Assembly (NCBI RefSeq): GCF_003053565.1
Contig: NZ_QAXS01000014.1
Location: 1-60,626 of the forward strand
Source of the DNA: Halanaerobium saccharolyticum
Lineage (GTDB): Bacteria; Bacillota; Halanaerobiia; Halanaerobiales; Halanaerobiaceae
Direction of reading: 5' to 3'
Length of the DNA: 60,626 nucleotides
The position numbers and the translations under genes are program-made. The notes under the pieces were generated by a model, which saw only the letters and a list, made by a program, of their open reading frames with translations, was not told the DNA's origin and did not search any database. This document shows positions 1 through 60,626 of this stretch, in pieces; the first letter of the stretch is position 1; the number at the start of each line of letters is the position of its first letter.

Positions 1-95
1 CAAATAATTAATTCAACGGAGCCAGGCAGATGCCTTTTTTTATTTAGATATTTTTAGATTTACATTTTTTTCTTCACAACATTAATTATACAACC
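1..95 (-). mobile_element. Right end of an ISL3-type insertion sequence (partial)
   Basis: Bases 3-95 nearly repeat 56148-56240, the 5' end of the complete ISL3-type element at 54832-56240. Both run through the same GGAGCCAGGCA hairpin region and TTCACAACATTAATTATACAACC terminus (split here at TTCACAACATT and AATTATACAACC). Similarity stops just after position 95, which is therefore taken as the outer end. The transposase of this copy would lie to the left, outside the window, reading leftward. Expected 8-bp target duplicate on this side is 96-103. Confidence 0.85.
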
Positions 96-352
96 AAAAA
101 TATTAACGGTGCTTTTTTAAATTAATATTTAATAAGGAGTTATTACTAATCTAAACTTTTCCAAAAATGTAATAATCGAACTTTAGGAAAACAATTTCCA
201 TAACGAGAATAAAAAAAGCAATAACTTTTATTCACTATCTATATTATAAATAATCGTCTGTTAATTGTCAAACAATTTTTAAATATTTTTTTAAAAAAAC
301 CAATTCAATCTCCACAGATTAAAACTGTGAAGACTGATATAACAGGCTTTAT
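96..352. other. AT-rich intergenic region with one strong promoter
   Basis: No gene is supported here. The stretch holds a consensus minus-strand promoter (243-271) and a weak hairpin (CACAG/CTGTG) near 313-330 that could end the LacI transcript. A 16-codon reading frame downstream of the promoter lacks a ribosome binding site and was not called. Confidence 0.6.
243..271 (-). promoter_or_regulatory. Consensus sigma-70 type promoter facing the left IS copy
   Basis: On the minus strand TTGACA (271-266) is followed after 17 bases by TATAAT (248-243), a perfect match to the vegetative consensus. It reads leftward into the IS end at 1-95, so the gene it once drove probably lies beyond that insertion. 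Confidence 0.7.
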
Positions 353-1384
353 CTAGCCTATATTTTTTACTGAATTTCTTTCAATTAATTTTAATTCTAT
401 ATTTGAAAAGTCAGAATTTTTCTTCTCCTTTAGATTTTCCAGTAAATACTTTCCAATATTTGTGCCCAGCTGATGGATGGGTAGGGAAACCGTTGTAAGT
501 GGTGGATAAGAGTATTTTGCTTCCGGTAGATCATCAATTCCAACCACTGAAATATCATCTGGAACCTTAATCCCCTGATTATTTAATTCCCAGATTAAAC
601 CTAAAGCCGTAGCATCATTGGCAGCAAATACAGCAGTAAACTGATCTATTTTATCTATTAATTCAAGCGCAGCTTTCCGACCACCCTCAAAACTAAAATC
701 TCCGGCAAAAATAAGTTCATCTGGCAGCTCAAGCCCATTTTCTTTTAGCTTATCTTTTAAACCTTCTCTTCTTAAGAAACTTGTATAAAGTTTTTCCGGG
801 CCATCAACAAATGCAATCTCCCGATGCCCATTTTCCAGTAAATATTCAGTAATAGTCTCGGCTGCTTTTTTGTTGCCCAGATTTATATTATTAATTTCAA
901 AGGGGTGAGGTGTAATTCCTAACAAAATAGTTCCCTGAGCTTTTAGCTGCTCAATCAGGGTATACATCTGCTGTTCATATTCTTTATCCATTAAAGCTCC
1001 CCCGGCTAAGACTATGGCGTCAGCTCGATTTGCTTTTAACATCTTTACAGCATGAACTTCTTTTTCCACACTGCGGCTGGTATTATAAATATTAACAATA
1101 TATTCATGCCCGGAGATAAATTCTTCTATCCCCTTTACCATCTCGGCAAAATAGGAGTCACAGATATCATGGACAATAACTCCAATGATATTTGACTTAT
1201 CACTTTTTAAACCCTGGGCAATTCTATTTGGTGAAAAATTTAACTTCTCAATAGCTGCCTTTACTTTGTCTTCTGTATCTTTGCTGACAGGATGATCACT
1301 ATTATTAATTACTCGTGAGACCGTAGTTGGTGAACATTCTGCCAGTTTCGCTACATCTTTAATAGTTACTTCTTTATTTGCCAT
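353..1384 (-). CDS. LacI family transcriptional regulator
   Basis: A DNA-binding repressor of the LacI/GalR family, 343 aa. The N-terminal helix-turn-helix (about residues 5-50, VTIKDVAKLAECSPTTVSR) is followed by a periplasmic-binding-protein-like effector domain. The frame is open upstream to 1480, but the ATG at 1384 is preferred: it is preceded by AAGGAG at proper spacing and places the helix-turn-helix at the usual N-terminal position. It lies just downstream of the pullulanase gene, separated by a terminator. Palindromes with an AAACGTTT core sit upstream of this gene (about 1458-1470) and in the pullulanase leader (4533-4542), so it may regulate starch or pullulan use and itself. The sugar ligand cannot be read from sequence. 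Confidence 0.9.
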   Translation of the reverse strand: MANKEVTIKDVAKLAECSPTTVSRVINNSDHPVSKDTEDKVKAAIEKLNFSPNRIAQGLKSDKSNIIGVIVHDICDSYFAEMVKGIEEFISGHEYIVNIYNTSRSVEKEVHAVKMLKANRADAIVLAGGALMDKEYEQQMYTLIEQLKAQGTILLGITPHPFEINNINLGNKKAAETITEYLLENGHREIAFVDGPEKLYTSFLRREGLKDKLKENGLELPDELIFAGDFSFEGGRKAALELIDKIDQFTAVFAANDATALGLIWELNNQGIKVPDDISVVGIDDLPEAKYSYPPLTTVSLPIHQLGTNIGKYLLENLKEKKNSDFSNIELKLIERNSVKNIG

Positions 1385-1455
1385 GATAAACTCCTTCCAA
1401 ATTCTATCAGTTGTCAGAATAATTTTATCATAGTTTAATTTAGCTTTCAATAAAT

Positions 1456-1471
1456 ATGGAAAACGTTTTTC
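1456..1471. promoter_or_regulatory. Putative LacI-family operator (GAAAACGTTTTTC)
   Basis: A near-palindrome centred on AAACGTTT lies about 75 bp upstream of the LacI start. The same core occurs in the pullulanase leader at 4533-4542. A CcpA cre site is an alternative reading. Confidence 0.45.
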
Positions 1472-1485
1472 TTTTTTCAAAAAAG

Positions 1486-1517
1486 AAAGGGCAGTTTTTA
1501 GTTTTTAACTGCCCTTT
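1486..1517 (-). terminator. Rho-independent terminator of the pullulanase gene
   Basis: The 11-bp arms AAAGGGCAGTT (1486-1496) and AACTGCCCTTT (1507-1517) form a perfect stem. On the minus strand it is followed by a T run. It sits 18 bp after the pullulanase stop. Confidence 0.85.
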
Positions 1518-1534
1518 TTAGAATAAATCTATTT

Positions 1535-4313
1535 TTATTTGTTTTCTAACCTAATAACTGTTCCAGTCAGAGCTTTCAGCTCAATCTGGTCGTTATTTAT
1601 CCTGACACCGACTGGATTTTCTATCTTTTCTAACCTGGCCTGCTTCTGGTCCACAAGAATTTCAGCCTCACTTAAATTTAGGGGTATTGAAAATTCTCGT
1701 TTTACCTGATCTGCATTAACAATTACATAGTAGTTATCTTTTTCTCCTTTCAGCTGGTAGGCAGCTGCCAGATCCTGATCTTCAATTTCTTCTGCAGAAA
1801 GGGCCTGAACCTTTGCTTCGATTGATTCCATTTCTCCCAGCCTAAAAACTTCGTCTGACTGACGGAGTTTAATTAAACCTCTGGTATAATCAATAGTCTG
1901 CTGGTGCAGCTTGCTCTCATTTATTTTATCCCACTCAATCATATTAACTGCATCTGTGGAGTCATAACTGTCATCAATAAAATATGGATATTTAAATTCT
2001 TTCCCCTTTTGGTTAACGCCAACAAAGGAAGAAGGTGGTGCTTCTTCTGTCTCAGTTCTAAACTGCTTTGTTCTGCCATATTCCTGACCGGCATGCAGAA
2101 AAATTCTGCCCTGAGAAGTTAAAACCATCAGATTTGCCAGCCGCAAACGCTGCTGAATTTCTGCTTCTTCACTGTCAGGATCACTTTCAGTGGCAATGGC
2201 AATTACATCATGAACAGTCATATTATCATGAGATTCAATATAGGTAACCACATCTCCCGGATCATCAGCTTTAAAGTTGAGGGGCTGGGCCTTAATATTA
2301 CTGATAATTCGATCTGTACTAACCTCACCACCAGTCACAAAACGGGGTTCTGCCTCTGCTCCAAAGCCTGACTTGATCATATTTCTGTAATCATCAGAAA
2401 AACTGGCTACTGAATCTGTATGCTGCATCCAGTCCTGATCAGCAGGCTGCACATTTGGATAAAGGTCATCTCCCTCATAGGTTCTCCAGCCTTCACCAAT
2501 CATTAAGATATTTGGATTTATTTCTTTTGCCTTCTGATAGGACAGCTCAATACTTTCTGCATCGTGATCTCCCATCATATCAAAGCGGAAACCATCCACT
2601 TTAAATTCATCCACCCAGTAAGAAATTGAATCCAGCATCAGCTTTCTAGTCATCTGATGAGTAGTTGCCAGTCTGCCGCCGCCAAAACTGGTTTTGGCTG
2701 AACCATCGAGCTTCATAAAATGATAGTAGTCAGGCTGCAGATCTTCAAATAAATGTACTCTCGCTGTGTGGTTAAATACTACATCCAGAATTACTCCCAT
2801 ATCTCTTTTGTGAATTTCTGCAATTAGTTCTTTAAATTCTTTAATTCTCCGGGCCGGGTCTTCCGGCTTTTCTGAGTACATTCCACTCAGAGAAAAGTAA
2901 CTGTGGGGATCATAACCCCAGTTGTAGTTATTATTGGCCGAAGAATATTCTAAAAGCCGCTCATCATTTGCAGTTTCATCGCCAAAATAATAGCTCATTA
3001 CAGGCAGCAGTTGAATGTGAGTTACACCCAGGTCTTCAATATAGTCCAACTTTTCTTTAAAAGCTGCAAAAGTTCCAAACTGTGCCTCAAGCTCATCGGC
3101 AATCTCAGGATCAGAGGTTAAATCTCTGACATGAACTTCGTAAATTACTGCATCTTCTCTTTTGGCAAAATTATCGATCTCAGGAAACTCCAGTTCCGGA
3201 CCAATATCTGCTGGATCGACAATTGCAGCTTTTCCGGCCTTATATTCCGGGCCTTTATCTTCAGGGTGATATTTCCAGGCTGCCATAGAAGGTGCATAGG
3301 GATCTAAAGCAATATTAGTTTCTCCATCATGCTCAATTAAATAGTGATAATAGTATCCTTCCAGATTTTCAAGCCCTGTATTCTCTTTCGTCAAAGTTAG
3401 TTCCCAGACTCCATTTTCAGTTTTAGACATTTCTAAATTATCTTTTACTACCTGATACTGGTCATTTTTATCATATAATCTAAGCTTTACACTCTCAGCT
3501 TCTGGTGACCAGAGCTTTAAGACTGCAGTTCCATCTTCTTTTAATTCAGGTCCTAAATCACCCTCATAACTGTATTTTTCGTCGATAAGGCGCCAGCTTC
3601 TAATTACATCATAATTATTTTCCCCAATTGTTATCTCATAGGGTGCATCTTCTAAATGAAAGGCTCCATAAACTTCTACCTTATTTTGATCAATAATTTT
3701 TATCCGATCAATTTTAGGCTGGAGCTTCCATTTGTTCTTTACAGTTATCAGTTCCTCCAGTTCTTCTGCTGTCAGTCCATCTGTGGTAGAAAATCGCAGA
3801 TCAATTTTTGAATCTAATAACCTCGCAGTTATTAAGCTTGATTCGGAACTGTAATAAGGATTTTTATAAACTTTTTCTAAATCCTGATGAATAAATAGCT
3901 GTCTAGCTTCTAAGTTTGAAATATTCATATCTGCTGTCTGCTCTCCTGTTTCGGTATTTACTGCTAAAAAGTTAATCTGTTCTGCATCTTCTTTAATCTT
4001 AATATCTAAATAAGCTCCATAATCAGAAATCTGATCTTCGGGAAAAGGTGCGGCAGCAGTGGGCCACTCGCCCTGATCTTCTGAAATCTGAGCAACATCT
4101 CCCCACTTAAGTTTTCACCCTGAGTATTGTTGATTAAAAAACCAACTTCTTCAGGATTCTCAGTAAGTTCAACATCTAGATAAGGCCCATAGTCATTCTG
4201 AGGCGCTTCTTCGATGTTTTCTGCACCCTCCGGCCAGGCCCCTTTAGCTTCCGACCACTCCGCTACATCCTGCCAGAACCAGAGACCTAAATCCCCTAAT
4301 TTTGAAATATTAA
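1535..4313 (-). pseudogene. pulA: Type I pullulanase (GH13), N-terminal part frameshifted
   Basis: Debranching enzyme cleaving alpha-1,6 bonds of pullulan and branched dextrins. The intact 3' frame (ATG at 3928, 797 aa) has a CBM48-like domain and a GH13 barrel with YNWGYDP, DVVFNHT, GFRFDMM, GEGW and ESHDNMT. That ATG has no ribosome binding site. The same frame stays open upstream to about 4110, encoding a module with ...DYGAYLDIKIKED.... A second, related module (...DYGPYLDVELTEN...) continues in another frame up to about 4313. A one-base loss in TTAAGT near 4105-4110 would explain this. The two modules resemble CBM41-like (PUD) repeats of long pullulanases. No clear start codon follows the AAGGGGGAG at 4325-4333, so the 5' end may carry a second lesion. 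A sequencing error is the alternative explanation. Confidence 0.8.
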
Positions 4314-4532
4314 AATAAAAAAAGCTACTCCCCCTTTTTGAGAAAAGTAACTTAAGTTATATTAATTATAAAGTTATAGTTTAAATTGTATTAAAAGAAT
4401 AGATTAGATAAATTAAAACAAAGCTGGACTAATAATCCATTTAGATAAGTAGTATTGTGCAGAGAAATTTCCACTTGTATTAGTTATTGAATTATAAAAA
4501 CAGCTTCCGAATAATTGGAAATTTTTAGTGTT

Positions 4533-4593
4533 CAAACGTTTGCACAAATACTAATATTAAATAAATATTAACATTTTCAATTAATAAAGTCAA
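4533..4593 (-). promoter_or_regulatory. Pullulanase promoter with LacI-type operator
   Basis: On the minus strand TTGACT (4593-4588), a 17-base spacer and TAATAT (4570-4565) form a good promoter. CAAACGTTTG (4533-4542), a perfect 10-bp palindrome, lies about 20 bases downstream of the -10, a position suited to repression. It shares the AAACGTTT core with the site near 1460. Confidence 0.6.
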
Positions 4594-4620
4594 AATTATC
4601 TAGAAAATTTACATTATCCT

Positions 4621-4680
4621 TTGACAAATCAAGCTAAATATATTAAAATAGATGATGGTGTTAGTTGTCTGACGTCTAAC
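4621..4680 (+). promoter_or_regulatory. Promoter of the xapX-like gene with a dyad operator at the start site
   Basis: TTGACA (4621-4626), a 17-base spacer and TAAAAT (4644-4649) form a strong promoter. From 4660 to 4680 lies the dyad GTTAG-N2-GTC-T-GAC-N2-CTAAC. It starts about ten bases after the -10, so it overlaps the transcription start and could be an operator or a 5' stem in the mRNA. Confidence 0.6.
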
Positions 4681-4715
4681 GAAACTATGAAATTTTATAT
4701 AAAGGAGAATCAATT

Positions 4716-4871
4716 ATGAATCAAGCATTTTTAGCAGCGATTTCGGGTTTAATTGTAGGAGGTCTTTTTTCTTTTCTAAAATTACCTATTCCTGCTCCAC
4801 CAACTCTATCCGGAGTAATGGGAATTGTAGGGATCTATGTTGGCTTTATGATCACAAAAACAATATTTTAA
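4716..4871 (+). CDS. XapX domain small membrane protein
   Basis: A 51-residue protein, too short for many gene callers. It has two hydrophobic segments (about residues 4-20 and 33-48) flanking a proline-rich turn KLPIPAPPTLSG. This pattern, with GLIVGG near the start and GIVGIYVG near the end, matches the XapX (DUF1427) family of short membrane proteins, whose biochemical role is unknown. ATG at 4716 is preceded by AAAGGAG (4701-4707). It has its own promoter and a shared terminator and is the only plus-strand gene in the first 5.7 kb. Recognition rests on the length and motif pattern. Confidence 0.75.
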   Translation: MNQAFLAAISGLIVGGLFSFLKLPIPAPPTLSGVMGIVGIYVGFMITKTIF

Positions 4872-4878
4872 TCAGAAA

Positions 4879-4910
4879 AAAGGCCCTCTTCGCTTAAGAA
4901 GAAGGCCTTT
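4879..4910. terminator. Bidirectional terminator
   Basis: AAAGGCC (4879-4885) pairs with GGCCTTT (4904-4910), with inner pairing TCTTC/GAAGA. It lies between the convergent xapX-like gene and the beta-barrel gene, with A- and T-rich flanks on the two sides. Confidence 0.8.
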
Positions 4911-4931
4911 ACTTTATTTGTTTTAATTTAT

Positions 4932-5477
4932 TTAGAATCTCATACCTACAGAAACTGTAAATTTAGAATAATCTGCATCACTAGTTTCACCATCGGCATA
5001 TTCAATTTCTCCACTATTATTAGTGTATAGGATATCTGCTGTATACTGATCTGTTACATACATACCAGCACCTAAAGCATAATACAAACCACCACTACTG
5101 TCCTCAACCTCAGGATATTCAAGTCTAAAAGAAGCAAATCCCAGATGACCGATAAAATAAAGAGGGCCATTGTCCATAGTATACTCGGCCAGTCCATAAA
5201 TTGGAGTGAAGCCAAAGTTACCATCATAATTTTCAAAATCTCTATCCAGCTGTAGTGTTATTCCAGCTCCAAGGTCAAATCCATTGCGATAAGGCATAAT
5301 ATATTCACCAGTTACACTATATCCCATTTCAGTATCATATGATTCTTCGTCAACATCCATTTCCGAAGCAAAATCAATTCCAAGCTTAACTGACCAGCTG
5401 CTCTGTGCCTGTGCAAAAACATTGAAAGAGAATAAAAACATTACCATTACAAGTAAAACCACCATAGTTTTTTTCAT
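4932..5477 (-). CDS. Outer-membrane beta-barrel protein
   Basis: A 181-residue exported protein. Residues 1-24 form a signal peptide (KK, hydrophobic core, cleavage near VFAQAQ). The mature part alternates polar and hydrophobic residues in short strands separated by acidic loops, and it ends in GMRF. A terminal Phe is the classical signature for BAM-dependent insertion into an outer membrane. It looks like a small eight-stranded OmpA/OmpX-like or porin-like barrel. It is monocistronic, with a bidirectional terminator 22 bp downstream. Its presence in a clostridial-type genome suggests a diderm Firmicute. The exact function (pore, adhesin or structural barrel) cannot be told. Confidence 0.75.
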   Translation of the reverse strand: MKKTMVVLLVMVMFLFSFNVFAQAQSSWSVKLGIDFASEMDVDEESYDTEMGYSVTGEYIMPYRNGFDLGAGITLQLDRDFENYDGNFGFTPIYGLAEYTMDNGPLYFIGHLGFASFRLEYPEVEDSSGGLYYALGAGMYVTDQYTADILYTNNSGEIEYADGETSDADYSKFTVSVGMRF

Positions 5478-5720
5478 TAAAAAATCCCCCTTCTTAATTT
5501 ATAATCTGTTTTCTATTTAATATATTCAATACCTGTAGAGATTTTCCTTCTTTATTTGGGCGAAAAAGTTAATTTATTTTCAATTTTTGTAATTTTAGCA
5601 AAGATATTGTCGAAAATCTTTATTTTTAAAATTTATTGAAGTTAAAAAAAGGGTTTTGAGCCTTTTTTGTGTAATAGATAATAGATAGTAAATTATATTT
5701 TTAAGAAAGCAGGCTGATCA

Positions 5721-6941
5721 ATGATGCAGAATTCAATAGTCGCCAGACAGCCAATTTTAAATAGAAAAAAAGAAACAGTGGCCTATGAGCTGCTTTTTAG
5801 GTCTCTAAGCAAAGATGAATTTGACGGCAGCCAGGCCACAGCTGAAGTCTTAACCAGCAGCCTCGATTTAATTGGACTTGATAACTTAACCCGGGGCAAA
5901 CAGGCTTTTATTAATTTCACAGCAGAGCTGATTAAATCAGAAATTGCTGAACTGCTGCCCCAGCAAAAAATTGGAATTGAAATTTTAGAAGATGTAAGTG
6001 TTGACCACGAAATTATTAAATGTTCAAAAAACATAAAAGCCGCAGGTCATATTCTACTCTTAGATGATTTTGTCTATCAAAAAGAATTGATACCGCTGAT
6101 TGAAATTGCAGATATAATAAAAATTGATTTTCTGCAGACCACAGGTAGAGAAAGAAAATATATTATGGAGTTAATTAAAAAGAAACACAATCCTGAGGCA
6201 AAATTTCTGGCAGAAAAAATTGAAAATTATGAGGAATTTAAAACTGCCTATGAGATGGGTTATGATTATTTTCAGGGCTACTTTTTTACCAGACCGGACA
6301 CTATCTCAACCCGCAAAATACCTTCCTATAAATTTAATTATCTGGAAGTAATTAATGAGCTGAATTCTCTCGAACCTGACTTTAAAAAGCTTTCAAAGAT
6401 TATTAAAAATGACCTTTCTATGTCCTACAGTCTTTTAAGAACGATTAATGCAGCAATCTATGGCTATCAGGTCTCTTCAATTCAGCAGGCTGCTGCTTTA
6501 CTGGGGATTAATAAATTAAAAAAATGGGCTCTACTATATTTTATTAAAGGCTTAAGTGAAGATAAACCGGGTGCATTATTTACCAATACTTTAATCAGAG
6601 CTAAGATGGCAGAGCTGCTTGCTAAAAATATTAATCAGGCTGATAAATCTTCTGAATATTATACTGTCGGAATGCTTTCCATGCTTGATGCTTATCTAGA
6701 CCGGCCACTGGAAAATATAGTTAAGGAATTATCTTTAACAGATGAGGTTAAAAAGGCAGTGCTGAATCTGGATGGAAAAATGGGAGAAATTCTGAAATTA
6801 ATTATTCTTTATGAACAGGCCAGATGGAGCGAATTAGAAAAAATTGAAATAAAATATCACCTGGATAACGAATTATTAGCTGGCGTCTATCAGGAAGCAA
6901 TTGACAGTGCTTCTGAAACAGTTGAAAAGATAATTAGATAA
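5721..6941 (+). CDS. EAL-HDOD domain signalling protein (YuxH type)
   Basis: A 406-residue cytoplasmic protein with an N-terminal EAL domain (about 1-190) and a C-terminal HDOD domain (about 200-395). It has the YuxH-type opening VARQPILNRKKETVAYELLFRS. The EAL motif itself is ELL, yet the other metal- and base-type positions look retained: N in FINF, E in IEILED, DD in LLLDDF, K in IIKID, E in LAEKIE and Q in FQGYFF. The GTG that normally follows DDF is missing. It may therefore bind, and possibly hydrolyse, cyclic di-GMP. The start is the first of two adjacent ATGs. It is monocistronic and convergent with the chemoreceptor, which suggests a shared signalling theme. Confidence 0.85.
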   Translation: MMQNSIVARQPILNRKKETVAYELLFRSLSKDEFDGSQATAEVLTSSLDLIGLDNLTRGKQAFINFTAELIKSEIAELLPQQKIGIEILEDVSVDHEIIKCSKNIKAAGHILLLDDFVYQKELIPLIEIADIIKIDFLQTTGRERKYIMELIKKKHNPEAKFLAEKIENYEEFKTAYEMGYDYFQGYFFTRPDTISTRKIPSYKFNYLEVINELNSLEPDFKKLSKIIKNDLSMSYSLLRTINAAIYGYQVSSIQQAAALLGINKLKKWALLYFIKGLSEDKPGALFTNTLIRAKMAELLAKNINQADKSSEYYTVGMLSMLDAYLDRPLENIVKELSLTDEVKKAVLNLDGKMGEILKLIILYEQARWSELEKIEIKYHLDNELLAGVYQEAIDSASETVEKIIR

Positions 6942-6944
6942 ATT

Positions 6945-6980
6945 AATCCCCGCCAATTTTTAAACTGACGGGGATTTTTT
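6945..6980. terminator. Terminator between EAL-HDOD and chemoreceptor genes
   Basis: AATCCCCG (6945-6952) pairs with CGGGGATT (6969-6976) and is followed by TTTT on the plus strand, four bases after the EAL-HDOD stop. Confidence 0.85.
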
Positions 6981-7052
6981 AGTTCTGCAGATATTTAGAT
7001 AGTTTTTAAAACTAAATAATTATTTTCAGCAGATAGTATTATTTGCTGATCC

Positions 7053-9041
7053 TTAAACATCAAACTTTTCTATTAAAGTTTCTAAATGAGCAGCTCTGGC
7101 TGCAAGTTCATCAGCAATTGAAGCAACTTCCTCAACTGAAGCAGTCTGTTCTTCACTGGCTGCTGCCACCTCTTCTGCAGAAGCAGAGGTTTCTTCGGAA
7201 ATTCCAGCAATATTCTGAGCGTTCTCTGAAATCTCTTTGCTGAACTTATTGGTATCCTCTACAATATCAGCAGATTTCTGCATTCCCTGATTAATCTTAG
7301 CGAGGGTTTCTCTGATATCTTTAAAGGTTGCATTAGCAGAATCCACAAGTTCTTCTCCATTAAGTATTTCTTTTTCACTTGTTTTCATTTCTTTACCAAC
7401 CGAATCAGTTGTTCTGGTAACTTCATCAATTAATTTTTTGATCTTATCAGCAGAACTTGATGATTCTTCTGCCAGTTCTCTAATTTCATCTGCAACTACC
7501 GAAAATCCGCGGCCTGCTTCTCCTGCTCTCGCGGCTTCAATGGCAGCATTTAAAGCCAGCAGATTGGTCTGATCAGAAATATTATTAATTATATCAATTA
7601 TACTTCCAATTTCCTGAGAGATAGATTCTAAATCAGAAATATCAGCTGCAACTTCGCGCATGGCACTGACTATTTCTCTCATCTGAGAACTTAACTGCTC
7701 CATTTTTTCAGATCCGGCTTCAGTTACCTGATTCATGTTTTCTGTTAACTCTTCCACTTCATCATTGGTTGCTTCTAGCTCATCAATTCCTTCGGAAAGC
7801 TGCTGAATATTAAATGAGACATCTTCTACACTTTTAGCCTGTTCATCAGCTCCGGTTGCTACCTCCTGAATTGAAACTGCAACCTGTTCGGAAGTACTTC
7901 CCACTTCTCTAGAACTTTCCTCAAGATGATTTGATGTTTCCGTTACCTGATCTGAAGTTTCCTTTATATTCTGGACCAGATTTTTGAGATCTTTAACCAT
8001 CTGATTAAAAATATTACCAAGATGGCCCAGCTCATCTTTACGGTTAATTTCAAGCTCCACATCCAGATTACCTTTTGAGACTTTCTGCATCTGATCACCA
8101 TAGTGAACAATAGGACGCACAACATTTTTAGTTACATAAAAGATAATCACAATAATCAGGGCCAATAATACAATTATAGAAAGAGTAATTATCTGTCTTA
8201 AAACCTCTCTGTTGGCACTATAGGCCTCTGCCACTGGAATCTGAGCAAAAATGGCACCATCAATTTCTTCTATCGGCATGTAGGAGGCGAGTCTCTCTTC
8301 TCCTTCAAATTCATATTCGATAAAACCCGATTCTCCAGCAATAGCCCGGGAAGTATCAAAAAGCTGACTGGCATCAAATCTATCCTCAACCATTTGAGAA
8401 TCCGGATGGGCTAAGACCTTAGAACTCGAGTCAATCAGAAAAGTATAACCTGTTTCTCCAACTTTTGTTGTACTGACAAGTTCACTGATCCCTGCCAGAG
8501 AAATATCTCCTGCCAGAACTCCTACCAGATTACCATTTTGATCCAGTACCCTTCTGGCTACAGAAATAACTAAGCTTCCACTTCCTGCATCCACATATGT
8601 CTCTGTCCAGACCGCCTGATCGGTGTTTTCAGCATTTTGAAACCACGGTCTTTCTCGGGGATCAAAATCTGAAGGCAAATTCTGATCGGGAACAATAATC
8701 ATTTCTCCCTCAGCACTACCTAAATATAGATTTAAAAACTGATCATAATTATCTGAAACTGAATTCAGTAAATTTCTAATTCCTTCTTCATCTTTTTCTA
8801 TTACTACTGGCTGATCAGCAAGCAGAGTTACTAAATCTTTACTTTCAACCAGAAATGAATCAATCTCTGACTGCATTTCAGCAGCAATCCCATTATTTCT
8901 TTCTCTGGCCAGTCCTGTTATTTCATCTGTTACAGTATTATTAATTAAATACCCCAGTCCTCCCATACCTAAAATTATTACAAGAGAAATTATTGCAATA
9001 ATTTTTGTGCTGAGACTCTGACTGAGGTTAATCTTTTTCAT
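7053..9041 (-). CDS. Methyl-accepting chemotaxis protein with dCache sensor
   Basis: A transmembrane chemoreceptor, about 662 aa from the ATG at 9041. One transmembrane helix near residues 13-35 and another near 285-310 flank a large extracytoplasmic sensor. That sensor has dCache-type features ([26 protein letters not shown], ...TFLIDSS). HAMP follows ([19 protein letters not shown]), then the signalling hairpin with the tip [32 protein letters not shown] (broken here at ISDQTN). The frame is open to a GTG at 9080, but GGGA directly abuts that codon. A TTG at 9068, with GGAG eight bases upstream, is a credible alternative start. Amino acids or sugars are typical dCache ligands; none can be assigned. 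Confidence 0.9.
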
Positions 9042-9266
9042 AAAAGATAAAAACCCCTTCTTATTTTCCAAGTTAACCACTCCCTGTTATCTTTAAGTAT
9101 TATAACTCCTTATTTGTGATAAAATTATCTATTTCGACAAAATTTTCAAGTATGTTTATATTTTATTAAATTATGATGTTAAAAGCAAATTTTTTGAAAT
9201 AAAAGTAATTATCAATAAATTGAAAAGAAAGAGTCAGGATGCAAATTTTCACTTAAAAAGATAAAT

Positions 9267-9311
9267 CCCCTTAAGTGAGAGCTGCAGTTAAAGCAAACTC
9301 TATTAAGGGGA
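9267..9311 (-). terminator. Stem-loop after the aldose 1-epimerase gene
   Basis: TCCCCTTAA (9267-9275 region) pairs with TTAAGGGGA (9302-9310 region) across a long, partly structured loop. It lies just downstream of the gene. The T run is weak, so it is a probable rather than certain terminator. Confidence 0.5.
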
Positions 9312-9329
9312 CTTTATAAATTATATATT

Positions 9330-10412
9330 TTAAATTATATCAAAATGAAACTCTGTAACTGTATGATATTTTTCTCCCGGTTTTAATACAGTTGAAGGGA
9401 AATTATCATGATTTGGCGAATCAGGATAGTGCTGAGTTTCTAAACAGAGAGCTCCTCTTTTAGGATATTCCTTATTTTCTTTTCCGGGTCCATTGGTATC
9501 AATTCCATTACCACTGTAGAACTGAACTCCAGGTTCTGTTGTCCAGACCTCCATTTGTCTGCCGGAGTGAGTTTCGATCACTCTGGCTGCCAGCTCCAGC
9601 TCATCTTCTTTTTCATTATTTAAGACCCAGTTATGGTCATAACCACCTGTAAACTCTAACTGCTCAAAATCAGCATCAATTTCTTTACCCAGTTCTCCAA
9701 TAGCAGTAAAATCAAAGGGAGTATCGTGGACTTCTTTAATTTCACCCGTTGGAATCATCCCCTCATTTACCGGATTAAAATGATCCGCATTGATATATAA
9801 GAGGTGGTCTTCTACAGTCCCTTCTCCATGACCCTTTAAATTAAAATAGCTGTGCTGAGTTAAATTAACAACGGTTTTTTGATCAGTTTCTGCCCGGTAG
9901 TCAACTCTTAATTTATTATCTTCAGTTAGAGTGTAATAAACAACTGCCTTTAAATTTCCAGGAAAGCCGCCTTCCCCATCTTCACTTAAGTGGGCTAATT
10001 TTAAAGACTTTTCGCCATTGATAATTGCTGTCTCGGCTGTCCAGAGTTGAGCGTTAAATCCTTTTTTCCCTCCGTGCAGACAGCAGGGATGTCCGGCAGG
10101 TTTTTCATTGATCTCCAGCTGATATGTATTTCCATCAAGTTCAAATTTTCCCTCAGCAATTCGGTTTCCATAACGTCCAATGAGAGCTCCAAAATAATTG
10201 GGGTCATTAAAATACTGTTCAAGCTTATCATAACCAAGAACAATATCATCAAGCTGACCATCACGGTTTGGCACAAATAACCTGACAATTATCCCACCAA
10301 AATTTGTTATTTCAACTTTCATCCCGTTTTCATTTTCTAAAGTATATAAATCTGCTGTTCTTCCATCTTCTAATTTTCCAAATTCTTTTTTTGAAATATT
10401 AATTTCACTCAT
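9330..10412 (-). CDS. galM: Aldose 1-epimerase (mutarotase)
   Basis: Interconverts alpha and beta anomers of aldoses such as glucose, galactose and xylose in the cytoplasm. The 360-residue length is typical. Family signatures are NYFGALIGRYGNRIAEG near the N-terminus, CCLHGGKKGFN, NLTQHSYFNLKG (catalytic His), YDHNWVL and a C-terminal ALCLETQHYPDSPN containing the catalytic Glu. The ATG follows GGAGG. It is the last gene of the first xylan block, 127 bp and one terminator after the GH3 gene. There it would speed supply of the alpha-pyranose form of released xylose to xylose isomerase. Confidence 0.95.
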   Translation of the reverse strand: MSEINISKKEFGKLEDGRTADLYTLENENGMKVEITNFGGIIVRLFVPNRDGQLDDIVLGYDKLEQYFNDPNYFGALIGRYGNRIAEGKFELDGNTYQLEINEKPAGHPCCLHGGKKGFNAQLWTAETAIINGEKSLKLAHLSEDGEGGFPGNLKAVVYYTLTEDNKLRVDYRAETDQKTVVNLTQHSYFNLKGHGEGTVEDHLLYINADHFNPVNEGMIPTGEIKEVHDTPFDFTAIGELGKEIDADFEQLEFTGGYDHNWVLNNEKEDELELAARVIETHSGRQMEVWTTEPGVQFYSGNGIDTNGPGKENKEYPKRGALCLETQHYPDSPNHDNFPSTVLKPGEKYHTVTEFHFDII

Positions 10413-10495
10413 AAAGATACCTCCGTCTTAAAATATTAAACTCCTTATTTTTTAAAATAACTCCTTATAACTATATTAGTGTTAAAAGTCAAAAA

Positions 10496-10522
10496 TCCTG
10501 CCAGAAACTAAAACTGGCAGGA
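10496..10522 (-). terminator. Terminator after the GH3 beta-xylosidase gene
   Basis: TCCTGCCAG (10496-10504) and CTGGCAGGA (10514-10522) form a perfect 9-bp stem. On the minus strand it is followed by ATTTTTG. Confidence 0.85.
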
Positions 10523-10538
10523 AATTAATTAACAAATA

Positions 10539-12722
10539 TTAATATTCAAACTCAACATTTTTTCCCTTAACAGTAATTTGAGACTTAAGAGTTTCTTTAC
10601 CTGTAAGCTGCTGACTGTAGCTGTCAGGCTGGCTGCCGCCAAGATAAACTTCAAACTCTCCCGTTTCTAATACCGCTTTTCCATCTTCATTGATTAAAGC
10701 AAAATCACGTGGTTTAAGTTTGAATTCAACTGTTTTGGCTTCATTAGGTGTTAATTCGACTCTTTCAACACCTCTAAGCTCATATTTAGGAACCGAAACA
10801 CTGCTTTCTAAGTCTTTTAAATATAACTGAACTACTTCAGTTCCCTTAACCTTACCAGTATTTTTAATTTTGGCAGTAAGCGTAATTTCTGCTTCCTCAT
10901 CTGCAGCAAAAGAGTCTGCAGATAATTTAAGTTCACTGTATTCAAAATCAGTATAGCTCAAACCAAAACCAAATGGGTATAACGGATCGGATTCCATAAA
11001 TCTATAAGTTCTATTCTGCATCGAATAATCTCTAAAGTCTGGCAGCTGATCCATTGATCTAACAAAAGTAACCGGTAATTTAGCAGATGGATTGTAATCG
11101 CCAAATAAAATATCGGCAACAGCATTGCCACCTTCTTCACCTGGATACCAGGCTTCTAAAACTGCTTCTGCTTTTTGGTCAACAGAATTCAATTCAACCG
11201 GACTACCATTAGTAATCACTGCAATAATTGGTTTACCTGTTTCAGCAACCGCCGCCAGCAGTTCTTCCTGCATACCAGGTAGGGCAATATCGATTTTATC
11301 ACCACCACCATCTGAGTTGGCAACTGCACCTTCTTCTCCTTCCAATTCAGGAGAAATACCCAAACACATAATTACTACGTCAGATTTTTCCGCAATAGAA
11401 ACTGCTTCTGCAAAACCTGCATCAGGCTGATTTCCCCAGTAAGAAGGCTCAGTCGTTCTTAAATCACAGCCTTCTGCATAAAAAACACGGGTCTGATCAT
11501 CGACAGCATTGTGAATTCCATCAACTAAGGTGACATATTTAGAAGCTTTACCACTGTAGTTTCCAATCAGTACCGGCTGGCTGTCAGCATTGGGACCAAT
11601 AACTGCTACAGAATCGAGTTCTTCTTTATTTAGCGGCAGAATATCATTCTGGTTTTTAAGCATTACAATTGACTGTCTTGCTGTCTCCCGGGCCAGCTCT
11701 CTATTTTCTGGACTATCATTAACTTCAAAAGGAATTTTATTAAAAGGAACCTCTCCTTTTGGATCAAACATTCCTAATTTAAATCTAGTTTTCATCAGTC
11801 TTTTAACTGACTTATCAATAGTTTCTTCAGTCAGCAGTCCCTTTTCTACAGCAATTTTCATACTCTCATAAACCCGGCCACAATTTAAGTCACAGCCCTT
11901 ATTGACTGCCATTGCTGCAGCTGCTTCGGGACTGTCCTGGACTTCATGCCTTAAATAAATATCCTCTATTGCACCACAGTCTGATACATAGTGACCGTCA
12001 AAGTTCCATTCTCCGCGCAGGATATTTTCCATTAATTCTTCACTGGCACAGGCTGGCTCACCATTAACTCTGTTGTAAGCGCCCATTACTGCCTCAACTT
12101 TTCCTTCTTTAACTGCATCCCTAAAGGCGGGGAGATATGTTTCGCGCAGATCTTTTTTATTAACTACCGCATCAAAATGATGACGCTCACTTTCCGGTCC
12201 ACTGTGAACTGCAAAGTGTTTGGCACAGGCAGCAGCTTTTAAGTATTTAGGATGATCTCCCTGCAGACCTTTAATAAAAGCAACACCCAGACGACCGGTT
12301 AAATAAGGATCTTCTCCATAAGTTTCCTGCCCTCTGCCCCAGCGTGGATCTCTAAAAATATTGATGTTGGGAGTCCAGAAAGTTAAACCCTTATAAATTC
12401 CGTAGTCGCTCTTTTTCTGAGCCTGATTGTATTTTGCTCTGGCTTCATCAGCAATAGTATCTGCTACATCATGCAGCAGTTCTTCATTAAAAGAAGCTGC
12501 CATTCCTATTGCCTGGGGAAAAACAGTTGCTGTTCCTGCTCTGGCTACTCCGTGCAGGCATTCATTCCACCAGTTATATTTTTTAATATCCAGTCTTTCA
12601 ACTGCCGCTGCATCGTAAATCATCTGCGACATTTTTTCTTCTAAAGTCATCCTTGAGACTAAGTCCTCCACCCTTGCTTCTAAAGGCAGGGAAGGATCTT
12701 TATATTTCATTTCTTCAGTCAT
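10539..12722 (-). CDS. Beta-xylosidase, glycoside hydrolase family 3
   Basis: Exo-acting enzyme releasing xylose from the non-reducing end of xylo-oligosaccharides. It has 727 aa and no signal peptide, so it acts on imported oligomers. The N-terminal GH3 barrel contains WWNECLHGVAR, FRDPRWGRGQETYGEDPYL and KHFAVHSGPE. The nucleophile is expected at Asp248 in YVSDCGAI. The alpha/beta sandwich domain (from about 350) and a C-terminal fibronectin-like domain with FGFGLSYT follow. The NEC and SDCGA signatures match the xylosidase/arabinosidase branch of GH3. It lies downstream of the GH67 gene in the same direction, with 117 bp between them, so it may belong to the opp-uxuA-aguA transcript or have its own promoter. 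A terminator follows it. Confidence 0.92.
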   Translation of the reverse strand: MTEEMKYKDPSLPLEARVEDLVSRMTLEEKMSQMIYDAAAVERLDIKKYNWWNECLHGVARAGTATVFPQAIGMAASFNEELLHDVADTIADEARAKYNQAQKKSDYGIYKGLTFWTPNINIFRDPRWGRGQETYGEDPYLTGRLGVAFIKGLQGDHPKYLKAAACAKHFAVHSGPESERHHFDAVVNKKDLRETYLPAFRDAVKEGKVEAVMGAYNRVNGEPACASEELMENILRGEWNFDGHYVSDCGAIEDIYLRHEVQDSPEAAAAMAVNKGCDLNCGRVYESMKIAVEKGLLTEETIDKSVKRLMKTRFKLGMFDPKGEVPFNKIPFEVNDSPENRELARETARQSIVMLKNQNDILPLNKEELDSVAVIGPNADSQPVLIGNYSGKASKYVTLVDGIHNAVDDQTRVFYAEGCDLRTTEPSYWGNQPDAGFAEAVSIAEKSDVVIMCLGISPELEGEEGAVANSDGGGDKIDIALPGMQEELLAAVAETGKPIIAVITNGSPVELNSVDQKAEAVLEAWYPGEEGGNAVADILFGDYNPSAKLPVTFVRSMDQLPDFRDYSMQNRTYRFMESDPLYPFGFGLSYTDFEYSELKLSADSFAADEEAEITLTAKIKNTGKVKGTEVVQLYLKDLESSVSVPKYELRGVERVELTPNEAKTVEFKLKPRDFALINEDGKAVLETGEFEVYLGGSQPDSYSQQLTGKETLKSQITVKGKNVEFEY

Positions 12723-12839
12723 GGTAAAATTCCTTTCTTATAATATAATAAGTAATATCAAAAATTATAATTTAGTAATTTGTTGATAATTATACTTTTT
12801 ATTCTCAGATTTTTATTAATTACATTAAATTAATTAGCC

Positions 12840-14933
12840 TTAATATATTGCCCGATCAAATTGATCATCAATCCCGGAGATCCTGTGGAAATAAGTATTT
12901 ACCTGATCGCGCCATTCAACTGCATTATCAAGCTGCATTTCTAATCTGTTTTTTACATTTTTATAAATAGTCTGATCCACTTTTCCTTCAAGTTTTTCCC
13001 AGTGGCCCTGCAGTTCTTTAACTGCTGCTACACCTCTAAAGTGGCTGTCATAGATATGCTGAATTACAGTTTTCCCGGAATCCAGCTCATGGGTATAGGG
13101 CACATGGTGGAAGAACAGCAGTAATTCATCCGGACAGCTTTCTATTGTCTCATATTTTTCTGCATTTTCTTTAAAGTACTGCCCTGCATAACCGGTTCCA
13201 GTTGCCAGACTGCGGTCAACACCGATCCCCTCATGGTCAGCTCGATGATAGGTTCCCCAGCGAGAATATTCATAACCATTAACATTTACTCCATAGTGGT
13301 GGCCGGGATTTACCATCCAGCCAATACCCAGGGGAGATGTATAATCTTCGTAAATTGTCCAGGAGTATAATAACATTCTGAGCAGGCTCTCCATCACTTC
13401 CTGATCCAGACCAAAGGTAATTTTAATCCACTCTTCTGTGATTTCAACCGCAGATAAATCTGGGTTCCAGGCCAGACGACCGTAACCATAAAGATTAGCC
13501 TGTGCTAAATGATGTCCGGTCCAGTTCTGGTCATTACCCACATTAACTACAGCTGCAAAGCCAGTATTAGTTTGATCATATAATGAACCGTCAACTATTC
13601 TCTTAACCGGTGTATCTTCTCCTTCAGCATAAGTATCAAAATCAGTAATCTTTTTCCACTGCGGAATTAAATAACACAGGTCTTTCTGCTGACCTGTATA
13701 TTCCTGAGTCACCTGCAGTTCAAGCACCTGATTGGTCTTCGGCATTGCTCCAAATAAAGGGGTAACAGGTTCTCTTACCTGAAAGTCCATTGGTCCATTT
13801 TTAATCTGTAAAAGTACATTTTCTTTAAATTCACCATCTAAATCTTTAAAATTATCATAGGCTGCCCGAGCCCGATCGGTTTCTTTGTCCCGCCAGTCCT
13901 GCTGACAGTTGTAAACAAAGCAGCGCCAGATTAGTAAGCCTCCGTAAGGCTCAAGTGCTTCTGCCAGCATATTAGCTCCATCAGCATGGCTGCGGCCGTA
14001 AGTAAAGGGACCCGGTCTACCTTCAGAATCTGCCTTAACTACAAAACCACCAAAGTCAGGAATCTGTTTATATATTTCAGCAGCCTTTTCCTTCCACCAG
14101 AGCCTAACCTTCTCATCCAGTGGGTCAGCAGTATCAATGCTGCTCAGCTGCATTGGAGAAGCATAGTTGGCACTTAAATAGGTAGTAATTCCATAATCTC
14201 TTAAAATATCAGCAATAGTAATTACCATCTCTATTTTATCATCAATAAGTCTGGTTTCCTCATAAGATACATTAACATTATTAATTGAAAGGGCGTTTAT
14301 TCCAATCGAAGCCAGCATTCGAGCATAGTCTTTAATCCTATTTAAATCGTTTACCAGATGATTATCCTGATAAAAAATTGATTTGCCTGCATAACCGCGC
14401 TCAATGCTGCCATCTAAATTATCCCAGTGATTAAGCATTCTGAGAGTATTTTTAGGGTTAGATAGAAGATCAAGCTGCTCTAAGTTATTTTCCTGCTGAA
14501 TTTCTCTTAAGAGTGCAAAAGCACCGTATAAAAGGCCCTGATCACTTTTTGCAGTGAGCAGGAGTAGATCTTCCTCTTTAAAATATTTAATTAAATAGCC
14601 CTCATCATTTAACTCAGCAAAATCAATACTTTTTAATAATAAATCTAGTTTTTCATTATCAGCTGCAATTTCTTTAAGTTCTTTTTCTGCAGCAATTAAA
14701 ATATTATTCTGAAACTGCTGATTAAAATTCAACTCAAAATCTGCACTTGAAAATTTCGCTAAAGCCCTATTTATTTCTTCCTTGATTGAAGCATTTAAAT
14801 TAGTCTTTCCATAAACAGAAATGTTACTCAGTAAGTCTTTATATTCTTTTAAATAACTATCACTCAGTTTTTCATAGCTGAGCCAGGCCTGATAGGCCTT
14901 AGAATTTTTATTAACTACTTTCATTTCGGACAT
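12840..14933 (-). CDS. aguA: Alpha-glucuronidase, glycoside hydrolase family 67
   Basis: Removes (4-O-methyl)-glucuronic acid from the terminal xylose of aldouronic acids. The 697-residue length and architecture fit family GH67: an N-terminal beta-sandwich, a central TIM barrel and a C-terminal helical domain. Recognisable blocks are [20 protein letters not shown] (substrate-binding loop), [17 protein letters not shown], and [14 protein letters not shown], which supplies the catalytic Asp and Glu. Also seen is [23 protein letters not shown], broken here after NGYEY. No signal peptide is present, so it is cytoplasmic. GGAGG precedes the ATG. It directly follows mannonate dehydratase, which acts further down the pathway of the released uronate. 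This gene marks the cluster as a glucuronoxylan system rather than a plain xylan system. Confidence 0.96.
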
Positions 14934-14974
14934 TTTTGGCCTCCATTCAGAATTAAAAAGTTAAAGTATAAAAT

Positions 14975-16042
<1,068 letters not shown>

Positions 16043-16087
16043 TTAAATCACCTTTTCCCTTACTCTTCTCCTTTTTCTATAATCATA

Positions 16088-17104
16088 TTATTTTACACCT
16101 GTCAAGTCAATCTCTTCTTTCCTATGACATGAAACCCAGTGGTTATCTCCAATATTCACTAATTCAGGTTCCTTATTTTCGCAAATGTCTTTGGCATAAG
16201 GACAACGAGAAGCAAAATTACAGCCTTTTATCTCAGCTGAAGGATCGGGAACTTCTCCTTTTAGATTTTCACCCAGCCATTCCACATGAGGATCTGCTTC
16301 CGGAACAGCAGTCAATAGTGAAGCTGTATAGGGATGTTTGGGGTTGGTATAAAGCTCTTCTGTATCTGCAATTTCAACCAGCTTACCAAGGTACATAACA
16401 GCAACTTTATCACAGATATAGCGTATTACACTGAGATCATGTGCGACCATTAATAAGGTTAAATTCATTCTTTCTTTTAAATCATCTAATAGATTTAAAA
16501 TCTGAGCCTGAACTGAAACATCAAGGGCAGATACCGGTTCATCAGCAACAACCAGTTCCGGTTCTAAAGCCAGGGCTCTGGCAATACCAATTCTCTGTCT
16601 TTGACCACCACTAAAAGCATGTGGATAACGAGTCATATATTTTTTATCCAGTCCTACCAGATCAAGTAATTCTTCGACTCGTGCCTTATATTTCTCTTTT
16701 GGCCAGCCCTGAACAACCAGAGGTTCGGCAATTATATCAAGTACAGACATCCTGGGATTTAGAGAGGAAAATGGATCCTGAAAAATCATCTGAATCTCAC
16801 TTCTAACATCTTTCAACTTATTATAATCAAGCTCTGCTAAATCAACAACATTTCCATTTTTCCTTCTAAAAAGAACTTCTCCTTCAGTTGGATCAATTGC
16901 TCTTAAAATGGAACGGGAGGCAGTTGTTTTTCCACAGCCTGATTCTCCAACCAATCCCATTGTTTCACCTTTATTTAAAGTAAAACTAATATCATTTACA
17001 GCTTTTACATCTCCAACATGTTTATTAAAAAAACCTTGAGTAATAGGAAAGTATTTCTTTAAACCATCAACTTTTAAGATTTCATTTTCAGCTAACTTTG
17101 CCAT
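16088..17104 (-). CDS. Oligosaccharide/oligopeptide ABC transporter ATP-binding protein (OppF type)
   Basis: One of two ATPase subunits of a family 5 ABC importer. It has 338 aa, with Walker A GESGCGKTT, Q-loop QMIFQDPFSSLNPR, signature SGGQRQRIGIARAL, Walker B LVVADEPVSALD and H-loop VAHDLS. The C-terminal OppD/F extension carries a Cys-containing motif (CNFASRCPYAKDICENKEPEL), which in this family can bind an Fe-S cluster. Its ATG overlaps the upstream oppD stop by one base (TAATG), implying translational coupling. The surrounding genes point to (glucurono)xylo-oligosaccharides rather than peptides as the cargo. Confidence 0.93.
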   Translation of the reverse strand: MAKLAENEILKVDGLKKYFPITQGFFNKHVGDVKAVNDISFTLNKGETMGLVGESGCGKTTASRSILRAIDPTEGEVLFRRKNGNVVDLAELDYNKLKDVRSEIQMIFQDPFSSLNPRMSVLDIIAEPLVVQGWPKEKYKARVEELLDLVGLDKKYMTRYPHAFSGGQRQRIGIARALALEPELVVADEPVSALDVSVQAQILNLLDDLKERMNLTLLMVAHDLSVIRYICDKVAVMYLGKLVEIADTEELYTNPKHPYTASLLTAVPEADPHVEWLGENLKGEVPDPSAEIKGCNFASRCPYAKDICENKEPELVNIGDNHWVSCHRKEEIDLTGVK

Positions 17105-18111
17105 TATTTATCACCTAAATCCTGATGCAGATAACAATTTACATAATGATCTGCTGATATTTCCTGTCTCTCTGGATAAGCGCTTTCACAAACCTCTCCA
17201 ATTTTTTTCCGACAGCGGGTATGAAAAGGACATCCTTTTGGTAGAGAATAAGCATCGGGAACTGCCCCTTCAATAGAAGCAAGTTTCCCTTCATTTCCAG
17301 TCATCCTCGGAATAGACTTTAATAAATCCTGAGTATAGGGATGAGCAGGGTTATCAAATATCTCTTCTACAGGACCTGATTCTACAACTCTTCCCAAATA
17401 CATAACATTAACATAATCAACCATGTGGGCTATTACTCCTAAATCATGGGTAATTAAAATTAGAGAAAGGTTGTAGTCTGCCTGCATCTTTTTGATCAGT
17501 TTTAGAACCTGAGCCTGAATTGTAACATCTAAAGCTGTTGTTGGCTCATCAGCAATTAATAGCTGCGGCTCACAGGCCAATCCCATTGCAATCATTGCTC
17601 TCTGTCTCATTCCACCACTGTACTGAAATGGATATTCGTCAATTCTCTGCTCTGGTTTTGAAATACCAACTTTTTTTAATAATTCTAAGGCTTTTCTTCG
17701 TGCCTCATCTTTATCTATATCTTCATGATAGAGCAGTTTTTCTATAATCTGATTACCGATTGTATGAACAGGACTAAAAGCCGTCATCGGCTCCTGAAAA
17801 ATCATTGACATTTCTGGTCCTCTAATAGAGCGCATATGCTCTCCATCAGCTTTTAAATTAATTATATCATGCTGTTTTTTATTTTTATCATAATATTTAA
17901 TTGTCCCAGCTGCAATTTCTCCCACACCTGGCAGTAGACGCATCACCGAAGTTGAAGTAACTGATTTTCCACAGCCTGATTCTCCAACTATTCCAACCGC
18001 TTCTCCTCTTTCAACTTTAAAATCAACCCCATTTAAGGCGCGAACAATTCCTTCATCCGTATGAAAATGAACATTTAAATTTTCAACTTCCAATATATTA
18101 TTATTTGCCAT
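17104..18111 (-). CDS. Oligosaccharide/oligopeptide ABC transporter ATP-binding protein (OppD type)
   Basis: The second ATPase of the family 5 importer, 335 aa from the ATG at 18111. That start is chosen over an upstream TTG because AGGGTGA lies five to six bases before it. Motifs are Walker A GESGCGKSVT, Q-loop SMIFQEPMTAFSP, signature SGGMRQRAMIAMGL, Walker B LLIADEPTTALD and H-loop ITHDLG. The C-terminal Cys-rich extension (GCPFHTRCRKKIGEVCE) matches that of OppF. It is read after oppC and before oppF in a tightly packed operon. Confidence 0.93.
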   Translation of the reverse strand: MANNNILEVENLNVHFHTDEGIVRALNGVDFKVERGEAVGIVGESGCGKSVTSTSVMRLLPGVGEIAAGTIKYYDKNKKQHDIINLKADGEHMRSIRGPEMSMIFQEPMTAFSPVHTIGNQIIEKLLYHEDIDKDEARRKALELLKKVGISKPEQRIDEYPFQYSGGMRQRAMIAMGLACEPQLLIADEPTTALDVTIQAQVLKLIKKMQADYNLSLILITHDLGVIAHMVDYVNVMYLGRVVESGPVEEIFDNPAHPYTQDLLKSIPRMTGNEGKLASIEGAVPDAYSLPKGCPFHTRCRKKIGEVCESAYPERQEISADHYVNCYLHQDLGDK

Positions 18112-18143
18112 TATATTCACCCTGTCTTTCAATAAAAATTTCC

Positions 18144-19268
18144 TTACTTAGAATATGGATCTGCTGCATCTCTGATACCATCTCCTAAAAAGTTAAATGC
18201 CAGAACTGTGATAATTACAAATAAACCGGGCAGCATTAACCAGGGAGCATTTGCGATTGTATAAAGATTCTGCGCTTTCTGTAATAGAACACCCCAACTA
18301 ATAACAGGAGCCTGTAATCCAATACCAAGGAAACTTAAAGCTGTTTCTCCTAAAATCATTCCTGGAATAGCAAGAGTTAACGAAGCAATAATATGACTTA
18401 AAAAAGAAGGAAGCATGTGAATAAAAATAATTTCTAAAGGACTTCTCCCCATCAAACGGGCAGCTATTACAAATTCTTCTTCTCTCAATGATAAAAATCT
18501 TCCTCTTACTACTCGGGCCAGACTTGTCCAGCTCATTAAAGATAAAATTATTGTAATCGCAAGATAGACCTGAATTGCAGACCAGCTTGAGGGTAAAGCA
18601 GCACTCAAACCCATCCAGAGAGGTAACTGGGGAATAGACCTTACTAACTCAATCATCCTCTGAATAAATAGATCAATTTTGCCACCAAAATAGCCACCAA
18701 TTCCTCCAATTAAAATTCCTAAAAATAAACTTACAGCAACACCAATTAAACCTATCGAAAGTGAAATCCGAGCCCCATAAATAATTCTGGCAAATAAATC
18801 TCTTCCTAATGAATCAGCCCCAAAAATAAAGACCGGTCTGTTTTCATCACCTGTACCAAAAAGATGAATATCAGTTTCAAAAAGACCGAGAACTTCGTAC
18901 TCAAAACCTTCCACAAAAAACTTTATCGGAGTTGGTTTTGATTCATCTTCTGTATAAATATCTTCAAAAGTCTCCATATCAACTTCTTTGTTGTAAGGAT
19001 AAATCATTGGCCTTAAACTGAAATTACCCTCTGCATCTTCAAAATGCAATTGATGAGGTGGAGCCTCCTTGTAGGAAACTCTTCTCTGATGTGGGTCTTG
19101 AGCAGAAAAGAAAGGTGCAAATATTGCCAGCGCATACATTATAATAAGTACTATTCCTGCTGCCATTGCCAGTTTATGTTTTTTAAAACGCATCCAGATT
19201 AATTCTTTTTGTGAGGCAGCATAGATGTCATCTTCATAATTTCCGTTTTGGTTATTTTCTTTTGCCAT
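18144..19268 (-). CDS. Oligosaccharide/oligopeptide ABC transporter permease (OppC type)
   Basis: A membrane subunit of the family 5 importer, 374 aa. A long cytoplasmic N-terminus and first transmembrane helix (about 32-55) precede an extracytoplasmic loop of roughly 100 residues. Five more helices follow. The inner-membrane EAA-type loop appears as EEEFVIAARLMGRSPLEIIFIHMLP (broken here after RLMGR). The block FGADSLGRDLFARIIYGARISL (shown to ARII) is typical of OppC/DppC. It lies 14 bp downstream of oppB and 12 bp before the oppD reading frame. The enlarged first loop is also seen in sugar-linked members of this family. Confidence 0.92.
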   Translation of the reverse strand: MAKENNQNGNYEDDIYAASQKELIWMRFKKHKLAMAAGIVLIIMYALAIFAPFFSAQDPHQRRVSYKEAPPHQLHFEDAEGNFSLRPMIYPYNKEVDMETFEDIYTEDESKPTPIKFFVEGFEYEVLGLFETDIHLFGTGDENRPVFIFGADSLGRDLFARIIYGARISLSIGLIGVAVSLFLGILIGGIGGYFGGKIDLFIQRMIELVRSIPQLPLWMGLSAALPSSWSAIQVYLAITIILSLMSWTSLARVVRGRFLSLREEEFVIAARLMGRSPLEIIFIHMLPSFLSHIIASLTLAIPGMILGETALSFLGIGLQAPVISWGVLLQKAQNLYTIANAPWLMLPGLFVIITVLAFNFLGDGIRDAADPYSK

Positions 19269-19281
19269 TTACTCACACCTC

Positions 19282-20265
19282 CTAAACATATCTAATTCTG
19301 GGATCTACCAGAGCTAATAAAATATCCGAAATAAATGTACCAATAACTGTTAAAACACTTAAGAGCATAATAAAACTACCGGCTAAATACATATCCTGAC
19401 TTTTTAAAGCATCTAATAATAATGGACCTGTAGTTGGCAGGCTTAAAACAACAGCAGTAATTGTTGAGCCTGAAATTAATTTTGGTAACTGCCAGCCTAA
19501 AGTTGAAATAAATGGATTTAAAGCAATTCGAACAGGATACTTTAAAATAACCTTATAATTTGGGATTCCTTTGGACTTAGCAGTAGTAACATATGGTTTT
19601 CCAAGCTCATCTAAAAGGTTAGCTCTCATAATTCTTACTAGACCAGCTGTTCCTGCCGTTCCGACAACCACTACCGGAATCCATAAATGCTGCAGTAGAT
19701 CTGTAATTTTACCTATTCCCCAGGCTGCATCAGCATATTCTGGAGAAAATAATCCACCAACATTAATCCCGAAATATTTAAAACTAACATACATTAAAAC
19801 AAGGGCCAATAAAAAGTTTGGTGTAGCTACACCAATAAAACTTAAAAAAGTAAAAAAGTAATCACTGAGCGAATTCTGTCTTAATGCAGTATAAATTCCG
19901 ATTGGGAAGGCAACTATCCAGGTAAATAAAAGTGAAGATATTGAAATTACCAGGGTTAATCCCAGTCTCTCCCAAACAAGTTCATTAACGGGACGATTCC
20001 AGGAAAAAGAAAAGCCCATATCTCCTGTTAAAAAGTTACCGATCCATTTAAAATATTGAACATATACCGGATCATCAAGACCATACTGTTCCCGCAAATA
20101 TTCTATCTGTTCATCCGAAACATCTGTACCCATTGATCTTAACTGAGTAATATAAGATGTTAAATAATCACCTGGGGGAAGCTGAATAATAATAAATGAT
20201 AATATTGAAATAATTACAAGGGTGACAACCATAAATAATAATCTGTGCATAATGAATTTAGACAT
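19282..20265 (-). CDS. Oligosaccharide/oligopeptide ABC transporter permease (OppB type)
   Basis: A membrane subunit, 327 aa, with six predicted helices. The N-terminal MHRLLFMVVTLVIISILSF is typical of OppB/DppB. The EAA loop reads VTTAKSKGIPNYKVILKYPVR. It follows oppA after a strong intercistronic stem-loop (20285-20322), which may keep its expression below that of the binding protein. It partners OppC in the translocation pore. Confidence 0.93.
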   Translation of the reverse strand: MSKFIMHRLLFMVVTLVIISILSFIIIQLPPGDYLTSYITQLRSMGTDVSDEQIEYLREQYGLDDPVYVQYFKWIGNFLTGDMGFSFSWNRPVNELVWERLGLTLVISISSLLFTWIVAFPIGIYTALRQNSLSDYFFTFLSFIGVATPNFLLALVLMYVSFKYFGINVGGLFSPEYADAAWGIGKITDLLQHLWIPVVVVGTAGTAGLVRIMRANLLDELGKPYVTTAKSKGIPNYKVILKYPVRIALNPFISTLGWQLPKLISGSTITAVVLSLPTTGPLLLDALKSQDMYLAGSFIMLLSVLTVIGTFISDILLALVDPRIRYV

Positions 20266-20284
20266 CAGATGACCTCCTTTATTT

Positions 20285-20322
20285 AAAGCTGTACTGCAGT
20301 TTTAAAACCACAGTACAGCTTT
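20285..20322 (-). terminator. Intercistronic stem-loop between oppA and oppB
   Basis: AAAGCTGTACTG (20285-20296) and CAGTACAGCTTT (20311-20322) are perfectly complementary over 12 bp. There is no strong T run, so read-through or mRNA protection is more likely than full termination. Comparable stems follow the binding-protein genes at 31067, 39399 and 44828. Confidence 0.75.
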
Positions 20323-20332
20323 ATAAAATTAC

Positions 20333-22321
20333 TTACTTAGTTGTAAACCACTGTTCTGGTTTTGTAATCTGCCATGCACCTGTTGCATTAGAATAAGGAG
20401 CAGTTTCTGGTACATTGTGCAGAGTATCAGCTACAATGGCAGGAGCCATTGGACGAGCTACAGTACCAATTACATAAGTCTGATCCATATAATACTGCCA
20501 GATATCTCCGAGCATCTTATTCATTGCTTCCTGACTTGGAGCAGATGAATATTCATGGATTCTTCTTAACTGTTCTTTAGCATGTTCTGGTGGTTCCATA
20601 CCCTTTGGTGGTTCTTCACCTTCGCGTCCGGTTTCATCCCACATTCTCCAGGTATCCCACTGAGCCCACTGTGTAGCATAACGTGTTCCATCAGAATCAA
20701 AGCCAAATGCATTAATATCACGAGTTACATTTACCGGCCAGACACCAATATCATGATCTCCTGCATCAGCACGCTGCTGATATAGTTCACGTGATAGAGT
20801 TTTTAAATTAACTTTTACTCCAACATCTTCCCAGTAAGCCTTAACTAATTCTGCTACCTGACCAAGCTGGGCAGTACCACCAACAGAACCGGGAGCAGGA
20901 ATTTCTAAGTCAATAATTAATGTTTCACCATTTGGTAAAACTCTAAATCCTTCACCATCTTTTTCATCCAGACCAATTTCGTTTAATAATTTTTTTGCCA
21001 GTTCTGTATCATACTGTGCATAATGATCCAGCCATTCTTCTTTAAAGTAAGAAGCACCTGGTTTTGCAGTCGCCTGTGCAGGTTCGGCTAAACCACGATA
21101 GGCAAATTCATTAATTTCATTTCTATTAAGTGCAACTGACATTGCCTGTCTGAATTTTTTGTTGGAATATACTTCTCTTTTAGCCTCTTCAGGATGATTA
21201 ACATTAAAGGTTAAACCAATTTGAGCCTGAACAGGATTACTGTAAGCATATGTGGTGTAGTTACCAACTTCTTCATTTTGCTTGTACATTGGGAATTCAC
21301 TTGGACTTAAAATACGTGCTGCAAAATCAACATTACCCTGAAGGGCATCTACTTTTGCAACCTCAGCGTCAGATTTAATTGTTATTTCCCATTCATCAAC
21401 ATATGGCAGCTGATTTCCTTCACTATCAACTTTGTAATAATATGGATTACGAACAAATCGTTTTCTGGATGAGTTGATATCTTCTAAAACCCAGGCACCC
21501 ATTGTTGGTAATTCTGTATTTGTCTGAACTGGTCCAACTTCCATTTTATTAGTAAAGTACTGTACCCAGTTACCAAAGCCTTCTTCTTCAGCTATTTCTT
21601 TTACCTCAGGATTATAATCAGCATGGAACTGCTTTAAATAGTGCTTAGGAGAAAAGAAGAAACTCTGCTGACTTCTCCACCAGGTTAAGGTAGTATCAAC
21701 AATTGTTGGGTTGGATCTTGGAAATTCAATTCTTAAAGTGTAGTCATCAACAGCTGTAAATTCTGGAGCAACACCGTCCATTTTCCAGTTCCACTGTGTC
21801 CAGTGATTAACTTCTTCGTGCATAGCAACATCTTCCCACCAGAAAATAATATCTTCTGTGGTAAAAGGATGGCCATCAGACCATTTAAGTCCTTCACGCA
21901 GTTTAATTGTTAGAGTTTTTGCTTCATTTGTTAACTCAAAACTCTTTGCAATATCTGGTACAGCATTTGCCATTGATTTATCCAGTTGGAACATCCAGGG
22001 TCGCATAACTGTCCCATCTGATTCAGTACTTGGTCCAATAGCTGTAGAAACAACCTTTCCACCATACTGACCTACTTCTTCAACCGGTTCAAGTACCTGC
22101 AGATCTTCTGGTACAGGCAGTCTTTCTTCTACAGGTGGTAGTTCACCGTTCTCAACTCTTTGATCAAGCATTGGAGATTGATTAAATTCGGTGATTCCTG
22201 CTTCTGCAGCTGTCTCTGGCTCAGACCAGCTTTCTGGAATTTCTGCAGCACCTGCTGCAACAGTCATTAAGGCAATAATCATAACTACTAGTGAAAAAAC
22301 AAACTTTTTTGATTTAAACAT
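20333..22321 (-). CDS. Extracytoplasmic oligosaccharide-binding protein, family 5 (OppA type)
   Basis: Substrate-capturing protein of the opp importer, 662 aa. Residues 1-26 are a signal peptide ending TVAAGAAEI without a lipobox Cys, so it should be free in a periplasm. The SBP_bac_5 fold is shown by LREGLKWSDGHPFTTEDIIFW (shown to TEDI), NPYYYKVDSEGNQLPYVDEW and KKFRQAMSVALNRNEIN. Its length and RNPYYYKVDSEGNQLPYVD match the sugar-oligomer members of this family more than classical OppA. GAGGGAGG precedes the ATG. The leader carries GntR-type and AAACCGGTTT operators and a stem-loop exposing a consensus Shine-Dalgarno sequence. Confidence 0.92.
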   Translation of the reverse strand: MFKSKKFVFSLVVMIIALMTVAAGAAEIPESWSEPETAAEAGITEFNQSPMLDQRVENGELPPVEERLPVPEDLQVLEPVEEVGQYGGKVVSTAIGPSTESDGTVMRPWMFQLDKSMANAVPDIAKSFELTNEAKTLTIKLREGLKWSDGHPFTTEDIIFWWEDVAMHEEVNHWTQWNWKMDGVAPEFTAVDDYTLRIEFPRSNPTIVDTTLTWWRSQQSFFFSPKHYLKQFHADYNPEVKEIAEEEGFGNWVQYFTNKMEVGPVQTNTELPTMGAWVLEDINSSRKRFVRNPYYYKVDSEGNQLPYVDEWEITIKSDAEVAKVDALQGNVDFAARILSPSEFPMYKQNEEVGNYTTYAYSNPVQAQIGLTFNVNHPEEAKREVYSNKKFRQAMSVALNRNEINEFAYRGLAEPAQATAKPGASYFKEEWLDHYAQYDTELAKKLLNEIGLDEKDGEGFRVLPNGETLIIDLEIPAPGSVGGTAQLGQVAELVKAYWEDVGVKVNLKTLSRELYQQRADAGDHDIGVWPVNVTRDINAFGFDSDGTRYATQWAQWDTWRMWDETGREGEEPPKGMEPPEHAKEQLRRIHEYSSAPSQEAMNKMLGDIWQYYMDQTYVIGTVARPMAPAIVADTLHNVPETAPYSNATGAWQITKPEQWFTTK

Positions 22322-22437
22322 TATTTTCCTCCCTCATAGTGTTAATATATTACCTATATTTTATAGACTTATATCTTTAAAGATTATTATTATAGATTTT
22401 ATATTTTTTAAAATTTAAATTTTTTTCTATCAAAATG

Positions 22438-22494
22438 AATTATAACTTTCTTCACCTCCTGTTTAGGATTTTCATCTGTTATAAAGTTATAATT
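22438..22494 (-). ncRNA. Leader stem-loop of the opp operon with a Shine-Dalgarno sequence in its loop
   Basis: AATTATAACTTT (22438-22449) and AAAGTTATAATT (22483-22494) form a perfect 12-bp stem. The 33-base loop, read on the minus strand, contains AGGAGGTGAA (22460-22451), a consensus Shine-Dalgarno sequence with no plausible start codon after it. It lies about 120 bases upstream of the oppA start, within the expected 5' UTR. A role in mRNA stability or ribosome docking is an inference. Confidence 0.45.
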
Positions 22495-22514
22495 AAATAA
22501 GACAAACTTTATAG

Positions 22515-22524
22515 AAACCGGTTT
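22515..22524. promoter_or_regulatory. LacI-type operator AAACCGGTTT upstream of oppA
   Basis: A perfect 10-bp palindrome identical to three sites around the GH8/LacI locus (33968, 34019, 35060). A degenerate copy, TACCCGGTTT, lies 33 bp away at 22548-22557. Both lie downstream of the probable opp -10 region (22575-22570), a repressing position. Confidence 0.7.
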
Positions 22525-22569
22525 TTATAAAGCTAAAAAATTATTAGTACCCGGTTTTTAGTAACTCTA

Positions 22570-22588
22570 ATTATACTAACATGTTAGT
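22570..22588 (-). promoter_or_regulatory. opp promoter -10 region overlapped by GntR-type operator
   Basis: ACTAACATGTTAGT (22575-22588) is a perfect 14-bp palindrome directly abutting TATAAT on the minus strand (22575-22570). The -35 (near 22593-22598) is weak. A related imperfect site, ACTAACATACCAGT, overlaps the -10 of the neighbouring GntR gene (23344-23357), so this GntR protein is the likely binder. Confidence 0.65.
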
Positions 22589-22629
22589 GTAAACGATAAA
22601 AAATATCAGTTTTACAATTAAAATCTACT

Positions 22630-23313
22630 CTAAACAAAATAATCTGGATAATCTCTCTTCAATTTTTCCTGGTCAAACTGAATTCGGCTAATATGAGATT
22701 CCATTGTCTTTTTTGCCTTTTTGGGATCTCTATTTTCAATTGCATTAATAATTTTCTGATGATCTCCAATAACATCAGATCGGTTAAAGTCAGCTGATAA
22801 ACTGAGCATTCTCATCCTATTTAAATGGGTACTCAACTGTTCAATTGCTGTCCAGATATTGGCCATATTACAGCCTGCAAAAAGCATTTCGTGAAACTCA
22901 TTATCGTATTCAAAAAGTTTTTGATAATTATTTTGTTTTAAACTTACCTTTTGAATCTGTAAATTTGCTTCTAAATCAAACATTTTTTCCTCTGGGAAAA
23001 TATCACAGGCAAGTTCAACTATTTTGATTTCTAGAGCTTCCCGCATAAACTTTGCTTCCTGTACCTTGTCTAAATCTATATATGAGACAAAAGTACCTTT
23101 CTGAGGATAAACATCAATTAAACCTTCTTCTTTTAACTTTACAAATGCTTCCCGAATTGGAGTCCGGCTGACTCCAAACTCCTTTGCTATCTCTTTTTTG
23201 CGCAGAGGTGTTCCAGGCTTCAAAGAAAGGTTCATAATATTTTCCTTTAAAACATTATAGACATAATCTTTCATATTCAAATTTTTGTATTCATCATGTT
23301 TAGCTAAATTCAT
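22630..23313 (-). CDS. GntR family regulator, FadR/FCD subfamily
   Basis: A 227-residue repressor from the ATG at 23313, chosen because GGTGAG lies at proper spacing and the upstream extension is not family-like. A winged helix at residues 12-75 (KPGTPLRKKEIAKEFGVSRTPIREAF, shown to GVSR) is followed by the all-helical FCD ligand-binding domain. FCD regulators often sense sugar acids such as glucuronate. It lies just upstream of the opp-uxuA-aguA operon, whose promoter carries a matching palindrome. It is therefore the probable uronate- or aldouronate-responsive regulator of that operon. The operator over its own -10 suggests autoregulation. Confidence 0.9.
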   Translation of the reverse strand: MNLAKHDEYKNLNMKDYVYNVLKENIMNLSLKPGTPLRKKEIAKEFGVSRTPIREAFVKLKEEGLIDVYPQKGTFVSYIDLDKVQEAKFMREALEIKIVELACDIFPEEKMFDLEANLQIQKVSLKQNNYQKLFEYDNEFHEMLFAGCNMANIWTAIEQLSTHLNRMRMLSLSADFNRSDVIGDHQKIINAIENRDPKKAKKTMESHISRIQFDQEKLKRDYPDYFV

Positions 23314-23341
23314 AAACTCACCGCCAATCAGTATATTAATA

Positions 23342-23370
23342 ATACTAACATACCAGTTTAGAATTGTCAA
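23342..23370 (-). promoter_or_regulatory. Promoter of the GntR gene with overlapping operator
   Basis: On the minus strand TTGACA (23370-23365), a 17-base spacer and TAGTAT (23347-23342) form a strong promoter. The half-conserved operator ACTAACATACCAGT (23344-23357) covers the -10. Confidence 0.65.
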
Positions 23371-23387
23371 ACAATTAACAAATATTT

Positions 23388-25265
23388 TTACAGCTTTTCT
23401 AAAAAAGTGCCTGCTGGCAAATCAAGCTGATTATATAAATTGGCTTCGCTGGGATTATCCTTCCAGGCATAGCGGAGATATTTAGGGTGCTCTACTTCTT
23501 TAGTATCGATAATAACCTGATTATTATTTAATTTTGCTTTTACTGTTTTAAATTTTTCATCTGCTGCTGCCAGTTCAAAGCCCTTTAACTGCTCACCTTT
23601 AACTTTTAAGCCTCCAGCAAGATTATTGAATTCCAAAATTAATTGGCTCTCTTTTTTAGTTAACTTTTTTAATTCCGGACCACTGTAGACCACATCTTCT
23701 CCATAGGCCAGTTTGCGGGCTGCTAAATAAAATCTGTGAGCCACATCTTTTTTATTTAGAGGATGAAGATCATTCCACTCTCCTAAGTCAAGGTTAACAG
23801 TCATTGCGGTATTTTCAAGCTTTAAAGCATCACGCTGTGCATTACGGAAAGCTGCCCAGATTTCTCTTTCATTTTCCTCAGGTGGCTCAAAGTTTGGCAG
23901 TTGAGCATAGATAAAGGGAAACTTAGCCTGGTTAAATCTATGGCGCCAGAGTTTGATCATTTTAGTAAATAAGTCTTTATATTCCTCTTCCCGGCCGGTA
24001 TTCGATTCACCCTGATACCAGCAGACTCCTTTTATCTTATAATTAAGCAGTGGAGCAATCATTGCATTAAATAAACCGGTAGGCTGCCACTGAATAAAAA
24101 TCTCTTCATTTTTATCTTCTTTAATCACAGCAGCAACTTTATATTTCCATTCGCCCTTCAGATCAATTTCATTTTCTCCGAGGAAGAGCTTATATGGTTT
24201 ATCAGCTACAAATTCTCCCTGACCGTCATTAACAACAACTCTGACTGCTATTAAATTCTTGCCCGCCTTTAAAATCCCTTTTTTCAGCTTATATTTACGG
24301 GGGGGATATTTGTAGGTTACTGCTCCTACTCTTTTACCATTAACATAGGCTGTATCTGCATCTACAATCCTCCCCAGCCAGAGTCGAGCTTCATTTTCTG
24401 CCTCAGCTTTAGTCAATTCAATTTCTTTTCTAAACCAGACAACACCATTTTTGTTGGCAAAGTTGAGCCGGTCAAATTTAGTTGGAATCCTAACTGTCTG
24501 CCAGTCAGAGTCATTATAAGCTGGGTCAAAATAGTGTGGCTTGTTATTTAAGCCCCGATCATTTTCATAAACTCTTTTTGCCCATTCTTTATTAACTTCA
24601 AGATTATGTGCTTCAGCTGCTTTAATCTTTTCCGGCTGAGCAAATTCAGCTGCCACTTTTAAATATTCCGGATATTCTGCCAGTGAGCTTCTGCTCATCC
24701 AGGCTTCAACAGGTGAACCACCTACACTTGCATTTAAAATGCCCACAGGAACTTCATATTTTTTATTTAATTTTTTGGCAAAGAAATAAGCTAAAGCTGA
24801 AAAATCATTGATAGTGTTCTGAGAAACTTTTTTCCAACTGGCTCCCTTAATATCTTTGTTTTCTTCTTTAAAATTATAGGTGATTGGTAATTTAAACTCT
24901 CTAATTTGATCATTTCCTGCCGCTTTTATTTCCTCAGCATAGCGATCTTTAACCCGCTGCATCGGTAGTTCCATATTTGACTGTCCTGAACAGAGCCAGA
25001 CTTCGCCGATTAAAATATCACTGACGGTAATTTCTTCTGCAGCAGTAATAATTTTCATTTCAAAAGGGCCACCAGCTTTTTGAACCGGTAAAAACAGAGA
25101 CCATTCCCCCTCAGTATTGGCTGCTGTCAGATATTCTTCTTCCTTAAAAATAACTTTAACTTCCTCTTGAGGCAGAGTCCAGCCCCAGATTTTAATTTCT
25201 TTATTATGCTGTAAGACCATACCATCATTAATTAAAGAAGGTAATTTTAAATTTATATTCTGCAT
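23388..25265 (-). CDS. SGNH-type carbohydrate esterase with inserted beta-sandwich domain
   Basis: A 625-residue cytoplasmic esterase of the sialate O-acetylesterase/DUF303 fold. The nucleophile block CSGQSNMELP places the catalytic Ser at about residue 96. A C-terminal NDLHPLNKKDVAHR supplies the Asp-His pair. Between the halves (about 230-360) lies a jelly-roll like that of GH2 sugar-binding domains (WFRKEIELTKAEA, AYVNGKRVGAV, GKNLIAVRVV). This inserted-domain layout is known from xylan acetylesterases (CE20-like) and sialate esterases. The neighbours support removal of acetyl groups from imported xylo-oligosaccharides. It ends 74 bp before the GntR start and is read after the aldo/keto reductase. 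Exact substrate is inferred. Confidence 0.82.
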   Translation of the reverse strand: MQNINLKLPSLINDGMVLQHNKEIKIWGWTLPQEEVKVIFKEEEYLTAANTEGEWSLFLPVQKAGGPFEMKIITAAEEITVSDILIGEVWLCSGQSNMELPMQRVKDRYAEEIKAAGNDQIREFKLPITYNFKEENKDIKGASWKKVSQNTINDFSALAYFFAKKLNKKYEVPVGILNASVGGSPVEAWMSRSSLAEYPEYLKVAAEFAQPEKIKAAEAHNLEVNKEWAKRVYENDRGLNNKPHYFDPAYNDSDWQTVRIPTKFDRLNFANKNGVVWFRKEIELTKAEAENEARLWLGRIVDADTAYVNGKRVGAVTYKYPPRKYKLKKGILKAGKNLIAVRVVVNDGQGEFVADKPYKLFLGENEIDLKGEWKYKVAAVIKEDKNEEIFIQWQPTGLFNAMIAPLLNYKIKGVCWYQGESNTGREEEYKDLFTKMIKLWRHRFNQAKFPFIYAQLPNFEPPEENEREIWAAFRNAQRDALKLENTAMTVNLDLGEWNDLHPLNKKDVAHRFYLAARKLAYGEDVVYSGPELKKLTKKESQLILEFNNLAGGLKVKGEQLKGFELAAADEKFKTVKAKLNNNQVIIDTKEVEHPKYLRYAWKDNPSEANLYNQLDLPAGTFLEKL

Positions 25266-25334
25266 CTATTTATACTCCTTAAGTTTATGTATTAAGAGCA
25301 GAATAGGAAACTATCCTGCCTGATTCAATCTTTA

Positions 25335-26279
25335 TTAAAATTTTGCTTCAGTCATTGCTCTTAACATATCTTCACTTAATTCAAGTTCCAGGCTGCCTAG
25401 AGCTTCTTTAAACTGCTCATCTGTAGTTGCTGCAATCAGGGGAATAGCATTTGGCTTTCTATTCATCAACCAGTAATAGACAAGCTGATTGCGGGTTGCT
25501 CCTGTTTCGGCAGCAATTTCATCTAAAACTGCCAGCCTTTTATCTGTATCCGGACCCTGATACTGATCTTTAAATTCTTTATTCGGGTTTGTATAAGCAC
25601 CCTGAAGCAGGGGAGAATAGGCTACTAAAGAAATACCGGTATTTTCTACAAATTCAAATAAATCCTGGTTTGCTGCCACCTGATCCCCAAAACCCCAGCC
25701 GCTTTTGGGCCTTAAATAAGAATAGCGCTGCTGAACTGCACTGTAGCTTTGCCAGTTATTTCTGATGGCAATCTGTCGTGCCCGTTCCAGCCTCCAGGCT
25801 TTAAAATTACTGGCACCAATTGCTCTAACTTTACCCTCTGTAATCAATTCATTAAAGGCTTCCAGTGTTTCTTCCATTGGCGTATTAAAATCATCAGTAT
25901 GAGCATAATATAAGTCAATATAATCAGTACCCAGTCTTTCTAAACTTTTATGAAATTCTTCTTTGATCTGCTTTTTACTGCACCCATATTCGGTGCCGGG
26001 ATAGGGAAAACCAACTTTAGAAGCAATGATTACCTCAGAACGGTTATTTCTTTCCTTAAGCCATTTACCGATCATTTTTTCACTTTCTCCACCCTGAGTC
26101 TGATCACTTATCCAGTGAGAATACATATTGGCGGTGTCCAAAAAGTTTCCTCCAGCAGCAAGATACTGATCCATTCTTCTAAAGGATTTCTCCTTGCTGT
26201 CTCGGGCGCCAAAGTATAAACAGCCTAATCCCATCTGACTGACCTGAAATCCTGTCTTTCCTAGCTGAACTTTTTTCAT
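25335..26279 (-). CDS. Aldo/keto reductase
   Basis: NAD(P)H-dependent oxidoreductase of the AKR superfamily, 314 aa. The catalytic tetrad is visible: Asp and Tyr in FLDTANMYS, Lys in IIASKVGF and His in YYAHTDD. The N-terminal KVQLGKTGFQVSQMGLGCLYFG and the C-terminal RNQLVYYWLMNRK with the cofactor-binding loop also fit. AAGGAGGG precedes the ATG. It lies between the GH10 xylanase and the esterase and may act on xylose, arabinose or a derived aldehyde. The substrate is not readable from sequence. Confidence 0.88.
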   Translation of the reverse strand: MKKVQLGKTGFQVSQMGLGCLYFGARDSKEKSFRRMDQYLAAGGNFLDTANMYSHWISDQTQGGESEKMIGKWLKERNNRSEVIIASKVGFPYPGTEYGCSKKQIKEEFHKSLERLGTDYIDLYYAHTDDFNTPMEETLEAFNELITEGKVRAIGASNFKAWRLERARQIAIRNNWQSYSAVQQRYSYLRPKSGWGFGDQVAANQDLFEFVENTGISLVAYSPLLQGAYTNPNKEFKDQYQGPDTDKRLAVLDEIAAETGATRNQLVYYWLMNRKPNAIPLIAATTDEQFKEALGSLELELSEDMLRAMTEAKF

Positions 26280-26317
26280 GCTGAAGTCCCTCCTTTTACA
26301 TCTATTATATTATATGT

Positions 26318-26357
26318 TTGTACCTGGTTCAAAAAGGTGTTTTTGAACCAGGTACAA
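26318..26357. repeat. Perfect 18-bp palindrome with four-base loop
   Basis: TTGTACCTGGTTCAAAAA (26318-26335) and its exact complement (26340-26357) flank GGTG. It lies between the GH10 stop and the aldo/keto reductase start. It may act as terminator of the GH10 gene, but its length and perfection resemble a dispersed REP-like unit. Confidence 0.6.
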
Positions 26358-26386
26358 GTGAATTAATGAACATAATCATATTTATT

Positions 26387-29011
26387 TTACTTTACAAATT
26401 TCAGATTTCCAAGACCGGACATATTTCTCCAGCCTTCTCCACTCTGATCATTCCAGATAGCTACTCCATCTCTAGTGCCATCACCATTTCCGTCATCATT
26501 TACCTGAAAATCAAAACCGATAATTTGACCTTCTTCGGCAGTGATTTCCACAAAAGGAACAGCAGCTTCGACAATATAGCCGGTTTCAGTTACTCGGGTA
26601 GCTGTTTTCAGGCCTTCTCGCTCTGGGTTAAATGACTGCTGATTTAAATAGTTAATTCTATACTGAGTATCATCTGACTGATATTCAGTACTTTTATCAT
26701 TATTTTCGTCGACAAATATCTCAACAGAATCCTCTTCGTGTACCTGCTCACCAGCCAGGCTGAGCGCTGAATCTTTTACTTCTGCAAAGATGTATAAAGT
26801 ATTTTCATCCCACATAGTCTTAACTTCAGCAGTAGCTGGATTTTCACCGGAAATTATTTTCTCCGTTTTGATTGTATTGGCCTTCTCCCAGCTCTCATCC
26901 ATTTCCGCATCAATTTCTGCTTGACCGTAAACTGCTTCTGTAATTACTGGTTCTTCTTTTAAATTTAAAGTCCCATAATTCTCTGCACTTTCAGTCTGCT
27001 TTTTAGTAAAGTCATTCCAGATAATAGAGGTTTCAGATTCTGCATCATTAATTTTAAGATCAAATCCAACTTGATCTCCAACCTTTAAATTCCGACTTTC
27101 TACCGGTATAACTGCTTCAATCAAATACGAATTATCTTTTTCTACTGCTGCAGTTTTTAAATTGGATTCTCCACTTCTTTTAATCTGGTAATGTTTTATT
27201 GCTTCAGAATCAGCAGTTTTTGCATTTGCTTCATCTACAAATATTTCTAGAGCATCTTCAGCATTTTTACTCTCATCTTCAATCTGAGCATAAAGATAAA
27301 TATTGTTTTCATCCCAGCTCAACTTAACTTCTCCACCAAGATATTCATTTTCTTCTAAATCCAAAGTGTCTCCGCTATTCTGCCAGATCAAATCACTTTC
27401 AGCATCAATCTCTGGGCTTCCTTGAGAAATATCGAATTCTTTGGTGATTACAGGTAGTCTATCTGGATTAACAACTCCCCAGAAAGCTGGTTTGGCTTTT
27501 AATGACTGGTCAAATAAAAGCGGCCAGTTATTTCTTTCTACCGGGAAACCTGTTAACCAGGTGTGGTCATCTGCAATTCCCCAGAGAGTAACATTAGTAA
27601 TTGAATCAGAATACTGTTTAAAGAGATTAAAAATCTCACGGTAGCGGTGTCCCTGCTTAACAGCTAGCTCCTCACTAAAGCTGTCATAACTCTGACTATT
27701 ATTTGTATAGACACTTAGGTCTAGCTCAGTTATCTGGAGATCCACTCCCAGAGAAGCAAATTTGTCTAAAGTCTTCTCCATTGCAGCAATTGAAGGTGAT
27801 TCAATATTAATGTGGCCCTGCATTCCAATTCCATCAACCGGAATATCTTCTGCCAGCAGCTCTTTAACAACTCTGTACATAATATCTCTTTTAGCCGGAT
27901 CTGATAAAAGACTGTAATCATTGATATATAGTTTTGCCTCCGGGTCAATTTTATTAGCATGGATGAAGGCTTCTTTAATATAATCAATTCCCGCTATTTG
28001 ATACCACTTACTATTTCTGAGTCCATTGGTTTCAGTTGAAGCAGGATCAATCGCTTCATTTACAACATCCCAGCTATCGATATCACCCTTATAATGCTCC
28101 ATTGTTTTTTCAATATGCTTTCTCATTCTATCTAAGAGAACTTCCTTAGAAACTAATTCTCCCTCTTCATCTTCAAAAAACCAGTCGGGAACCTGACTGT
28201 GCCAGACTAAGGTATGACCTCGCATTACCATCTCATTTTCTTTAGTAAATTCACGAATCTTATCCCCACCAGTAAAATTAAATTCGCCTTCTTCTGGCTG
28301 AACTGTCTCTGGTTTCATTACATTTTCTGCAGTTAGACTGTTAAAATGCTTTTTTAAAATTTTGCCATGTTCTCCTTCTAGCTGATAGGGCTCAATGGCT
28401 GCTCCAATCTTAAAATGATCTGCATAAGCCGCTTTTAGAGAAGGAATATCTGCTTCCATTTTCTGCACGATTTCACCTTCCTTTTTAATAACAAGATCGT
28501 CAATTAAAAATTCTAATTCGGCATTAGCTGATTCCGCATACAGGGTAATTCTGTCCATACCGGAATTAATAGTATAATTTCCATTCAGTTCAACCCAATC
28601 AGAGGCAGAAGCTTCAACACTGGTAACATTATCCCAGGAATTGCTGCCATCCTTATTATTTTCTGTACTTAAAGTAATTGTTGAGTTCTCAGAACCTTCC
28701 ACAAGTTTAACCATCATTGAAAAATTATATTCTTTGTTTCCTTCAACAAATTCATCAATATTCAGACTGGGTCCATTCCAATTTTGAGATCTGCCTTTAA
28801 TCAGCAGACTCTGGCTGCCACTGACTGCTGTTGAATCAACAACTTCTAGCTCAACACCCTCACCTCGGGGCTGCCAGTTACCAGCGCCATCTTCAAAATC
28901 AGTTTGATAGACTACTTCGGCAGCTACTGAAGCCGAAAAAAATGTAGCAAAAATAACTATTAAAGCTGTTAATAAAATCATGTTTACTGTACTTTTCTTT
29001 TGTAAAATCAT
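26387..29011 (-). CDS. Secreted endo-1,4-beta-xylanase, CBM22-GH10-CBM9-CBM9
   Basis: Multidomain xylanase of 874 aa and the only xylan hydrolase here with a signal peptide (residues 1-31, ending SVAAE). A CBM22-like domain occupies about 34-178 (YQTDFEDGAGNWQPRG). The GH10 barrel spans about 185-520, with acid/base Glu319 in WDVVNEAID and nucleophile Glu429 in QITELDLS. The WHSQVPDWFF and NDY motifs are typical. Two CBM9-like modules follow (about 530-690 and 700-874), each with the WDENxLYI/YLYAQIEDE and (A/S)xIWND patterns. There is no SLH domain, so it is not anchored through an S-layer. It begins glucuronoxylan breakdown outside the cytoplasm and feeds the Lpl and Opp importers. It lies downstream of the lpl permeases after a terminator. 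Confidence 0.96.
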   Translation of the reverse strand: MILQKKSTVNMILLTALIVIFATFFSASVAAEVVYQTDFEDGAGNWQPRGEGVELEVVDSTAVSGSQSLLIKGRSQNWNGPSLNIDEFVEGNKEYNFSMMVKLVEGSENSTITLSTENNKDGSNSWDNVTSVEASASDWVELNGNYTINSGMDRITLYAESANAELEFLIDDLVIKKEGEIVQKMEADIPSLKAAYADHFKIGAAIEPYQLEGEHGKILKKHFNSLTAENVMKPETVQPEEGEFNFTGGDKIREFTKENEMVMRGHTLVWHSQVPDWFFEDEEGELVSKEVLLDRMRKHIEKTMEHYKGDIDSWDVVNEAIDPASTETNGLRNSKWYQIAGIDYIKEAFIHANKIDPEAKLYINDYSLLSDPAKRDIMYRVVKELLAEDIPVDGIGMQGHINIESPSIAAMEKTLDKFASLGVDLQITELDLSVYTNNSQSYDSFSEELAVKQGHRYREIFNLFKQYSDSITNVTLWGIADDHTWLTGFPVERNNWPLLFDQSLKAKPAFWGVVNPDRLPVITKEFDISQGSPEIDAESDLIWQNSGDTLDLEENEYLGGEVKLSWDENNIYLYAQIEDESKNAEDALEIFVDEANAKTADSEAIKHYQIKRSGESNLKTAAVEKDNSYLIEAVIPVESRNLKVGDQVGFDLKINDAESETSIIWNDFTKKQTESAENYGTLNLKEEPVITEAVYGQAEIDAEMDESWEKANTIKTEKIISGENPATAEVKTMWDENTLYIFAEVKDSALSLAGEQVHEEDSVEIFVDENNDKSTEYQSDDTQYRINYLNQQSFNPEREGLKTATRVTETGYIVEAAVPFVEITAEEGQIIGFDFQVNDDGNGDGTRDGVAIWNDQSGEGWRNMSGLGNLKFVK

Positions 29012-29077
29012 TATACTCCCCCTATTTAATTAAAATTCTTTCTTAACATAATCTTCGCACTATTTTTATATATAAAA

Positions 29078-29130
29078 AGAGAAAACTCCTAAAAGATTAT
29101 TTTTAAAATATCCCTTATAAGCTTTCTCTT
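29078..29130 (-). terminator. Terminator after the lpl permease genes
   Basis: AAGAGAAA (29078-29085) pairs with TTTCTCTT (29123-29130). On the minus strand the descending arm runs into TTTTTATA, typical of a rho-independent terminator. Confidence 0.65.
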
Positions 29131-29165
29131 AAGTTGTTAAGAAAATATTGAACTTTAAGCAGTTA

Positions 29166-30065
29166 TTACTCTTTGACTCCACCAAGGGTTAAGCCATGAA
29201 CAAAGTACCGCTGTAGAAATGGATAAACTACGGCTATTGGAACAGTAACAATAATAGTCATGGTAGCTCTAATTGCCCGTGGGGTAATCTGGGCGGCTTG
29301 AGCTGAGTTTGATAAAGCCTGCTGCATTGAGCCAGACATTGAATTGGCACTCGCTAATACTTTCATTAACTCATACTGCAGGGTTGAAAGGGCTGGATTG
29401 GATGAGTTATAGAGAAAAACATCCCACCAGGCACTCCAGTGATAAACTGCTGTAAAAATTGCAATTGTTGCCAGCACAGGTTTACTTAAAGGCATAATAA
29501 TTTTTAAGAAAATAGTAAACTCTGAAGCTCCATCAATTTTAGCTGATTCTATTAAACTTTCTGGTAAACCATTGATATATGTTCTAACAATAATTAAGTT
29601 AAAGGCTGCTACCAGTCCAGGCAGTACATAAACCCAGAAGTTATTGGTTAATCCAAGGCGCTGGTAAAGGAAGTAAGTTGGTATCAAACCACCTTGAACA
29701 TACATTGTTAAGACATAAATAAAGGTGATAAATTTCCTTAAGACAAAATCCTTACGACTGATTACATAAGCCAGCATTGCGGTTAAAAAAGTTCCGAAAA
29801 CTGTTGTCAAAACAGTTCTTGCAATTGAAACTCCTGCTGCATGGAAAATCTGAGGATCAGTCAATAATGATTCATAATTAAAAGTTGTAAATTCACGCGG
29901 CCAGAGATAAATCCCACCTTTGATACTGTCTCTACCTTCATTAAGAGAAATTGCAAATGTATTTAAAAACGGATACAGGGTTACAATAATCAAAGCTATC
30001 AAAAATGTATAAACAAATATATCTAATAAAATATCATCCCAGCCTCTTTTTTTTGCTCTGAGCAT
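29166..30065 (-). CDS. Aldouronate-type sugar ABC transporter permease (LplC/YtcP type)
   Basis: A membrane subunit of a CUT1 sugar importer, 299 aa, six helices. The EAA loop reads ESAKIDGASEFTIFLKIIMPLSKP (shown to FLKI). The C-terminus GLTLGGVKE is typical of LplC. It follows the partner permease by 19 bp with AAGGAGG before the ATG. LplABC-type importers next to GH10 and GH67 genes transport aldouronates in Paenibacillus, which is the basis for the predicted cargo. A terminator follows. Confidence 0.92.
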   Translation of the reverse strand: MLRAKKRGWDDILLDIFVYTFLIALIIVTLYPFLNTFAISLNEGRDSIKGGIYLWPREFTTFNYESLLTDPQIFHAAGVSIARTVLTTVFGTFLTAMLAYVISRKDFVLRKFITFIYVLTMYVQGGLIPTYFLYQRLGLTNNFWVYVLPGLVAAFNLIIVRTYINGLPESLIESAKIDGASEFTIFLKIIMPLSKPVLATIAIFTAVYHWSAWWDVFLYNSSNPALSTLQYELMKVLASANSMSGSMQQALSNSAQAAQITPRAIRATMTIIVTVPIAVVYPFLQRYFVHGLTLGGVKE

Positions 30066-30084
30066 AAGAATCTATTCCTCCTTT

Positions 30085-31008
30085 TTAAATTAATCTTTCT
30101 TCTCCCATCATTTTAGCTATTTGATTGGCACTAAAGACTAAAACAATACTGACTAAACTTCTAAATATACCCGCCGTAGTGGCAAAAGAATATCGCATCA
30201 TCTTGAGTCCATAATCAAGCTCAAAGATTCTAAAAATCCTCGAATATTCAATTACTCGACCATTACTTAATAGATATATCTGCTCAAAGCCCATATTCAT
30301 TAATCTACCAACATTAATAATCAATAAAATTATAATAACAGGTTTTAAAGCCGGTAAAGTAATATATCGTATTCTCTGTAATCTACTAGCACCGTCAATA
30401 ACTGCAGCCTCGTATAAACTGGGACTAATCGAAACTATTGAGGCCAGATATAAAATCGCACCAAACCCAACTGTTTTCCAGACATGAGAGGCCCCAACTA
30501 TCCACCAGAAAAGTTTAGGGATTCCCATAAACATAATCGGAGAATCTATAATTCCTATACTTAATAAAACATCATTTACAATTCCACCATCAGTTGAAAG
30601 AGCATTCATTACCAGGTTAGCTCCTACAACCCAGGAAATAAAGTGAGGCAGATAAGATATTGTCTGAGTGATTTTTTTAAATTTAGCAAAGCGCACTTCA
30701 TTTAAGGCCAGGGCAAGTATAATTGAAAAAAACATACCTGATAATAATTTAATAATACTCATGGCCAAGGTGTTTCTTAAGACCTCAAAAAATACCGGAT
30801 CTGATAAGAGCAGTCTGAAATTTTCTAAGCCAACCCAGGTCTGCTCAAAAAATGAATTTCCAGGCCAGTAATTTTGAAAAGCCATTAACCAGCCCCACAA
30901 GGGAACATATTTAAATATAATAACATAAATTATAAATGGAAGTGACATTAAAACTAAGGCTTTCTGCTTCCAGAGTTTCTGCCAGAAAGTGTCGCCAGTG
31001 TTTTTCAC
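30085..31008 (-). CDS. Aldouronate-type sugar ABC transporter permease (LplB/YteP type)
   Basis: A membrane subunit, 307 aa, six helices, pairing with the permease encoded downstream. The EAA loop reads YEAAVIDGASRLQRIRYITLP (shown to RIRY). The conserved LplB pattern PLWGWLMAFQNYWPG near residue 32 is present. Translation starts at GTG, supported by AAAGGAGGA seven bases upstream. It is separated from the binding-protein gene by a strong stem-loop (31067-31095). Confidence 0.92.
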   Translation of the reverse strand: MKNTGDTFWQKLWKQKALVLMSLPFIIYVIIFKYVPLWGWLMAFQNYWPGNSFFEQTWVGLENFRLLLSDPVFFEVLRNTLAMSIIKLLSGMFFSIILALALNEVRFAKFKKITQTISYLPHFISWVVGANLVMNALSTDGGIVNDVLLSIGIIDSPIMFMGIPKLFWWIVGASHVWKTVGFGAILYLASIVSISPSLYEAAVIDGASRLQRIRYITLPALKPVIIILLIINVGRLMNMGFEQIYLLSNGRVIEYSRIFRIFELDYGLKMMRYSFATTAGIFRSLVSIVLVFSANQIAKMMGEERLI

Positions 31009-31066
31009 AAATATTCCTCCTTTGGAATTTTAAATATTAATACAAAAAATAAGAAAAATTTTATTT

Positions 31067-31095
31067 AGGAGCAGGAAGCCATGCTTCCCGCCCCT
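31067..31095 (-). terminator. Intercistronic stem-loop between lplA-type and lplB-type genes
   Basis: AGGAGCAGGAAGC and GCTTCCCGCCCCT pair over 13 positions with two G-U type mismatches around a three-base loop. The minus strand then runs AAATAAAATTTTT. It is a likely attenuator that favours expression of the binding protein. Confidence 0.75.
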
Positions 31096-31125
31096 ATCAA
31101 TAATGATAAAAGTGTTAACTGATTT

Positions 31126-32742
31126 TTACCAGTTTTCCATTCTCCAGTCAATCTGCTTTTGATATGCTTCAATTTGAGCATCCATTAAGCCATTAATCTG
31201 TTCAGTATAAGAATCCCAGTTAGCTTCGAACTTCTCTGTTGAATCCATTACCAGAGTAGGAATATGCTGTACTAAAGCATCAGTCATTCTTGTAGACTCG
31301 ATCTGTGCTTCAGAGTTAGTTGGTAAGGTTATTGTCCAGAGTGGGAAGTATTTTCTGTCTTCAAATGGCTGGTTGTATAAACCTGTAAATGATTTAACAC
31401 CATAAGCATCCATTACTTCCTTTTCTGCAGCTGAACTATTTGCATAAATAGCACTTGGCTGTCTGCTGGGCATGTAACTGTTACCATTAGAGTCAAGACC
31501 GGTTAAACTTGGGAAGGCATTATAGAAATAATGACGACCAAATTCATCTCTAACCCAGGATGGATCCTGGAACATTGCTAACTGTTCTTCTGTACGATAG
31601 TACATACCATCTTCATCTACATGGTAGTGCTCACCTTCAATACCCCACTGCAGTAAGTGCTGAGTTTCTTCCTTAACCAGATAATCTAAGTACTTAATTG
31701 CTGCTACTGGATCTTCACAGGCAGTTGTAATTCCCATACCCTGAGTAGTTTGAACATATGGCTTATCTCTTACATGTTCTTCAACAATTGGATCATAAGT
31801 TACAGGGAAAGGAACCATAATACTGTCAGGGTGCTCATCAATTAGAACTTCCTGAGCCTGCTGCAGCTGCCAGTACTGGTTATGTGTTCCTAAAACTCGG
31901 CCAGAGCTTAACTTTTCTAAATACTGGTCAAAGTTAGAAACAAATGCTTCCTGGTCTACAACACCTTTATTGTACATTTCATTTAATTTTTCATAGTAAT
32001 ATTTCTCAGTATTACTTCCATAATATGGTCTTACTACATATTCGCCGCCCTCTTTAACAGGTACAAATCCACCTTCATTTGGATAACCCATTAAGTGCAT
32101 AGGACCATTGGTAGTTGCGAATCTTCTCCAACCATCAAATAGTGTAGTATATCCGATTGTGCTTTGTCCATTATACTCAGGATTTTCTTTTTGATAGTTC
32201 TCAATTAACTCAAAATACTGATCAAATGATTTAATTACAGGGTAATCATTTGCTTCCAGTACTCTTTTGTTAATGAAAAATCCTACTGCTGGATATCTTC
32301 TTTCAGCAGGCTCAAAAGGAATAGCTAACTGCGGCAGGTAATAAATATTACCATCATCTTTTTTCAGAGATTCCAGGTGATTTGAATAATATTTTTTGAT
32401 GTTTGGAGCATGTTCATCAATTAAATCATTCAGGGGAATTAAAGCACCTGCTTCCACAAATTTGTCAGTAAAATGAGCTGCTACCAGCATATCAGGATAA
32501 TCCTGACTGGCAATCATTAAACCAACTTTCTGCTCTAAATCTCCAACAAGATATTCTCTGTTCAGCTTAACACCAGTTTCTTCCTGAATAATGTCACCAA
32601 CAATTGAGGAGCCGGAATAATCAGGTAAGGAAACAGAAATGAAAACATCGAATTCCTTTAAATCATCCTGGGCTGCTGTTACTGCTGTAGAAGCTAGAGA
32701 CAGAACCAACATTAAAATTAAAATACTTAAACCTTTCTTCAA
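31126..32742 (-). CDS. Extracytoplasmic aldouronate-type sugar-binding protein (LplA type)
   Basis: Substrate-binding protein of the CUT1 importer, 538 aa, the long form typical of LplA/YtcQ. Residues 1-24 are a signal peptide ending TAVTAAQDD, with Ala-X-Ala cleavage and no lipobox Cys. The body holds VGLMIASQDYPDMLVA and GALIPLNDLIDEHAPNIKKYY (shown to HAPNI), which mark the LplA subgroup. It starts at TTG, supported by AAGGAGGG. It is read before the two permeases and after the GH8 gene. The predicted ligand, aldouronic acids or large xylo-oligosaccharides, comes from context. Confidence 0.92.
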   Translation of the reverse strand: MKKGLSILILMLVLSLASTAVTAAQDDLKEFDVFISVSLPDYSGSSIVGDIIQEETGVKLNREYLVGDLEQKVGLMIASQDYPDMLVAAHFTDKFVEAGALIPLNDLIDEHAPNIKKYYSNHLESLKKDDGNIYYLPQLAIPFEPAERRYPAVGFFINKRVLEANDYPVIKSFDQYFELIENYQKENPEYNGQSTIGYTTLFDGWRRFATTNGPMHLMGYPNEGGFVPVKEGGEYVVRPYYGSNTEKYYYEKLNEMYNKGVVDQEAFVSNFDQYLEKLSSGRVLGTHNQYWQLQQAQEVLIDEHPDSIMVPFPVTYDPIVEEHVRDKPYVQTTQGMGITTACEDPVAAIKYLDYLVKEETQHLLQWGIEGEHYHVDEDGMYYRTEEQLAMFQDPSWVRDEFGRHYFYNAFPSLTGLDSNGNSYMPSRQPSAIYANSSAAEKEVMDAYGVKSFTGLYNQPFEDRKYFPLWTITLPTNSEAQIESTRMTDALVQHIPTLVMDSTEKFEANWDSYTEQINGLMDAQIEAYQKQIDWRMENW

Positions 32743-32820
32743 AATAAACCCTCCTTATAATTTTGATGTATATTTGATAAAATTGAATGAATTTTATCCG
32801 AAAATTAAGAATCATTTAGA

Positions 32821-33942
32821 CTAATAAATTCTAAAATTGCCGCTTAAAACTAGTAAAGCAAATAAATAAAGGAAATTGTCATAATAGCGGCGCTCATCTT
32901 TTCTCAGCTCGGCTTCCCAAAAATCTTTTAGATACTTTTCTGTATATTCATTTTCTCCAGCCAGTGATGCTGCTGCATTGGCAGCTTTAAGCCCAAGATA
33001 ATGTAAATAATCAGGTTTTTCTAATTCCTGTCCGTCAATTGAGTATTTTGTATATTCATCTTTATCAGCAAAAAATTTCTGTAATTTATAAGCTTCTTCC
33101 TGCTGCCAGGGATCTTTATTAAACCAGACTGAATCAACTCCAATATTAAAAGCTACCCGGTAGGCATCACTGTAAAAATCTCCATGTCCCTCTTCAAAAC
33201 GAGGGCTGCCGTCATATTCAGCATATTCTGCTGATAAACCGGTTTCAGGATGACAGGACTGCTGCAAATATTTGCGGCTCGCCGCTGCAGCTTTAAGCCA
33301 AAAATCCTGATCTTTTTCATTTCCCCAGCGGGCAAAGAGTTCATAAAAATGAGGCAAATGATAGGAAGGATCTGAAAACTCAACTTCTGGAACAAATTTA
33401 ATTAAATAATTGTCGGGGTTCCACATTGGATCCCCAGGAGAATTTTCTCCTTTATGGACAACTTCAGCTAAAATTTCTTTTGCCTGCTTGGAATAATTTA
33501 AAGGGTCTTTACCGTCTCCCCATCTTCTGGAAGCTAAAAGTAAAGCCATTGCAAAATACTCTTCTCCATCTGGAGCAGGTCCATCAAAATTTTTATTCCC
33601 TTTACGGTCACAGGACCAGGCAAAATAACCTTTATATTTTCCTGCAGGATGATACATATATTTTTTGGTCCAGCGCCAGAGCCTGTCAAAAACTTCTTTT
33701 TGATCAAGTTGAACGGCTGCCATCATTCCATAAGACATTCCTTCAGTTCGAACATCATTATTCCCAGTATCAGTAATATAGGCCATCTGATCTTCAGTTT
33801 GATGATAAAACTTTAAGTCCTGGTCGAAAAATAGAGATTCCCAGGTCTTTTCAATTTTTGCTTCTATCTCCTTCTCGGAATAACCATATTTTTTCAGCAA
33901 GTTCTGATACTCGTCTGAATAAAAAGCTCCTTTTTCTCCCAA
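32821..33942 (-). CDS. rex: Reducing-end xylose-releasing exo-oligoxylanase, GH8
   Basis: Cytoplasmic GH8 enzyme, 373 aa, no signal peptide. It cuts single xylose units from the reducing end of xylo-oligosaccharides. The GH8 signature RTEGMSYGMM (catalytic Glu) appears near residue 65. FAWSCDRKGN, PDGEEYFAMALLLAS, DPSYHLPHFYELFARWG and the later GHGDFYSDAYRV (catalytic Asp region) agree with Rex rather than cellulase members. It starts at TTG, with AAGGAGG seven bases upstream. Two AAACCGGTTT operators lie 26 and 77 bp upstream, so it should be controlled by the adjacent LacI regulator. It lies 79 bp upstream of the lplA-type gene and is probably co-transcribed with it. Confidence 0.94.
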   Translation of the reverse strand: MGEKGAFYSDEYQNLLKKYGYSEKEIEAKIEKTWESLFFDQDLKFYHQTEDQMAYITDTGNNDVRTEGMSYGMMAAVQLDQKEVFDRLWRWTKKYMYHPAGKYKGYFAWSCDRKGNKNFDGPAPDGEEYFAMALLLASRRWGDGKDPLNYSKQAKEILAEVVHKGENSPGDPMWNPDNYLIKFVPEVEFSDPSYHLPHFYELFARWGNEKDQDFWLKAAAASRKYLQQSCHPETGLSAEYAEYDGSPRFEEGHGDFYSDAYRVAFNIGVDSVWFNKDPWQQEEAYKLQKFFADKDEYTKYSIDGQELEKPDYLHYLGLKAANAAASLAGENEYTEKYLKDFWEAELRKDERRYYDNFLYLFALLVLSGNFRIY

Positions 33943-33967
33943 ACAATCCCCTCCTTTATAATTTTAG

Positions 33968-34028
33968 AAACCGGTTTAAAATTTGAAAATTAAAAAAATA
34001 AACTTGGTTTTTCTTTAGAAACCGGTTT
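33968..34028. promoter_or_regulatory. Paired LacI-type operators AAACCGGTTT upstream of GH8 gene
   Basis: Identical perfect palindromes lie at 33968-33977 and 34019-34028, 51 bp apart, within the 105-bp gap between the LacI stop and the GH8 start. Two phased sites suit cooperative or looped repression of the GH8-lpl transcript. Confidence 0.8.
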
Positions 34029-34047
34029 AAGTTATCATAAAAAATTA

Positions 34048-35043
34048 TTAAATTTCTCTGCAGGTTTCTCCAATAATTAATCTGGTAGGTAAAATAATCG
34101 GCGAAAATGATTTCTGATCTATGATATTTAAAAGCAGCTTTGATGCTGCCTCACCCAGTCCAATCTGATCCTGAGCAATGGTAGTCAGATGGTAATGTCT
34201 TCCCACTTCAATACTATCAAAGCCGATAACTGAATAATCTTCGGGGACATTCAAACCTGCCTCCCGGATTGCTTTAATAGCACCAATTGCAATCAAATCT
34301 TCGGCAAATATTGCTGTCGGCTGTTCTTCTAAGCGGAGAATTTTCTTCATTGACTGATAGCCGGTTTCCATACTATAATCACCGTCAAACATCCACTTGG
34401 AATTATAAGGGAGGTTTAGAGCTTTTATAGACTGCTGAAAACCAACAAATCTATCTGTAGAAACTTTGAAACCATTAAGACCTCTGATCATTGCTATCTT
34501 TTTGTGCCCTAATTTTGCTAAATATTCTACAGCTTTGCGGGCTCCACCGGTATTATCAGAAGTCACATAAGAAGTGTTAGATCCAACAAGATCTAAATCA
34601 ATAAATACAGAAGGTATCTCAGACTTTAAAAGCCTGTCAAACTGAGCTATATTAACCTTTCCATAACCCATCATGATAACTCCATCAACATTTCTGTTTT
34701 CACACTTCTCTTTGTAGCTGTAGTCAACCCAGGATTCATCCCACTGCTTATTGGTAAAGTACAGGAGATCATAACCTTTATCTCCCATAACAGCTTCGAT
34801 TCCTTCAAAAACTTCTCTAAAAAAGAAGTTATTTAAAATTTGAGGACCAAAAATACCAATTGTATAGGATTTTTTGGTTGAAAGACTTCTGGCTACGGAA
34901 TTAGGCCAGTAGTTATTTTCTTTCATAATTTTTAATACCTTTTCTTTGGTATCATCACCAACACCTGCATAATTATTGATTACTTTAGAAACTGTTGATT
35001 TTGATACTTTTGCTTTTTTGGCTATATCATTGATTGTTACCAT
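34048..35043 (-). CDS. LacI family transcriptional regulator
   Basis: A 331-residue repressor. The helix-turn-helix is at residues 2-48 (TINDIAKKAKVSKSTVSKVI), followed by the hinge (NSVARSLSTKKSYTIG) and a sugar-binding effector domain. The palindrome AAACCGGTTT occurs 17 bp upstream of its ATG (35060-35069), twice before the GH8 gene it faces, and once before oppA. It is therefore the probable binder, controlling itself, the GH8-lpl operon and the opp operon. A xylo-oligosaccharide or aldouronate inducer is an inference. Confidence 0.92.
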   Translation of the reverse strand: MVTINDIAKKAKVSKSTVSKVINNYAGVGDDTKEKVLKIMKENNYWPNSVARSLSTKKSYTIGIFGPQILNNFFFREVFEGIEAVMGDKGYDLLYFTNKQWDESWVDYSYKEKCENRNVDGVIMMGYGKVNIAQFDRLLKSEIPSVFIDLDLVGSNTSYVTSDNTGGARKAVEYLAKLGHKKIAMIRGLNGFKVSTDRFVGFQQSIKALNLPYNSKWMFDGDYSMETGYQSMKKILRLEEQPTAIFAEDLIAIGAIKAIREAGLNVPEDYSVIGFDSIEVGRHYHLTTIAQDQIGLGEAASKLLLNIIDQKSFSPIILPTRLIIGETCREI

Positions 35044-35059
35044 TTTGTCACTTCCTTCG

Positions 35060-35069
35060 AAACCGGTTT
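35060..35069. promoter_or_regulatory. LacI-type operator AAACCGGTTT (autoregulatory)
   Basis: A perfect palindrome immediately upstream of the ribosome binding site of the LacI gene. It is identical to the operators at 33968, 34019 and 22515. Confidence 0.75.
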
Positions 35070-35177
35070 ATTTAATTATACTAAAAATATTGTCTGATTT
35101 CAATAGGAAATGATAAATTTTTCTTGTTTTTTTAAATTTTTTGAATCTTAGCTCAAGTTTGTGAAACTTTTTTTATT

Positions 35178-35207
35178 TGAGTGGGCGATAATTTAACCGC
35201 CCACTCA
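35178..35207 (-). terminator. Stem-loop after xylA
   Basis: TGAGTGGGCG (35178-35187) and CGCCCACTCA (35198-35207) form a perfect 10-bp stem, 25 bp after the xylA stop. The T run on the minus strand is lacking, so terminator function is probable but not certain. Confidence 0.65.
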
Positions 35208-35232
35208 GCTTTTAGCAGGTAAAATTTTATAC

Positions 35233-36552
35233 TTAATTATTTAAAATATACTGATTTAATCTTGCTTCCAGCATTTCCTGATGTCCGGAAGAGTTTTCAA
35301 CTTCACCAAGTTCTATAGCATATTCTGCTAATTCTTCCAGGCCAACTTCTTTATTGACAATTTTCTTACCAATTCCACTTTCATAGCTTGCATATCTTTC
35401 AGCTACAAAATCTTCTAAGACTCTATCTTCTAATAGTTTATTAGCAATCTTTAGACCTTTAGCAAAAGCATCCATTCCTGCAATGTGACCGTAGAATAGA
35501 TCTTTCATTTTAAAGGACGGACGGCGAACTTTGGCATCGAAGTTTAAGCCACCTTTACCGAGACCATTGTTTTTAAGAATCTCATACATAGCCAGAGTTG
35601 TTGTATAAATATTAGTTGGGAACTGATCTGTATCCCAGCCGAGTAATAAATCTCCCTGGTTGGCATCAACACTACCGAGCATATCATTAATTCTGGCATA
35701 GTGAAGCTCATGCTCAAAAGTATGACCGGCTAAGGTTGCGTGGTTTGCCTCGAGATTAACTTTAAAGTGATCATCTAAGTTATATTTTCTTAAGAAAGCA
35801 ATTACATTAGCTGCATCAAAGTCATACTGATGCTTGGTAGGCTCTTTTGGTTTTGGTTCAATTAATAACTGGCCATCAAACCCAATTTTCTCTTTATAAT
35901 CTACTGCCATTTCTAAGAAGCGAGCCAGGTTATCCTGCTCTAAAGCCATATTTGTATTGAGCAGAGTTTCGTAACCTTCGCGGCCGCCCCAGAATACATA
36001 GTTTTGTCCGCCAAGTCTTTTGGTTGCTTCCATTGCCTTTTTAACTTGAGCAGCAGCAAAAGCAAATACATCTGCATTAGGAGAAGTAGAGGCACCATTC
36101 ATAAAACGGGGATTGGTAAACATATTTGCTGTTCCCCAGAGCAGCTTAATTCCAGTCTCATCCATCTTTTCTTCAATTAAATCAACAATAGTATCTAAGT
36201 TTTTGTAGCTTTCAGCAACTGTTTTTCCCTCAGGAGCAACATCGCGATCGTGGAAGCAGAAATAGGGAGCTCCCAGCTTATCCATAAAAGTAAAGGCACC
36301 TTCAACTTTAGCCTTTGCTCTTTCTAGTGGGTCACTAATGTCTGCCCAGGGATAAACTCTGGTTCCTGCGCCAAATGGATCTTCACCGGTGTCAGCAAAA
36401 GTGTGCCAGTAAGCAATTGAAAATCTTAAGTGTTCCTCCATTGTTTTGCCGGCAATTTTTTCCTCCGGGTTGTAATACTTAAATGCCATTGGATTGTCTG
36501 ATTCCGGCCCTTCATACTTTACCTTTTTAAAATCTTTAAAAACATTTTTCAT
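35233..36552 (-). CDS. xylA: Xylose isomerase
   Basis: Converts D-xylose to D-xylulose. The 439-residue length and sequence fit the class II enzymes of clostridia. Motifs are [13 protein letters not shown] (catalytic His region), [52 protein letters not shown] (shown to AGHT) and the metal-ligand [22 protein letters not shown] precedes the ATG. It has its own promoter of the four-member family (36607-36682) and a downstream stem-loop. It lies next to the xylose importer, though xylulokinase is not in this window. Confidence 0.97.
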
Positions 36553-36606
36553 AATTTGATTACCTCCGTTTTGTTAGAAATATAAGTTTGAGACATTAAG
36601 AGCAAT

Positions 36607-36682
36607 ATTAATTTAGGTATTAATTTAAGTGTTAAATTAACTCTCTAATTATATTATTCAAGACTAATTAAAAATCTCCTGC
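36607..36682 (-). promoter_or_regulatory. Shared-family promoter, copy A (xylA)
   Basis: The 35-bp repeat block (36607-36641) reads on the plus strand ATTAATTTAG, ATTAATTTAAG, TTAAATTAAC. An AT-rich -10 region and TTCAAGAC follow, then TCCTGC at 36677-36682. The block lies 55 bp upstream of xylA, between the -10 and the start codon. Copies B, C and D are at 40553, 46272 and 56731. Confidence 0.75.
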
Positions 36683-36708
36683 TTTTATTTTTATTTTTTT
36701 GAAATTAA

Positions 36709-37848
36709 TTATGCTGTTTCTTTATTTTTAGTGTAAATATCAACCCAGACAGCTAATATTAAAATTAAACCTTTAATTATTGACTGCCAGAAATTTTCTA
36801 CATTCATTAAACTCATCCCATTATCCAGACTTGCCATAACTATAGCTCCAACTACTGCTCCGCCAACTTTACCAATACCACCTGATAGACTTGCTCCACC
36901 GATAACACAGGCTGCAATTGCATCCAGCTCTGCTCCATCACCAGCGGCAACAGAGGCAGCATTTAAACGAGATGTTAAGAAAATCCCTCCAATTGAAGCC
37001 ATTAATCCATTGATCATAAAAACGACAAGAGTTATTTTTTTAATGTCAATACCTGATAGTTTGGCTGCATCAGCATTACCACCAATTGCATAAATATGAC
37101 GGCCAAAGGTTGTATTATTTGTTATAAAAATAAAGAAAGCTAAAAATACAGTCAGTATTAAAAGTGGAATCGGTATTCCTCGATAAGCATTTAAAACTAG
37201 AATAAATACTACAAGTAAAGAAACGGAAAAGATAATTTTCAAAATTGCCAGATGAAGTGGTAAAACATCAAAATTATATTTCAATCTATTTTTTCTGCTC
37301 CGCCACTGTACAAAGACCAGAAATACCCCAACTACTGCGGCAAAAATTATTCCTACTTCCTGGCTTAAATAGCCCTTACCTAAATAATAGAATAAATCAC
37401 TCATTGGACCAATCGTAGTACCACGAGTAATACCAACTAAAACACCTCTAAAAATCAGTAATCCACCCAGGGTCACAATAAAAGAGGGAACTTTACGATA
37501 GGCAGCCCACCATCCGTTCCAGAGACCGAGAATTAACCCAAGCAGCAGTGTAATTACAATAGATACAATTGGATTCATTCCCTGCCAGACATCCAAAATT
37601 GCCACTACCCCCCCAGCCAGTCCAACAATAGAACCCACTGAAAGATCAATATGGCCCATAATAATAACCATAACCATACCTATAGCTAACATTGAAGTAA
37701 ATACTGACTGTCTAAAAAGGTTTGAAATATTTCTTGGAGTCAAAAATGAACCATCAGTTGTAAAAGAGAAAATTATCCAGATTGATACTAAGGCAATAAT
37801 CATCATATATGTTCTAAGATCAAATTTTATTTTTTTGTTATCAGCCAT
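36709..37848 (-). CDS. xylH: Xylose ABC transporter permease (XylH type)
   Basis: Membrane subunit of a CUT2 sugar importer, 379 aa, with about ten hydrophobic segments. Typical blocks are MVMVIIMGHIDLSVGSIVGL and GGNADAAKLSGIDIKK. ACVIGGASLSGGIGKVGGAVVGA (shown to GGIGKVGG) also fits. The ATG overlaps the xylG stop by eight bases. Together with the ATPase and binding protein it forms a high-affinity pentose uptake system. Ribose- or arabinose-type cargo is possible, but adjacency to xylA and a shared promoter type favour xylose. Confidence 0.92.
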   Translation of the reverse strand: MADNKKIKFDLRTYMMIIALVSIWIIFSFTTDGSFLTPRNISNLFRQSVFTSMLAIGMVMVIIMGHIDLSVGSIVGLAGGVVAILDVWQGMNPIVSIVITLLLGLILGLWNGWWAAYRKVPSFIVTLGGLLIFRGVLVGITRGTTIGPMSDLFYYLGKGYLSQEVGIIFAAVVGVFLVFVQWRSRKNRLKYNFDVLPLHLAILKIIFSVSLLVVFILVLNAYRGIPIPLLILTVFLAFFIFITNNTTFGRHIYAIGGNADAAKLSGIDIKKITLVVFMINGLMASIGGIFLTSRLNAASVAAGDGAELDAIAACVIGGASLSGGIGKVGGAVVGAIVMASLDNGMSLMNVENFWQSIIKGLILILAVWVDIYTKNKETA

Positions 37849-39370
37849 CTATCTTCCCTCCTGTTGCATAAACCATAATTTCTTCCTGACTAATTTCTTT
37901 ATTTCTATTATCAAATTCTTTTGTTATCTCCCCTTCATGCATAACCAGGATCCTATCGCTCATCCCTAATATTTCAGGAAGTTCAGAAGAAATCATAATT
38001 ATTCCCATATTATCTTCAGCAAATTGATTCATTAACTCGTATATTTCCTGTTTGGCTCCGACATCAATACCTCTTGTCGGCTCATCTAGAATTAAAACTT
38101 TTGGAGTTTCCAATAAATTTTTAGCTAAAATAACCTTCTGCTGATTTCCTCCACTTAAATTGATAATCTTTTCATTCAGGGAAGAAGTTTTTATTCTAAG
38201 TTGATCAACTAACTCTGAAGTCTTTACAATTTCCTTATTTTGATCAATAACCAGCTTCTTTTTAAATTTTTCTAAAAAAGATATTGATATATTTTCTTTG
38301 ACACTCATTGGAGGAATAATACCAAATCTTTTTCTATCCTCAGATACAAGGGCTATCCCCTGATGAAGAGCTTCTTTAGGAGAACGAATATCAACCTCTT
38401 TTTCTTTCAGGTATACCTCTCCTTCTTTTTTCCCCTGTAAGTAACCAAATAAAGTGTTGGCAATTTCAGTTCTACCTGCACCAATTAGTCCAAATAAACC
38501 TAAAATTTCTCCTTCAGCTAAATCAAAAGAAATATTCTTTAGAAGCTGATCGCCCTCGTTATTGGTTAAATTTAAATTGTTAACTTTTAAAATTTCCTTA
38601 CCTGCTTTTTTTGTTTTCTTAGGATGCATTTGCTCAATTGAGCGGCCGACCATCATATTAACTACTTCTCTTTCAGTTAGATTTTCCTTCTGATCACCGC
38701 CTATATATTCGCCATCTCTTAAGACTGAAATATAGTCTGCTATCTCAAAAACCTCTTTTAATTTATGAGAAATATAAATACAGGTAACACCTTCGGCTCT
38801 CAAATCTCTTAAAATATCCATTAAGAGCTCAACTTCATTATCTGTAAGAGAAGCAGTTGGCTCGTCAAGAATTAAAAGCTTAGAATTCTTCACCAGTGCT
38901 TTAGCAATTTCTATTAACTGCTGTTTTCCCACTCCTAAATCACCAACTTTAGTTGTTGGCTTGACACCGGCTAATTTAAGTTTTTTTAGCCACTTATTTG
39001 TTTCCTGGTACATCTCATTCCAGTCTACAAATCCTTTATTAGAAATTTCATTTCCCATAAACATATTTTCAGCAACATTTAGTTCTTCAAAAAGAGTCAG
39101 CTCCTGATGAATTACAGCTATTCCATCTCTCTCAGCCTGATGAATGTTTTCAAAACTCTTTTCTTCTCCATTAAAAATTATTTTTCCCTCATAACTTCCG
39201 GTGGGATAAACTCCACTTAAGACTTTAATTAAAGTAGATTTACCGGCACCATTTTCTCCACAGAGGGCATGGATATCATTTTCTTTAACCTTAAAAGAAA
39301 CATTATCTAAAGCCCTAACTCCAGGGAATTCTTTGATTATATCCTGTGTTTCTAAGAGAATTTCTGCCAA
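37841..39370 (-). CDS. xylG: Xylose ABC transporter ATP-binding protein (XylG type)
   Basis: CUT2 ATPase with two fused nucleotide-binding domains, 509 aa. The first has Walker A GENGAGKST, signature LGVGKQQLIEIAKAL and Walker B LLILDEPTASL. The second has a degenerate Walker A (GLIGAGRTE), signature LSGGNQQKVILAKNL and Walker B VLILDEPTRGID, as usual in this family. The frame is open to an ATG at 39427. That ATG lies inside the intercistronic stem-loop, so the TTG at 39370, with AAGGGAG nine bases upstream, is preferred. It lies between the xylF and xylH genes. Confidence 0.93.
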   Translation of the reverse strand: MAEILLETQDIIKEFPGVRALDNVSFKVKENDIHALCGENGAGKSTLIKVLSGVYPTGSYEGKIIFNGEEKSFENIHQAERDGIAVIHQELTLFEELNVAENMFMGNEISNKGFVDWNEMYQETNKWLKKLKLAGVKPTTKVGDLGVGKQQLIEIAKALVKNSKLLILDEPTASLTDNEVELLMDILRDLRAEGVTCIYISHKLKEVFEIADYISVLRDGEYIGGDQKENLTEREVVNMMVGRSIEQMHPKKTKKAGKEILKVNNLNLTNNEGDQLLKNISFDLAEGEILGLFGLIGAGRTEIANTLFGYLQGKKEGEVYLKEKEVDIRSPKEALHQGIALVSEDRKRFGIIPPMSVKENISISFLEKFKKKLVIDQNKEIVKTSELVDQLRIKTSSLNEKIINLSGGNQQKVILAKNLLETPKVLILDEPTRGIDVGAKQEIYELMNQFAEDNMGIIMISSELPEILGMSDRILVMHEGEITKEFDNRNKEISQEEIMVYATGGKIDG

Positions 39371-39398
39371 ATCACTCAACTCCCTTCTTAATGAAAGA

Positions 39399-39418
39399 AA
39401 GGGGCATTTAAGCCCCTT
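39399..39418 (-). terminator. Intercistronic stem-loop between xylF and xylG
   Basis: AAGGGGC (39399-39405) pairs with GCCCCTT (39412-39418) and is followed on the minus strand by TCTTTC. It lies 20 bp after the xylF stop and is a likely partial terminator. Confidence 0.75.
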
Positions 39419-39438
39419 ATTATTCATTTAATTCGTAA

Positions 39439-40473
39439 TTATTGTTCTGGCCATTCTGACTCAGGTACATTTTTGTAGACTTCTTCCATCTCATGGAAGC
39501 CATCTTCAATTACAGTATCCACCATGTTGTCTTTATGAACCTGAATAGGTGTTAATAGAACTGATGGAACATCATATTCACCATTATTAATAGCACCATT
39601 TGTCTCTACTTCTTCACCTTTAGCCATTTTTACAGCTATTTCTGCTCCTCTAGTGGCTAATTTTTGAATTGGTTTGTAAATTGTCATTGTCTGTGTGCCC
39701 TCAACTATTCTCTGGCAGGCAGCAAGGTCTGCATCCTGACCGGAAACTAATACCTCTCCCGCTAAGCCCTGTTCTTCCAGAGCCTGAATTGCTCCACCGG
39801 CAGTACTATCGTTTGAGGCAACAATTACATCAATGTCATTATCATTAGCTGTTAAAGCATTTTCAATAATACCTAATGCTTCCTGTGGTAACCAGTCTTT
39901 TGCCCACTGGTCTCCAACAATTTCAATTTCTCCTTCATCAACATAAGGCTGAATAATATTCATTTGACCTTCTCTGAATAATTTAGCATTATTATCTGTT
40001 GGGGAACCACCTAATAAGAAATATTTACCTGAAGGCTGCTTATCAACTAAGTATTCTGCCTGCAGTTCTCCGACTCGAACATTATCAAAAGAAAGATAAT
40101 AATCAACCTCAGCGTCCATTAACATTCTGTCATAAGCAAGTACAGGTACATCATTAGCATGTGCTTCTCTAACAATACTTCCCATTACTTTACCATTATG
40201 AGGGACAACAACCAGTACGTCAATTCCCTGGGTAATTAAATTTTCTGCCTGTGAAAGCTGAACCATATCATCACCATTGGCTGACTGAACTAATACTTCT
40301 GCTCCCATTTCTTCTGCTCTTTCCACAAAAATATCGCGGTCATGCTGCCATCTCTCTAGTCTAAGATTATCCATTGAAAGACCAATAGTAATACCATCCT
40401 GAGCCATAACACCAAGAGATCCTAAAAACAAAGCAACTACTAATAATGTTGAAATAATGATACTTTTTCGCAT
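39439..40473 (-). CDS. xylF: Periplasmic xylose-binding protein (XylF type)
   Basis: Sugar-binding protein of the CUT2 importer, 344 aa. The signal peptide (1-24) ends GVMAQDG, without a lipobox Cys. LSMDNLRLERWQHDRDIFVE near the N-terminus, the ...NGDDMVQLSQAENLITQGIDVLVVVPHNG block and GQDADLAACQRIVEGTQTMTIYKP (shown to CQRIVEG) closely match XylF. GGGGGAG precedes the ATG. It is the first gene of xylFGH and is driven by promoter copy B. Confidence 0.95.
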   Translation of the reverse strand: MRKSIIISTLLVVALFLGSLGVMAQDGITIGLSMDNLRLERWQHDRDIFVERAEEMGAEVLVQSANGDDMVQLSQAENLITQGIDVLVVVPHNGKVMGSIVREAHANDVPVLAYDRMLMDAEVDYYLSFDNVRVGELQAEYLVDKQPSGKYFLLGGSPTDNNAKLFREGQMNIIQPYVDEGEIEIVGDQWAKDWLPQEALGIIENALTANDNDIDVIVASNDSTAGGAIQALEEQGLAGEVLVSGQDADLAACQRIVEGTQTMTIYKPIQKLATRGAEIAVKMAKGEEVETNGAINNGEYDVPSVLLTPIQVHKDNMVDTVIEDGFHEMEEVYKNVPESEWPEQ

Positions 40474-40552
40474 TAATTTACTCCCCCTTAATTTTTAATA
40501 AATTCACACTCAAAATTGAAAGGTTTTATCCCCCCTTTTTAATAAAGTTTAG

Positions 40553-40626
40553 TTTAATTTAAGGTTTAATTTAACTTTTAAATTAACTCTTGTTATATAA
40601 TTAGATACTTTTAAACAAAATCCTGC
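40553..40626 (-). promoter_or_regulatory. Shared-family promoter, copy B (xylF)
   Basis: The 35-bp repeat block (40553-40587) reads TTTAATTTAAG, TTTAATTTAAC, TTAAATTAAC on the plus strand. TCCTGC follows at 40621-40626, 68 bp from the block start. The block is 80 bp upstream of xylF. Confidence 0.75.
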
Positions 40627-40689
40627 ATCAAAGCACTATTTTTCTGTTTTTTTAACAAATAATCTATCATCAATTTCAAAAATTAATCT

Positions 40690-43041
40690 TTAGCTGACTT
40701 CAACCTCAGTAAAGTAACTTCTCTCTGCTGTCAATTCTACCTTATCTCCTTTTAACTCAATTAGATCTTCAAGGCGGATATCAGTGGAAGAACTGCCGAG
40801 CATAATCTCAAACTCTCCCGGCTCAACAACAAGATTCATATCCTTATCATAAAATGCCAGCTGTTCAGCTTTTAATTTAAATTCAACAGTTTTGCTCTCT
40901 CCTGCCTTGAGCTCAACTCGCTTAAAGCCTTTGAGAGATTTGATTGGTCTGGTTAGAGAAGCAATTTTATCGTGAATATAAAGCTGCACTACCTCTGCTC
41001 CAGCAAGCTGGCCAGTATTTTTAATGTCTGCCTTAATTGAAATTGTTTTATTCCCTGCAAATTCTTTGGGGCTGATCTCCAGATTTGAATACTCAAAGTC
41101 TGTATAACTTAAGCCGAAACCAAATGGATATAGAGGTCTGTTACCTGTAAATACATAATCACGATAATGTGACATATGGCGTCGGTTATAATGAATAGGA
41201 GTCTGACCTACATTTTTAGGGATTGAAACTGGCAGTTTTCCAGCCGGATTATAGTCTCCAAATAGTACATCTGCTACCCCGTTTCCACCTTCTTCTCCCG
41301 GTAACCAGGCTTCTAAGATTGCATCTGCATTTTCTGCGGTCCATTCAATTGATAGAGGGCGGCCATTGACAAGCACAACCACAACTGGAGTTCCCGTTTT
41401 AACAATTTCCTTGATTAATTCTTTTTGAACTCCCGGCAGATCCAGAGATGTGCGGTCATGGTGTTCTCCAGTAGTATCAGTTGTATTCTGAAGTTCACTT
41501 AAGAAGGCTCCACCTTCAAAATCTACCACATCATCATCACTGTTTTCATTTTCTCCCATACCTGAAAGTCCTGATTTACCGCCAACAACAACCAGAGCAA
41601 CCTCTGATTCTTTAGCAGCCATAACTGCTTCAGCAAAACCTTCCTTACTGCTGTCCATGATGCCACAGCCATAGGCGTAATTTATTTGTGTCTGATCTGA
41701 AATCTTAGCTTTGATTCCATCTAGAATGCTGATAACTTCTACTGCATCTTCTTTGCTGTCCACATGAGCACTGTAGGCATAGTCACCAAGCAGATTACGG
41801 GTGCTGTCTGCAGAAGGACCAATTACAGCCAGTGAGGAAAGTTCTTTAACTAAAGGCAGTAAATCATTTTCATTTTTAAGCAAAACCATAGATTTTCTGG
41901 CTGATTCTCGGGCCAGCTCTCTCTGTTCATCAGTCTCAAAAAGATCGGCAATTTTATCGAGATCAACGTAACGCTGATCAAAAGCATTGACCTTAAATTT
42001 GTAGCGGAGATGTCTTCTTACTCCCTGGTCAATAACGGCTTCAGAAATCAGTCCATCATTTACTGCATCAACTAATTCCTGTCCGTAGCATTCAGTTTCC
42101 GGCAGCTCGATATCAAGCCCTGCTTCTAGAGCTTTAATTCCTGCTTCCTGCATTGAGCGGGCAACCTTATGTTCATTATGCAGCATCTTAATACTCCAGT
42201 AATCAGAAACTACAACCCCGTCAAAACCCCATTCTCCTCGTAAAATATCTGTTAATAATTTTCTGGAAGAAGCACAGGGGATTCCATCGATATCATGGTA
42301 GGCATTCATTACTGAACCGGCTCCCGCAGTTTTAATTGCGGCTTCAAAAGGGAATAGGAAGCTTTCTCTAAGTTCTCTTTCCGAAAGATTTACCGGAGCA
42401 TGGTTGCGACCACCCTCAGAATAGCTGTGGCCGGCAAAATGTTTAAGTGTTGCCACAATACCTTCTGATAGTTTATCTCCCTGCAGGCCTTTAACATAAG
42501 AAGTCACCATTTCTGCTGCCAGATAGGGATCTTCACCAAAAGTCTCTTCTACTCTACCCCAGCGTAAATCTCTTGCTACATCTGCAACAGGTGATAGTGC
42601 CAGGTGAGCTCCGATTGAGCGCAGCTGTTTTCTGATTACATCAGTCTGTCTTTCCAGTAGTTCCGGTTCCCAGGAACTGGCAACTCCAATTGATTGAGGA
42701 AAAGTTGTTCCACCTTTACCCATATAGCCGCTCAAACATTCTTCGTGGACAATTGCTGGAATTCCAAGCCGGGTATTTTCTGCGATATATTTCTGCATCT
42801 TATTTGCCGCTTCAGCTGCAGCTTCTGGTTCTAAAGCACTGGCTCCGGCAATTCTTGTGATCTGTCCGATACCATTTTTTAGGTATTTAGCCGCCTTTGC
42901 CTCTGAAAACTTTCCGTTTTCTAAAATTTTGTCAGGTCCAATTGATCCCAGCTGCGCTACTTTTTCTTCTAAAGTCATTTCTGCTAATAATTTATCTACT
43001 TTTTCTTCTAATGAATAATTATCTAAATTTAATTCCGTCAT
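40690..43041 (-). CDS. Glycoside hydrolase family 3 beta-glycosidase (beta-xylosidase/beta-glucosidase)
   Basis: A 783-residue cytoplasmic GH3 enzyme distinct from the one at 10539. The N-terminal barrel has TRLGIPAIVHEECLSG, DLRWGRVEETFGEDPYL and KHFAGHSYSEGG. The nucleophile is expected at Asp280 in GVVVSDYWS. The alpha/beta sandwich and a C-terminal fibronectin-like domain with FGFGLSYTDFEYS follow. The block EECLSGYMGKGGTTFPQ resembles xylosidase/glucosidase members such as XynB- and BglX-type enzymes. It lies 39 bp after the malG-type permease gene and is probably the last gene of that transporter operon. It therefore likely hydrolyses the oligosaccharide imported by it. Confidence 0.9.
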   Translation of the reverse strand: MTELNLDNYSLEEKVDKLLAEMTLEEKVAQLGSIGPDKILENGKFSEAKAAKYLKNGIGQITRIAGASALEPEAAAEAANKMQKYIAENTRLGIPAIVHEECLSGYMGKGGTTFPQSIGVASSWEPELLERQTDVIRKQLRSIGAHLALSPVADVARDLRWGRVEETFGEDPYLAAEMVTSYVKGLQGDKLSEGIVATLKHFAGHSYSEGGRNHAPVNLSERELRESFLFPFEAAIKTAGAGSVMNAYHDIDGIPCASSRKLLTDILRGEWGFDGVVVSDYWSIKMLHNEHKVARSMQEAGIKALEAGLDIELPETECYGQELVDAVNDGLISEAVIDQGVRRHLRYKFKVNAFDQRYVDLDKIADLFETDEQRELARESARKSMVLLKNENDLLPLVKELSSLAVIGPSADSTRNLLGDYAYSAHVDSKEDAVEVISILDGIKAKISDQTQINYAYGCGIMDSSKEGFAEAVMAAKESEVALVVVGGKSGLSGMGENENSDDDVVDFEGGAFLSELQNTTDTTGEHHDRTSLDLPGVQKELIKEIVKTGTPVVVVLVNGRPLSIEWTAENADAILEAWLPGEEGGNGVADVLFGDYNPAGKLPVSIPKNVGQTPIHYNRRHMSHYRDYVFTGNRPLYPFGFGLSYTDFEYSNLEISPKEFAGNKTISIKADIKNTGQLAGAEVVQLYIHDKIASLTRPIKSLKGFKRVELKAGESKTVEFKLKAEQLAFYDKDMNLVVEPGEFEIMLGSSSTDIRLEDLIELKGDKVELTAERSYFTEVEVS

Positions 43042-43080
43042 TAATTATCTCTCCTTCTTCTTGAATTAGTATTTATACTT

Positions 43081-43908
43081 TTATCCCTTTAAGGCTCCAG
43101 CTGTCATTCCTTTAATAATATGCTCCTGCAGGAATACATAGAGCAAAATCAGTGGTAAAACTGAAAGAAATAAAGCAGTTAGGGTTAAGGGAATATTGAT
43201 TCCGTGCTGGCCCTGGAATTCAAATAAGCCGAGGGTCAAAATCCTTTTACTCGGACTTGAGGTTAAAACTAAGGCATAGGCAAACTGGTTCCAGAGCAAA
43301 GTTAAATTGTAAATAGCAACTGTAGCAATTGCCGGTTTAACAAGTGGTAAAATAATATCTCTAAAAATTCTAAACCTGCTGGCTCCATCTATAATTGCCG
43401 CTTCTTCCAGCTCATAAGGAATATCATTGATAAATCCTGTCAGAATAAAAACTGAAATCGGAAGGCTGAAGGCAACATAGGGGCCAATTAAAGCTGAGAG
43501 TCTGTCATATAATCCCATCGAAAGTGTTAATTTATAGATAGGAATCAAAGTTGAATGAATTGGGATCATCATCCCGGCCAGAAATAAGATATAGACAATT
43601 TTATTAAACTTAAAGTCTATTCTAGAAATCGCATAACTTGCCAGGGCAGAAACAATAATGATAATTGCAACTGAGATGAAACAGACAATAATACTGTTAA
43701 TAAAATACATATAAAAACCTGATTCCATTACCTCAATGTAATTTTGAAAAGTAAAGCTTTCCGGTAAAGACCAGACTGGATTTCTAAAAAACTCCATTCT
43801 GATTTTAAAACTATTCTGAACCAAAAAGACCAGCGGATAGCCAGTTATCAGCAGCCAAATCAATAAAAATAAATAAATAACCAACTGTTTTAATTTATTA
43901 ATCATCAT
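43081..43908 (-). CDS. Sugar ABC transporter permease (MalG/AraQ type)
   Basis: CUT1 membrane subunit, 275 aa, six helices. The EAA loop reads EEAAIIDGASRFRIFRDIILP (shown to RIFRD). The C-terminus EHIIKGMTAGALKG is typical of MalG-like proteins. It overlaps nothing but lies only seven bp after the partner permease. It is read between that gene and GH3. Confidence 0.92.
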   Translation of the reverse strand: MMINKLKQLVIYLFLLIWLLITGYPLVFLVQNSFKIRMEFFRNPVWSLPESFTFQNYIEVMESGFYMYFINSIIVCFISVAIIIIVSALASYAISRIDFKFNKIVYILFLAGMMIPIHSTLIPIYKLTLSMGLYDRLSALIGPYVAFSLPISVFILTGFINDIPYELEEAAIIDGASRFRIFRDIILPLVKPAIATVAIYNLTLLWNQFAYALVLTSSPSKRILTLGLFEFQGQHGINIPLTLTALFLSVLPLILLYVFLQEHIIKGMTAGALKG

Positions 43909-43915
43909 CTCTCAC

Positions 43916-44806
43916 CTAATTCCTGACATCTTTTTTGCTGAAATTCAAAAATACAACTGATACTATAAGTGCAACTAAAAATAGTGCCACAGAGATTGTA
44001 CTTCCATAGCCCATATTCATTTCTGTAAACGATTTTGTGTAAAGATAAGTGGCCATTAATTCGGAGGCATGATTTGGTCCCCCACCTGTTAGAGCAAAGA
44101 TCATAGCAAAATATTTAAGTGAACCAACTATTATTAAAACCGAAGCATTAACAACTGTTGAGCGCAGCATCGGCAGAGTAACATAGAAAAATGACTGCCA
44201 GTTATTAGCTCCATCAATCTCTGCTGCTTCATAAAGCTGTTTAGGAATATTAGAAATAGCGGCCATAAAAATAATCATATATAGTGGAATAAATCGCCAC
44301 TGAATCGGGGCTGAAGCTGAATAAAAAGCTATATTGGAATCTCCAAGCCAGCTTCTGGTCAGCTGTTCTAAGCCGACTAAATTTAAAAAGCCATTAATTA
44401 AACCAAAAGTTGGGTCATACATATAGCGCCAGAGAAAGGCTACAGCAATTGATGATAACAACATAGGAACAAAAAATATTGTTTTGAAAAAATTAGCTCC
44501 TTTAATTTTTCTGGTCAAAAGTACTGCTAAAAATAATGCAATCGGAATCTGAACTACCAGAGAAATCAGCACTAACTTAAAGTTATTTGCCATCGAAGAC
44601 CAGAATATTGGATCACTCAATAATTTTGACCAGTTTTCAAGGCCTAAAAATTCCATTGCTCCTATACCATCCCACTTAAAAAAGGAATAATAAGTTGAGA
44701 GTGGAATCGGAATAATTAAGTAAACTAAAGAAAAAATAACTGCCGGCAGTAAAAACAAAGCTGCAATAAAATATTTATTATTCATTAATTCTTTTTTATT
44801 CATCAT
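43916..44806 (-). CDS. Sugar ABC transporter permease (MalF/UgpA type)
   Basis: CUT1 membrane subunit, 296 aa, six helices. The EAA loop reads YEAAEIDGANNWQSFFYVTLP (shown to WQSFF). The N-terminal FLLPAVIFSLVYLIIPIPLS and the block ALTGGGPNHASELMATYLYT are typical. It is the middle gene of the operon and follows the binding-protein gene after a stem-loop. Confidence 0.92.
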   Translation of the reverse strand: MMNKKELMNNKYFIAALFLLPAVIFSLVYLIIPIPLSTYYSFFKWDGIGAMEFLGLENWSKLLSDPIFWSSMANNFKLVLISLVVQIPIALFLAVLLTRKIKGANFFKTIFFVPMLLSSIAVAFLWRYMYDPTFGLINGFLNLVGLEQLTRSWLGDSNIAFYSASAPIQWRFIPLYMIIFMAAISNIPKQLYEAAEIDGANNWQSFFYVTLPMLRSTVVNASVLIIVGSLKYFAMIFALTGGGPNHASELMATYLYTKSFTEMNMGYGSTISVALFLVALIVSVVFLNFSKKDVRN

Positions 44807-44827
44807 TTCAACACCTCTTAAATTAGA

Positions 44828-44852
44828 GCAGAGAGGATTAAATCCCCTCTGC
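44828..44852 (-). terminator. Intercistronic stem-loop between the binding-protein and permease genes
   Basis: GCAGAGAGGATT and AATCCCCTCTGC pair over 12 positions with one mismatch and a very small loop, 18 bp after the binding-protein stop. It is another member of the stem-loops that follow binding-protein genes in this window. Confidence 0.7.
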
Positions 44853-44869
44853 CTATTAAATTACTTATT

Positions 44870-46147
44870 TTATTCACCATAATATTCTTGAGCTGCTTCT
44901 TCCATCTGATTAGCTGCTTCTTCTGGTGTCATCTCCATACCAAATAAAGCCTGAGTTGTATTTAAATGAACCTGGGCAATTTCCAGCGGCAGTGTCTGAT
45001 CATACCAGAGCTGAATATGATTTGCTTCCTGACTGGAGTTATAAATTTTCTCCATGATTGGATCGTCAATCTTTTCTGATATACCTGTAAATGGAGGAAT
45101 ATTACCGATATTAATTAATTCTTCACCCATTTTAGCATCAGTTAAATACTTTAAGAACTCAACAGCAACCTCTTTGTTTCCTGCTTTTGTAGAAACTGAA
45201 TAATAGTTATCTCCCGGTGTACCAACTAAGTTAGAAGGATCGCCTTTTCCAGATTCAACTTCAGGAAAGTTAAAGAAACTAAACTGATCTAACATATCAG
45301 GAGCTTCATTTTTAAAGGAAGAATAAGCCCAGCTTCCCATTAGATACATTGCTGCCCGGTCAGTATATAATAATGTTCTGGACTGACCTGCATCTTCATC
45401 CAAACCATTAACACCATCAGGGAAGGCACCCATTTCTACTAATTCCTGAATTCTTCTACCTGCTTCAATAAATGCTTCATCATTAAATGAACCTTCTCTG
45501 CTGATTGCCTGCTGCAGAGCTTCTGGTCCACCAATTCTATCTGCTAGATACATAAAGTACATTGAACCTGTCCATTTGTTTTTATTAGCTAAAGCAAAAG
45601 GTGTAATTCCATTGTCGGTAAATGTTTTGACAACATTTTTCAAGTCTTCATATGTTTCTGGGACTTCAAGACCGTATTCTTCAAATAAGTCAGTTCTGTA
45701 CCAGACAAGTGCAGGAGAAACATTTGTTACTGGAACACCATACATCTCTCCATCTACTCGGCCTAAGTCCATAGCTGCTGGCATAAAGTTGCTTTCCCAG
45801 TCTTCAGTCATATGTGATTCTAAAGAATAAACCTTATCTGCATCAACATATCTTTCCAGGCTGGCACTACCCCAGGTCATAAATAGATCTGGTGCATTAT
45901 CAGCTGACATGGCTGTTCTCAGCTTAGTTTTGTAATTATCATTTTGAGTTGGAACATGCTCAATATTTACATTTGGATTATCAGCTTCAAATCTTTCGAT
46001 AGCATTCTCTAAAGCTGGAGTAACCTGGTCAGAAGCAGTACGAATATCCCATAAAGTTAAATTAACCTCATCCTGAGCCATAACTGTAACTGAAAATAAA
46101 GAAATGACCATTAATAAAGCAAGTGATAAAATTGAAAATTTCTTCAT
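44870..46147 (-). CDS. Periplasmic sugar-binding protein (MalE/UgpB type)
   Basis: CUT1 solute-binding protein, 425 aa from the ATG at 46147. That start is preferred over an upstream ATG at 46207 because AAGGGAGG precedes it and a normal signal peptide then begins the protein. The signal ends SVTVMAQDE without a lipobox Cys. The body has SBP_bac_1 features (MSADNAPDLFMTWG, YGVPVTNVSPALVWYRTDLF, AAMYLMGSWAYSSF). It is driven by promoter copy C. The linked GH3 suggests xylobiose or another short beta-linked oligomer as ligand. Confidence 0.93.
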   Translation of the reverse strand: MKKFSILSLALLMVISLFSVTVMAQDEVNLTLWDIRTASDQVTPALENAIERFEADNPNVNIEHVPTQNDNYKTKLRTAMSADNAPDLFMTWGSASLERYVDADKVYSLESHMTEDWESNFMPAAMDLGRVDGEMYGVPVTNVSPALVWYRTDLFEEYGLEVPETYEDLKNVVKTFTDNGITPFALANKNKWTGSMYFMYLADRIGGPEALQQAISREGSFNDEAFIEAGRRIQELVEMGAFPDGVNGLDEDAGQSRTLLYTDRAAMYLMGSWAYSSFKNEAPDMLDQFSFFNFPEVESGKGDPSNLVGTPGDNYYSVSTKAGNKEVAVEFLKYLTDAKMGEELINIGNIPPFTGISEKIDDPIMEKIYNSSQEANHIQLWYDQTLPLEIAQVHLNTTQALFGMEMTPEEAANQMEEAAQEYYGE

Positions 46148-46271
46148 AAAATTATTCCTCCCTTTTAATTTTAAATCAAGACTTTTCAACCTAACTTGAA
46201 ATTTCAAACAAAGAAAGTACTTTTTGCTGATCCCTCCTTTTTAATTATTTTAAACAAAAGACAAAATTTTC

Positions 46272-46347
46272 ATTAATTTAAGCATTAATTTAAGAAGTAA
46301 ATTAACTCTCTATAATTATTATTCAACACTCGGTCAAAAATTCCTGC
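46272..46347 (-). promoter_or_regulatory. Shared-family promoter, copy C (MalE-type operon)
   Basis: On the minus strand TTGACC (46337-46332), a 17-base spacer and TATAGA (46314-46309) form the core promoter. The 35-bp block (46272-46306) follows directly: ATTAATTTAAG, ATTAATTTAAG, GTAAATTAAC on the plus strand. TCCTGC is at 46342-46347, just upstream of the -35. This copy best shows how the elements are placed. Confidence 0.8.
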
Positions 46348-46385
46348 AAGAAATTTCAGATTTTTTGTGGTTTTTTTAACTAAAA

Positions 46386-46419
46386 AAGAAAAAACCACCT
46401 TTTTTCTGGTGGTTTTTTC
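46386..46419 (-). terminator. Rho-independent terminator after the aldolase gene
   Basis: AAAACCACC and GGTGGTTTT form a stem followed on the minus strand by TTCTTTTTT. It lies 22 bp after the stop of the 46441 gene and ends the GH43-to-aldolase transcript. Confidence 0.85.
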
Positions 46420-46440
46420 TATAAATAGATTATTTTATAT

Positions 46441-47331
46441 TTATTTAACTTTTTCTAGTATTTTTTTAATATTGATTATCTGTTCATCTGTCAGCAGACC
46501 AACCGGCTCTTTGCAGACTGCATTTAAATTGCTGCCGCTGAGAGAAACTGCCTTTTTAATTGCCGGGAAAAAGGGATCAGAAATACTGTAGATATCCATC
46601 ATTAGATTGATTTTATTGACTAATTCTTTTATTTTATTAAAATCTCCTTTTTGATAAGAGCTGTAAAAATCTGAAAATAGTCCAGGAGCTACATTAGATA
46701 ATCCACCGATTAAACCATCTCCTCCATTCAATAAATTAGGCAGAAAATATTCATCAAATCCAGAATAGACAGCAAAATCTTTTTCCAGTGGCTTTTTCAC
46801 TTGTTGAATTAGTTCTCTGGTGTGGCTGATTGTATCCATTGTATCTTTAATTCCCACAATATTTTCGTAGTCCCGGGCCAGCTCAAAAACTGTTTCCGGA
46901 GAAATATTAACTCCACTCCGGGCCGGAAAATTATAAATATAGAGATCTAGATCTGTATTCTGAGCAATATGGCTGTAGTAATTATAAAGAGTCTGCTGAT
47001 TAAACTGAAAGAAATAGGGAGTAATTACAGCTGCCCCATCTGCTCCTTCAGCGCCAGCAAAATTAGTTAATTCTATTACATCCTCTGCAGCTGTTCCTCC
47101 AGTACCAACTAAAACCGGCACTCGCTTGTTTACAGTTTTTACAGCAAAAGAAATCAGTTTCTTTTTTTCTGCTGAAGTCATGGCGAAAAACTCTCCAATA
47201 CTGCCTAAAAATAAAATGCCATTTACTCCCGCCTCTATTAATTTTTCTATATGTTCTTCTGTAGTCTTAAAATCAATCTTCTGATCCTGATCAAAGACTG
47301 TAATCGTTGGGGTAATTATTCCTTTAATCAA
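46441..47331 (-). CDS. DHDPS-family aldolase, probably for a 2-keto-3-deoxy sugar acid
   Basis: A class I aldolase of the DapA/N-acetylneuraminate lyase family, 296 aa. It has the expected Tyr in LYIYNFPARSG and Schiff-base Lys in GIKDTMD. GSIGEFFAMTSAEK replaces the GTTGE-type loop of true DapA enzymes. It starts at TTG, with GGAGGA upstream. It follows an IlvD/Edd dehydratase by 27 bp in an operon with GH120 and GH43 xylosidases. That pairing is typical of non-phosphorylative sugar-acid routes in which a keto-deoxy acid is split to pyruvate and an aldehyde. Xylonate or arabinonate is the likely parent acid, but substrate is inferred. Lysine biosynthesis is less likely here. Confidence 0.8.
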   Translation of the reverse strand: MIKGIITPTITVFDQDQKIDFKTTEEHIEKLIEAGVNGILFLGSIGEFFAMTSAEKKKLISFAVKTVNKRVPVLVGTGGTAAEDVIELTNFAGAEGADGAAVITPYFFQFNQQTLYNYYSHIAQNTDLDLYIYNFPARSGVNISPETVFELARDYENIVGIKDTMDTISHTRELIQQVKKPLEKDFAVYSGFDEYFLPNLLNGGDGLIGGLSNVAPGLFSDFYSSYQKGDFNKIKELVNKINLMMDIYSISDPFFPAIKKAVSLSGSNLNAVCKEPVGLLTDEQIINIKKILEKVK

Positions 47332-47358
47332 TTTTATCCTCCTCAGATTTTCAAATTA

Positions 47359-49113
47359 CTATTTTATACTATTATTTATTAATTCAGTTAAATATTCGGT
47401 GTCAATATAGGCACCCTTCATGGGAGAGGCAGCAAGCTGGCTGAAAATACCCAGGGCACCATTTAGAAAGTTTGGCTCTGGTTTTTCCCACTCTTTAGAG
47501 CGCTCTTTTAAAATCTGCTTAATTTCTTCTTCACTCTTTTCTTTACCATCAACACCAACTATATTTAGACCTCTTTTTTCTATATTAATTTCTATTAAGT
47601 CGTTTTCTTTAACTAAAGCAATTGGTCCTCCGGAGGCAGCTTCTGGTGAAACATGGCCAATTGCTGGTCCGCGGGTAGCACCAGAAAATCTGCCGTCAGT
47701 TATTAGAGCGGTAGTTTTATTTAATTTTGGGTCAGAAGCGATAGCCTCTGTTGTATAATACATCTCCGGCATTCCAGTACCTTTGGGGCCTTCATAACGG
47801 ATAATTACAGCATCACCGGAAACTATATCTCCATTTAATACAGCTTCCATTGCTTCTTCTTCCCTGTCAAAGACTCGGGCTCGGCCAACAAAGTTTTTCA
47901 TTTCCTCAGGTAGAGCTGAATGCTTGACCACTGAACCTTCTGGAGCCAGATTACCTTTTAGAATTGCAATCGCTCCCTGAGCATTAATTGGAGAATCAAC
48001 CGGAAAAATCACTTTTTCTTCTGCTGGCATAAGATTCGGTTTGACTTCCATTCCTTTGAGGTAAGAAAAGTTGTTTAATTCATTTAAATTTTCACCAAGA
48101 GTTTTTCCTGTAATTGTTAAAACATCAAGGTGAAGCTGATCTTTAATTCTTTTCATAATTTCTGGCACCGCACCTGCATACCAAAAATACTGAGTTGGAT
48201 AATCTCCACTCGGAATTGTATTCACCAAAAATGGAACTTTACGGTTAATCTCATCAAATAAGTTGCCGTCAATTTCTATTCCCAGTTCATGAGCAAAAGC
48301 CGGCAGATGCAGCAGCGCATTGCTCGAGCCGCCTATGGCAGCATGAACTGTAATTGCATTTTCAATTGACTCTTTAGTTACTATATCTTTAACTTTAAGA
48401 TCGTTTTTTACAGCTTCAGTTAAATATGAGGAGGCTAGCTCGGTCATTTCTTTTAAGTAGGAACCATTGGCAGGAATTAAAGCCGCCCCGGGTAATGCCA
48501 GACCAAGCGCCTCAGCCATAACCTGCATTGTAGAAGCTGTACCCATAAACTGACAGGCTCCACAGGATGGACAGGCCAGCTTTTGAGTTTCTAAATATTT
48601 TTCTTTGCTGATTTCTCCTCTTTTATATTTCGCATAATCACTGGCTGTCATATCGACAGTAGTATTTTTCTTACCCAGAGCCATTGAGCCACCTGGTACA
48701 TGAACTGTCGGCAAATTCAATCTGGCTGCTGCCAGTAAATGAGCTGGAATTGCCTTATCACAGGCTGAGATCATCAGCATGCCGTCATAAGGGGCGGCTT
48801 TCGCCTGAACTTCTACCATATTTGCAATCATTTCTCTGGAAACCAGAGAATAATTCATTCCATCATGCCCCTGGGCAATCCCATCACAGATGTCACTGAC
48901 TATCATTGAAGCCCCTTTTGCTCCCTCATTTTTTAAACTCTGCAGGGCCTGCTCAACCAGTTGATCAAGGTGAAAACTACCTGGATGACCGTAACCATAA
49001 GTACTGCTGACTAAAATTTGAGACTTAGCTAAATCATCTTCTTCCCAGTCCATCCCCATTTTTAAAGCGTCAAGTTCAGGACTACTTTTGCGTATTTTTT
49101 GACTTTTAAGCAT
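47359..49113 (-). CDS. IlvD/Edd-family dehydratase, probably sugar-acid (xylonate/arabinonate) dehydratase
   Basis: An Fe-S dehydratase of 584 aa. Cluster-binding cysteines appear in ISACDKAIP and LACPSCGACQFMGTASTM. The family C-terminal block ALITDGRFSGATRGPAIGHVSPEA (shown to TRGP) is present. The same superfamily holds dihydroxy-acid dehydratase (IlvD), phosphogluconate dehydratase (Edd) and pentonate dehydratases. The length and linkage to a DHDPS-type aldolase and pentosidases favour a pentonate enzyme. Its ATG overlaps the GH120 stop by one base (TAATG), so the two are translationally coupled. No sugar dehydrogenase that would make the acid is in this window. Confidence 0.82.
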   Translation of the reverse strand: MLKSQKIRKSSPELDALKMGMDWEEDDLAKSQILVSSTYGYGHPGSFHLDQLVEQALQSLKNEGAKGASMIVSDICDGIAQGHDGMNYSLVSREMIANMVEVQAKAAPYDGMLMISACDKAIPAHLLAAARLNLPTVHVPGGSMALGKKNTTVDMTASDYAKYKRGEISKEKYLETQKLACPSCGACQFMGTASTMQVMAEALGLALPGAALIPANGSYLKEMTELASSYLTEAVKNDLKVKDIVTKESIENAITVHAAIGGSSNALLHLPAFAHELGIEIDGNLFDEINRKVPFLVNTIPSGDYPTQYFWYAGAVPEIMKRIKDQLHLDVLTITGKTLGENLNELNNFSYLKGMEVKPNLMPAEEKVIFPVDSPINAQGAIAILKGNLAPEGSVVKHSALPEEMKNFVGRARVFDREEEAMEAVLNGDIVSGDAVIIRYEGPKGTGMPEMYYTTEAIASDPKLNKTTALITDGRFSGATRGPAIGHVSPEAASGGPIALVKENDLIEINIEKRGLNIVGVDGKEKSEEEIKQILKERSKEWEKPEPNFLNGALGIFSQLAASPMKGAYIDTEYLTELINNSIK

Positions 49114-51083
49114 TAAGATCTCTCCCAGACTTTAATCTTATTTATTCCCTTTTTAAACTTCATTAAAGGACCAACTGGACTCTCAGCAGCAATAGTTTCT
49201 CCAAGATAATCTTGATTAATCTTTAAACTGCTGCCATCTTTATTTTCAAAGTCAGCATCAGCCAGTCTAACTTTAGCCAGACTTTCTGTACTCTGAACTT
49301 GAGATTTCATTTCAGTAAATTCTTCCGGGAGCTTACAGTTTAAATAAACCTGACCATCCTCTTCTTCCAGCTTCAATTCCGGATCAAAATTATCCAGTAA
49401 TACATTATTCTCTTCTCTCTCAAAAGGAAGTGCTCCATTTAAATAAACATTATTATTTATATAAACGGGCTGCTTGGTATCCATAAATATTTCCACATCT
49501 CCTGGTTTTTGATGAACTTTTTCAAAATATTCTTCTAAGGAAGTCGGAGAGCTGTCAAAATGAGCAGTTCCTACACCTTCTTTAGAATCATTTTCCCCGG
49601 TTATAATACCATTACTATCATCCAGACCTATAAATAGATTATTATAAAAACGATCATCTCCACCTAGAATTACAGTAAATCCTTTAATTTTAGTACTGTG
49701 GGGCTGATGATAAGGTGTTGAGCGCTTTAAGACTTTCCTCTGCACCATTTTGCCTGCTATTAAGTTATTAACATAGGCTCCACCCTGAGAAAAGTTATCC
49801 AGTGCGTAATCAGAAGCCAGAATATTATTGTCAACAATATAAGGTCCGTGGCTGACTTCAATAAATAAATCGCGGTTGTTATTATAATAAAGGTTGCTGC
49901 TGATTCTGGTTCCCTGGGTCTGCCAGTCCATCCAGGTACCTAAGGAGCAGTCATGAATTCGGTTATCATGAATTTCTACATCAATAGGTGCATGCAGCTT
50001 GATTCCGGCAATTTCATGACCATAGAATTCTCTTTTTAAAGCAATATTATAGATATGGTTGTTGTAGATTTCACTAAAAATACAGCCTAAATGCCCAACA
50101 ACTCCATTCTGACCACTATCATGAATGTTATTATTTCTGATAATATGAGACCCAATATTATCTTTATTCCAGCCGTAATCTTCTGCTTCAAAAACTGATT
50201 CAATCTGATATTTATAACCTGGTTTATCCTGTCTTTTACTGCGGAAATTATCTCCAGTTGCTGCAGTTTTACCAATACTAACTGCACTGCATTTTGCATC
50301 GTGGATATCATTGTCTTCAATAATCCAACCTTTACTCCAGTTAGGACCAATTAAACCTGGTTGATCTGCTGTTGGAGGTGTCCAGGGAGTAGCTGCCTGA
50401 GCCATCTCAAAACCTTTAACAGTAATATAATCAATACCAGTTGTTTCAGGATAAAAGCAGGCTTTGCGGAAATTTATCTCAACTAACTCCTCAGTTGGAT
50501 CAGCCTGATGAAAGTTAGCATAAATAGTTGTTTTTTCGTCGCCAACTTCTACATACCAGAGATATTTTGTCTGTTCAGGGTTTCTAACTGCACCAATTTC
50601 TCCAGTCCAGTCATCTTTAATTTCAGTTTTAACTTCTGGATCAACTAATTTATCATATGAATCGACTTCGTAAAAAGACATTCCATTTAGGTAAACATCT
50701 CCTAAGTGTTTAGTTTCCTGACCACCAGTATGGATCAGCCAGTCACCAAAAATTTCTTCCTGATAGGGATTATAGTCACCGAAAATTTGATTATCAATTT
50801 CAGTTTTCCAGATTGAAGCTTCAACATTTTCCCAGTCTTTAATTCTTTCCGAGCCTTTAATCACAACTTTCTCATTTTCGGCCGCTTGATAAGTAATCCT
50901 TCTCTTATCACTTAAACCTCTATTTTGTGGCTTAACCCATTCTCTGTATGTACCCTCATGAACAACAACTGTATCTCCAGCCTGTGCAATTTGTGCAGCC
51001 TTATTAATTGTTAAAAATGGCTCTTCTTTAGTTCCTTGATTAAAATCTGACCCTTTTTTTGAAACATGATATTTCCTATTCAT
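49113..51083 (-). CDS. Beta-xylosidase, glycoside hydrolase family 120
   Basis: A 656-residue right-handed parallel beta-helix protein with an inserted beta-sandwich (about 85-215). It begins YHVSKKGSDFNQGTKEEPF and shows the repeated NNxIHD/NN.IYN turns of the helix. Asp386 in TWMDWQTQ and Glu409 in LFIEVSHG are 23 residues apart. This spacing equals that of the nucleophile Asp382 and acid/base Glu405 reported for the Thermoanaerobacterium GH120 enzyme XylC, which is the main reason for this family call. No signal peptide is present, so it acts on imported xylo-oligosaccharides. It is read after GH43 and coupled to the dehydratase gene. Confidence 0.88.
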   Translation of the reverse strand: MNRKYHVSKKGSDFNQGTKEEPFLTINKAAQIAQAGDTVVVHEGTYREWVKPQNRGLSDKRRITYQAAENEKVVIKGSERIKDWENVEASIWKTEIDNQIFGDYNPYQEEIFGDWLIHTGGQETKHLGDVYLNGMSFYEVDSYDKLVDPEVKTEIKDDWTGEIGAVRNPEQTKYLWYVEVGDEKTTIYANFHQADPTEELVEINFRKACFYPETTGIDYITVKGFEMAQAATPWTPPTADQPGLIGPNWSKGWIIEDNDIHDAKCSAVSIGKTAATGDNFRSKRQDKPGYKYQIESVFEAEDYGWNKDNIGSHIIRNNNIHDSGQNGVVGHLGCIFSEIYNNHIYNIALKREFYGHEIAGIKLHAPIDVEIHDNRIHDCSLGTWMDWQTQGTRISSNLYYNNNRDLFIEVSHGPYIVDNNILASDYALDNFSQGGAYVNNLIAGKMVQRKVLKRSTPYHQPHSTKIKGFTVILGGDDRFYNNLFIGLDDSNGIITGENDSKEGVGTAHFDSSPTSLEEYFEKVHQKPGDVEIFMDTKQPVYINNNVYLNGALPFEREENNVLLDNFDPELKLEEEDGQVYLNCKLPEEFTEMKSQVQSTESLAKVRLADADFENKDGSSLKINQDYLGETIAAESPVGPLMKFKKGINKIKVWERS

Positions 51084-51151
51084 TAAAATTCCTCCTAAGT
51101 TCTGTAATTAATTTCAAAAATCAATTAGAAAATATTTTTGTACTTAATAAT

Positions 51152-52570
51152 TTATGGCAGCAGAGTAAACGAAGCTAAACTGGCACTTCCTTCTCCTCTA
51201 TAGGTAAAATATAAAGGCTTTACTCCATCTGGAATTTCAATATCTGTTGAATATTCCTGCCAGATATTCGAAAATCCAACCGGTATTTCTGCTAAAACTT
51301 CCCCATCCCAGGCTGTCTTAACTTCAAACCTGCCGCTGCAGTAGCCACGAACTTTAATTTTAACTTGATTGATATTATTAAACTCAAAATATTTAAAACC
51401 AGCTGTTGCAGAGTCTTTCATATTCTGAATATAACCTGTCTCTTTATCTCCATCTTTACCGTCCTGAGTTATTTTAGGAAACTGTTTATCCATCCAGGCT
51501 CCGGTAAAATCTGTATAAACTGATTCTTCATCAGTAAATAAATTACAGGCAAGATAGGCTGGATATTCTCCCACCCCAATTAACGGATTATCTTTTGAAC
51601 CAGTAGAAGTAATCTCTACCTGGGGAATTTTCCCCTCGTCTGTAAATTTAATTTTTTCCAGACAGGCCTGACGGCTGAAATTAGTCCCGTTGGTATGTCG
51701 GTGATAAAAGATATACCACTGATTATTTATTTCAACAATGCTGACGTGATTATTTCCGCCATAATACATTGGTTTAGAAGCTGCTTTATAACTGTCAATA
51801 CCAATATCAGCATTGCTGACAATAGTTCCCTGATATTCAAAACCTTCGGTTGGCTTCTTGCTCGTAGCATAGCATAATTCATGCATTAAAATTGAAGAAT
51901 AAATTAAATAATATGTATCTCCTCTTTTTCTAATCGATGGAGCTTCAAAAAATTCATGACCTTCAAAGCCTGTTCCTTCACTATAAGGTTCACTTGGGAT
52001 TACAAAATTAGGTTCTTCAATTATTGTCAGCATATCCGAATCTAAAACTGTGGCCATCGCTCCATTTCTTGATTTATCACCTTTCTGACAGAAGCCGGTA
52101 TACAAATATGTTTTCTCACCTTCATTAATTACACCTGGATCAAATTGAGGCTGGTCTTCCTCTTTTTCGCCCAGACGCGTACCATCTGCATAATGTACAT
52201 ATCCATAAAACTCAAATTTTCCAGCTGGGGTATCAGAAACAGCCACCGAGACTATAGATAGCTTATCAAGAACATAGTAAAGGTAATAGCGACCATCAGG
52301 TCCAACAGTCACATCCGGAGCATACAGGCACATACTGGCATCCGGATTAAGTGGATCACCTGTTTTTTTGAAAATTTCTCCTTCATAACGCCAGTCCGAA
52401 AGATCATCAACAGGTGCTGACCAACATACATAATCATTTAAGCAATAAGCATGACCATTAAAGCGGTCATGAGAACCATAAATATATACTCTATCATTAA
52501 AAACATACGGTTCCGCATCAGGGATATACTCCCATGATGGTAAATATGGATTCAATTGTTGTTTTTTCAT
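51152..52570 (-). CDS. Glycoside hydrolase family 43 (beta-xylosidase/arabinofuranosidase) with CBM6-like domain
   Basis: A 472-residue cytoplasmic enzyme. The five-bladed propeller (about 1-315) has catalytic-type residues Asp in PDAEPYVF, Asp in YAPDVTVG and Glu in GHEFFEAPS. The C-terminal part (about 340-472) is a beta-sandwich resembling CBM6 (KDSATAGFKYFEF, VRGYCSGRFEVKTAWDG). It removes xylose or arabinofuranose from imported oligosaccharides; which one cannot be settled from sequence. It is the first gene of the GH43-GH120-dehydratase-aldolase operon. The IS1182-type element begins 173 bp upstream, so its promoter region may have been altered. Confidence 0.92.
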   Translation of the reverse strand: MKKQQLNPYLPSWEYIPDAEPYVFNDRVYIYGSHDRFNGHAYCLNDYVCWSAPVDDLSDWRYEGEIFKKTGDPLNPDASMCLYAPDVTVGPDGRYYLYYVLDKLSIVSVAVSDTPAGKFEFYGYVHYADGTRLGEKEEDQPQFDPGVINEGEKTYLYTGFCQKGDKSRNGAMATVLDSDMLTIIEEPNFVIPSEPYSEGTGFEGHEFFEAPSIRKRGDTYYLIYSSILMHELCYATSKKPTEGFEYQGTIVSNADIGIDSYKAASKPMYYGGNNHVSIVEINNQWYIFYHRHTNGTNFSRQACLEKIKFTDEGKIPQVEITSTGSKDNPLIGVGEYPAYLACNLFTDEESVYTDFTGAWMDKQFPKITQDGKDGDKETGYIQNMKDSATAGFKYFEFNNINQVKIKVRGYCSGRFEVKTAWDGEVLAEIPVGFSNIWQEYSTDIEIPDGVKPLYFTYRGEGSASLASFTLLP

Positions 52571-52746
52571 ACTTTCATTCCTTTAATTTTTTTTGGTGAA
52601 TATATATTATTTTATTATACTGTAATATTAATACTACAATTAAATTATACTATATTTAAAATATTTAGACTATAATGCAATTTGCTGAATTTTTGTCTTA
52701 TTTTGCTCATTTTAGCTCAAAAGTAGATTTATTAATAAAAATAAAT
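52571..52746 (-). other. Leader and promoter region of the GH43 operon
   Basis: AT-rich, no gene. Several TATAAT-like stretches on the minus strand (around 52640-52680) could serve as -10 elements, but no -35 is convincing. None of the operators found elsewhere in the window (AAACCGGTTT, the 35-bp block) occurs here. Confidence 0.4.
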
Positions 52747-52920
52747 AAGCGAATTTCATAATACACTTAATTTAGTTTAATTCAAAAAAATATTGTCTGC
52801 GAATCATAAAAATAAGCCTTTTAACTTGAAATTGTAGATTTTAATGATTTACCATAGATTTACTGCTAAATTCAGACGCACTTAGCTTGGGTAACTTAAA
52901 ATCATGAATTTAGAAGCTAT

Positions 52921-54156
52921 TTAAGCAGCTAAAACCTGATTTTGCAGTTTGATTTTCTCTGCTGCAATTCTTGCAGCTATCAAACTGATAGAACTTAATA
53001 GCAAATGGGTCTTAACTTTTTTAGTTCCCATTACAGTTAAGTTTTCTAAATTAAGATGCTCTTTTAGTCTGGAAAAAGTTCTTTCAACACTGGTTCTTTT
53101 GTTGTAGATCTTTCTCCAGGTTCTAGAATCTCTATGCGGAGTTGATATATATCTTGGATTCTCTTTTGGTCTGGTTTTAGTTACTCGACCATAATTACTG
53201 TTAGAACACCACTTAGTACCATGAATACAATCAACTTTACCACATACATGTGGACATCTAAATTTGTTGACTCCTTTGTAATAACCCCAGTAATACATTT
53301 TGTGGCCTCCACTGCAGACTGGTGTTCCTTTAAAATCATAGAATCCAGCTGGTGGCTGTTTAGCATTACGCTTGTTAATTGGAATAATGGCCTGAGACTC
53401 CTGCTCAAAGAGAATATGTTCATAGATATCAGTGTAATCATAGCCTGAATCCATAGTCCAGTATTTGGGTTTAGTTAAATCTCTTTCAGCTAAAAAGTCA
53501 TTAACCTTTTCAACTAGGGGTATTGCCTGAGTTTTATCTGCATGATTGGCTGGAGTTAGAGTTAAAGCTATTGGTAATTCTGAGTTAGTTTCAACTGCAG
53601 CATGTATCTTCCACCCAAACCAGGTTATCTGATTTTTATGAGAGTCAAATTTAGTACCCCAATCAGGGGTAGAATTATTTTCTTTATCTATCTTTGACCT
53701 TGGCTTAGCTCGTTCATAAGCTTCCAGTTTTGAAGCATCAATAGCCATTGTCTCAGTGTCCAATAAGTTAAAATCAATACATTGATCCAAAAGATTATTC
53801 ATCAGTATTTCCAGTTCATCAGACTCAGATAATTTGCTGTAATATCGGCTAAATGTTGCTTCACTGGGCACCCTACCAGTGGTAGAAAAACCGCAGACAT
53901 ATCTGAGATAAGGACTTCTATCAATTTTGCTTACTAAGTCCGCTCTACTGGGAATCTTTTCAATCTGCTGAACCAGAAAAGCTCTTAAAATAGCTTCTGG
54001 ATTATATCCAGTTGGTCCTTTATTAGACTTAGGCTTTATCTTTTCAACAACAGGTTTAAGATCAATAGGATCTAAAATACAAATTAATTTGTCAGTTTCC
54101 GATAAATTAAGTAATTCTTCAAAGGGAAAGAGACACTCTTGTCGAATATTATTAAT
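52921..54156 (-). CDS. IS1182-family transposase, apparent ATT start
   Basis: DDE transposase, 411 aa from the ATT codon at 54156. The catalytic core shows Asp in TMAIDASKLEA, Asp in WTMDSGYDYTD and Glu in RTSVERTFSRLKEHL. A Cys-rich insertion (CSGGHKMYYWG ... CPHVCGKVDC) is typical of this family. The first ATG/GTG-type start in frame is a GTG at 53871. Using it would lose about 95 conserved-looking residues (NNIRQECLFPFEELL..., GYNPEAILRAFLVQQI). AAGGTGA sits six bases before the ATT, and an in-frame TGA overlaps that ribosome site. An AUU start is therefore likely; such starts are known to limit transposase output. Confidence 0.85.
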   Translation of the reverse strand: MNNIRQECLFPFEELLNLSETDKLICILDPIDLKPVVEKIKPKSNKGPTGYNPEAILRAFLVQQIEKIPSRADLVSKIDRSPYLRYVCGFSTTGRVPSEATFSRYYSKLSESDELEILMNNLLDQCIDFNLLDTETMAIDASKLEAYERAKPRSKIDKENNSTPDWGTKFDSHKNQITWFGWKIHAAVETNSELPIALTLTPANHADKTQAIPLVEKVNDFLAERDLTKPKYWTMDSGYDYTDIYEHILFEQESQAIIPINKRNAKQPPAGFYDFKGTPVCSGGHKMYYWGYYKGVNKFRCPHVCGKVDCIHGTKWCSNSNYGRVTKTRPKENPRYISTPHRDSRTWRKIYNKRTSVERTFSRLKEHLNLENLTVMGTKKVKTHLLLSSISLIAARIAAEKIKLQNQVLAA

Positions 54157-54223
54157 AGGGCTTCACCTTCTTTCGTATTTTATGGGTGCTACTATTTAAT
54201 TCGACAAGATGGGGTGAAGCCCT
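54157..54223 (-). promoter_or_regulatory. Translation-blocking hairpin and internal promoter of the IS1182-type element
   Basis: AGGGCTTCACC (54157-54167) and GGTGAAGCCCT (54213-54223) are perfectly complementary. In RNA entering from outside the element, the first arm would pair with the second and bury the ribosome site GGTGA and abut the ATT start. An internal promoter, TTGTCG (54207-54202), 17-base spacer, CATAAA (54184-54179), starts RNA downstream of the first arm. Such RNA escapes the block. Confidence 0.7.
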
Positions 54224-54831
54224 TTTTATATCATTAAAATCTTTGTTATATCAAGGCTTATTTTTATGAAATTCGCTTAAATAACTAAAATCTAATAATT
54301 ATTTTATTTTCTTACATATTTGTTTCTATATTCAGAAGGATTCATCTTATTAATTTTTTTAAAAATTCTGTTGAAATAACTAATGTTGCCAAAATTTAAT
54401 AAAGATGCGATTTCGGTTATTGATTTACTGGTTCCATGTAAGAGCTCTTCAGCATATCTAATTCGTAGTAAGTTTTTATAATTTACAAAACTATAACCTA
54501 ATAAACGCTTGAAAGTTCGGGAAAAATTATAATAACTCATATTAGCAATTTCCGCTCCTTTTTCCATTGAAATATTTTCCTCAGGCTGATTTATCATATG
54601 TTGCAATACTGGTTGTATACATGACAGTTCGTTTAAATCTTCAAATTTATCGTTATTTGTTGAAAAGTGAATTATTTCATCTTCAAGTAAGTAAGAAAAT
54701 AACTCAAAAACAAGGCCCTTTAACTTCCATACATTTTCAACTTTATTTTTGTCATAGGTATAATCTTGTCCCATAAAACTATCCTGAACGATGATATCTT
54801 CAGAGATATGCTGCATTTTTAATAAGATTTT

Positions 54832-56240
54832 GGTTCTTTGACAAATGTTGTGAAATCTAAATAGCACCGTTTGAATCATGTTATCTCTTTTTTTTTTTGA
54901 ATTACTCTTAAATACTTAGCAATGATAAAAATACTCGGCGTTTTAAGTTTTCAACTTTGGGAACACCGTAGCCAATTCTTTTGATTAATTTGATTTTGTT
55001 GTTTAATCCTTCAGCAAATCCGTTGGTTATTCTAGTTTTAAAATAGTTAATAATGTGTTGTTCCCAGCGTTTTACTGTTCCTTTAGCTCTATAGAAAAGA
55101 TTTAATTTAGACTGACTAACATTTTCATACCAGTTATTTAAAGCTTGAATAGACTCTTTAACATCAGGAATCTGTAGTAAATCACGAAATTCTTCTTTTA
55201 GCTCCCATGCTTTTTCTAAAGCAGGAGATAGTTTGAAGATCTCTATCAGCCTCTGATGACTGTCTTCATCAAGGTCTTCACCGGCCATTAGAAGGGTGAG
55301 TCTTGATTTATAGAACTTCTTTCTATTGGCAGCAGTCTGTTTATCCTGTTCCTCTATTCTCAGCTTATCCAGAGCATTATTGATAGCTGTAACCAGATGG
55401 AACTTATCAACCACTATCTTAGCATTGGGAAAGACAGTTTTAGCAACAGCCTTGTAGGGACTCCACATATCCATGGAGAAGTATTTGATCTGCTCCCTCA
55501 GTTTCTTAGGCCAGGTATTGAAGTACTCGATTAGATCTTTCTTTTTACGGGAAGATAAGATATCAATTAACTTACCGTTAATCGGATCAGTTAGAGCAAC
55601 TGCGTATTTATGTTTTTTCTTGATTGCAAATTCATCTATACTGATAGCTTCAACCTCATCTAAGATTGCAATTTGAGCTTCTTCAATCAGAGTGTCTAAT
55701 TTGCTGTGTACCGAGTTTTTAATGCTTGTATAGCTTAGGTCATTTTCTCTGGCCACTCTTGAGTAATCACGGCTATCAGTTTGCTTTAAAAGATGTATTT
55801 TAAAACGCTCTGTTTTCCGTGAATATTTAGTAACGCTTTCTATTCTCTTGGGTATTGCTCTTTTGCCACAATGATCGCAGCTATAGCGTTTCTTTTCAAG
55901 TCTAATAACTGTTTTTTTATCTCGAAGAGAAGTATCCTGAATCATTTGAGTTTTTCTATCATGAATCTTTTCTGCTTTTTTGCCGCAGACAGGACATTTA
56001 ACATGATCTATTTTATAGTCAGCTACAAAAACTAAATATTCCTCCGTTTTAATTAAATCTGTTGCAACTAGGTCTGGTAAATCCATTAAATCTGTGATAA
56101 GATTATTATGCATTTGCTTGACTCCTTTATTGAATTTTTGGTGTTGTAACTATTTAATTCAACGGAGCCAGGCAAATGCCTTTTTTATTTAGATATTTTT
56201 AGATTTACAGTTTTTTCTTCACAACATTAATTATACAACC
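54832..56240 (-). mobile_element. ISL3-family insertion sequence, complete
   Basis: A 1409-bp element. Its left end, GGTTCTTTGACAAATGTTGTG (54832 on; quoted to 20 as GGTTCTTTGACAAATGTTGT), and the complement of its right end (56240 inward) share the imperfect inverted repeat GGTT-N-T...AATGTTGTGAA. It is flanked by the perfect 8-bp direct repeat AAGATTTT (54824-54831 and 56241-56248), as expected for ISL3. A second copy's right end is at 1-95. Confidence 0.93.
54908..56113 (-). CDS. ISL3-family transposase
   Basis: A 401-residue transposase. An N-terminal zinc ribbon (CPVCGKKAEKIH ... YSCDHCGKRA) is followed by a helix-turn-helix region and the DDE core: Asp in ISIDEFAIKKKHKY, Asp in YFSMDMWSPYK and Glu in GFAEGLNNKIKLIKR. 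FPNAKIVVDKFHLV is a hallmark of ISL3 transposases. AAAGGAG precedes the ATG. The frame is intact, so the element is probably active. Confidence 0.95.
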   Translation of the reverse strand: MHNNLITDLMDLPDLVATDLIKTEEYLVFVADYKIDHVKCPVCGKKAEKIHDRKTQMIQDTSLRDKKTVIRLEKKRYSCDHCGKRAIPKRIESVTKYSRKTERFKIHLLKQTDSRDYSRVARENDLSYTSIKNSVHSKLDTLIEEAQIAILDEVEAISIDEFAIKKKHKYAVALTDPINGKLIDILSSRKKKDLIEYFNTWPKKLREQIKYFSMDMWSPYKAVAKTVFPNAKIVVDKFHLVTAINNALDKLRIEEQDKQTAANRKKFYKSRLTLLMAGEDLDEDSHQRLIEIFKLSPALEKAWELKEEFRDLLQIPDVKESIQALNNWYENVSQSKLNLFYRAKGTVKRWEQHIINYFKTRITNGFAEGLNNKIKLIKRIGYGVPKVENLKRRVFLSLLSI

Positions 56241-56730
56241 AAGATTTTTAATATGTTTTCATTATTAATTTTAACTGAGATTTTACTTTCTATTTTTTCT
56301 CCTAAAGATAAAATACTTTGATCAGTAAAATCAGTATTATCTTTAAGAAGTTCTGGACTAACCTGTAGTATTATATGTTTCGAGGATAAATGATTAAAAT
56401 CAGAAATAGCATGAGGCTTTAACATTGGTATGAATACTAAATCGCCTTTCTGACACATTTTTGATTTACCATCAATAAAGATTTCTATTTTTCCTTCAAT
56501 AATATAAATCAATTCTAAATGCGTATGACAATGATTTGGAAAACCAGGTTTGATAGTATCATAGACAAAACAACTTATTTTCTTCTTATTTTCTTTGTCT
56601 TTTTCTTGCAAATTTTCTTCATAAAACATTATAACTAATCCCTTCTTGAACTATTAACTCAATAAATTAAACCATATAGTCAAATAAAATAAAAATAAAT
56701 TTTAAGCTAAGATAAAAATAACTCAATTCA

Positions 56731-56805
56731 CTTAATTTAAGTATTAATTTAAGTTTTAAATCAACCCTTATAACTATTATTCACCACTCATTCAGAAATA
56801 CCTGC
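56731..56805 (-). promoter_or_regulatory. Shared-family promoter, copy D (split AraC gene)
   Basis: The 35-bp block (56731-56765) reads CTTAATTTAAG, ATTAATTTAAG, TTTAAATCAAC on the plus strand. ACCTGC follows at 56800-56805, here part of the palindrome CCTGCAGG. The block is 102 bp upstream of the AraC start. Confidence 0.75.
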
Positions 56806-56888
56806 AGGAATTTTAAAAATTTTGTTTTTTAACCAAATTAAAAAAAGACCCCCATTTTACTGGCAGCCTTTTAAAATATCAGTAACAC

Positions 56889-58502
56889 CTATTTGTTTTT
56901 TTCCTCATATTCACTGGGAGTCATTCCTTCTAAATCTTTAAATACCTTAAAAAAATAATTGTAATTATTAAATCCAACCAGGTTAACTATTTCTTTAATA
57001 TTTTTATCTCCAGATCGAATCATTTCTTTTGCTTTTTTAATCCTCAGCTGATTTAAATAATCACTAAAACCCAGTCCACACTCTTCTTTAATTTTTCTGC
57101 TCAGATAAGAATAACTGACCCCAATCTCTTCAGCAACCTGGCTTAAAGTTAAATCCTTTTGATAATTTCTGTCAAGAAAAAGTAGTGTCTGATTAATTAA
57201 AGTCGAATAATTATTTTTCTCTTCTAATTCTCGAAGCAGATTTTTATAAGTTCTAAAAATCCAGACTTTAAATTCTGTCAGTGAACTTAAATTTTCTAAT
57301 TTCTGATAAGGATTTCCCTTTTCCTCAAAAATTCTTTCAGCATTTAGAGACTTATCTTTGATACTGCTGTTGACAATATTGATCAGAGAAATAAGGGTCA
57401 TCTTTAAAACTGACAATCCCGGCTTTATTCTTGCTATTTCAGCAAATAAGTCATCCAACTCATTTAAGAGAGCGTCAGTATTTTTTTCTTCAACATATTT
57501 AACCAATAATTTTTCTCTTTTTATGTCCAGATTAAATGTCTGATTATCAATTCTATTATTCTGATTTTGATAGACAATCATATCCTGACCCTGGTAAAAT
57601 TTGTTTTCCAGTAATTCTGCAGTCTGCTGATAATTCTCTGCAATCTCAAGCGGTGTCGGCAAAATTTTACTGACTGCAAAGCTGGCTGTAATATTTAAAT
57701 AATTTTTTAAAGCAGATTTAATTCTATTAATTGCAGAAGTAGTACTATTATTGATTTTTAGCTCACTGTTATCCTCAAATGAAAACAAAAAGAGAAAGTT
57801 CTTTTCATCTTTCAAAACTGCAAATGAGCTGCCATTTTCTTTCAAAATTTCATCTGCCATATTAATAAAAGATCTCTTAATGTTAAGAAGTTTGGAGCCT
57901 GAGTACTTCTGCTGCAGGTCTTGATAATTATCAAATTGTCCGACTGTAATCACAATATTTTTCAGCTTAAAATTAATAGAAAGTAATTCTATCTGTTTTT
58001 TCAAGTCCTGCTTACTGTTAAAATGACCCCTTACCAGCTTCTCAGCAAAATTTTGAATCAGAATATTTTTTTGATCTACAAAAAAACTTTCTTCAAAAAT
58101 ATCACTATTTTTCACCTGATTATTCTCTATAATCTTTACTTTAATTCCAATAAGCAATTTTTTTAAGCTGTCCTGCCTCAATTCATGTTTTAAGATATAA
58201 TCTTCTGCCCCGGCTTTTAAACTTTTTTTAACATAATCAAACTCCTTATAGCCACTTAAGGCAATGGATTTAATTTCAGGATAATTTTCAGCAGCAAATT
58301 TAATCAGATCAGCCCCGCTTTTACCTGGCATTTTCATATCAGTAATAATAATATCGATTTTTTCTTCTGCTAATGCTTTTTCAGCTGCTTCCACATTTTT
58401 AATCTGTTCAGATATTTGAAAACCCTCCTGATTCCAGTCAATTATATTTTTTAGGTGGGTATAATCAAAAATATCGTCTTCAACTATCATTACTTTCAGC
58501 AT
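56889..58502 (-). CDS. Two-component response regulator, AraC type (YesN-like)
   Basis: A 537-residue regulator. The receiver domain (1-120) has acidic pocket EDD at 8-10, phospho-acceptor Asp55 in IIITDMKMPG, and Lys in DYILKHELRQ. A long middle region (about 140-420) is typical of YesN proteins. The C-terminal AraC double helix-turn-helix (about 435-535) contains LSQVAEEIGVSYSYLSRKIK (shown to SRKIK) and IKEIVNLVGFNNYNYFFKVFK (shown to YFFKVF). It follows its kinase gene by 54 bp and is intact, while the kinase is not. Such pairs commonly control sugar-oligomer uptake operons. It is an alternative regulator for the four-promoter family. Confidence 0.93.
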   Translation of the reverse strand: MLKVMIVEDDIFDYTHLKNIIDWNQEGFQISEQIKNVEAAEKALAEEKIDIIITDMKMPGKSGADLIKFAAENYPEIKSIALSGYKEFDYVKKSLKAGAEDYILKHELRQDSLKKLLIGIKVKIIENNQVKNSDIFEESFFVDQKNILIQNFAEKLVRGHFNSKQDLKKQIELLSINFKLKNIVITVGQFDNYQDLQQKYSGSKLLNIKRSFINMADEILKENGSSFAVLKDEKNFLFLFSFEDNSELKINNSTTSAINRIKSALKNYLNITASFAVSKILPTPLEIAENYQQTAELLENKFYQGQDMIVYQNQNNRIDNQTFNLDIKREKLLVKYVEEKNTDALLNELDDLFAEIARIKPGLSVLKMTLISLINIVNSSIKDKSLNAERIFEEKGNPYQKLENLSSLTEFKVWIFRTYKNLLRELEEKNNYSTLINQTLLFLDRNYQKDLTLSQVAEEIGVSYSYLSRKIKEECGLGFSDYLNQLRIKKAKEMIRSGDKNIKEIVNLVGFNNYNYFFKVFKDLEGMTPSEYEEKNK

Positions 58503-58556
58503 TTTGAATATCCTTTCTAAAACAAATTAGTTATCCAGCTATCTCATCAACTGAAT

Positions 58557-60118
58557 TTAGTATATTTCAGGCAAAATGATTTTAACCGTTGTAAAATAGC
58601 CCTTTAAGCTTTCGATTTCAATTCCATACTCACGGCCAAAATAAAGCTCTATTCTTTCTTTTACATTATTAATCCCAATTCCTGAAAACTGTCCTTTGTT
58701 CATCTTATTTTCACTCAACAAATCTTTAATTTCCTGCTCAGTCATCCCGATACCGTCATCGGTGATTGTGAAAATAACCTGCTCATTTTGGGTAAAACCT
58801 TTGATTTCAATTAATCCCTGCCCACTTTTACCACTGATGCCGTGAATAATTGAATTCTCTACAACCGGCTGCAGTAAAAACCGGGGTATTTTGTAATTCA
58901 TTAAGTTCTCTTCTATCTCAAATTTAACTTCAAATTTATTATGCAGCCGGAACTGCTGGATATTTAAATAGCTTTTTAAATATTCCACTTCTTTTGCCAC
59001 AGTAATAAAATCTTCTTTATTGTTCATACTCAAATGCAGCAGGTTGATTACTGAAGAAAGAAAGTTTTCCAGATTATCTGCATTCTGCATATCTGCCAGC
59101 AGCCGGGCAGTATTTAAAATATTTGAGAGAAAATGAGGATTTATTTGAGCCTGAAGTGCTTTAAACTCCAGATCATTTTTCTGTTTTTCATTTTCTTTTA
59201 CATCTTCCACCAGTTCTTTTAGTTCAACCACCATTTGATTAAAGTTTGAACTGGCAGCTGCCAGCTCATCCTGAGCCTGATCATCAATTTGCACCTCTAA
59301 ATTTCCTTCTTCAACCTGATTCATAGCCTCAACTAAATTATTTAGTGGATCCGATATACTTCTGGTAAATATATAGGACAAAAATACGGCCAGCAGAAAA
59401 ATAATTAAACTTACTCCCATTATATCTTTAGCGATCTGACCGGTTTCTCTATTTAAATAAGAAAAGGGAATTGTACTTACAATATACCAGTCTGTATTTT
59501 TAAGAGGAGCATAGGCAGTCAGATTTCTCTGCTCAGCAATTGTTAATTAAAAACTTTCATTTTCAGAATCAGGATTTGCTTTGATTCTCTGAATCAGCTG
59601 TTCTTCTGGATACTTTTCGTTGAAATTAATACTATTATTTCGTGTTGAAACAACTATCCCTTCCGAATTAACTATAAAGATTTCAGTTCCCTCTCCTAAA
59701 TCAATATTCCGATAAACATCAGAAAATAGATTTTCATTAATCCTGATAAGAATTGAGCCCAGTTTTCTTCCCTCATACAATTCTTTGATTGTCCGGCCGA
59801 TAATAATACCATATGATTTCTCAGGTGTGTTTTCAGGATAGACCCTGCTTACCTGATGCAGCTCATCTCTAAAATCCACTGCTTTCCAGACTGGAGCACC
59901 ATTTTTGGCTTCAATTTCTGAAAGTAAGATTTCTCGAAAATTATCTTTAAAGGTTAAAGTAAAGCCGGTATCTCCATAGGCAATAATTTTATCACCCTGG
60001 TCAGTAAATAATTGAACATCAGAAATATATTCAGAAAAAGAAAACTTACGCACCATATCTTCCCGCATTCTGTATCTGGCATCATAAACCTCCCAGTCAC
60101 TCAACTGCTCATAATTAC
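58557..60118 (-). pseudogene. YesM-type sensor histidine kinase, truncated and interrupted by a stop codon
   Basis: The 3' part (59546-58557) encodes a transmembrane helix, HAMP (SDPLNNLVEAMNQVEEGNL), the His-kinase box with phospho-acceptor His in QINPHFLSNILN, and an ATPase domain (ITDDGIGM, GIGINNVKERI). The 5' part (60118-59550) encodes a Cache-type extracytoplasmic sensor. Both are in one frame, separated by a single TAA at 59547-59549. Translation reads through as ...SENESF-stop-LTIAEQRNLTAYAPL, with no other lesion there. The 5' end, with the first transmembrane helix, is lost where an IS200/IS605-type element begins at about 60119. The partner response regulator gene lies 54 bp downstream. 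A sequencing error at the TAA is possible but would not restore the missing N-terminus. Confidence 0.88.
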
Positions 60119-60626
60119 CTAATTTAGCCGAGAAAGCCCCGCTTATGCTAATGGGCGGGGATGAATCGGCTAATTTATAGTTGAAAAAGCTTTTTCTTTG
60201 TTGAACATTTGTTCTTTCAATGGTATAATATACTTAGTAATAAAGTTTTTTGCATCGGCTTAAAATATCATTGATATTAATAATTATTGAAAAAGGTGTT
60301 TGATATGCAATTAACATATGTGCTGGAGTTATTAAAACTAACTAAAAGAAAAGAAAATATATTCTTAAATAATATTGCTGAAGTAGTTAAGAATCGTCAG
60401 GCTGTCGCTACCAAGCTTAAAACAGGAGAAACTAAATTGAGTTCTGCTGACTTTAAGGATATAAACCTCCCTGCACTGAGCCTTCATTATAAACGCAAGG
60501 TCGGCCCAGCACTAGGTCATCGAGACCGTCGCTGCTGTTAAAAATCAGAATATTAGAGAAGTTAAAGCACTTTATAAACAGTTTTTAAAGTCTAACTCTA
60601 AAAAAGAAAATATAGAGTTCAAAGCT
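60119..60626 (+). mobile_element. IS200/IS605-type element, left part
   Basis: Sequence homologous to the kinase stops after TTAC (60115-60118), a target known for IS608-type elements. A large imperfect hairpin follows: AGCCGA/TCGGCT outside and CCCCGC/GCGGGG inside (about 60126-60175). This resembles the structured left ends recognised by single-strand transposases. A TnpB-like reading frame follows on the plus strand and the window ends within it. Confidence 0.65.
60305..60626 (+). pseudogene. TnpB-like (IS605 OrfB) gene, 5' part, frame-disrupted
   Basis: The ATG at 60305 follows AAGGTG. It opens a frame with the typical TnpB beginning (MQLTYVLELLKLTKRKENIF ... LSSADFKDINLPA), which ends at 60541. 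A TnpB-like continuation (VIETVAAVKNQNIREVKAL...) appears in another frame from about 60513 to the window end. Between them is a stretch of about 40 bases, richer in G and C than its surroundings, that breaks the protein. The gene is cut by the window edge, so its length, RuvC residues and any guide RNA at its 3' end cannot be judged. Confidence 0.6.

Follow-up and report, generated by a model that had tools for sequence, protein, structure and literature searches.

Organization of the locus

The window analysed here, the whole 60,626-nucleotide stretch of Halanaerobium saccharolyticum DNA (contig NZ_QAXS01000014.1), carries on its minus strand a single block in which a GH43 gene is followed by genes for a GH120 beta-xylosidase, an IlvD/Edd-family dehydratase (DHT) and a DHDPS-family aldolase (ALD), and then by a strong terminator-like hairpin [Table 1]. 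The last three reading frames occupy, on the minus strand, exactly the span given in the original prediction, the GH120 stop and the DHT start overlapping, as it had stated, by one base (a common A, TTAATG) and ALD coming next. GGGAGAG lies immediately upstream of the DHT start, and AGGAGG upstream of ALD. Folding at -19.2 kcal/mol (z -5.1; equalled by 0 of 200 shuffles), the hairpin is longer than any other of the 12 terminator-like sites between 43000 and 54500, where shuffled sequences yielded 7.4 +/- 2.5 sites, and is likely the transcript end of the unit. A promoter scan returned 38 sites against 41.5 expected and was thus uninformative.

Table 1 Features of the DHT-ALD unit and of its xylan-related surroundings in the window.
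Feature	Position	Strand	Basis or remarks
Intrinsic-terminator-like hairpin 3' of ALD	46387..46420	-	13-pair stem + T tail
ALD, YagE-like DHDPS-family 2-keto-3-deoxy-aldonate aldolase (predicted)	46441..47331	-	296 aa, TTG start; Pfam DHDPS 252.5 bits
DHT, IlvD/Edd-family sugar-acid dehydratase (predicted)	47359..49113	-	584 aa; Pfam, below IlvD cut-offs, motifs, tree
GH120 beta-xylosidase	49113..51083	-	656 aa; PF21258 insertion domain 154.2 bits; 3vst E 3e-299
GH43 arabinofuranosidase/xylosidase	51152..52570	-	PF04616 91.6 bits; 9no3 E 2.6e-131
ABC substrate-binding protein, xylo-oligosaccharide type, beyond the hairpin	44870..46207	-	SBP_bac_1; 4g68 E 8.6e-65
Two ABC permeases of the same transporter	43081..44806	-	Clustered with frames 29166-31008
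GH3, xylosidase/arabinosidase type	40690..43041	-	PF00933 281.5 bits; order same in 4/4 genomes
Xylose ABC transporter (XylF/G/H type) and xylose isomerase	35233..40473	-	NCBIfam, both over cut-off
UxuA	14975-16042		In window
GH67	12840-14933		In window

The surrounding genes are those of a xylan locus. The structure matched by the GH120 protein, 3vst, is a solved GH120 xylosidase, and the binding protein beyond the hairpin also matched the named xylo-oligosaccharide-binding protein 3zkk (E 6.8e-53). The frames with which its two permeases clustered belong to BPD_transp_1. Further along, xylF scored 454.6 bits, above the NCBIfam cut-off, and XylA (35233-36552) 742.1 bits against a TIGR02630 cut-off of 533. 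No signal sequence was seen by eye in the GH120 and GH43 proteins.

DHT and ALD differ from the biosynthetic IlvD and DapA

DHT scored 358.8 and 209.1 bits against Pfam ILVD_EDD_N and ILV_EDD_C and displays the hallmarks of the IlvD/Edd superfamily, namely a Cys-Asp-Lys motif (SACDKAIP) and the DGRxSG serine region (DGRFSGAT). Its highest-scoring NCBIfam models are those of IlvD, but it stays under both curated cut-offs [NF002068, 549.6 vs. 644; TIGR00110, 530.5 vs. 618.15], and it likewise fails the models for the YjhG/YagF D-xylonate dehydratases (TIGR03432, 353.3 vs. 808.15) and for L-arabinonate dehydratase (NF009559, 343.4 vs. 882). Motifs of the GPKGTGM and CQFMGTAST types are common to DHT and YagF/YjhG, while both IlvDs in the comparison have GPKGGPGM / C(A/S)GMFTANS; a CDG motif is also present in the genome's true IlvD and is not decisive. 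The alignment of DHT with E. coli YagF (35% identity, 315 bits) is nearly full-length. DHT reads HPGSFHL, with no equivalent of Cys60, where three aligned solved dihydroxy-acid dehydratases carry Cys. By curated cut-offs, motifs and tree placement, DHT is not a dihydroxy-acid dehydratase. A second ilvD among the leucine and valine genes, for which it had been proposed to look, was found on contig C12 beside ilvB, ilvC, leuA and leuC; it scores over both cut-offs (834 for NF002068, 785.7 for TIGR00110), ruling out DHT as the sole dihydroxy-acid dehydratase of a genome with three IlvD/Edd family members.

Sequence searches retrieved solved relatives of both DHT and ALD at E below 1e-58, the top match of ALD being E. 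coli YagE (E 3.5e-59), with a DapA behind (E 8e-47). ALD carries GIKDTxDxxxHxR around the Schiff-base lysine, and its GIKDTMDTISHTR and YNFP are like in kind to the corresponding stretches of YagE/YjhH. In place of the GTTGES loop and PYYN tyrosine of DapA, ALD has GSIGEF and PYFF; its PARSG, on the other hand, retains an Arg of DapA that is absent from YagE and YjhH. A separate DapA with GTTGES and PYYN is encoded on contig C17 between lysA-type and dapB genes, and ALD was accordingly rejected as the housekeeping DapA. That DHT and ALD are spare IlvD and DapA copies located here by chance might be argued from the IlvD models at the head of the DHT matches and from the narrow pass of ALD in the DapA model (TIGR00674, 212.2 vs. 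206.15), but is very improbable: both biosynthetic genes lie elsewhere in fitting operons, DHT misses the IlvD cut-offs, the motifs of both proteins differ, and the two genes are conserved together.

The DHT family and its gene neighbourhoods

In a quick tree of 73 distinct rows drawn from 103 DHT rows (a figure that includes duplicates), DHT fell inside a nine-row Halanaerobiales branch (SH-aLRT 100) nested in a 67-row family (98). Of the 103 DHT rows, counted with their duplicates, 32 have a GntP-type permease within 5.5 kb, 26 a KDG kinase and 23 a KDPG aldolase, and a neighbouring clade, which includes the genome's own DHT paralogue, is flanked by a galactonate dehydratase and a putative hexonate epimerase. 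The neighbours of the wider family (gluconate-type permease, KDG kinase, KDPG aldolase, galactonate dehydratase) point to C6 chemistry. In the window branch, by contrast, no permease, KDG kinase or KDPG aldolase flanks the dehydratase; a YagE-like aldolase adjoins it instead in seven of the nine rows.

Residues K148, V153, D154, T156 and A157 are common to seven ALD-linked DHTs, one other residue occupying each of these positions in at least 85% of 44 permease- or kinase-linked rows; the five are adjacent columns picked out, without a chance control, from 18 that passed the comparison. The four DHTs from xylan loci are extended at the C terminus by a tail (TEYLTELINNSIK for the window enzyme) that aligns with its counterpart in the E. 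coli xylonate dehydratases; this tail is absent from the other DHT relatives listed, where a single frame (L030) continues into unrelated sequence. Plasmid and phage records held no close DHT relative, their 857 and 26 matches all being below 60% identity. An Alistipes contig (L031) with relatives of both GH120 and the dehydratase was dismissed as an operon because the genes lie on opposite strands with others between them.

The neighbourhoods of the wider family and of the paralogue's clade favour a reading in which the pair takes a C6 aldonate, either D-gluconate or one of its epimers, through a non-phosphorylative, Entner-Doudoroff-like sequence to pyruvate and glyceraldehyde. In line with this, a 44% relative of ALD in genome G004 lies within a galactonate-type locus, beside a galactonate dehydratase and a KDG-kinase-like gene, so that this type of aldolase is not restricted to C5 substrates; residence in a xylan locus would fit as well, since plant biomass supplies both kinds of acid. 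Against it, the genome already has a hexonate-type DHT paralogue on contig C1 (63% identical) and, on contig C23, a KDPG aldolase (over cut-off) together with KDG-kinase-like genes (236 and 552 bits, under model cut-offs of 400 and 700), and the pair lies within xylan genes in every Halanaerobium genome that carries it. A dedicated non-phosphorylative aldolase beside these C23 genes best fits an acid barred from their route, for instance a C5 acid, and we regard the C6 alternative as unlikely, though the most serious of those considered.

Conservation of the pair in xylan loci

Four of 12 Halanaerobium genomes carry the pair, in all four cases inside a xylan locus in which the order DHT-ALD-binding protein-permease-permease-GH3-XylF is kept. 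ALD directly follows DHT in all four Halanaerobium genomes with a DHT at least 82% identical, and in three more genomes of the order; around the pair of these order-level relatives, the sequence read showed none of the xylan genes. GH120 was rejected as a conserved partner of DHT, for it adjoins DHT in two of the four pair-bearing genomes, is separated from it in one (G005, by an ABC transporter) and found no match in another (G004). Among the genomes read, only G001 shares the one-base overlap.

GH67 is present in five of the 12 Halanaerobium genomes, including the four with the pair, where it lies on the same contig. Its occurrence here with UxuA, and the annotation of YagE as a 2-dehydro-3-deoxygluconate aldolase, raise the prospect that ALD handles 2-keto-3-deoxygluconate from glucuronate side chains, with DHT as a side activity of this pathway. 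UxuA would already yield this intermediate, making DHT redundant; the genome has its KDPG aldolase and KDG-kinase-like genes, and in the three order-level genomes DHT and ALD occur together with neither GH67 nor UxuA in the stretch read (one contig being only 5.7 kb), all of which renders this explanation improbable. We give similarly little credence to action on L-arabinonate, or another C5 acid from arabinoxylan side chains, rather than D-xylonate. The adjoining GH43 is closest to an arabinofuranosidase/xylosidase, and in one report (PMC5770437) the C5 dehydratases compared accept both acids with differing preference, but DHT is far under the cut-off of the L-arabinonate dehydratase model.

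The absence of a sugar dehydrogenase, claimed in the original prediction, held for the 34 of 46 window frames (those of at least 100 aa) that were scanned, in which neither a xylonate dehydrogenase nor an aldonate-specific transporter was recognised, with the reservation that an aldo/keto reductase (25335-26279) is a possible, and the sole, candidate. Elsewhere, on contig C23, one SMP-30/gluconolactonase gene adjoins an iron-type alcohol dehydrogenase; considered as an aldonate source, this cluster is unlinked to the pair and not decisive.

Discussion

We propose, with a probability of about 0.5, that DHT and ALD form a non-phosphorylative sugar-acid branch on xylan digestion with D-xylonate as the most likely substrate. 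DHT would remove water at C2/C3 of the aldonate, most likely converting D-xylonate to 2-keto-3-deoxy-xylonate, which ALD would cleave to pyruvate and glycolaldehyde, the latter being reduced or oxidised by an enzyme encoded elsewhere. The acid may be taken up as such; more appealing in this setting is its entry at the reducing end of oxidised xylo-oligosaccharides, which an ABC transporter would import and GH43, GH120 and GH3 would trim inside the cell. Of the earlier proposal of xylonate or arabinonate catabolism beside the isomerase route, a predicted sugar-acid dehydratase and 2-keto-3-deoxy-acid aldolase beside XylA stand; xylonate as the substrate is less secure, given the C6 context of the family and scores below both C5 models. 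More speculatively, and with odds clearly against it, the anaerobe may feed on oxidised xylan ends made by others, a gluconate-dehydratase lineage re-tasked to C5 acids splitting xylonate without phosphorylation.

Should the substrate be xylonate, xylan use by halophilic anaerobes would gain a second outlet besides isomerase and xylulose, possibly aimed at oxidised chain ends from fungal oxidases; the IlvD/Edd family would contain a switch from hexonate to pentonate, and genes in such loci, likely annotated ilvD and dapA, would be misnamed. Among the literature matches listed (titles and abstract openings, open-licence PubMed Central), none dealt with an IlvD and a DHDPS gene paired in the xylan locus of a Halanaerobium.

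Several known systems resemble the pair in part. Clostridial loci of the CA_C3604 type, likened here by description, place an IlvD-like gene, a predicted gluconate dehydratase, beside a gluconate symporter (PMC4179846), a neighbourhood frequent in the DHT family; the window branch differs in having the YagE-like aldolase and no permease, KDG kinase or KDPG aldolase. The [2Fe-2S] pentonate dehydratases of Caulobacter and Rhizobium, CcXyDHT and RlArDHT, belong to the same family and share the Cys-Asp-Lys motif and catalytic Ser region with DHT (PMC5770437); Cys60, typical of their subfamily, is absent from DHT as from E. coli YagF/YjhG. The aldolase and dehydratase of the Salmonella xynABC xylonate operon, compared by description, are said to be homologous to YagE/YagF and have a putative glycerol dehydrogenase nearby, and the word xylosidase is absent from the text of that article (PMC12445098). 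The fullest parallel is the D-xylonate operon yagE-yagF-yagG-yagH of the CP4-6 prophage of E. coli K-12, in which a DHDPS-family aldolase and an IlvD/Edd dehydratase stand, as in the window, in one row with a putative uptake gene and a putative xylosidase/arabinosidase. According to PMC13279387, E. coli has the rest of the pathway without the xylose dehydrogenase step, so that a missing dehydrogenase does not demand the aldonic-terminated oligosaccharides that the original prediction had suggested; its view of the coupling to a xylosidase as unusual is weakened by the same precedent. The two differ in that the window unit belongs to a xylan locus that includes ABC transporters, YagF and DHT share just 35% identity, yagEFGH has no GH120, and YagH has no detectable similarity to the GH43 of the window (best E 0.19). 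With a similar set of genes, a xylosidase among them, already known from E. coli, the window holds a new version of this known arrangement.

Organisation of the unit and of the surrounding xylan locus

The three genes coupled in the original prediction, encoding a GH120 xylosidase, an IlvD/Edd-family dehydratase (DHT) and a YagE-like DHDPS-family aldolase (ALD), were found to be real and are joined by a GH43 gene [Table]. GH43 and GH120 are separated by 68 bases, GH120 and DHT overlap by one base, and DHT and ALD lie 27 bases apart, with ribosome-binding-like motifs preceding DHT (GGGAGAG) and ALD (AGGAGG). A hairpin of 13 base pairs, followed by a T tail, was located 3′ of ALD. The 11.5 kb scanned contained 12 terminator-like sites (mean of 7.4 in shuffles), of which this is the longest, and its fold (z = -5.1) was matched in stability by none of 200 shuffles. 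Because this terminator-like structure follows ALD, the genes beyond it probably start a new transcript; they encode an ABC transporter, the binding protein of which is closest to xylo-oligosaccharide binders, followed by GH3, a XylF/G/H-type transporter and xylose isomerase. Elsewhere in the window were found GH8, GH10, an esterase, an oligopeptide-type ABC transporter, UxuA, GH67 and a second GH3. Given this content of GH, esterase, transporter and UxuA genes, the window is a xylan-utilisation locus, and the original prediction was right in that the pair looks like sugar-acid catabolism attached to such a locus.

Transposase genes (52921-56113) separate the AraC-type response regulator from GH43; in another Halanaerobium genome, G001, the regulator stands directly upstream of GH43. 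The adjoining sensor-kinase gene is interrupted by an in-frame stop. Its 616-aa relative in G001 begins with 85 residues that have no match in the window, so that this two-component system may be partly inactive.

Features of the unit and its upstream flank
Feature	Position	Strand	Remark
ALD, aldolase	46441-47331	minus	
DHT, dehydratase	47359-49113	minus	
GH120	49113-51083	minus	
GH43	51152-52570	minus	fourth member of unit
Transposase-like frame	52921-53871		judged by eye
ISL3-family transposase	54908-56113		
AraC-type response regulator	56889-58502		
Sensor kinase	58557-60152		in-frame stop at 59547-59549

Separation from amino-acid biosynthesis

The genome (3.2 Mb, 98.7% complete) harbors three IlvD/Edd genes. 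The copy on contig C12 shares its neighbourhood with genes for acetolactate synthase and ketol-acid reductoisomerase and with leuA and leuC, and it scored 834 against the curated IlvD cut-off of 644, which DHT failed (549.6); DapA is encoded on contig C17, flanked by a lysA-type decarboxylase and dapB. Since this IlvD and DapA stand apart from the pair, the premise that DHT is the sole dihydroxy-acid dehydratase of the genome was ruled out.

Nature of the two enzymes

When 108 sequences were aligned, duplicates among them, DHT displayed the motifs GPKGTGM and CQFMGTAST, as against GPKGGPGM and C(A/S)GMFTANS in both IlvDs compared. The first motif of DHT is similar to those of E. coli YagF, YjhG and Edd, the second to those of YagF and YjhG, and YagF aligned with DHT nearly end to end (35% identity, 315 bits). 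The equivalent of Cys60, described for [2Fe-2S] pentonate dehydratases in PMC5770437, was absent from DHT in this alignment but is also missing from YagF and YjhG, so that its absence does not rule out xylonate.

A scan of genome contigs returned 168 DHT relatives, and the closest named ones among the best 80, which were kept, belonged to Halanaerobium strains. Within 5.5 kb of 103 DHT-type sequences, duplicates included, the recognised neighbours were GntP-type permease (32), KDG kinase (26), KDPG aldolase (23) and DHDPS-family aldolase (14), the last representing four Halanaerobium pairs, three more pairs of the order and one Lachnospiraceae locus, most pairs having been fetched twice and the latter locus counted for two genes. 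Because of this usual company, action of the pair on a hexonate retains weight, although we consider it unlikely. A C5 substrate is favoured indirectly, by the setting of the pair among xylan genes and by the presence of a dedicated non-phosphorylative aldolase despite a KDPG aldolase and KDG-kinase-like genes on contig C23, the kinase-like ones scoring below their models' cut-offs.

Differences in DHT itself are a further part of this indirect case for a C5 acid. Seven ALD-linked sequences were compared with 44 having permease, KDG kinase or KDPG aldolase neighbours (one of which, L065 8001, has an aldolase in its vicinity as well), two distant ones (L065 3794 and L148 7644) having been dropped beforehand. 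By raw count, the seven were uniform in 18 columns where at least 85% of the 44 agreed on a different residue. A cluster of five such columns (K148, V153, D154, T156 and A157) also sets the seven apart from eight paralogue sequences; judging by its place in the sequence, the 148-157 stretch would correspond to the helix-loop-helix lid reported in PMC5770437. The four xylan-locus enzymes further share a longer C-terminal tail lining up with that of YagF; the same paper describes pentonate enzymes whose active site is shaped by the C terminus and the partner chain's N-terminal helix.

A quick tree of 73 sequences (entries whose neighbours included a recognised gene, plus references and three others), from which only placement inside the family was taken because the references have very long branches, put DHT in a nine-member branch of the order (SH-aLRT 100). 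Seven members are ALD-linked; the other two (L136 and L137, both G032) have no recognised neighbour. Together with L140 and an eight-member clade containing the genome's own DHT paralogue, this branch forms an 18-member group (SH-aLRT 100). The paralogue is 63% identical to DHT and lies in a hexonate-type locus on contig C1 (L005 3077-11569), along with genes for galactonate dehydratase, a putative nickel-dependent epimerase of hexonates, a TRAP transporter and a protein resembling glycerol dehydrogenase.

Among solved structures, ALD was closest to YagE (E = 3.5e-59; best DapA, 8e-47), to which it is 37% identical, compared to 31% for the genome's DapA, and it shares the motifs GIKDTxDxxxHxR, YNFP and GEF with YagE/YjhH. 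Counting against a clean assignment, ALD narrowly passes the DapA model, and a 44% identical relative in G004 (Halanaerobium) lies beside galactonate dehydratase and a KDG-kinase-like gene. The arginine of PARSG, present in ALD, the other aligned aldolases of the branch and DapA but absent from YagE/YjhH, counts against it too; in ALD it may point to a substrate whose far end is charged.

Conservation of the pair

The pair occurs in 4, GH120 in 3 and GH67 in 5 of the 12 Halanaerobium genomes. All four pair-bearing genomes keep the order DHT-ALD-binding protein-two permeases-GH3-XylF and carry GH67 on the same contig; the fifth genome with GH67, G011, lacks the pair. Among the genomes read, direct contact between GH120 and DHT is confined to the window genome and G001, and the predicted link to GH120 was in this respect overstated. 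Three order-level genomes (G022, G031 and G037) encode DHT-ALD with no xylan genes found in stretches of 15.0, 11.7 and 5.7 kb, respectively, a GntR/FCD regulator gene preceding the pair in G031. Thus, it is the pair of dehydratase and aldolase that persists as a unit, and among the genomes read it is joined to xylan genes only in Halanaerobium.

A second, different pairing was seen in G011 and G004 (L179 4488-9338 and L180 4340-9225). Here the gene for a 419-aa protein stands between an IlvD-like gene, which in G011 exceeds the IlvD cut-off, and a DHDPS-family gene with 37% identity to ALD; the G011 copy of the 419-aa protein, the one scanned, matches no NCBIfam model.

Proposed pathway and comparison with E. 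coli

DHT-ALD is a real, conserved and probably catabolic pair. Judged at class level, DHT would very likely dehydrate an aldonate, and ALD would likely then release pyruvate and an aldehyde by retro-aldol cleavage; we put the probability that the substrate is D-xylonate at about 0.5. Xylonate-ended oligosaccharides are a possible food for the host, as PMC9730589 describes a fungal oxidoreductase that converts xylo-oligosaccharides into aldonic acids. Contig C23 has consecutive genes for a 2-hydroxyacid dehydrogenase, an iron-type alcohol dehydrogenase and an SMP-30/gluconolactonase (L155 6081-9285), a possible aldonate-making cluster. In E. coli, genes for an aldolase, a xylonate dehydratase, a putative transporter and a putative xylosidase/arabinosidase stand in a row, and the bacterium is described in PMC13279387 as devoid of xylose dehydrogenase, which gives the use of environmental xylonate sufficient precedent. 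With a putative xylosidase/arabinosidase already in that row, the novelty ascribed to the xylosidase coupling was overdrawn: the variant is new, but the arrangement is of a known kind.
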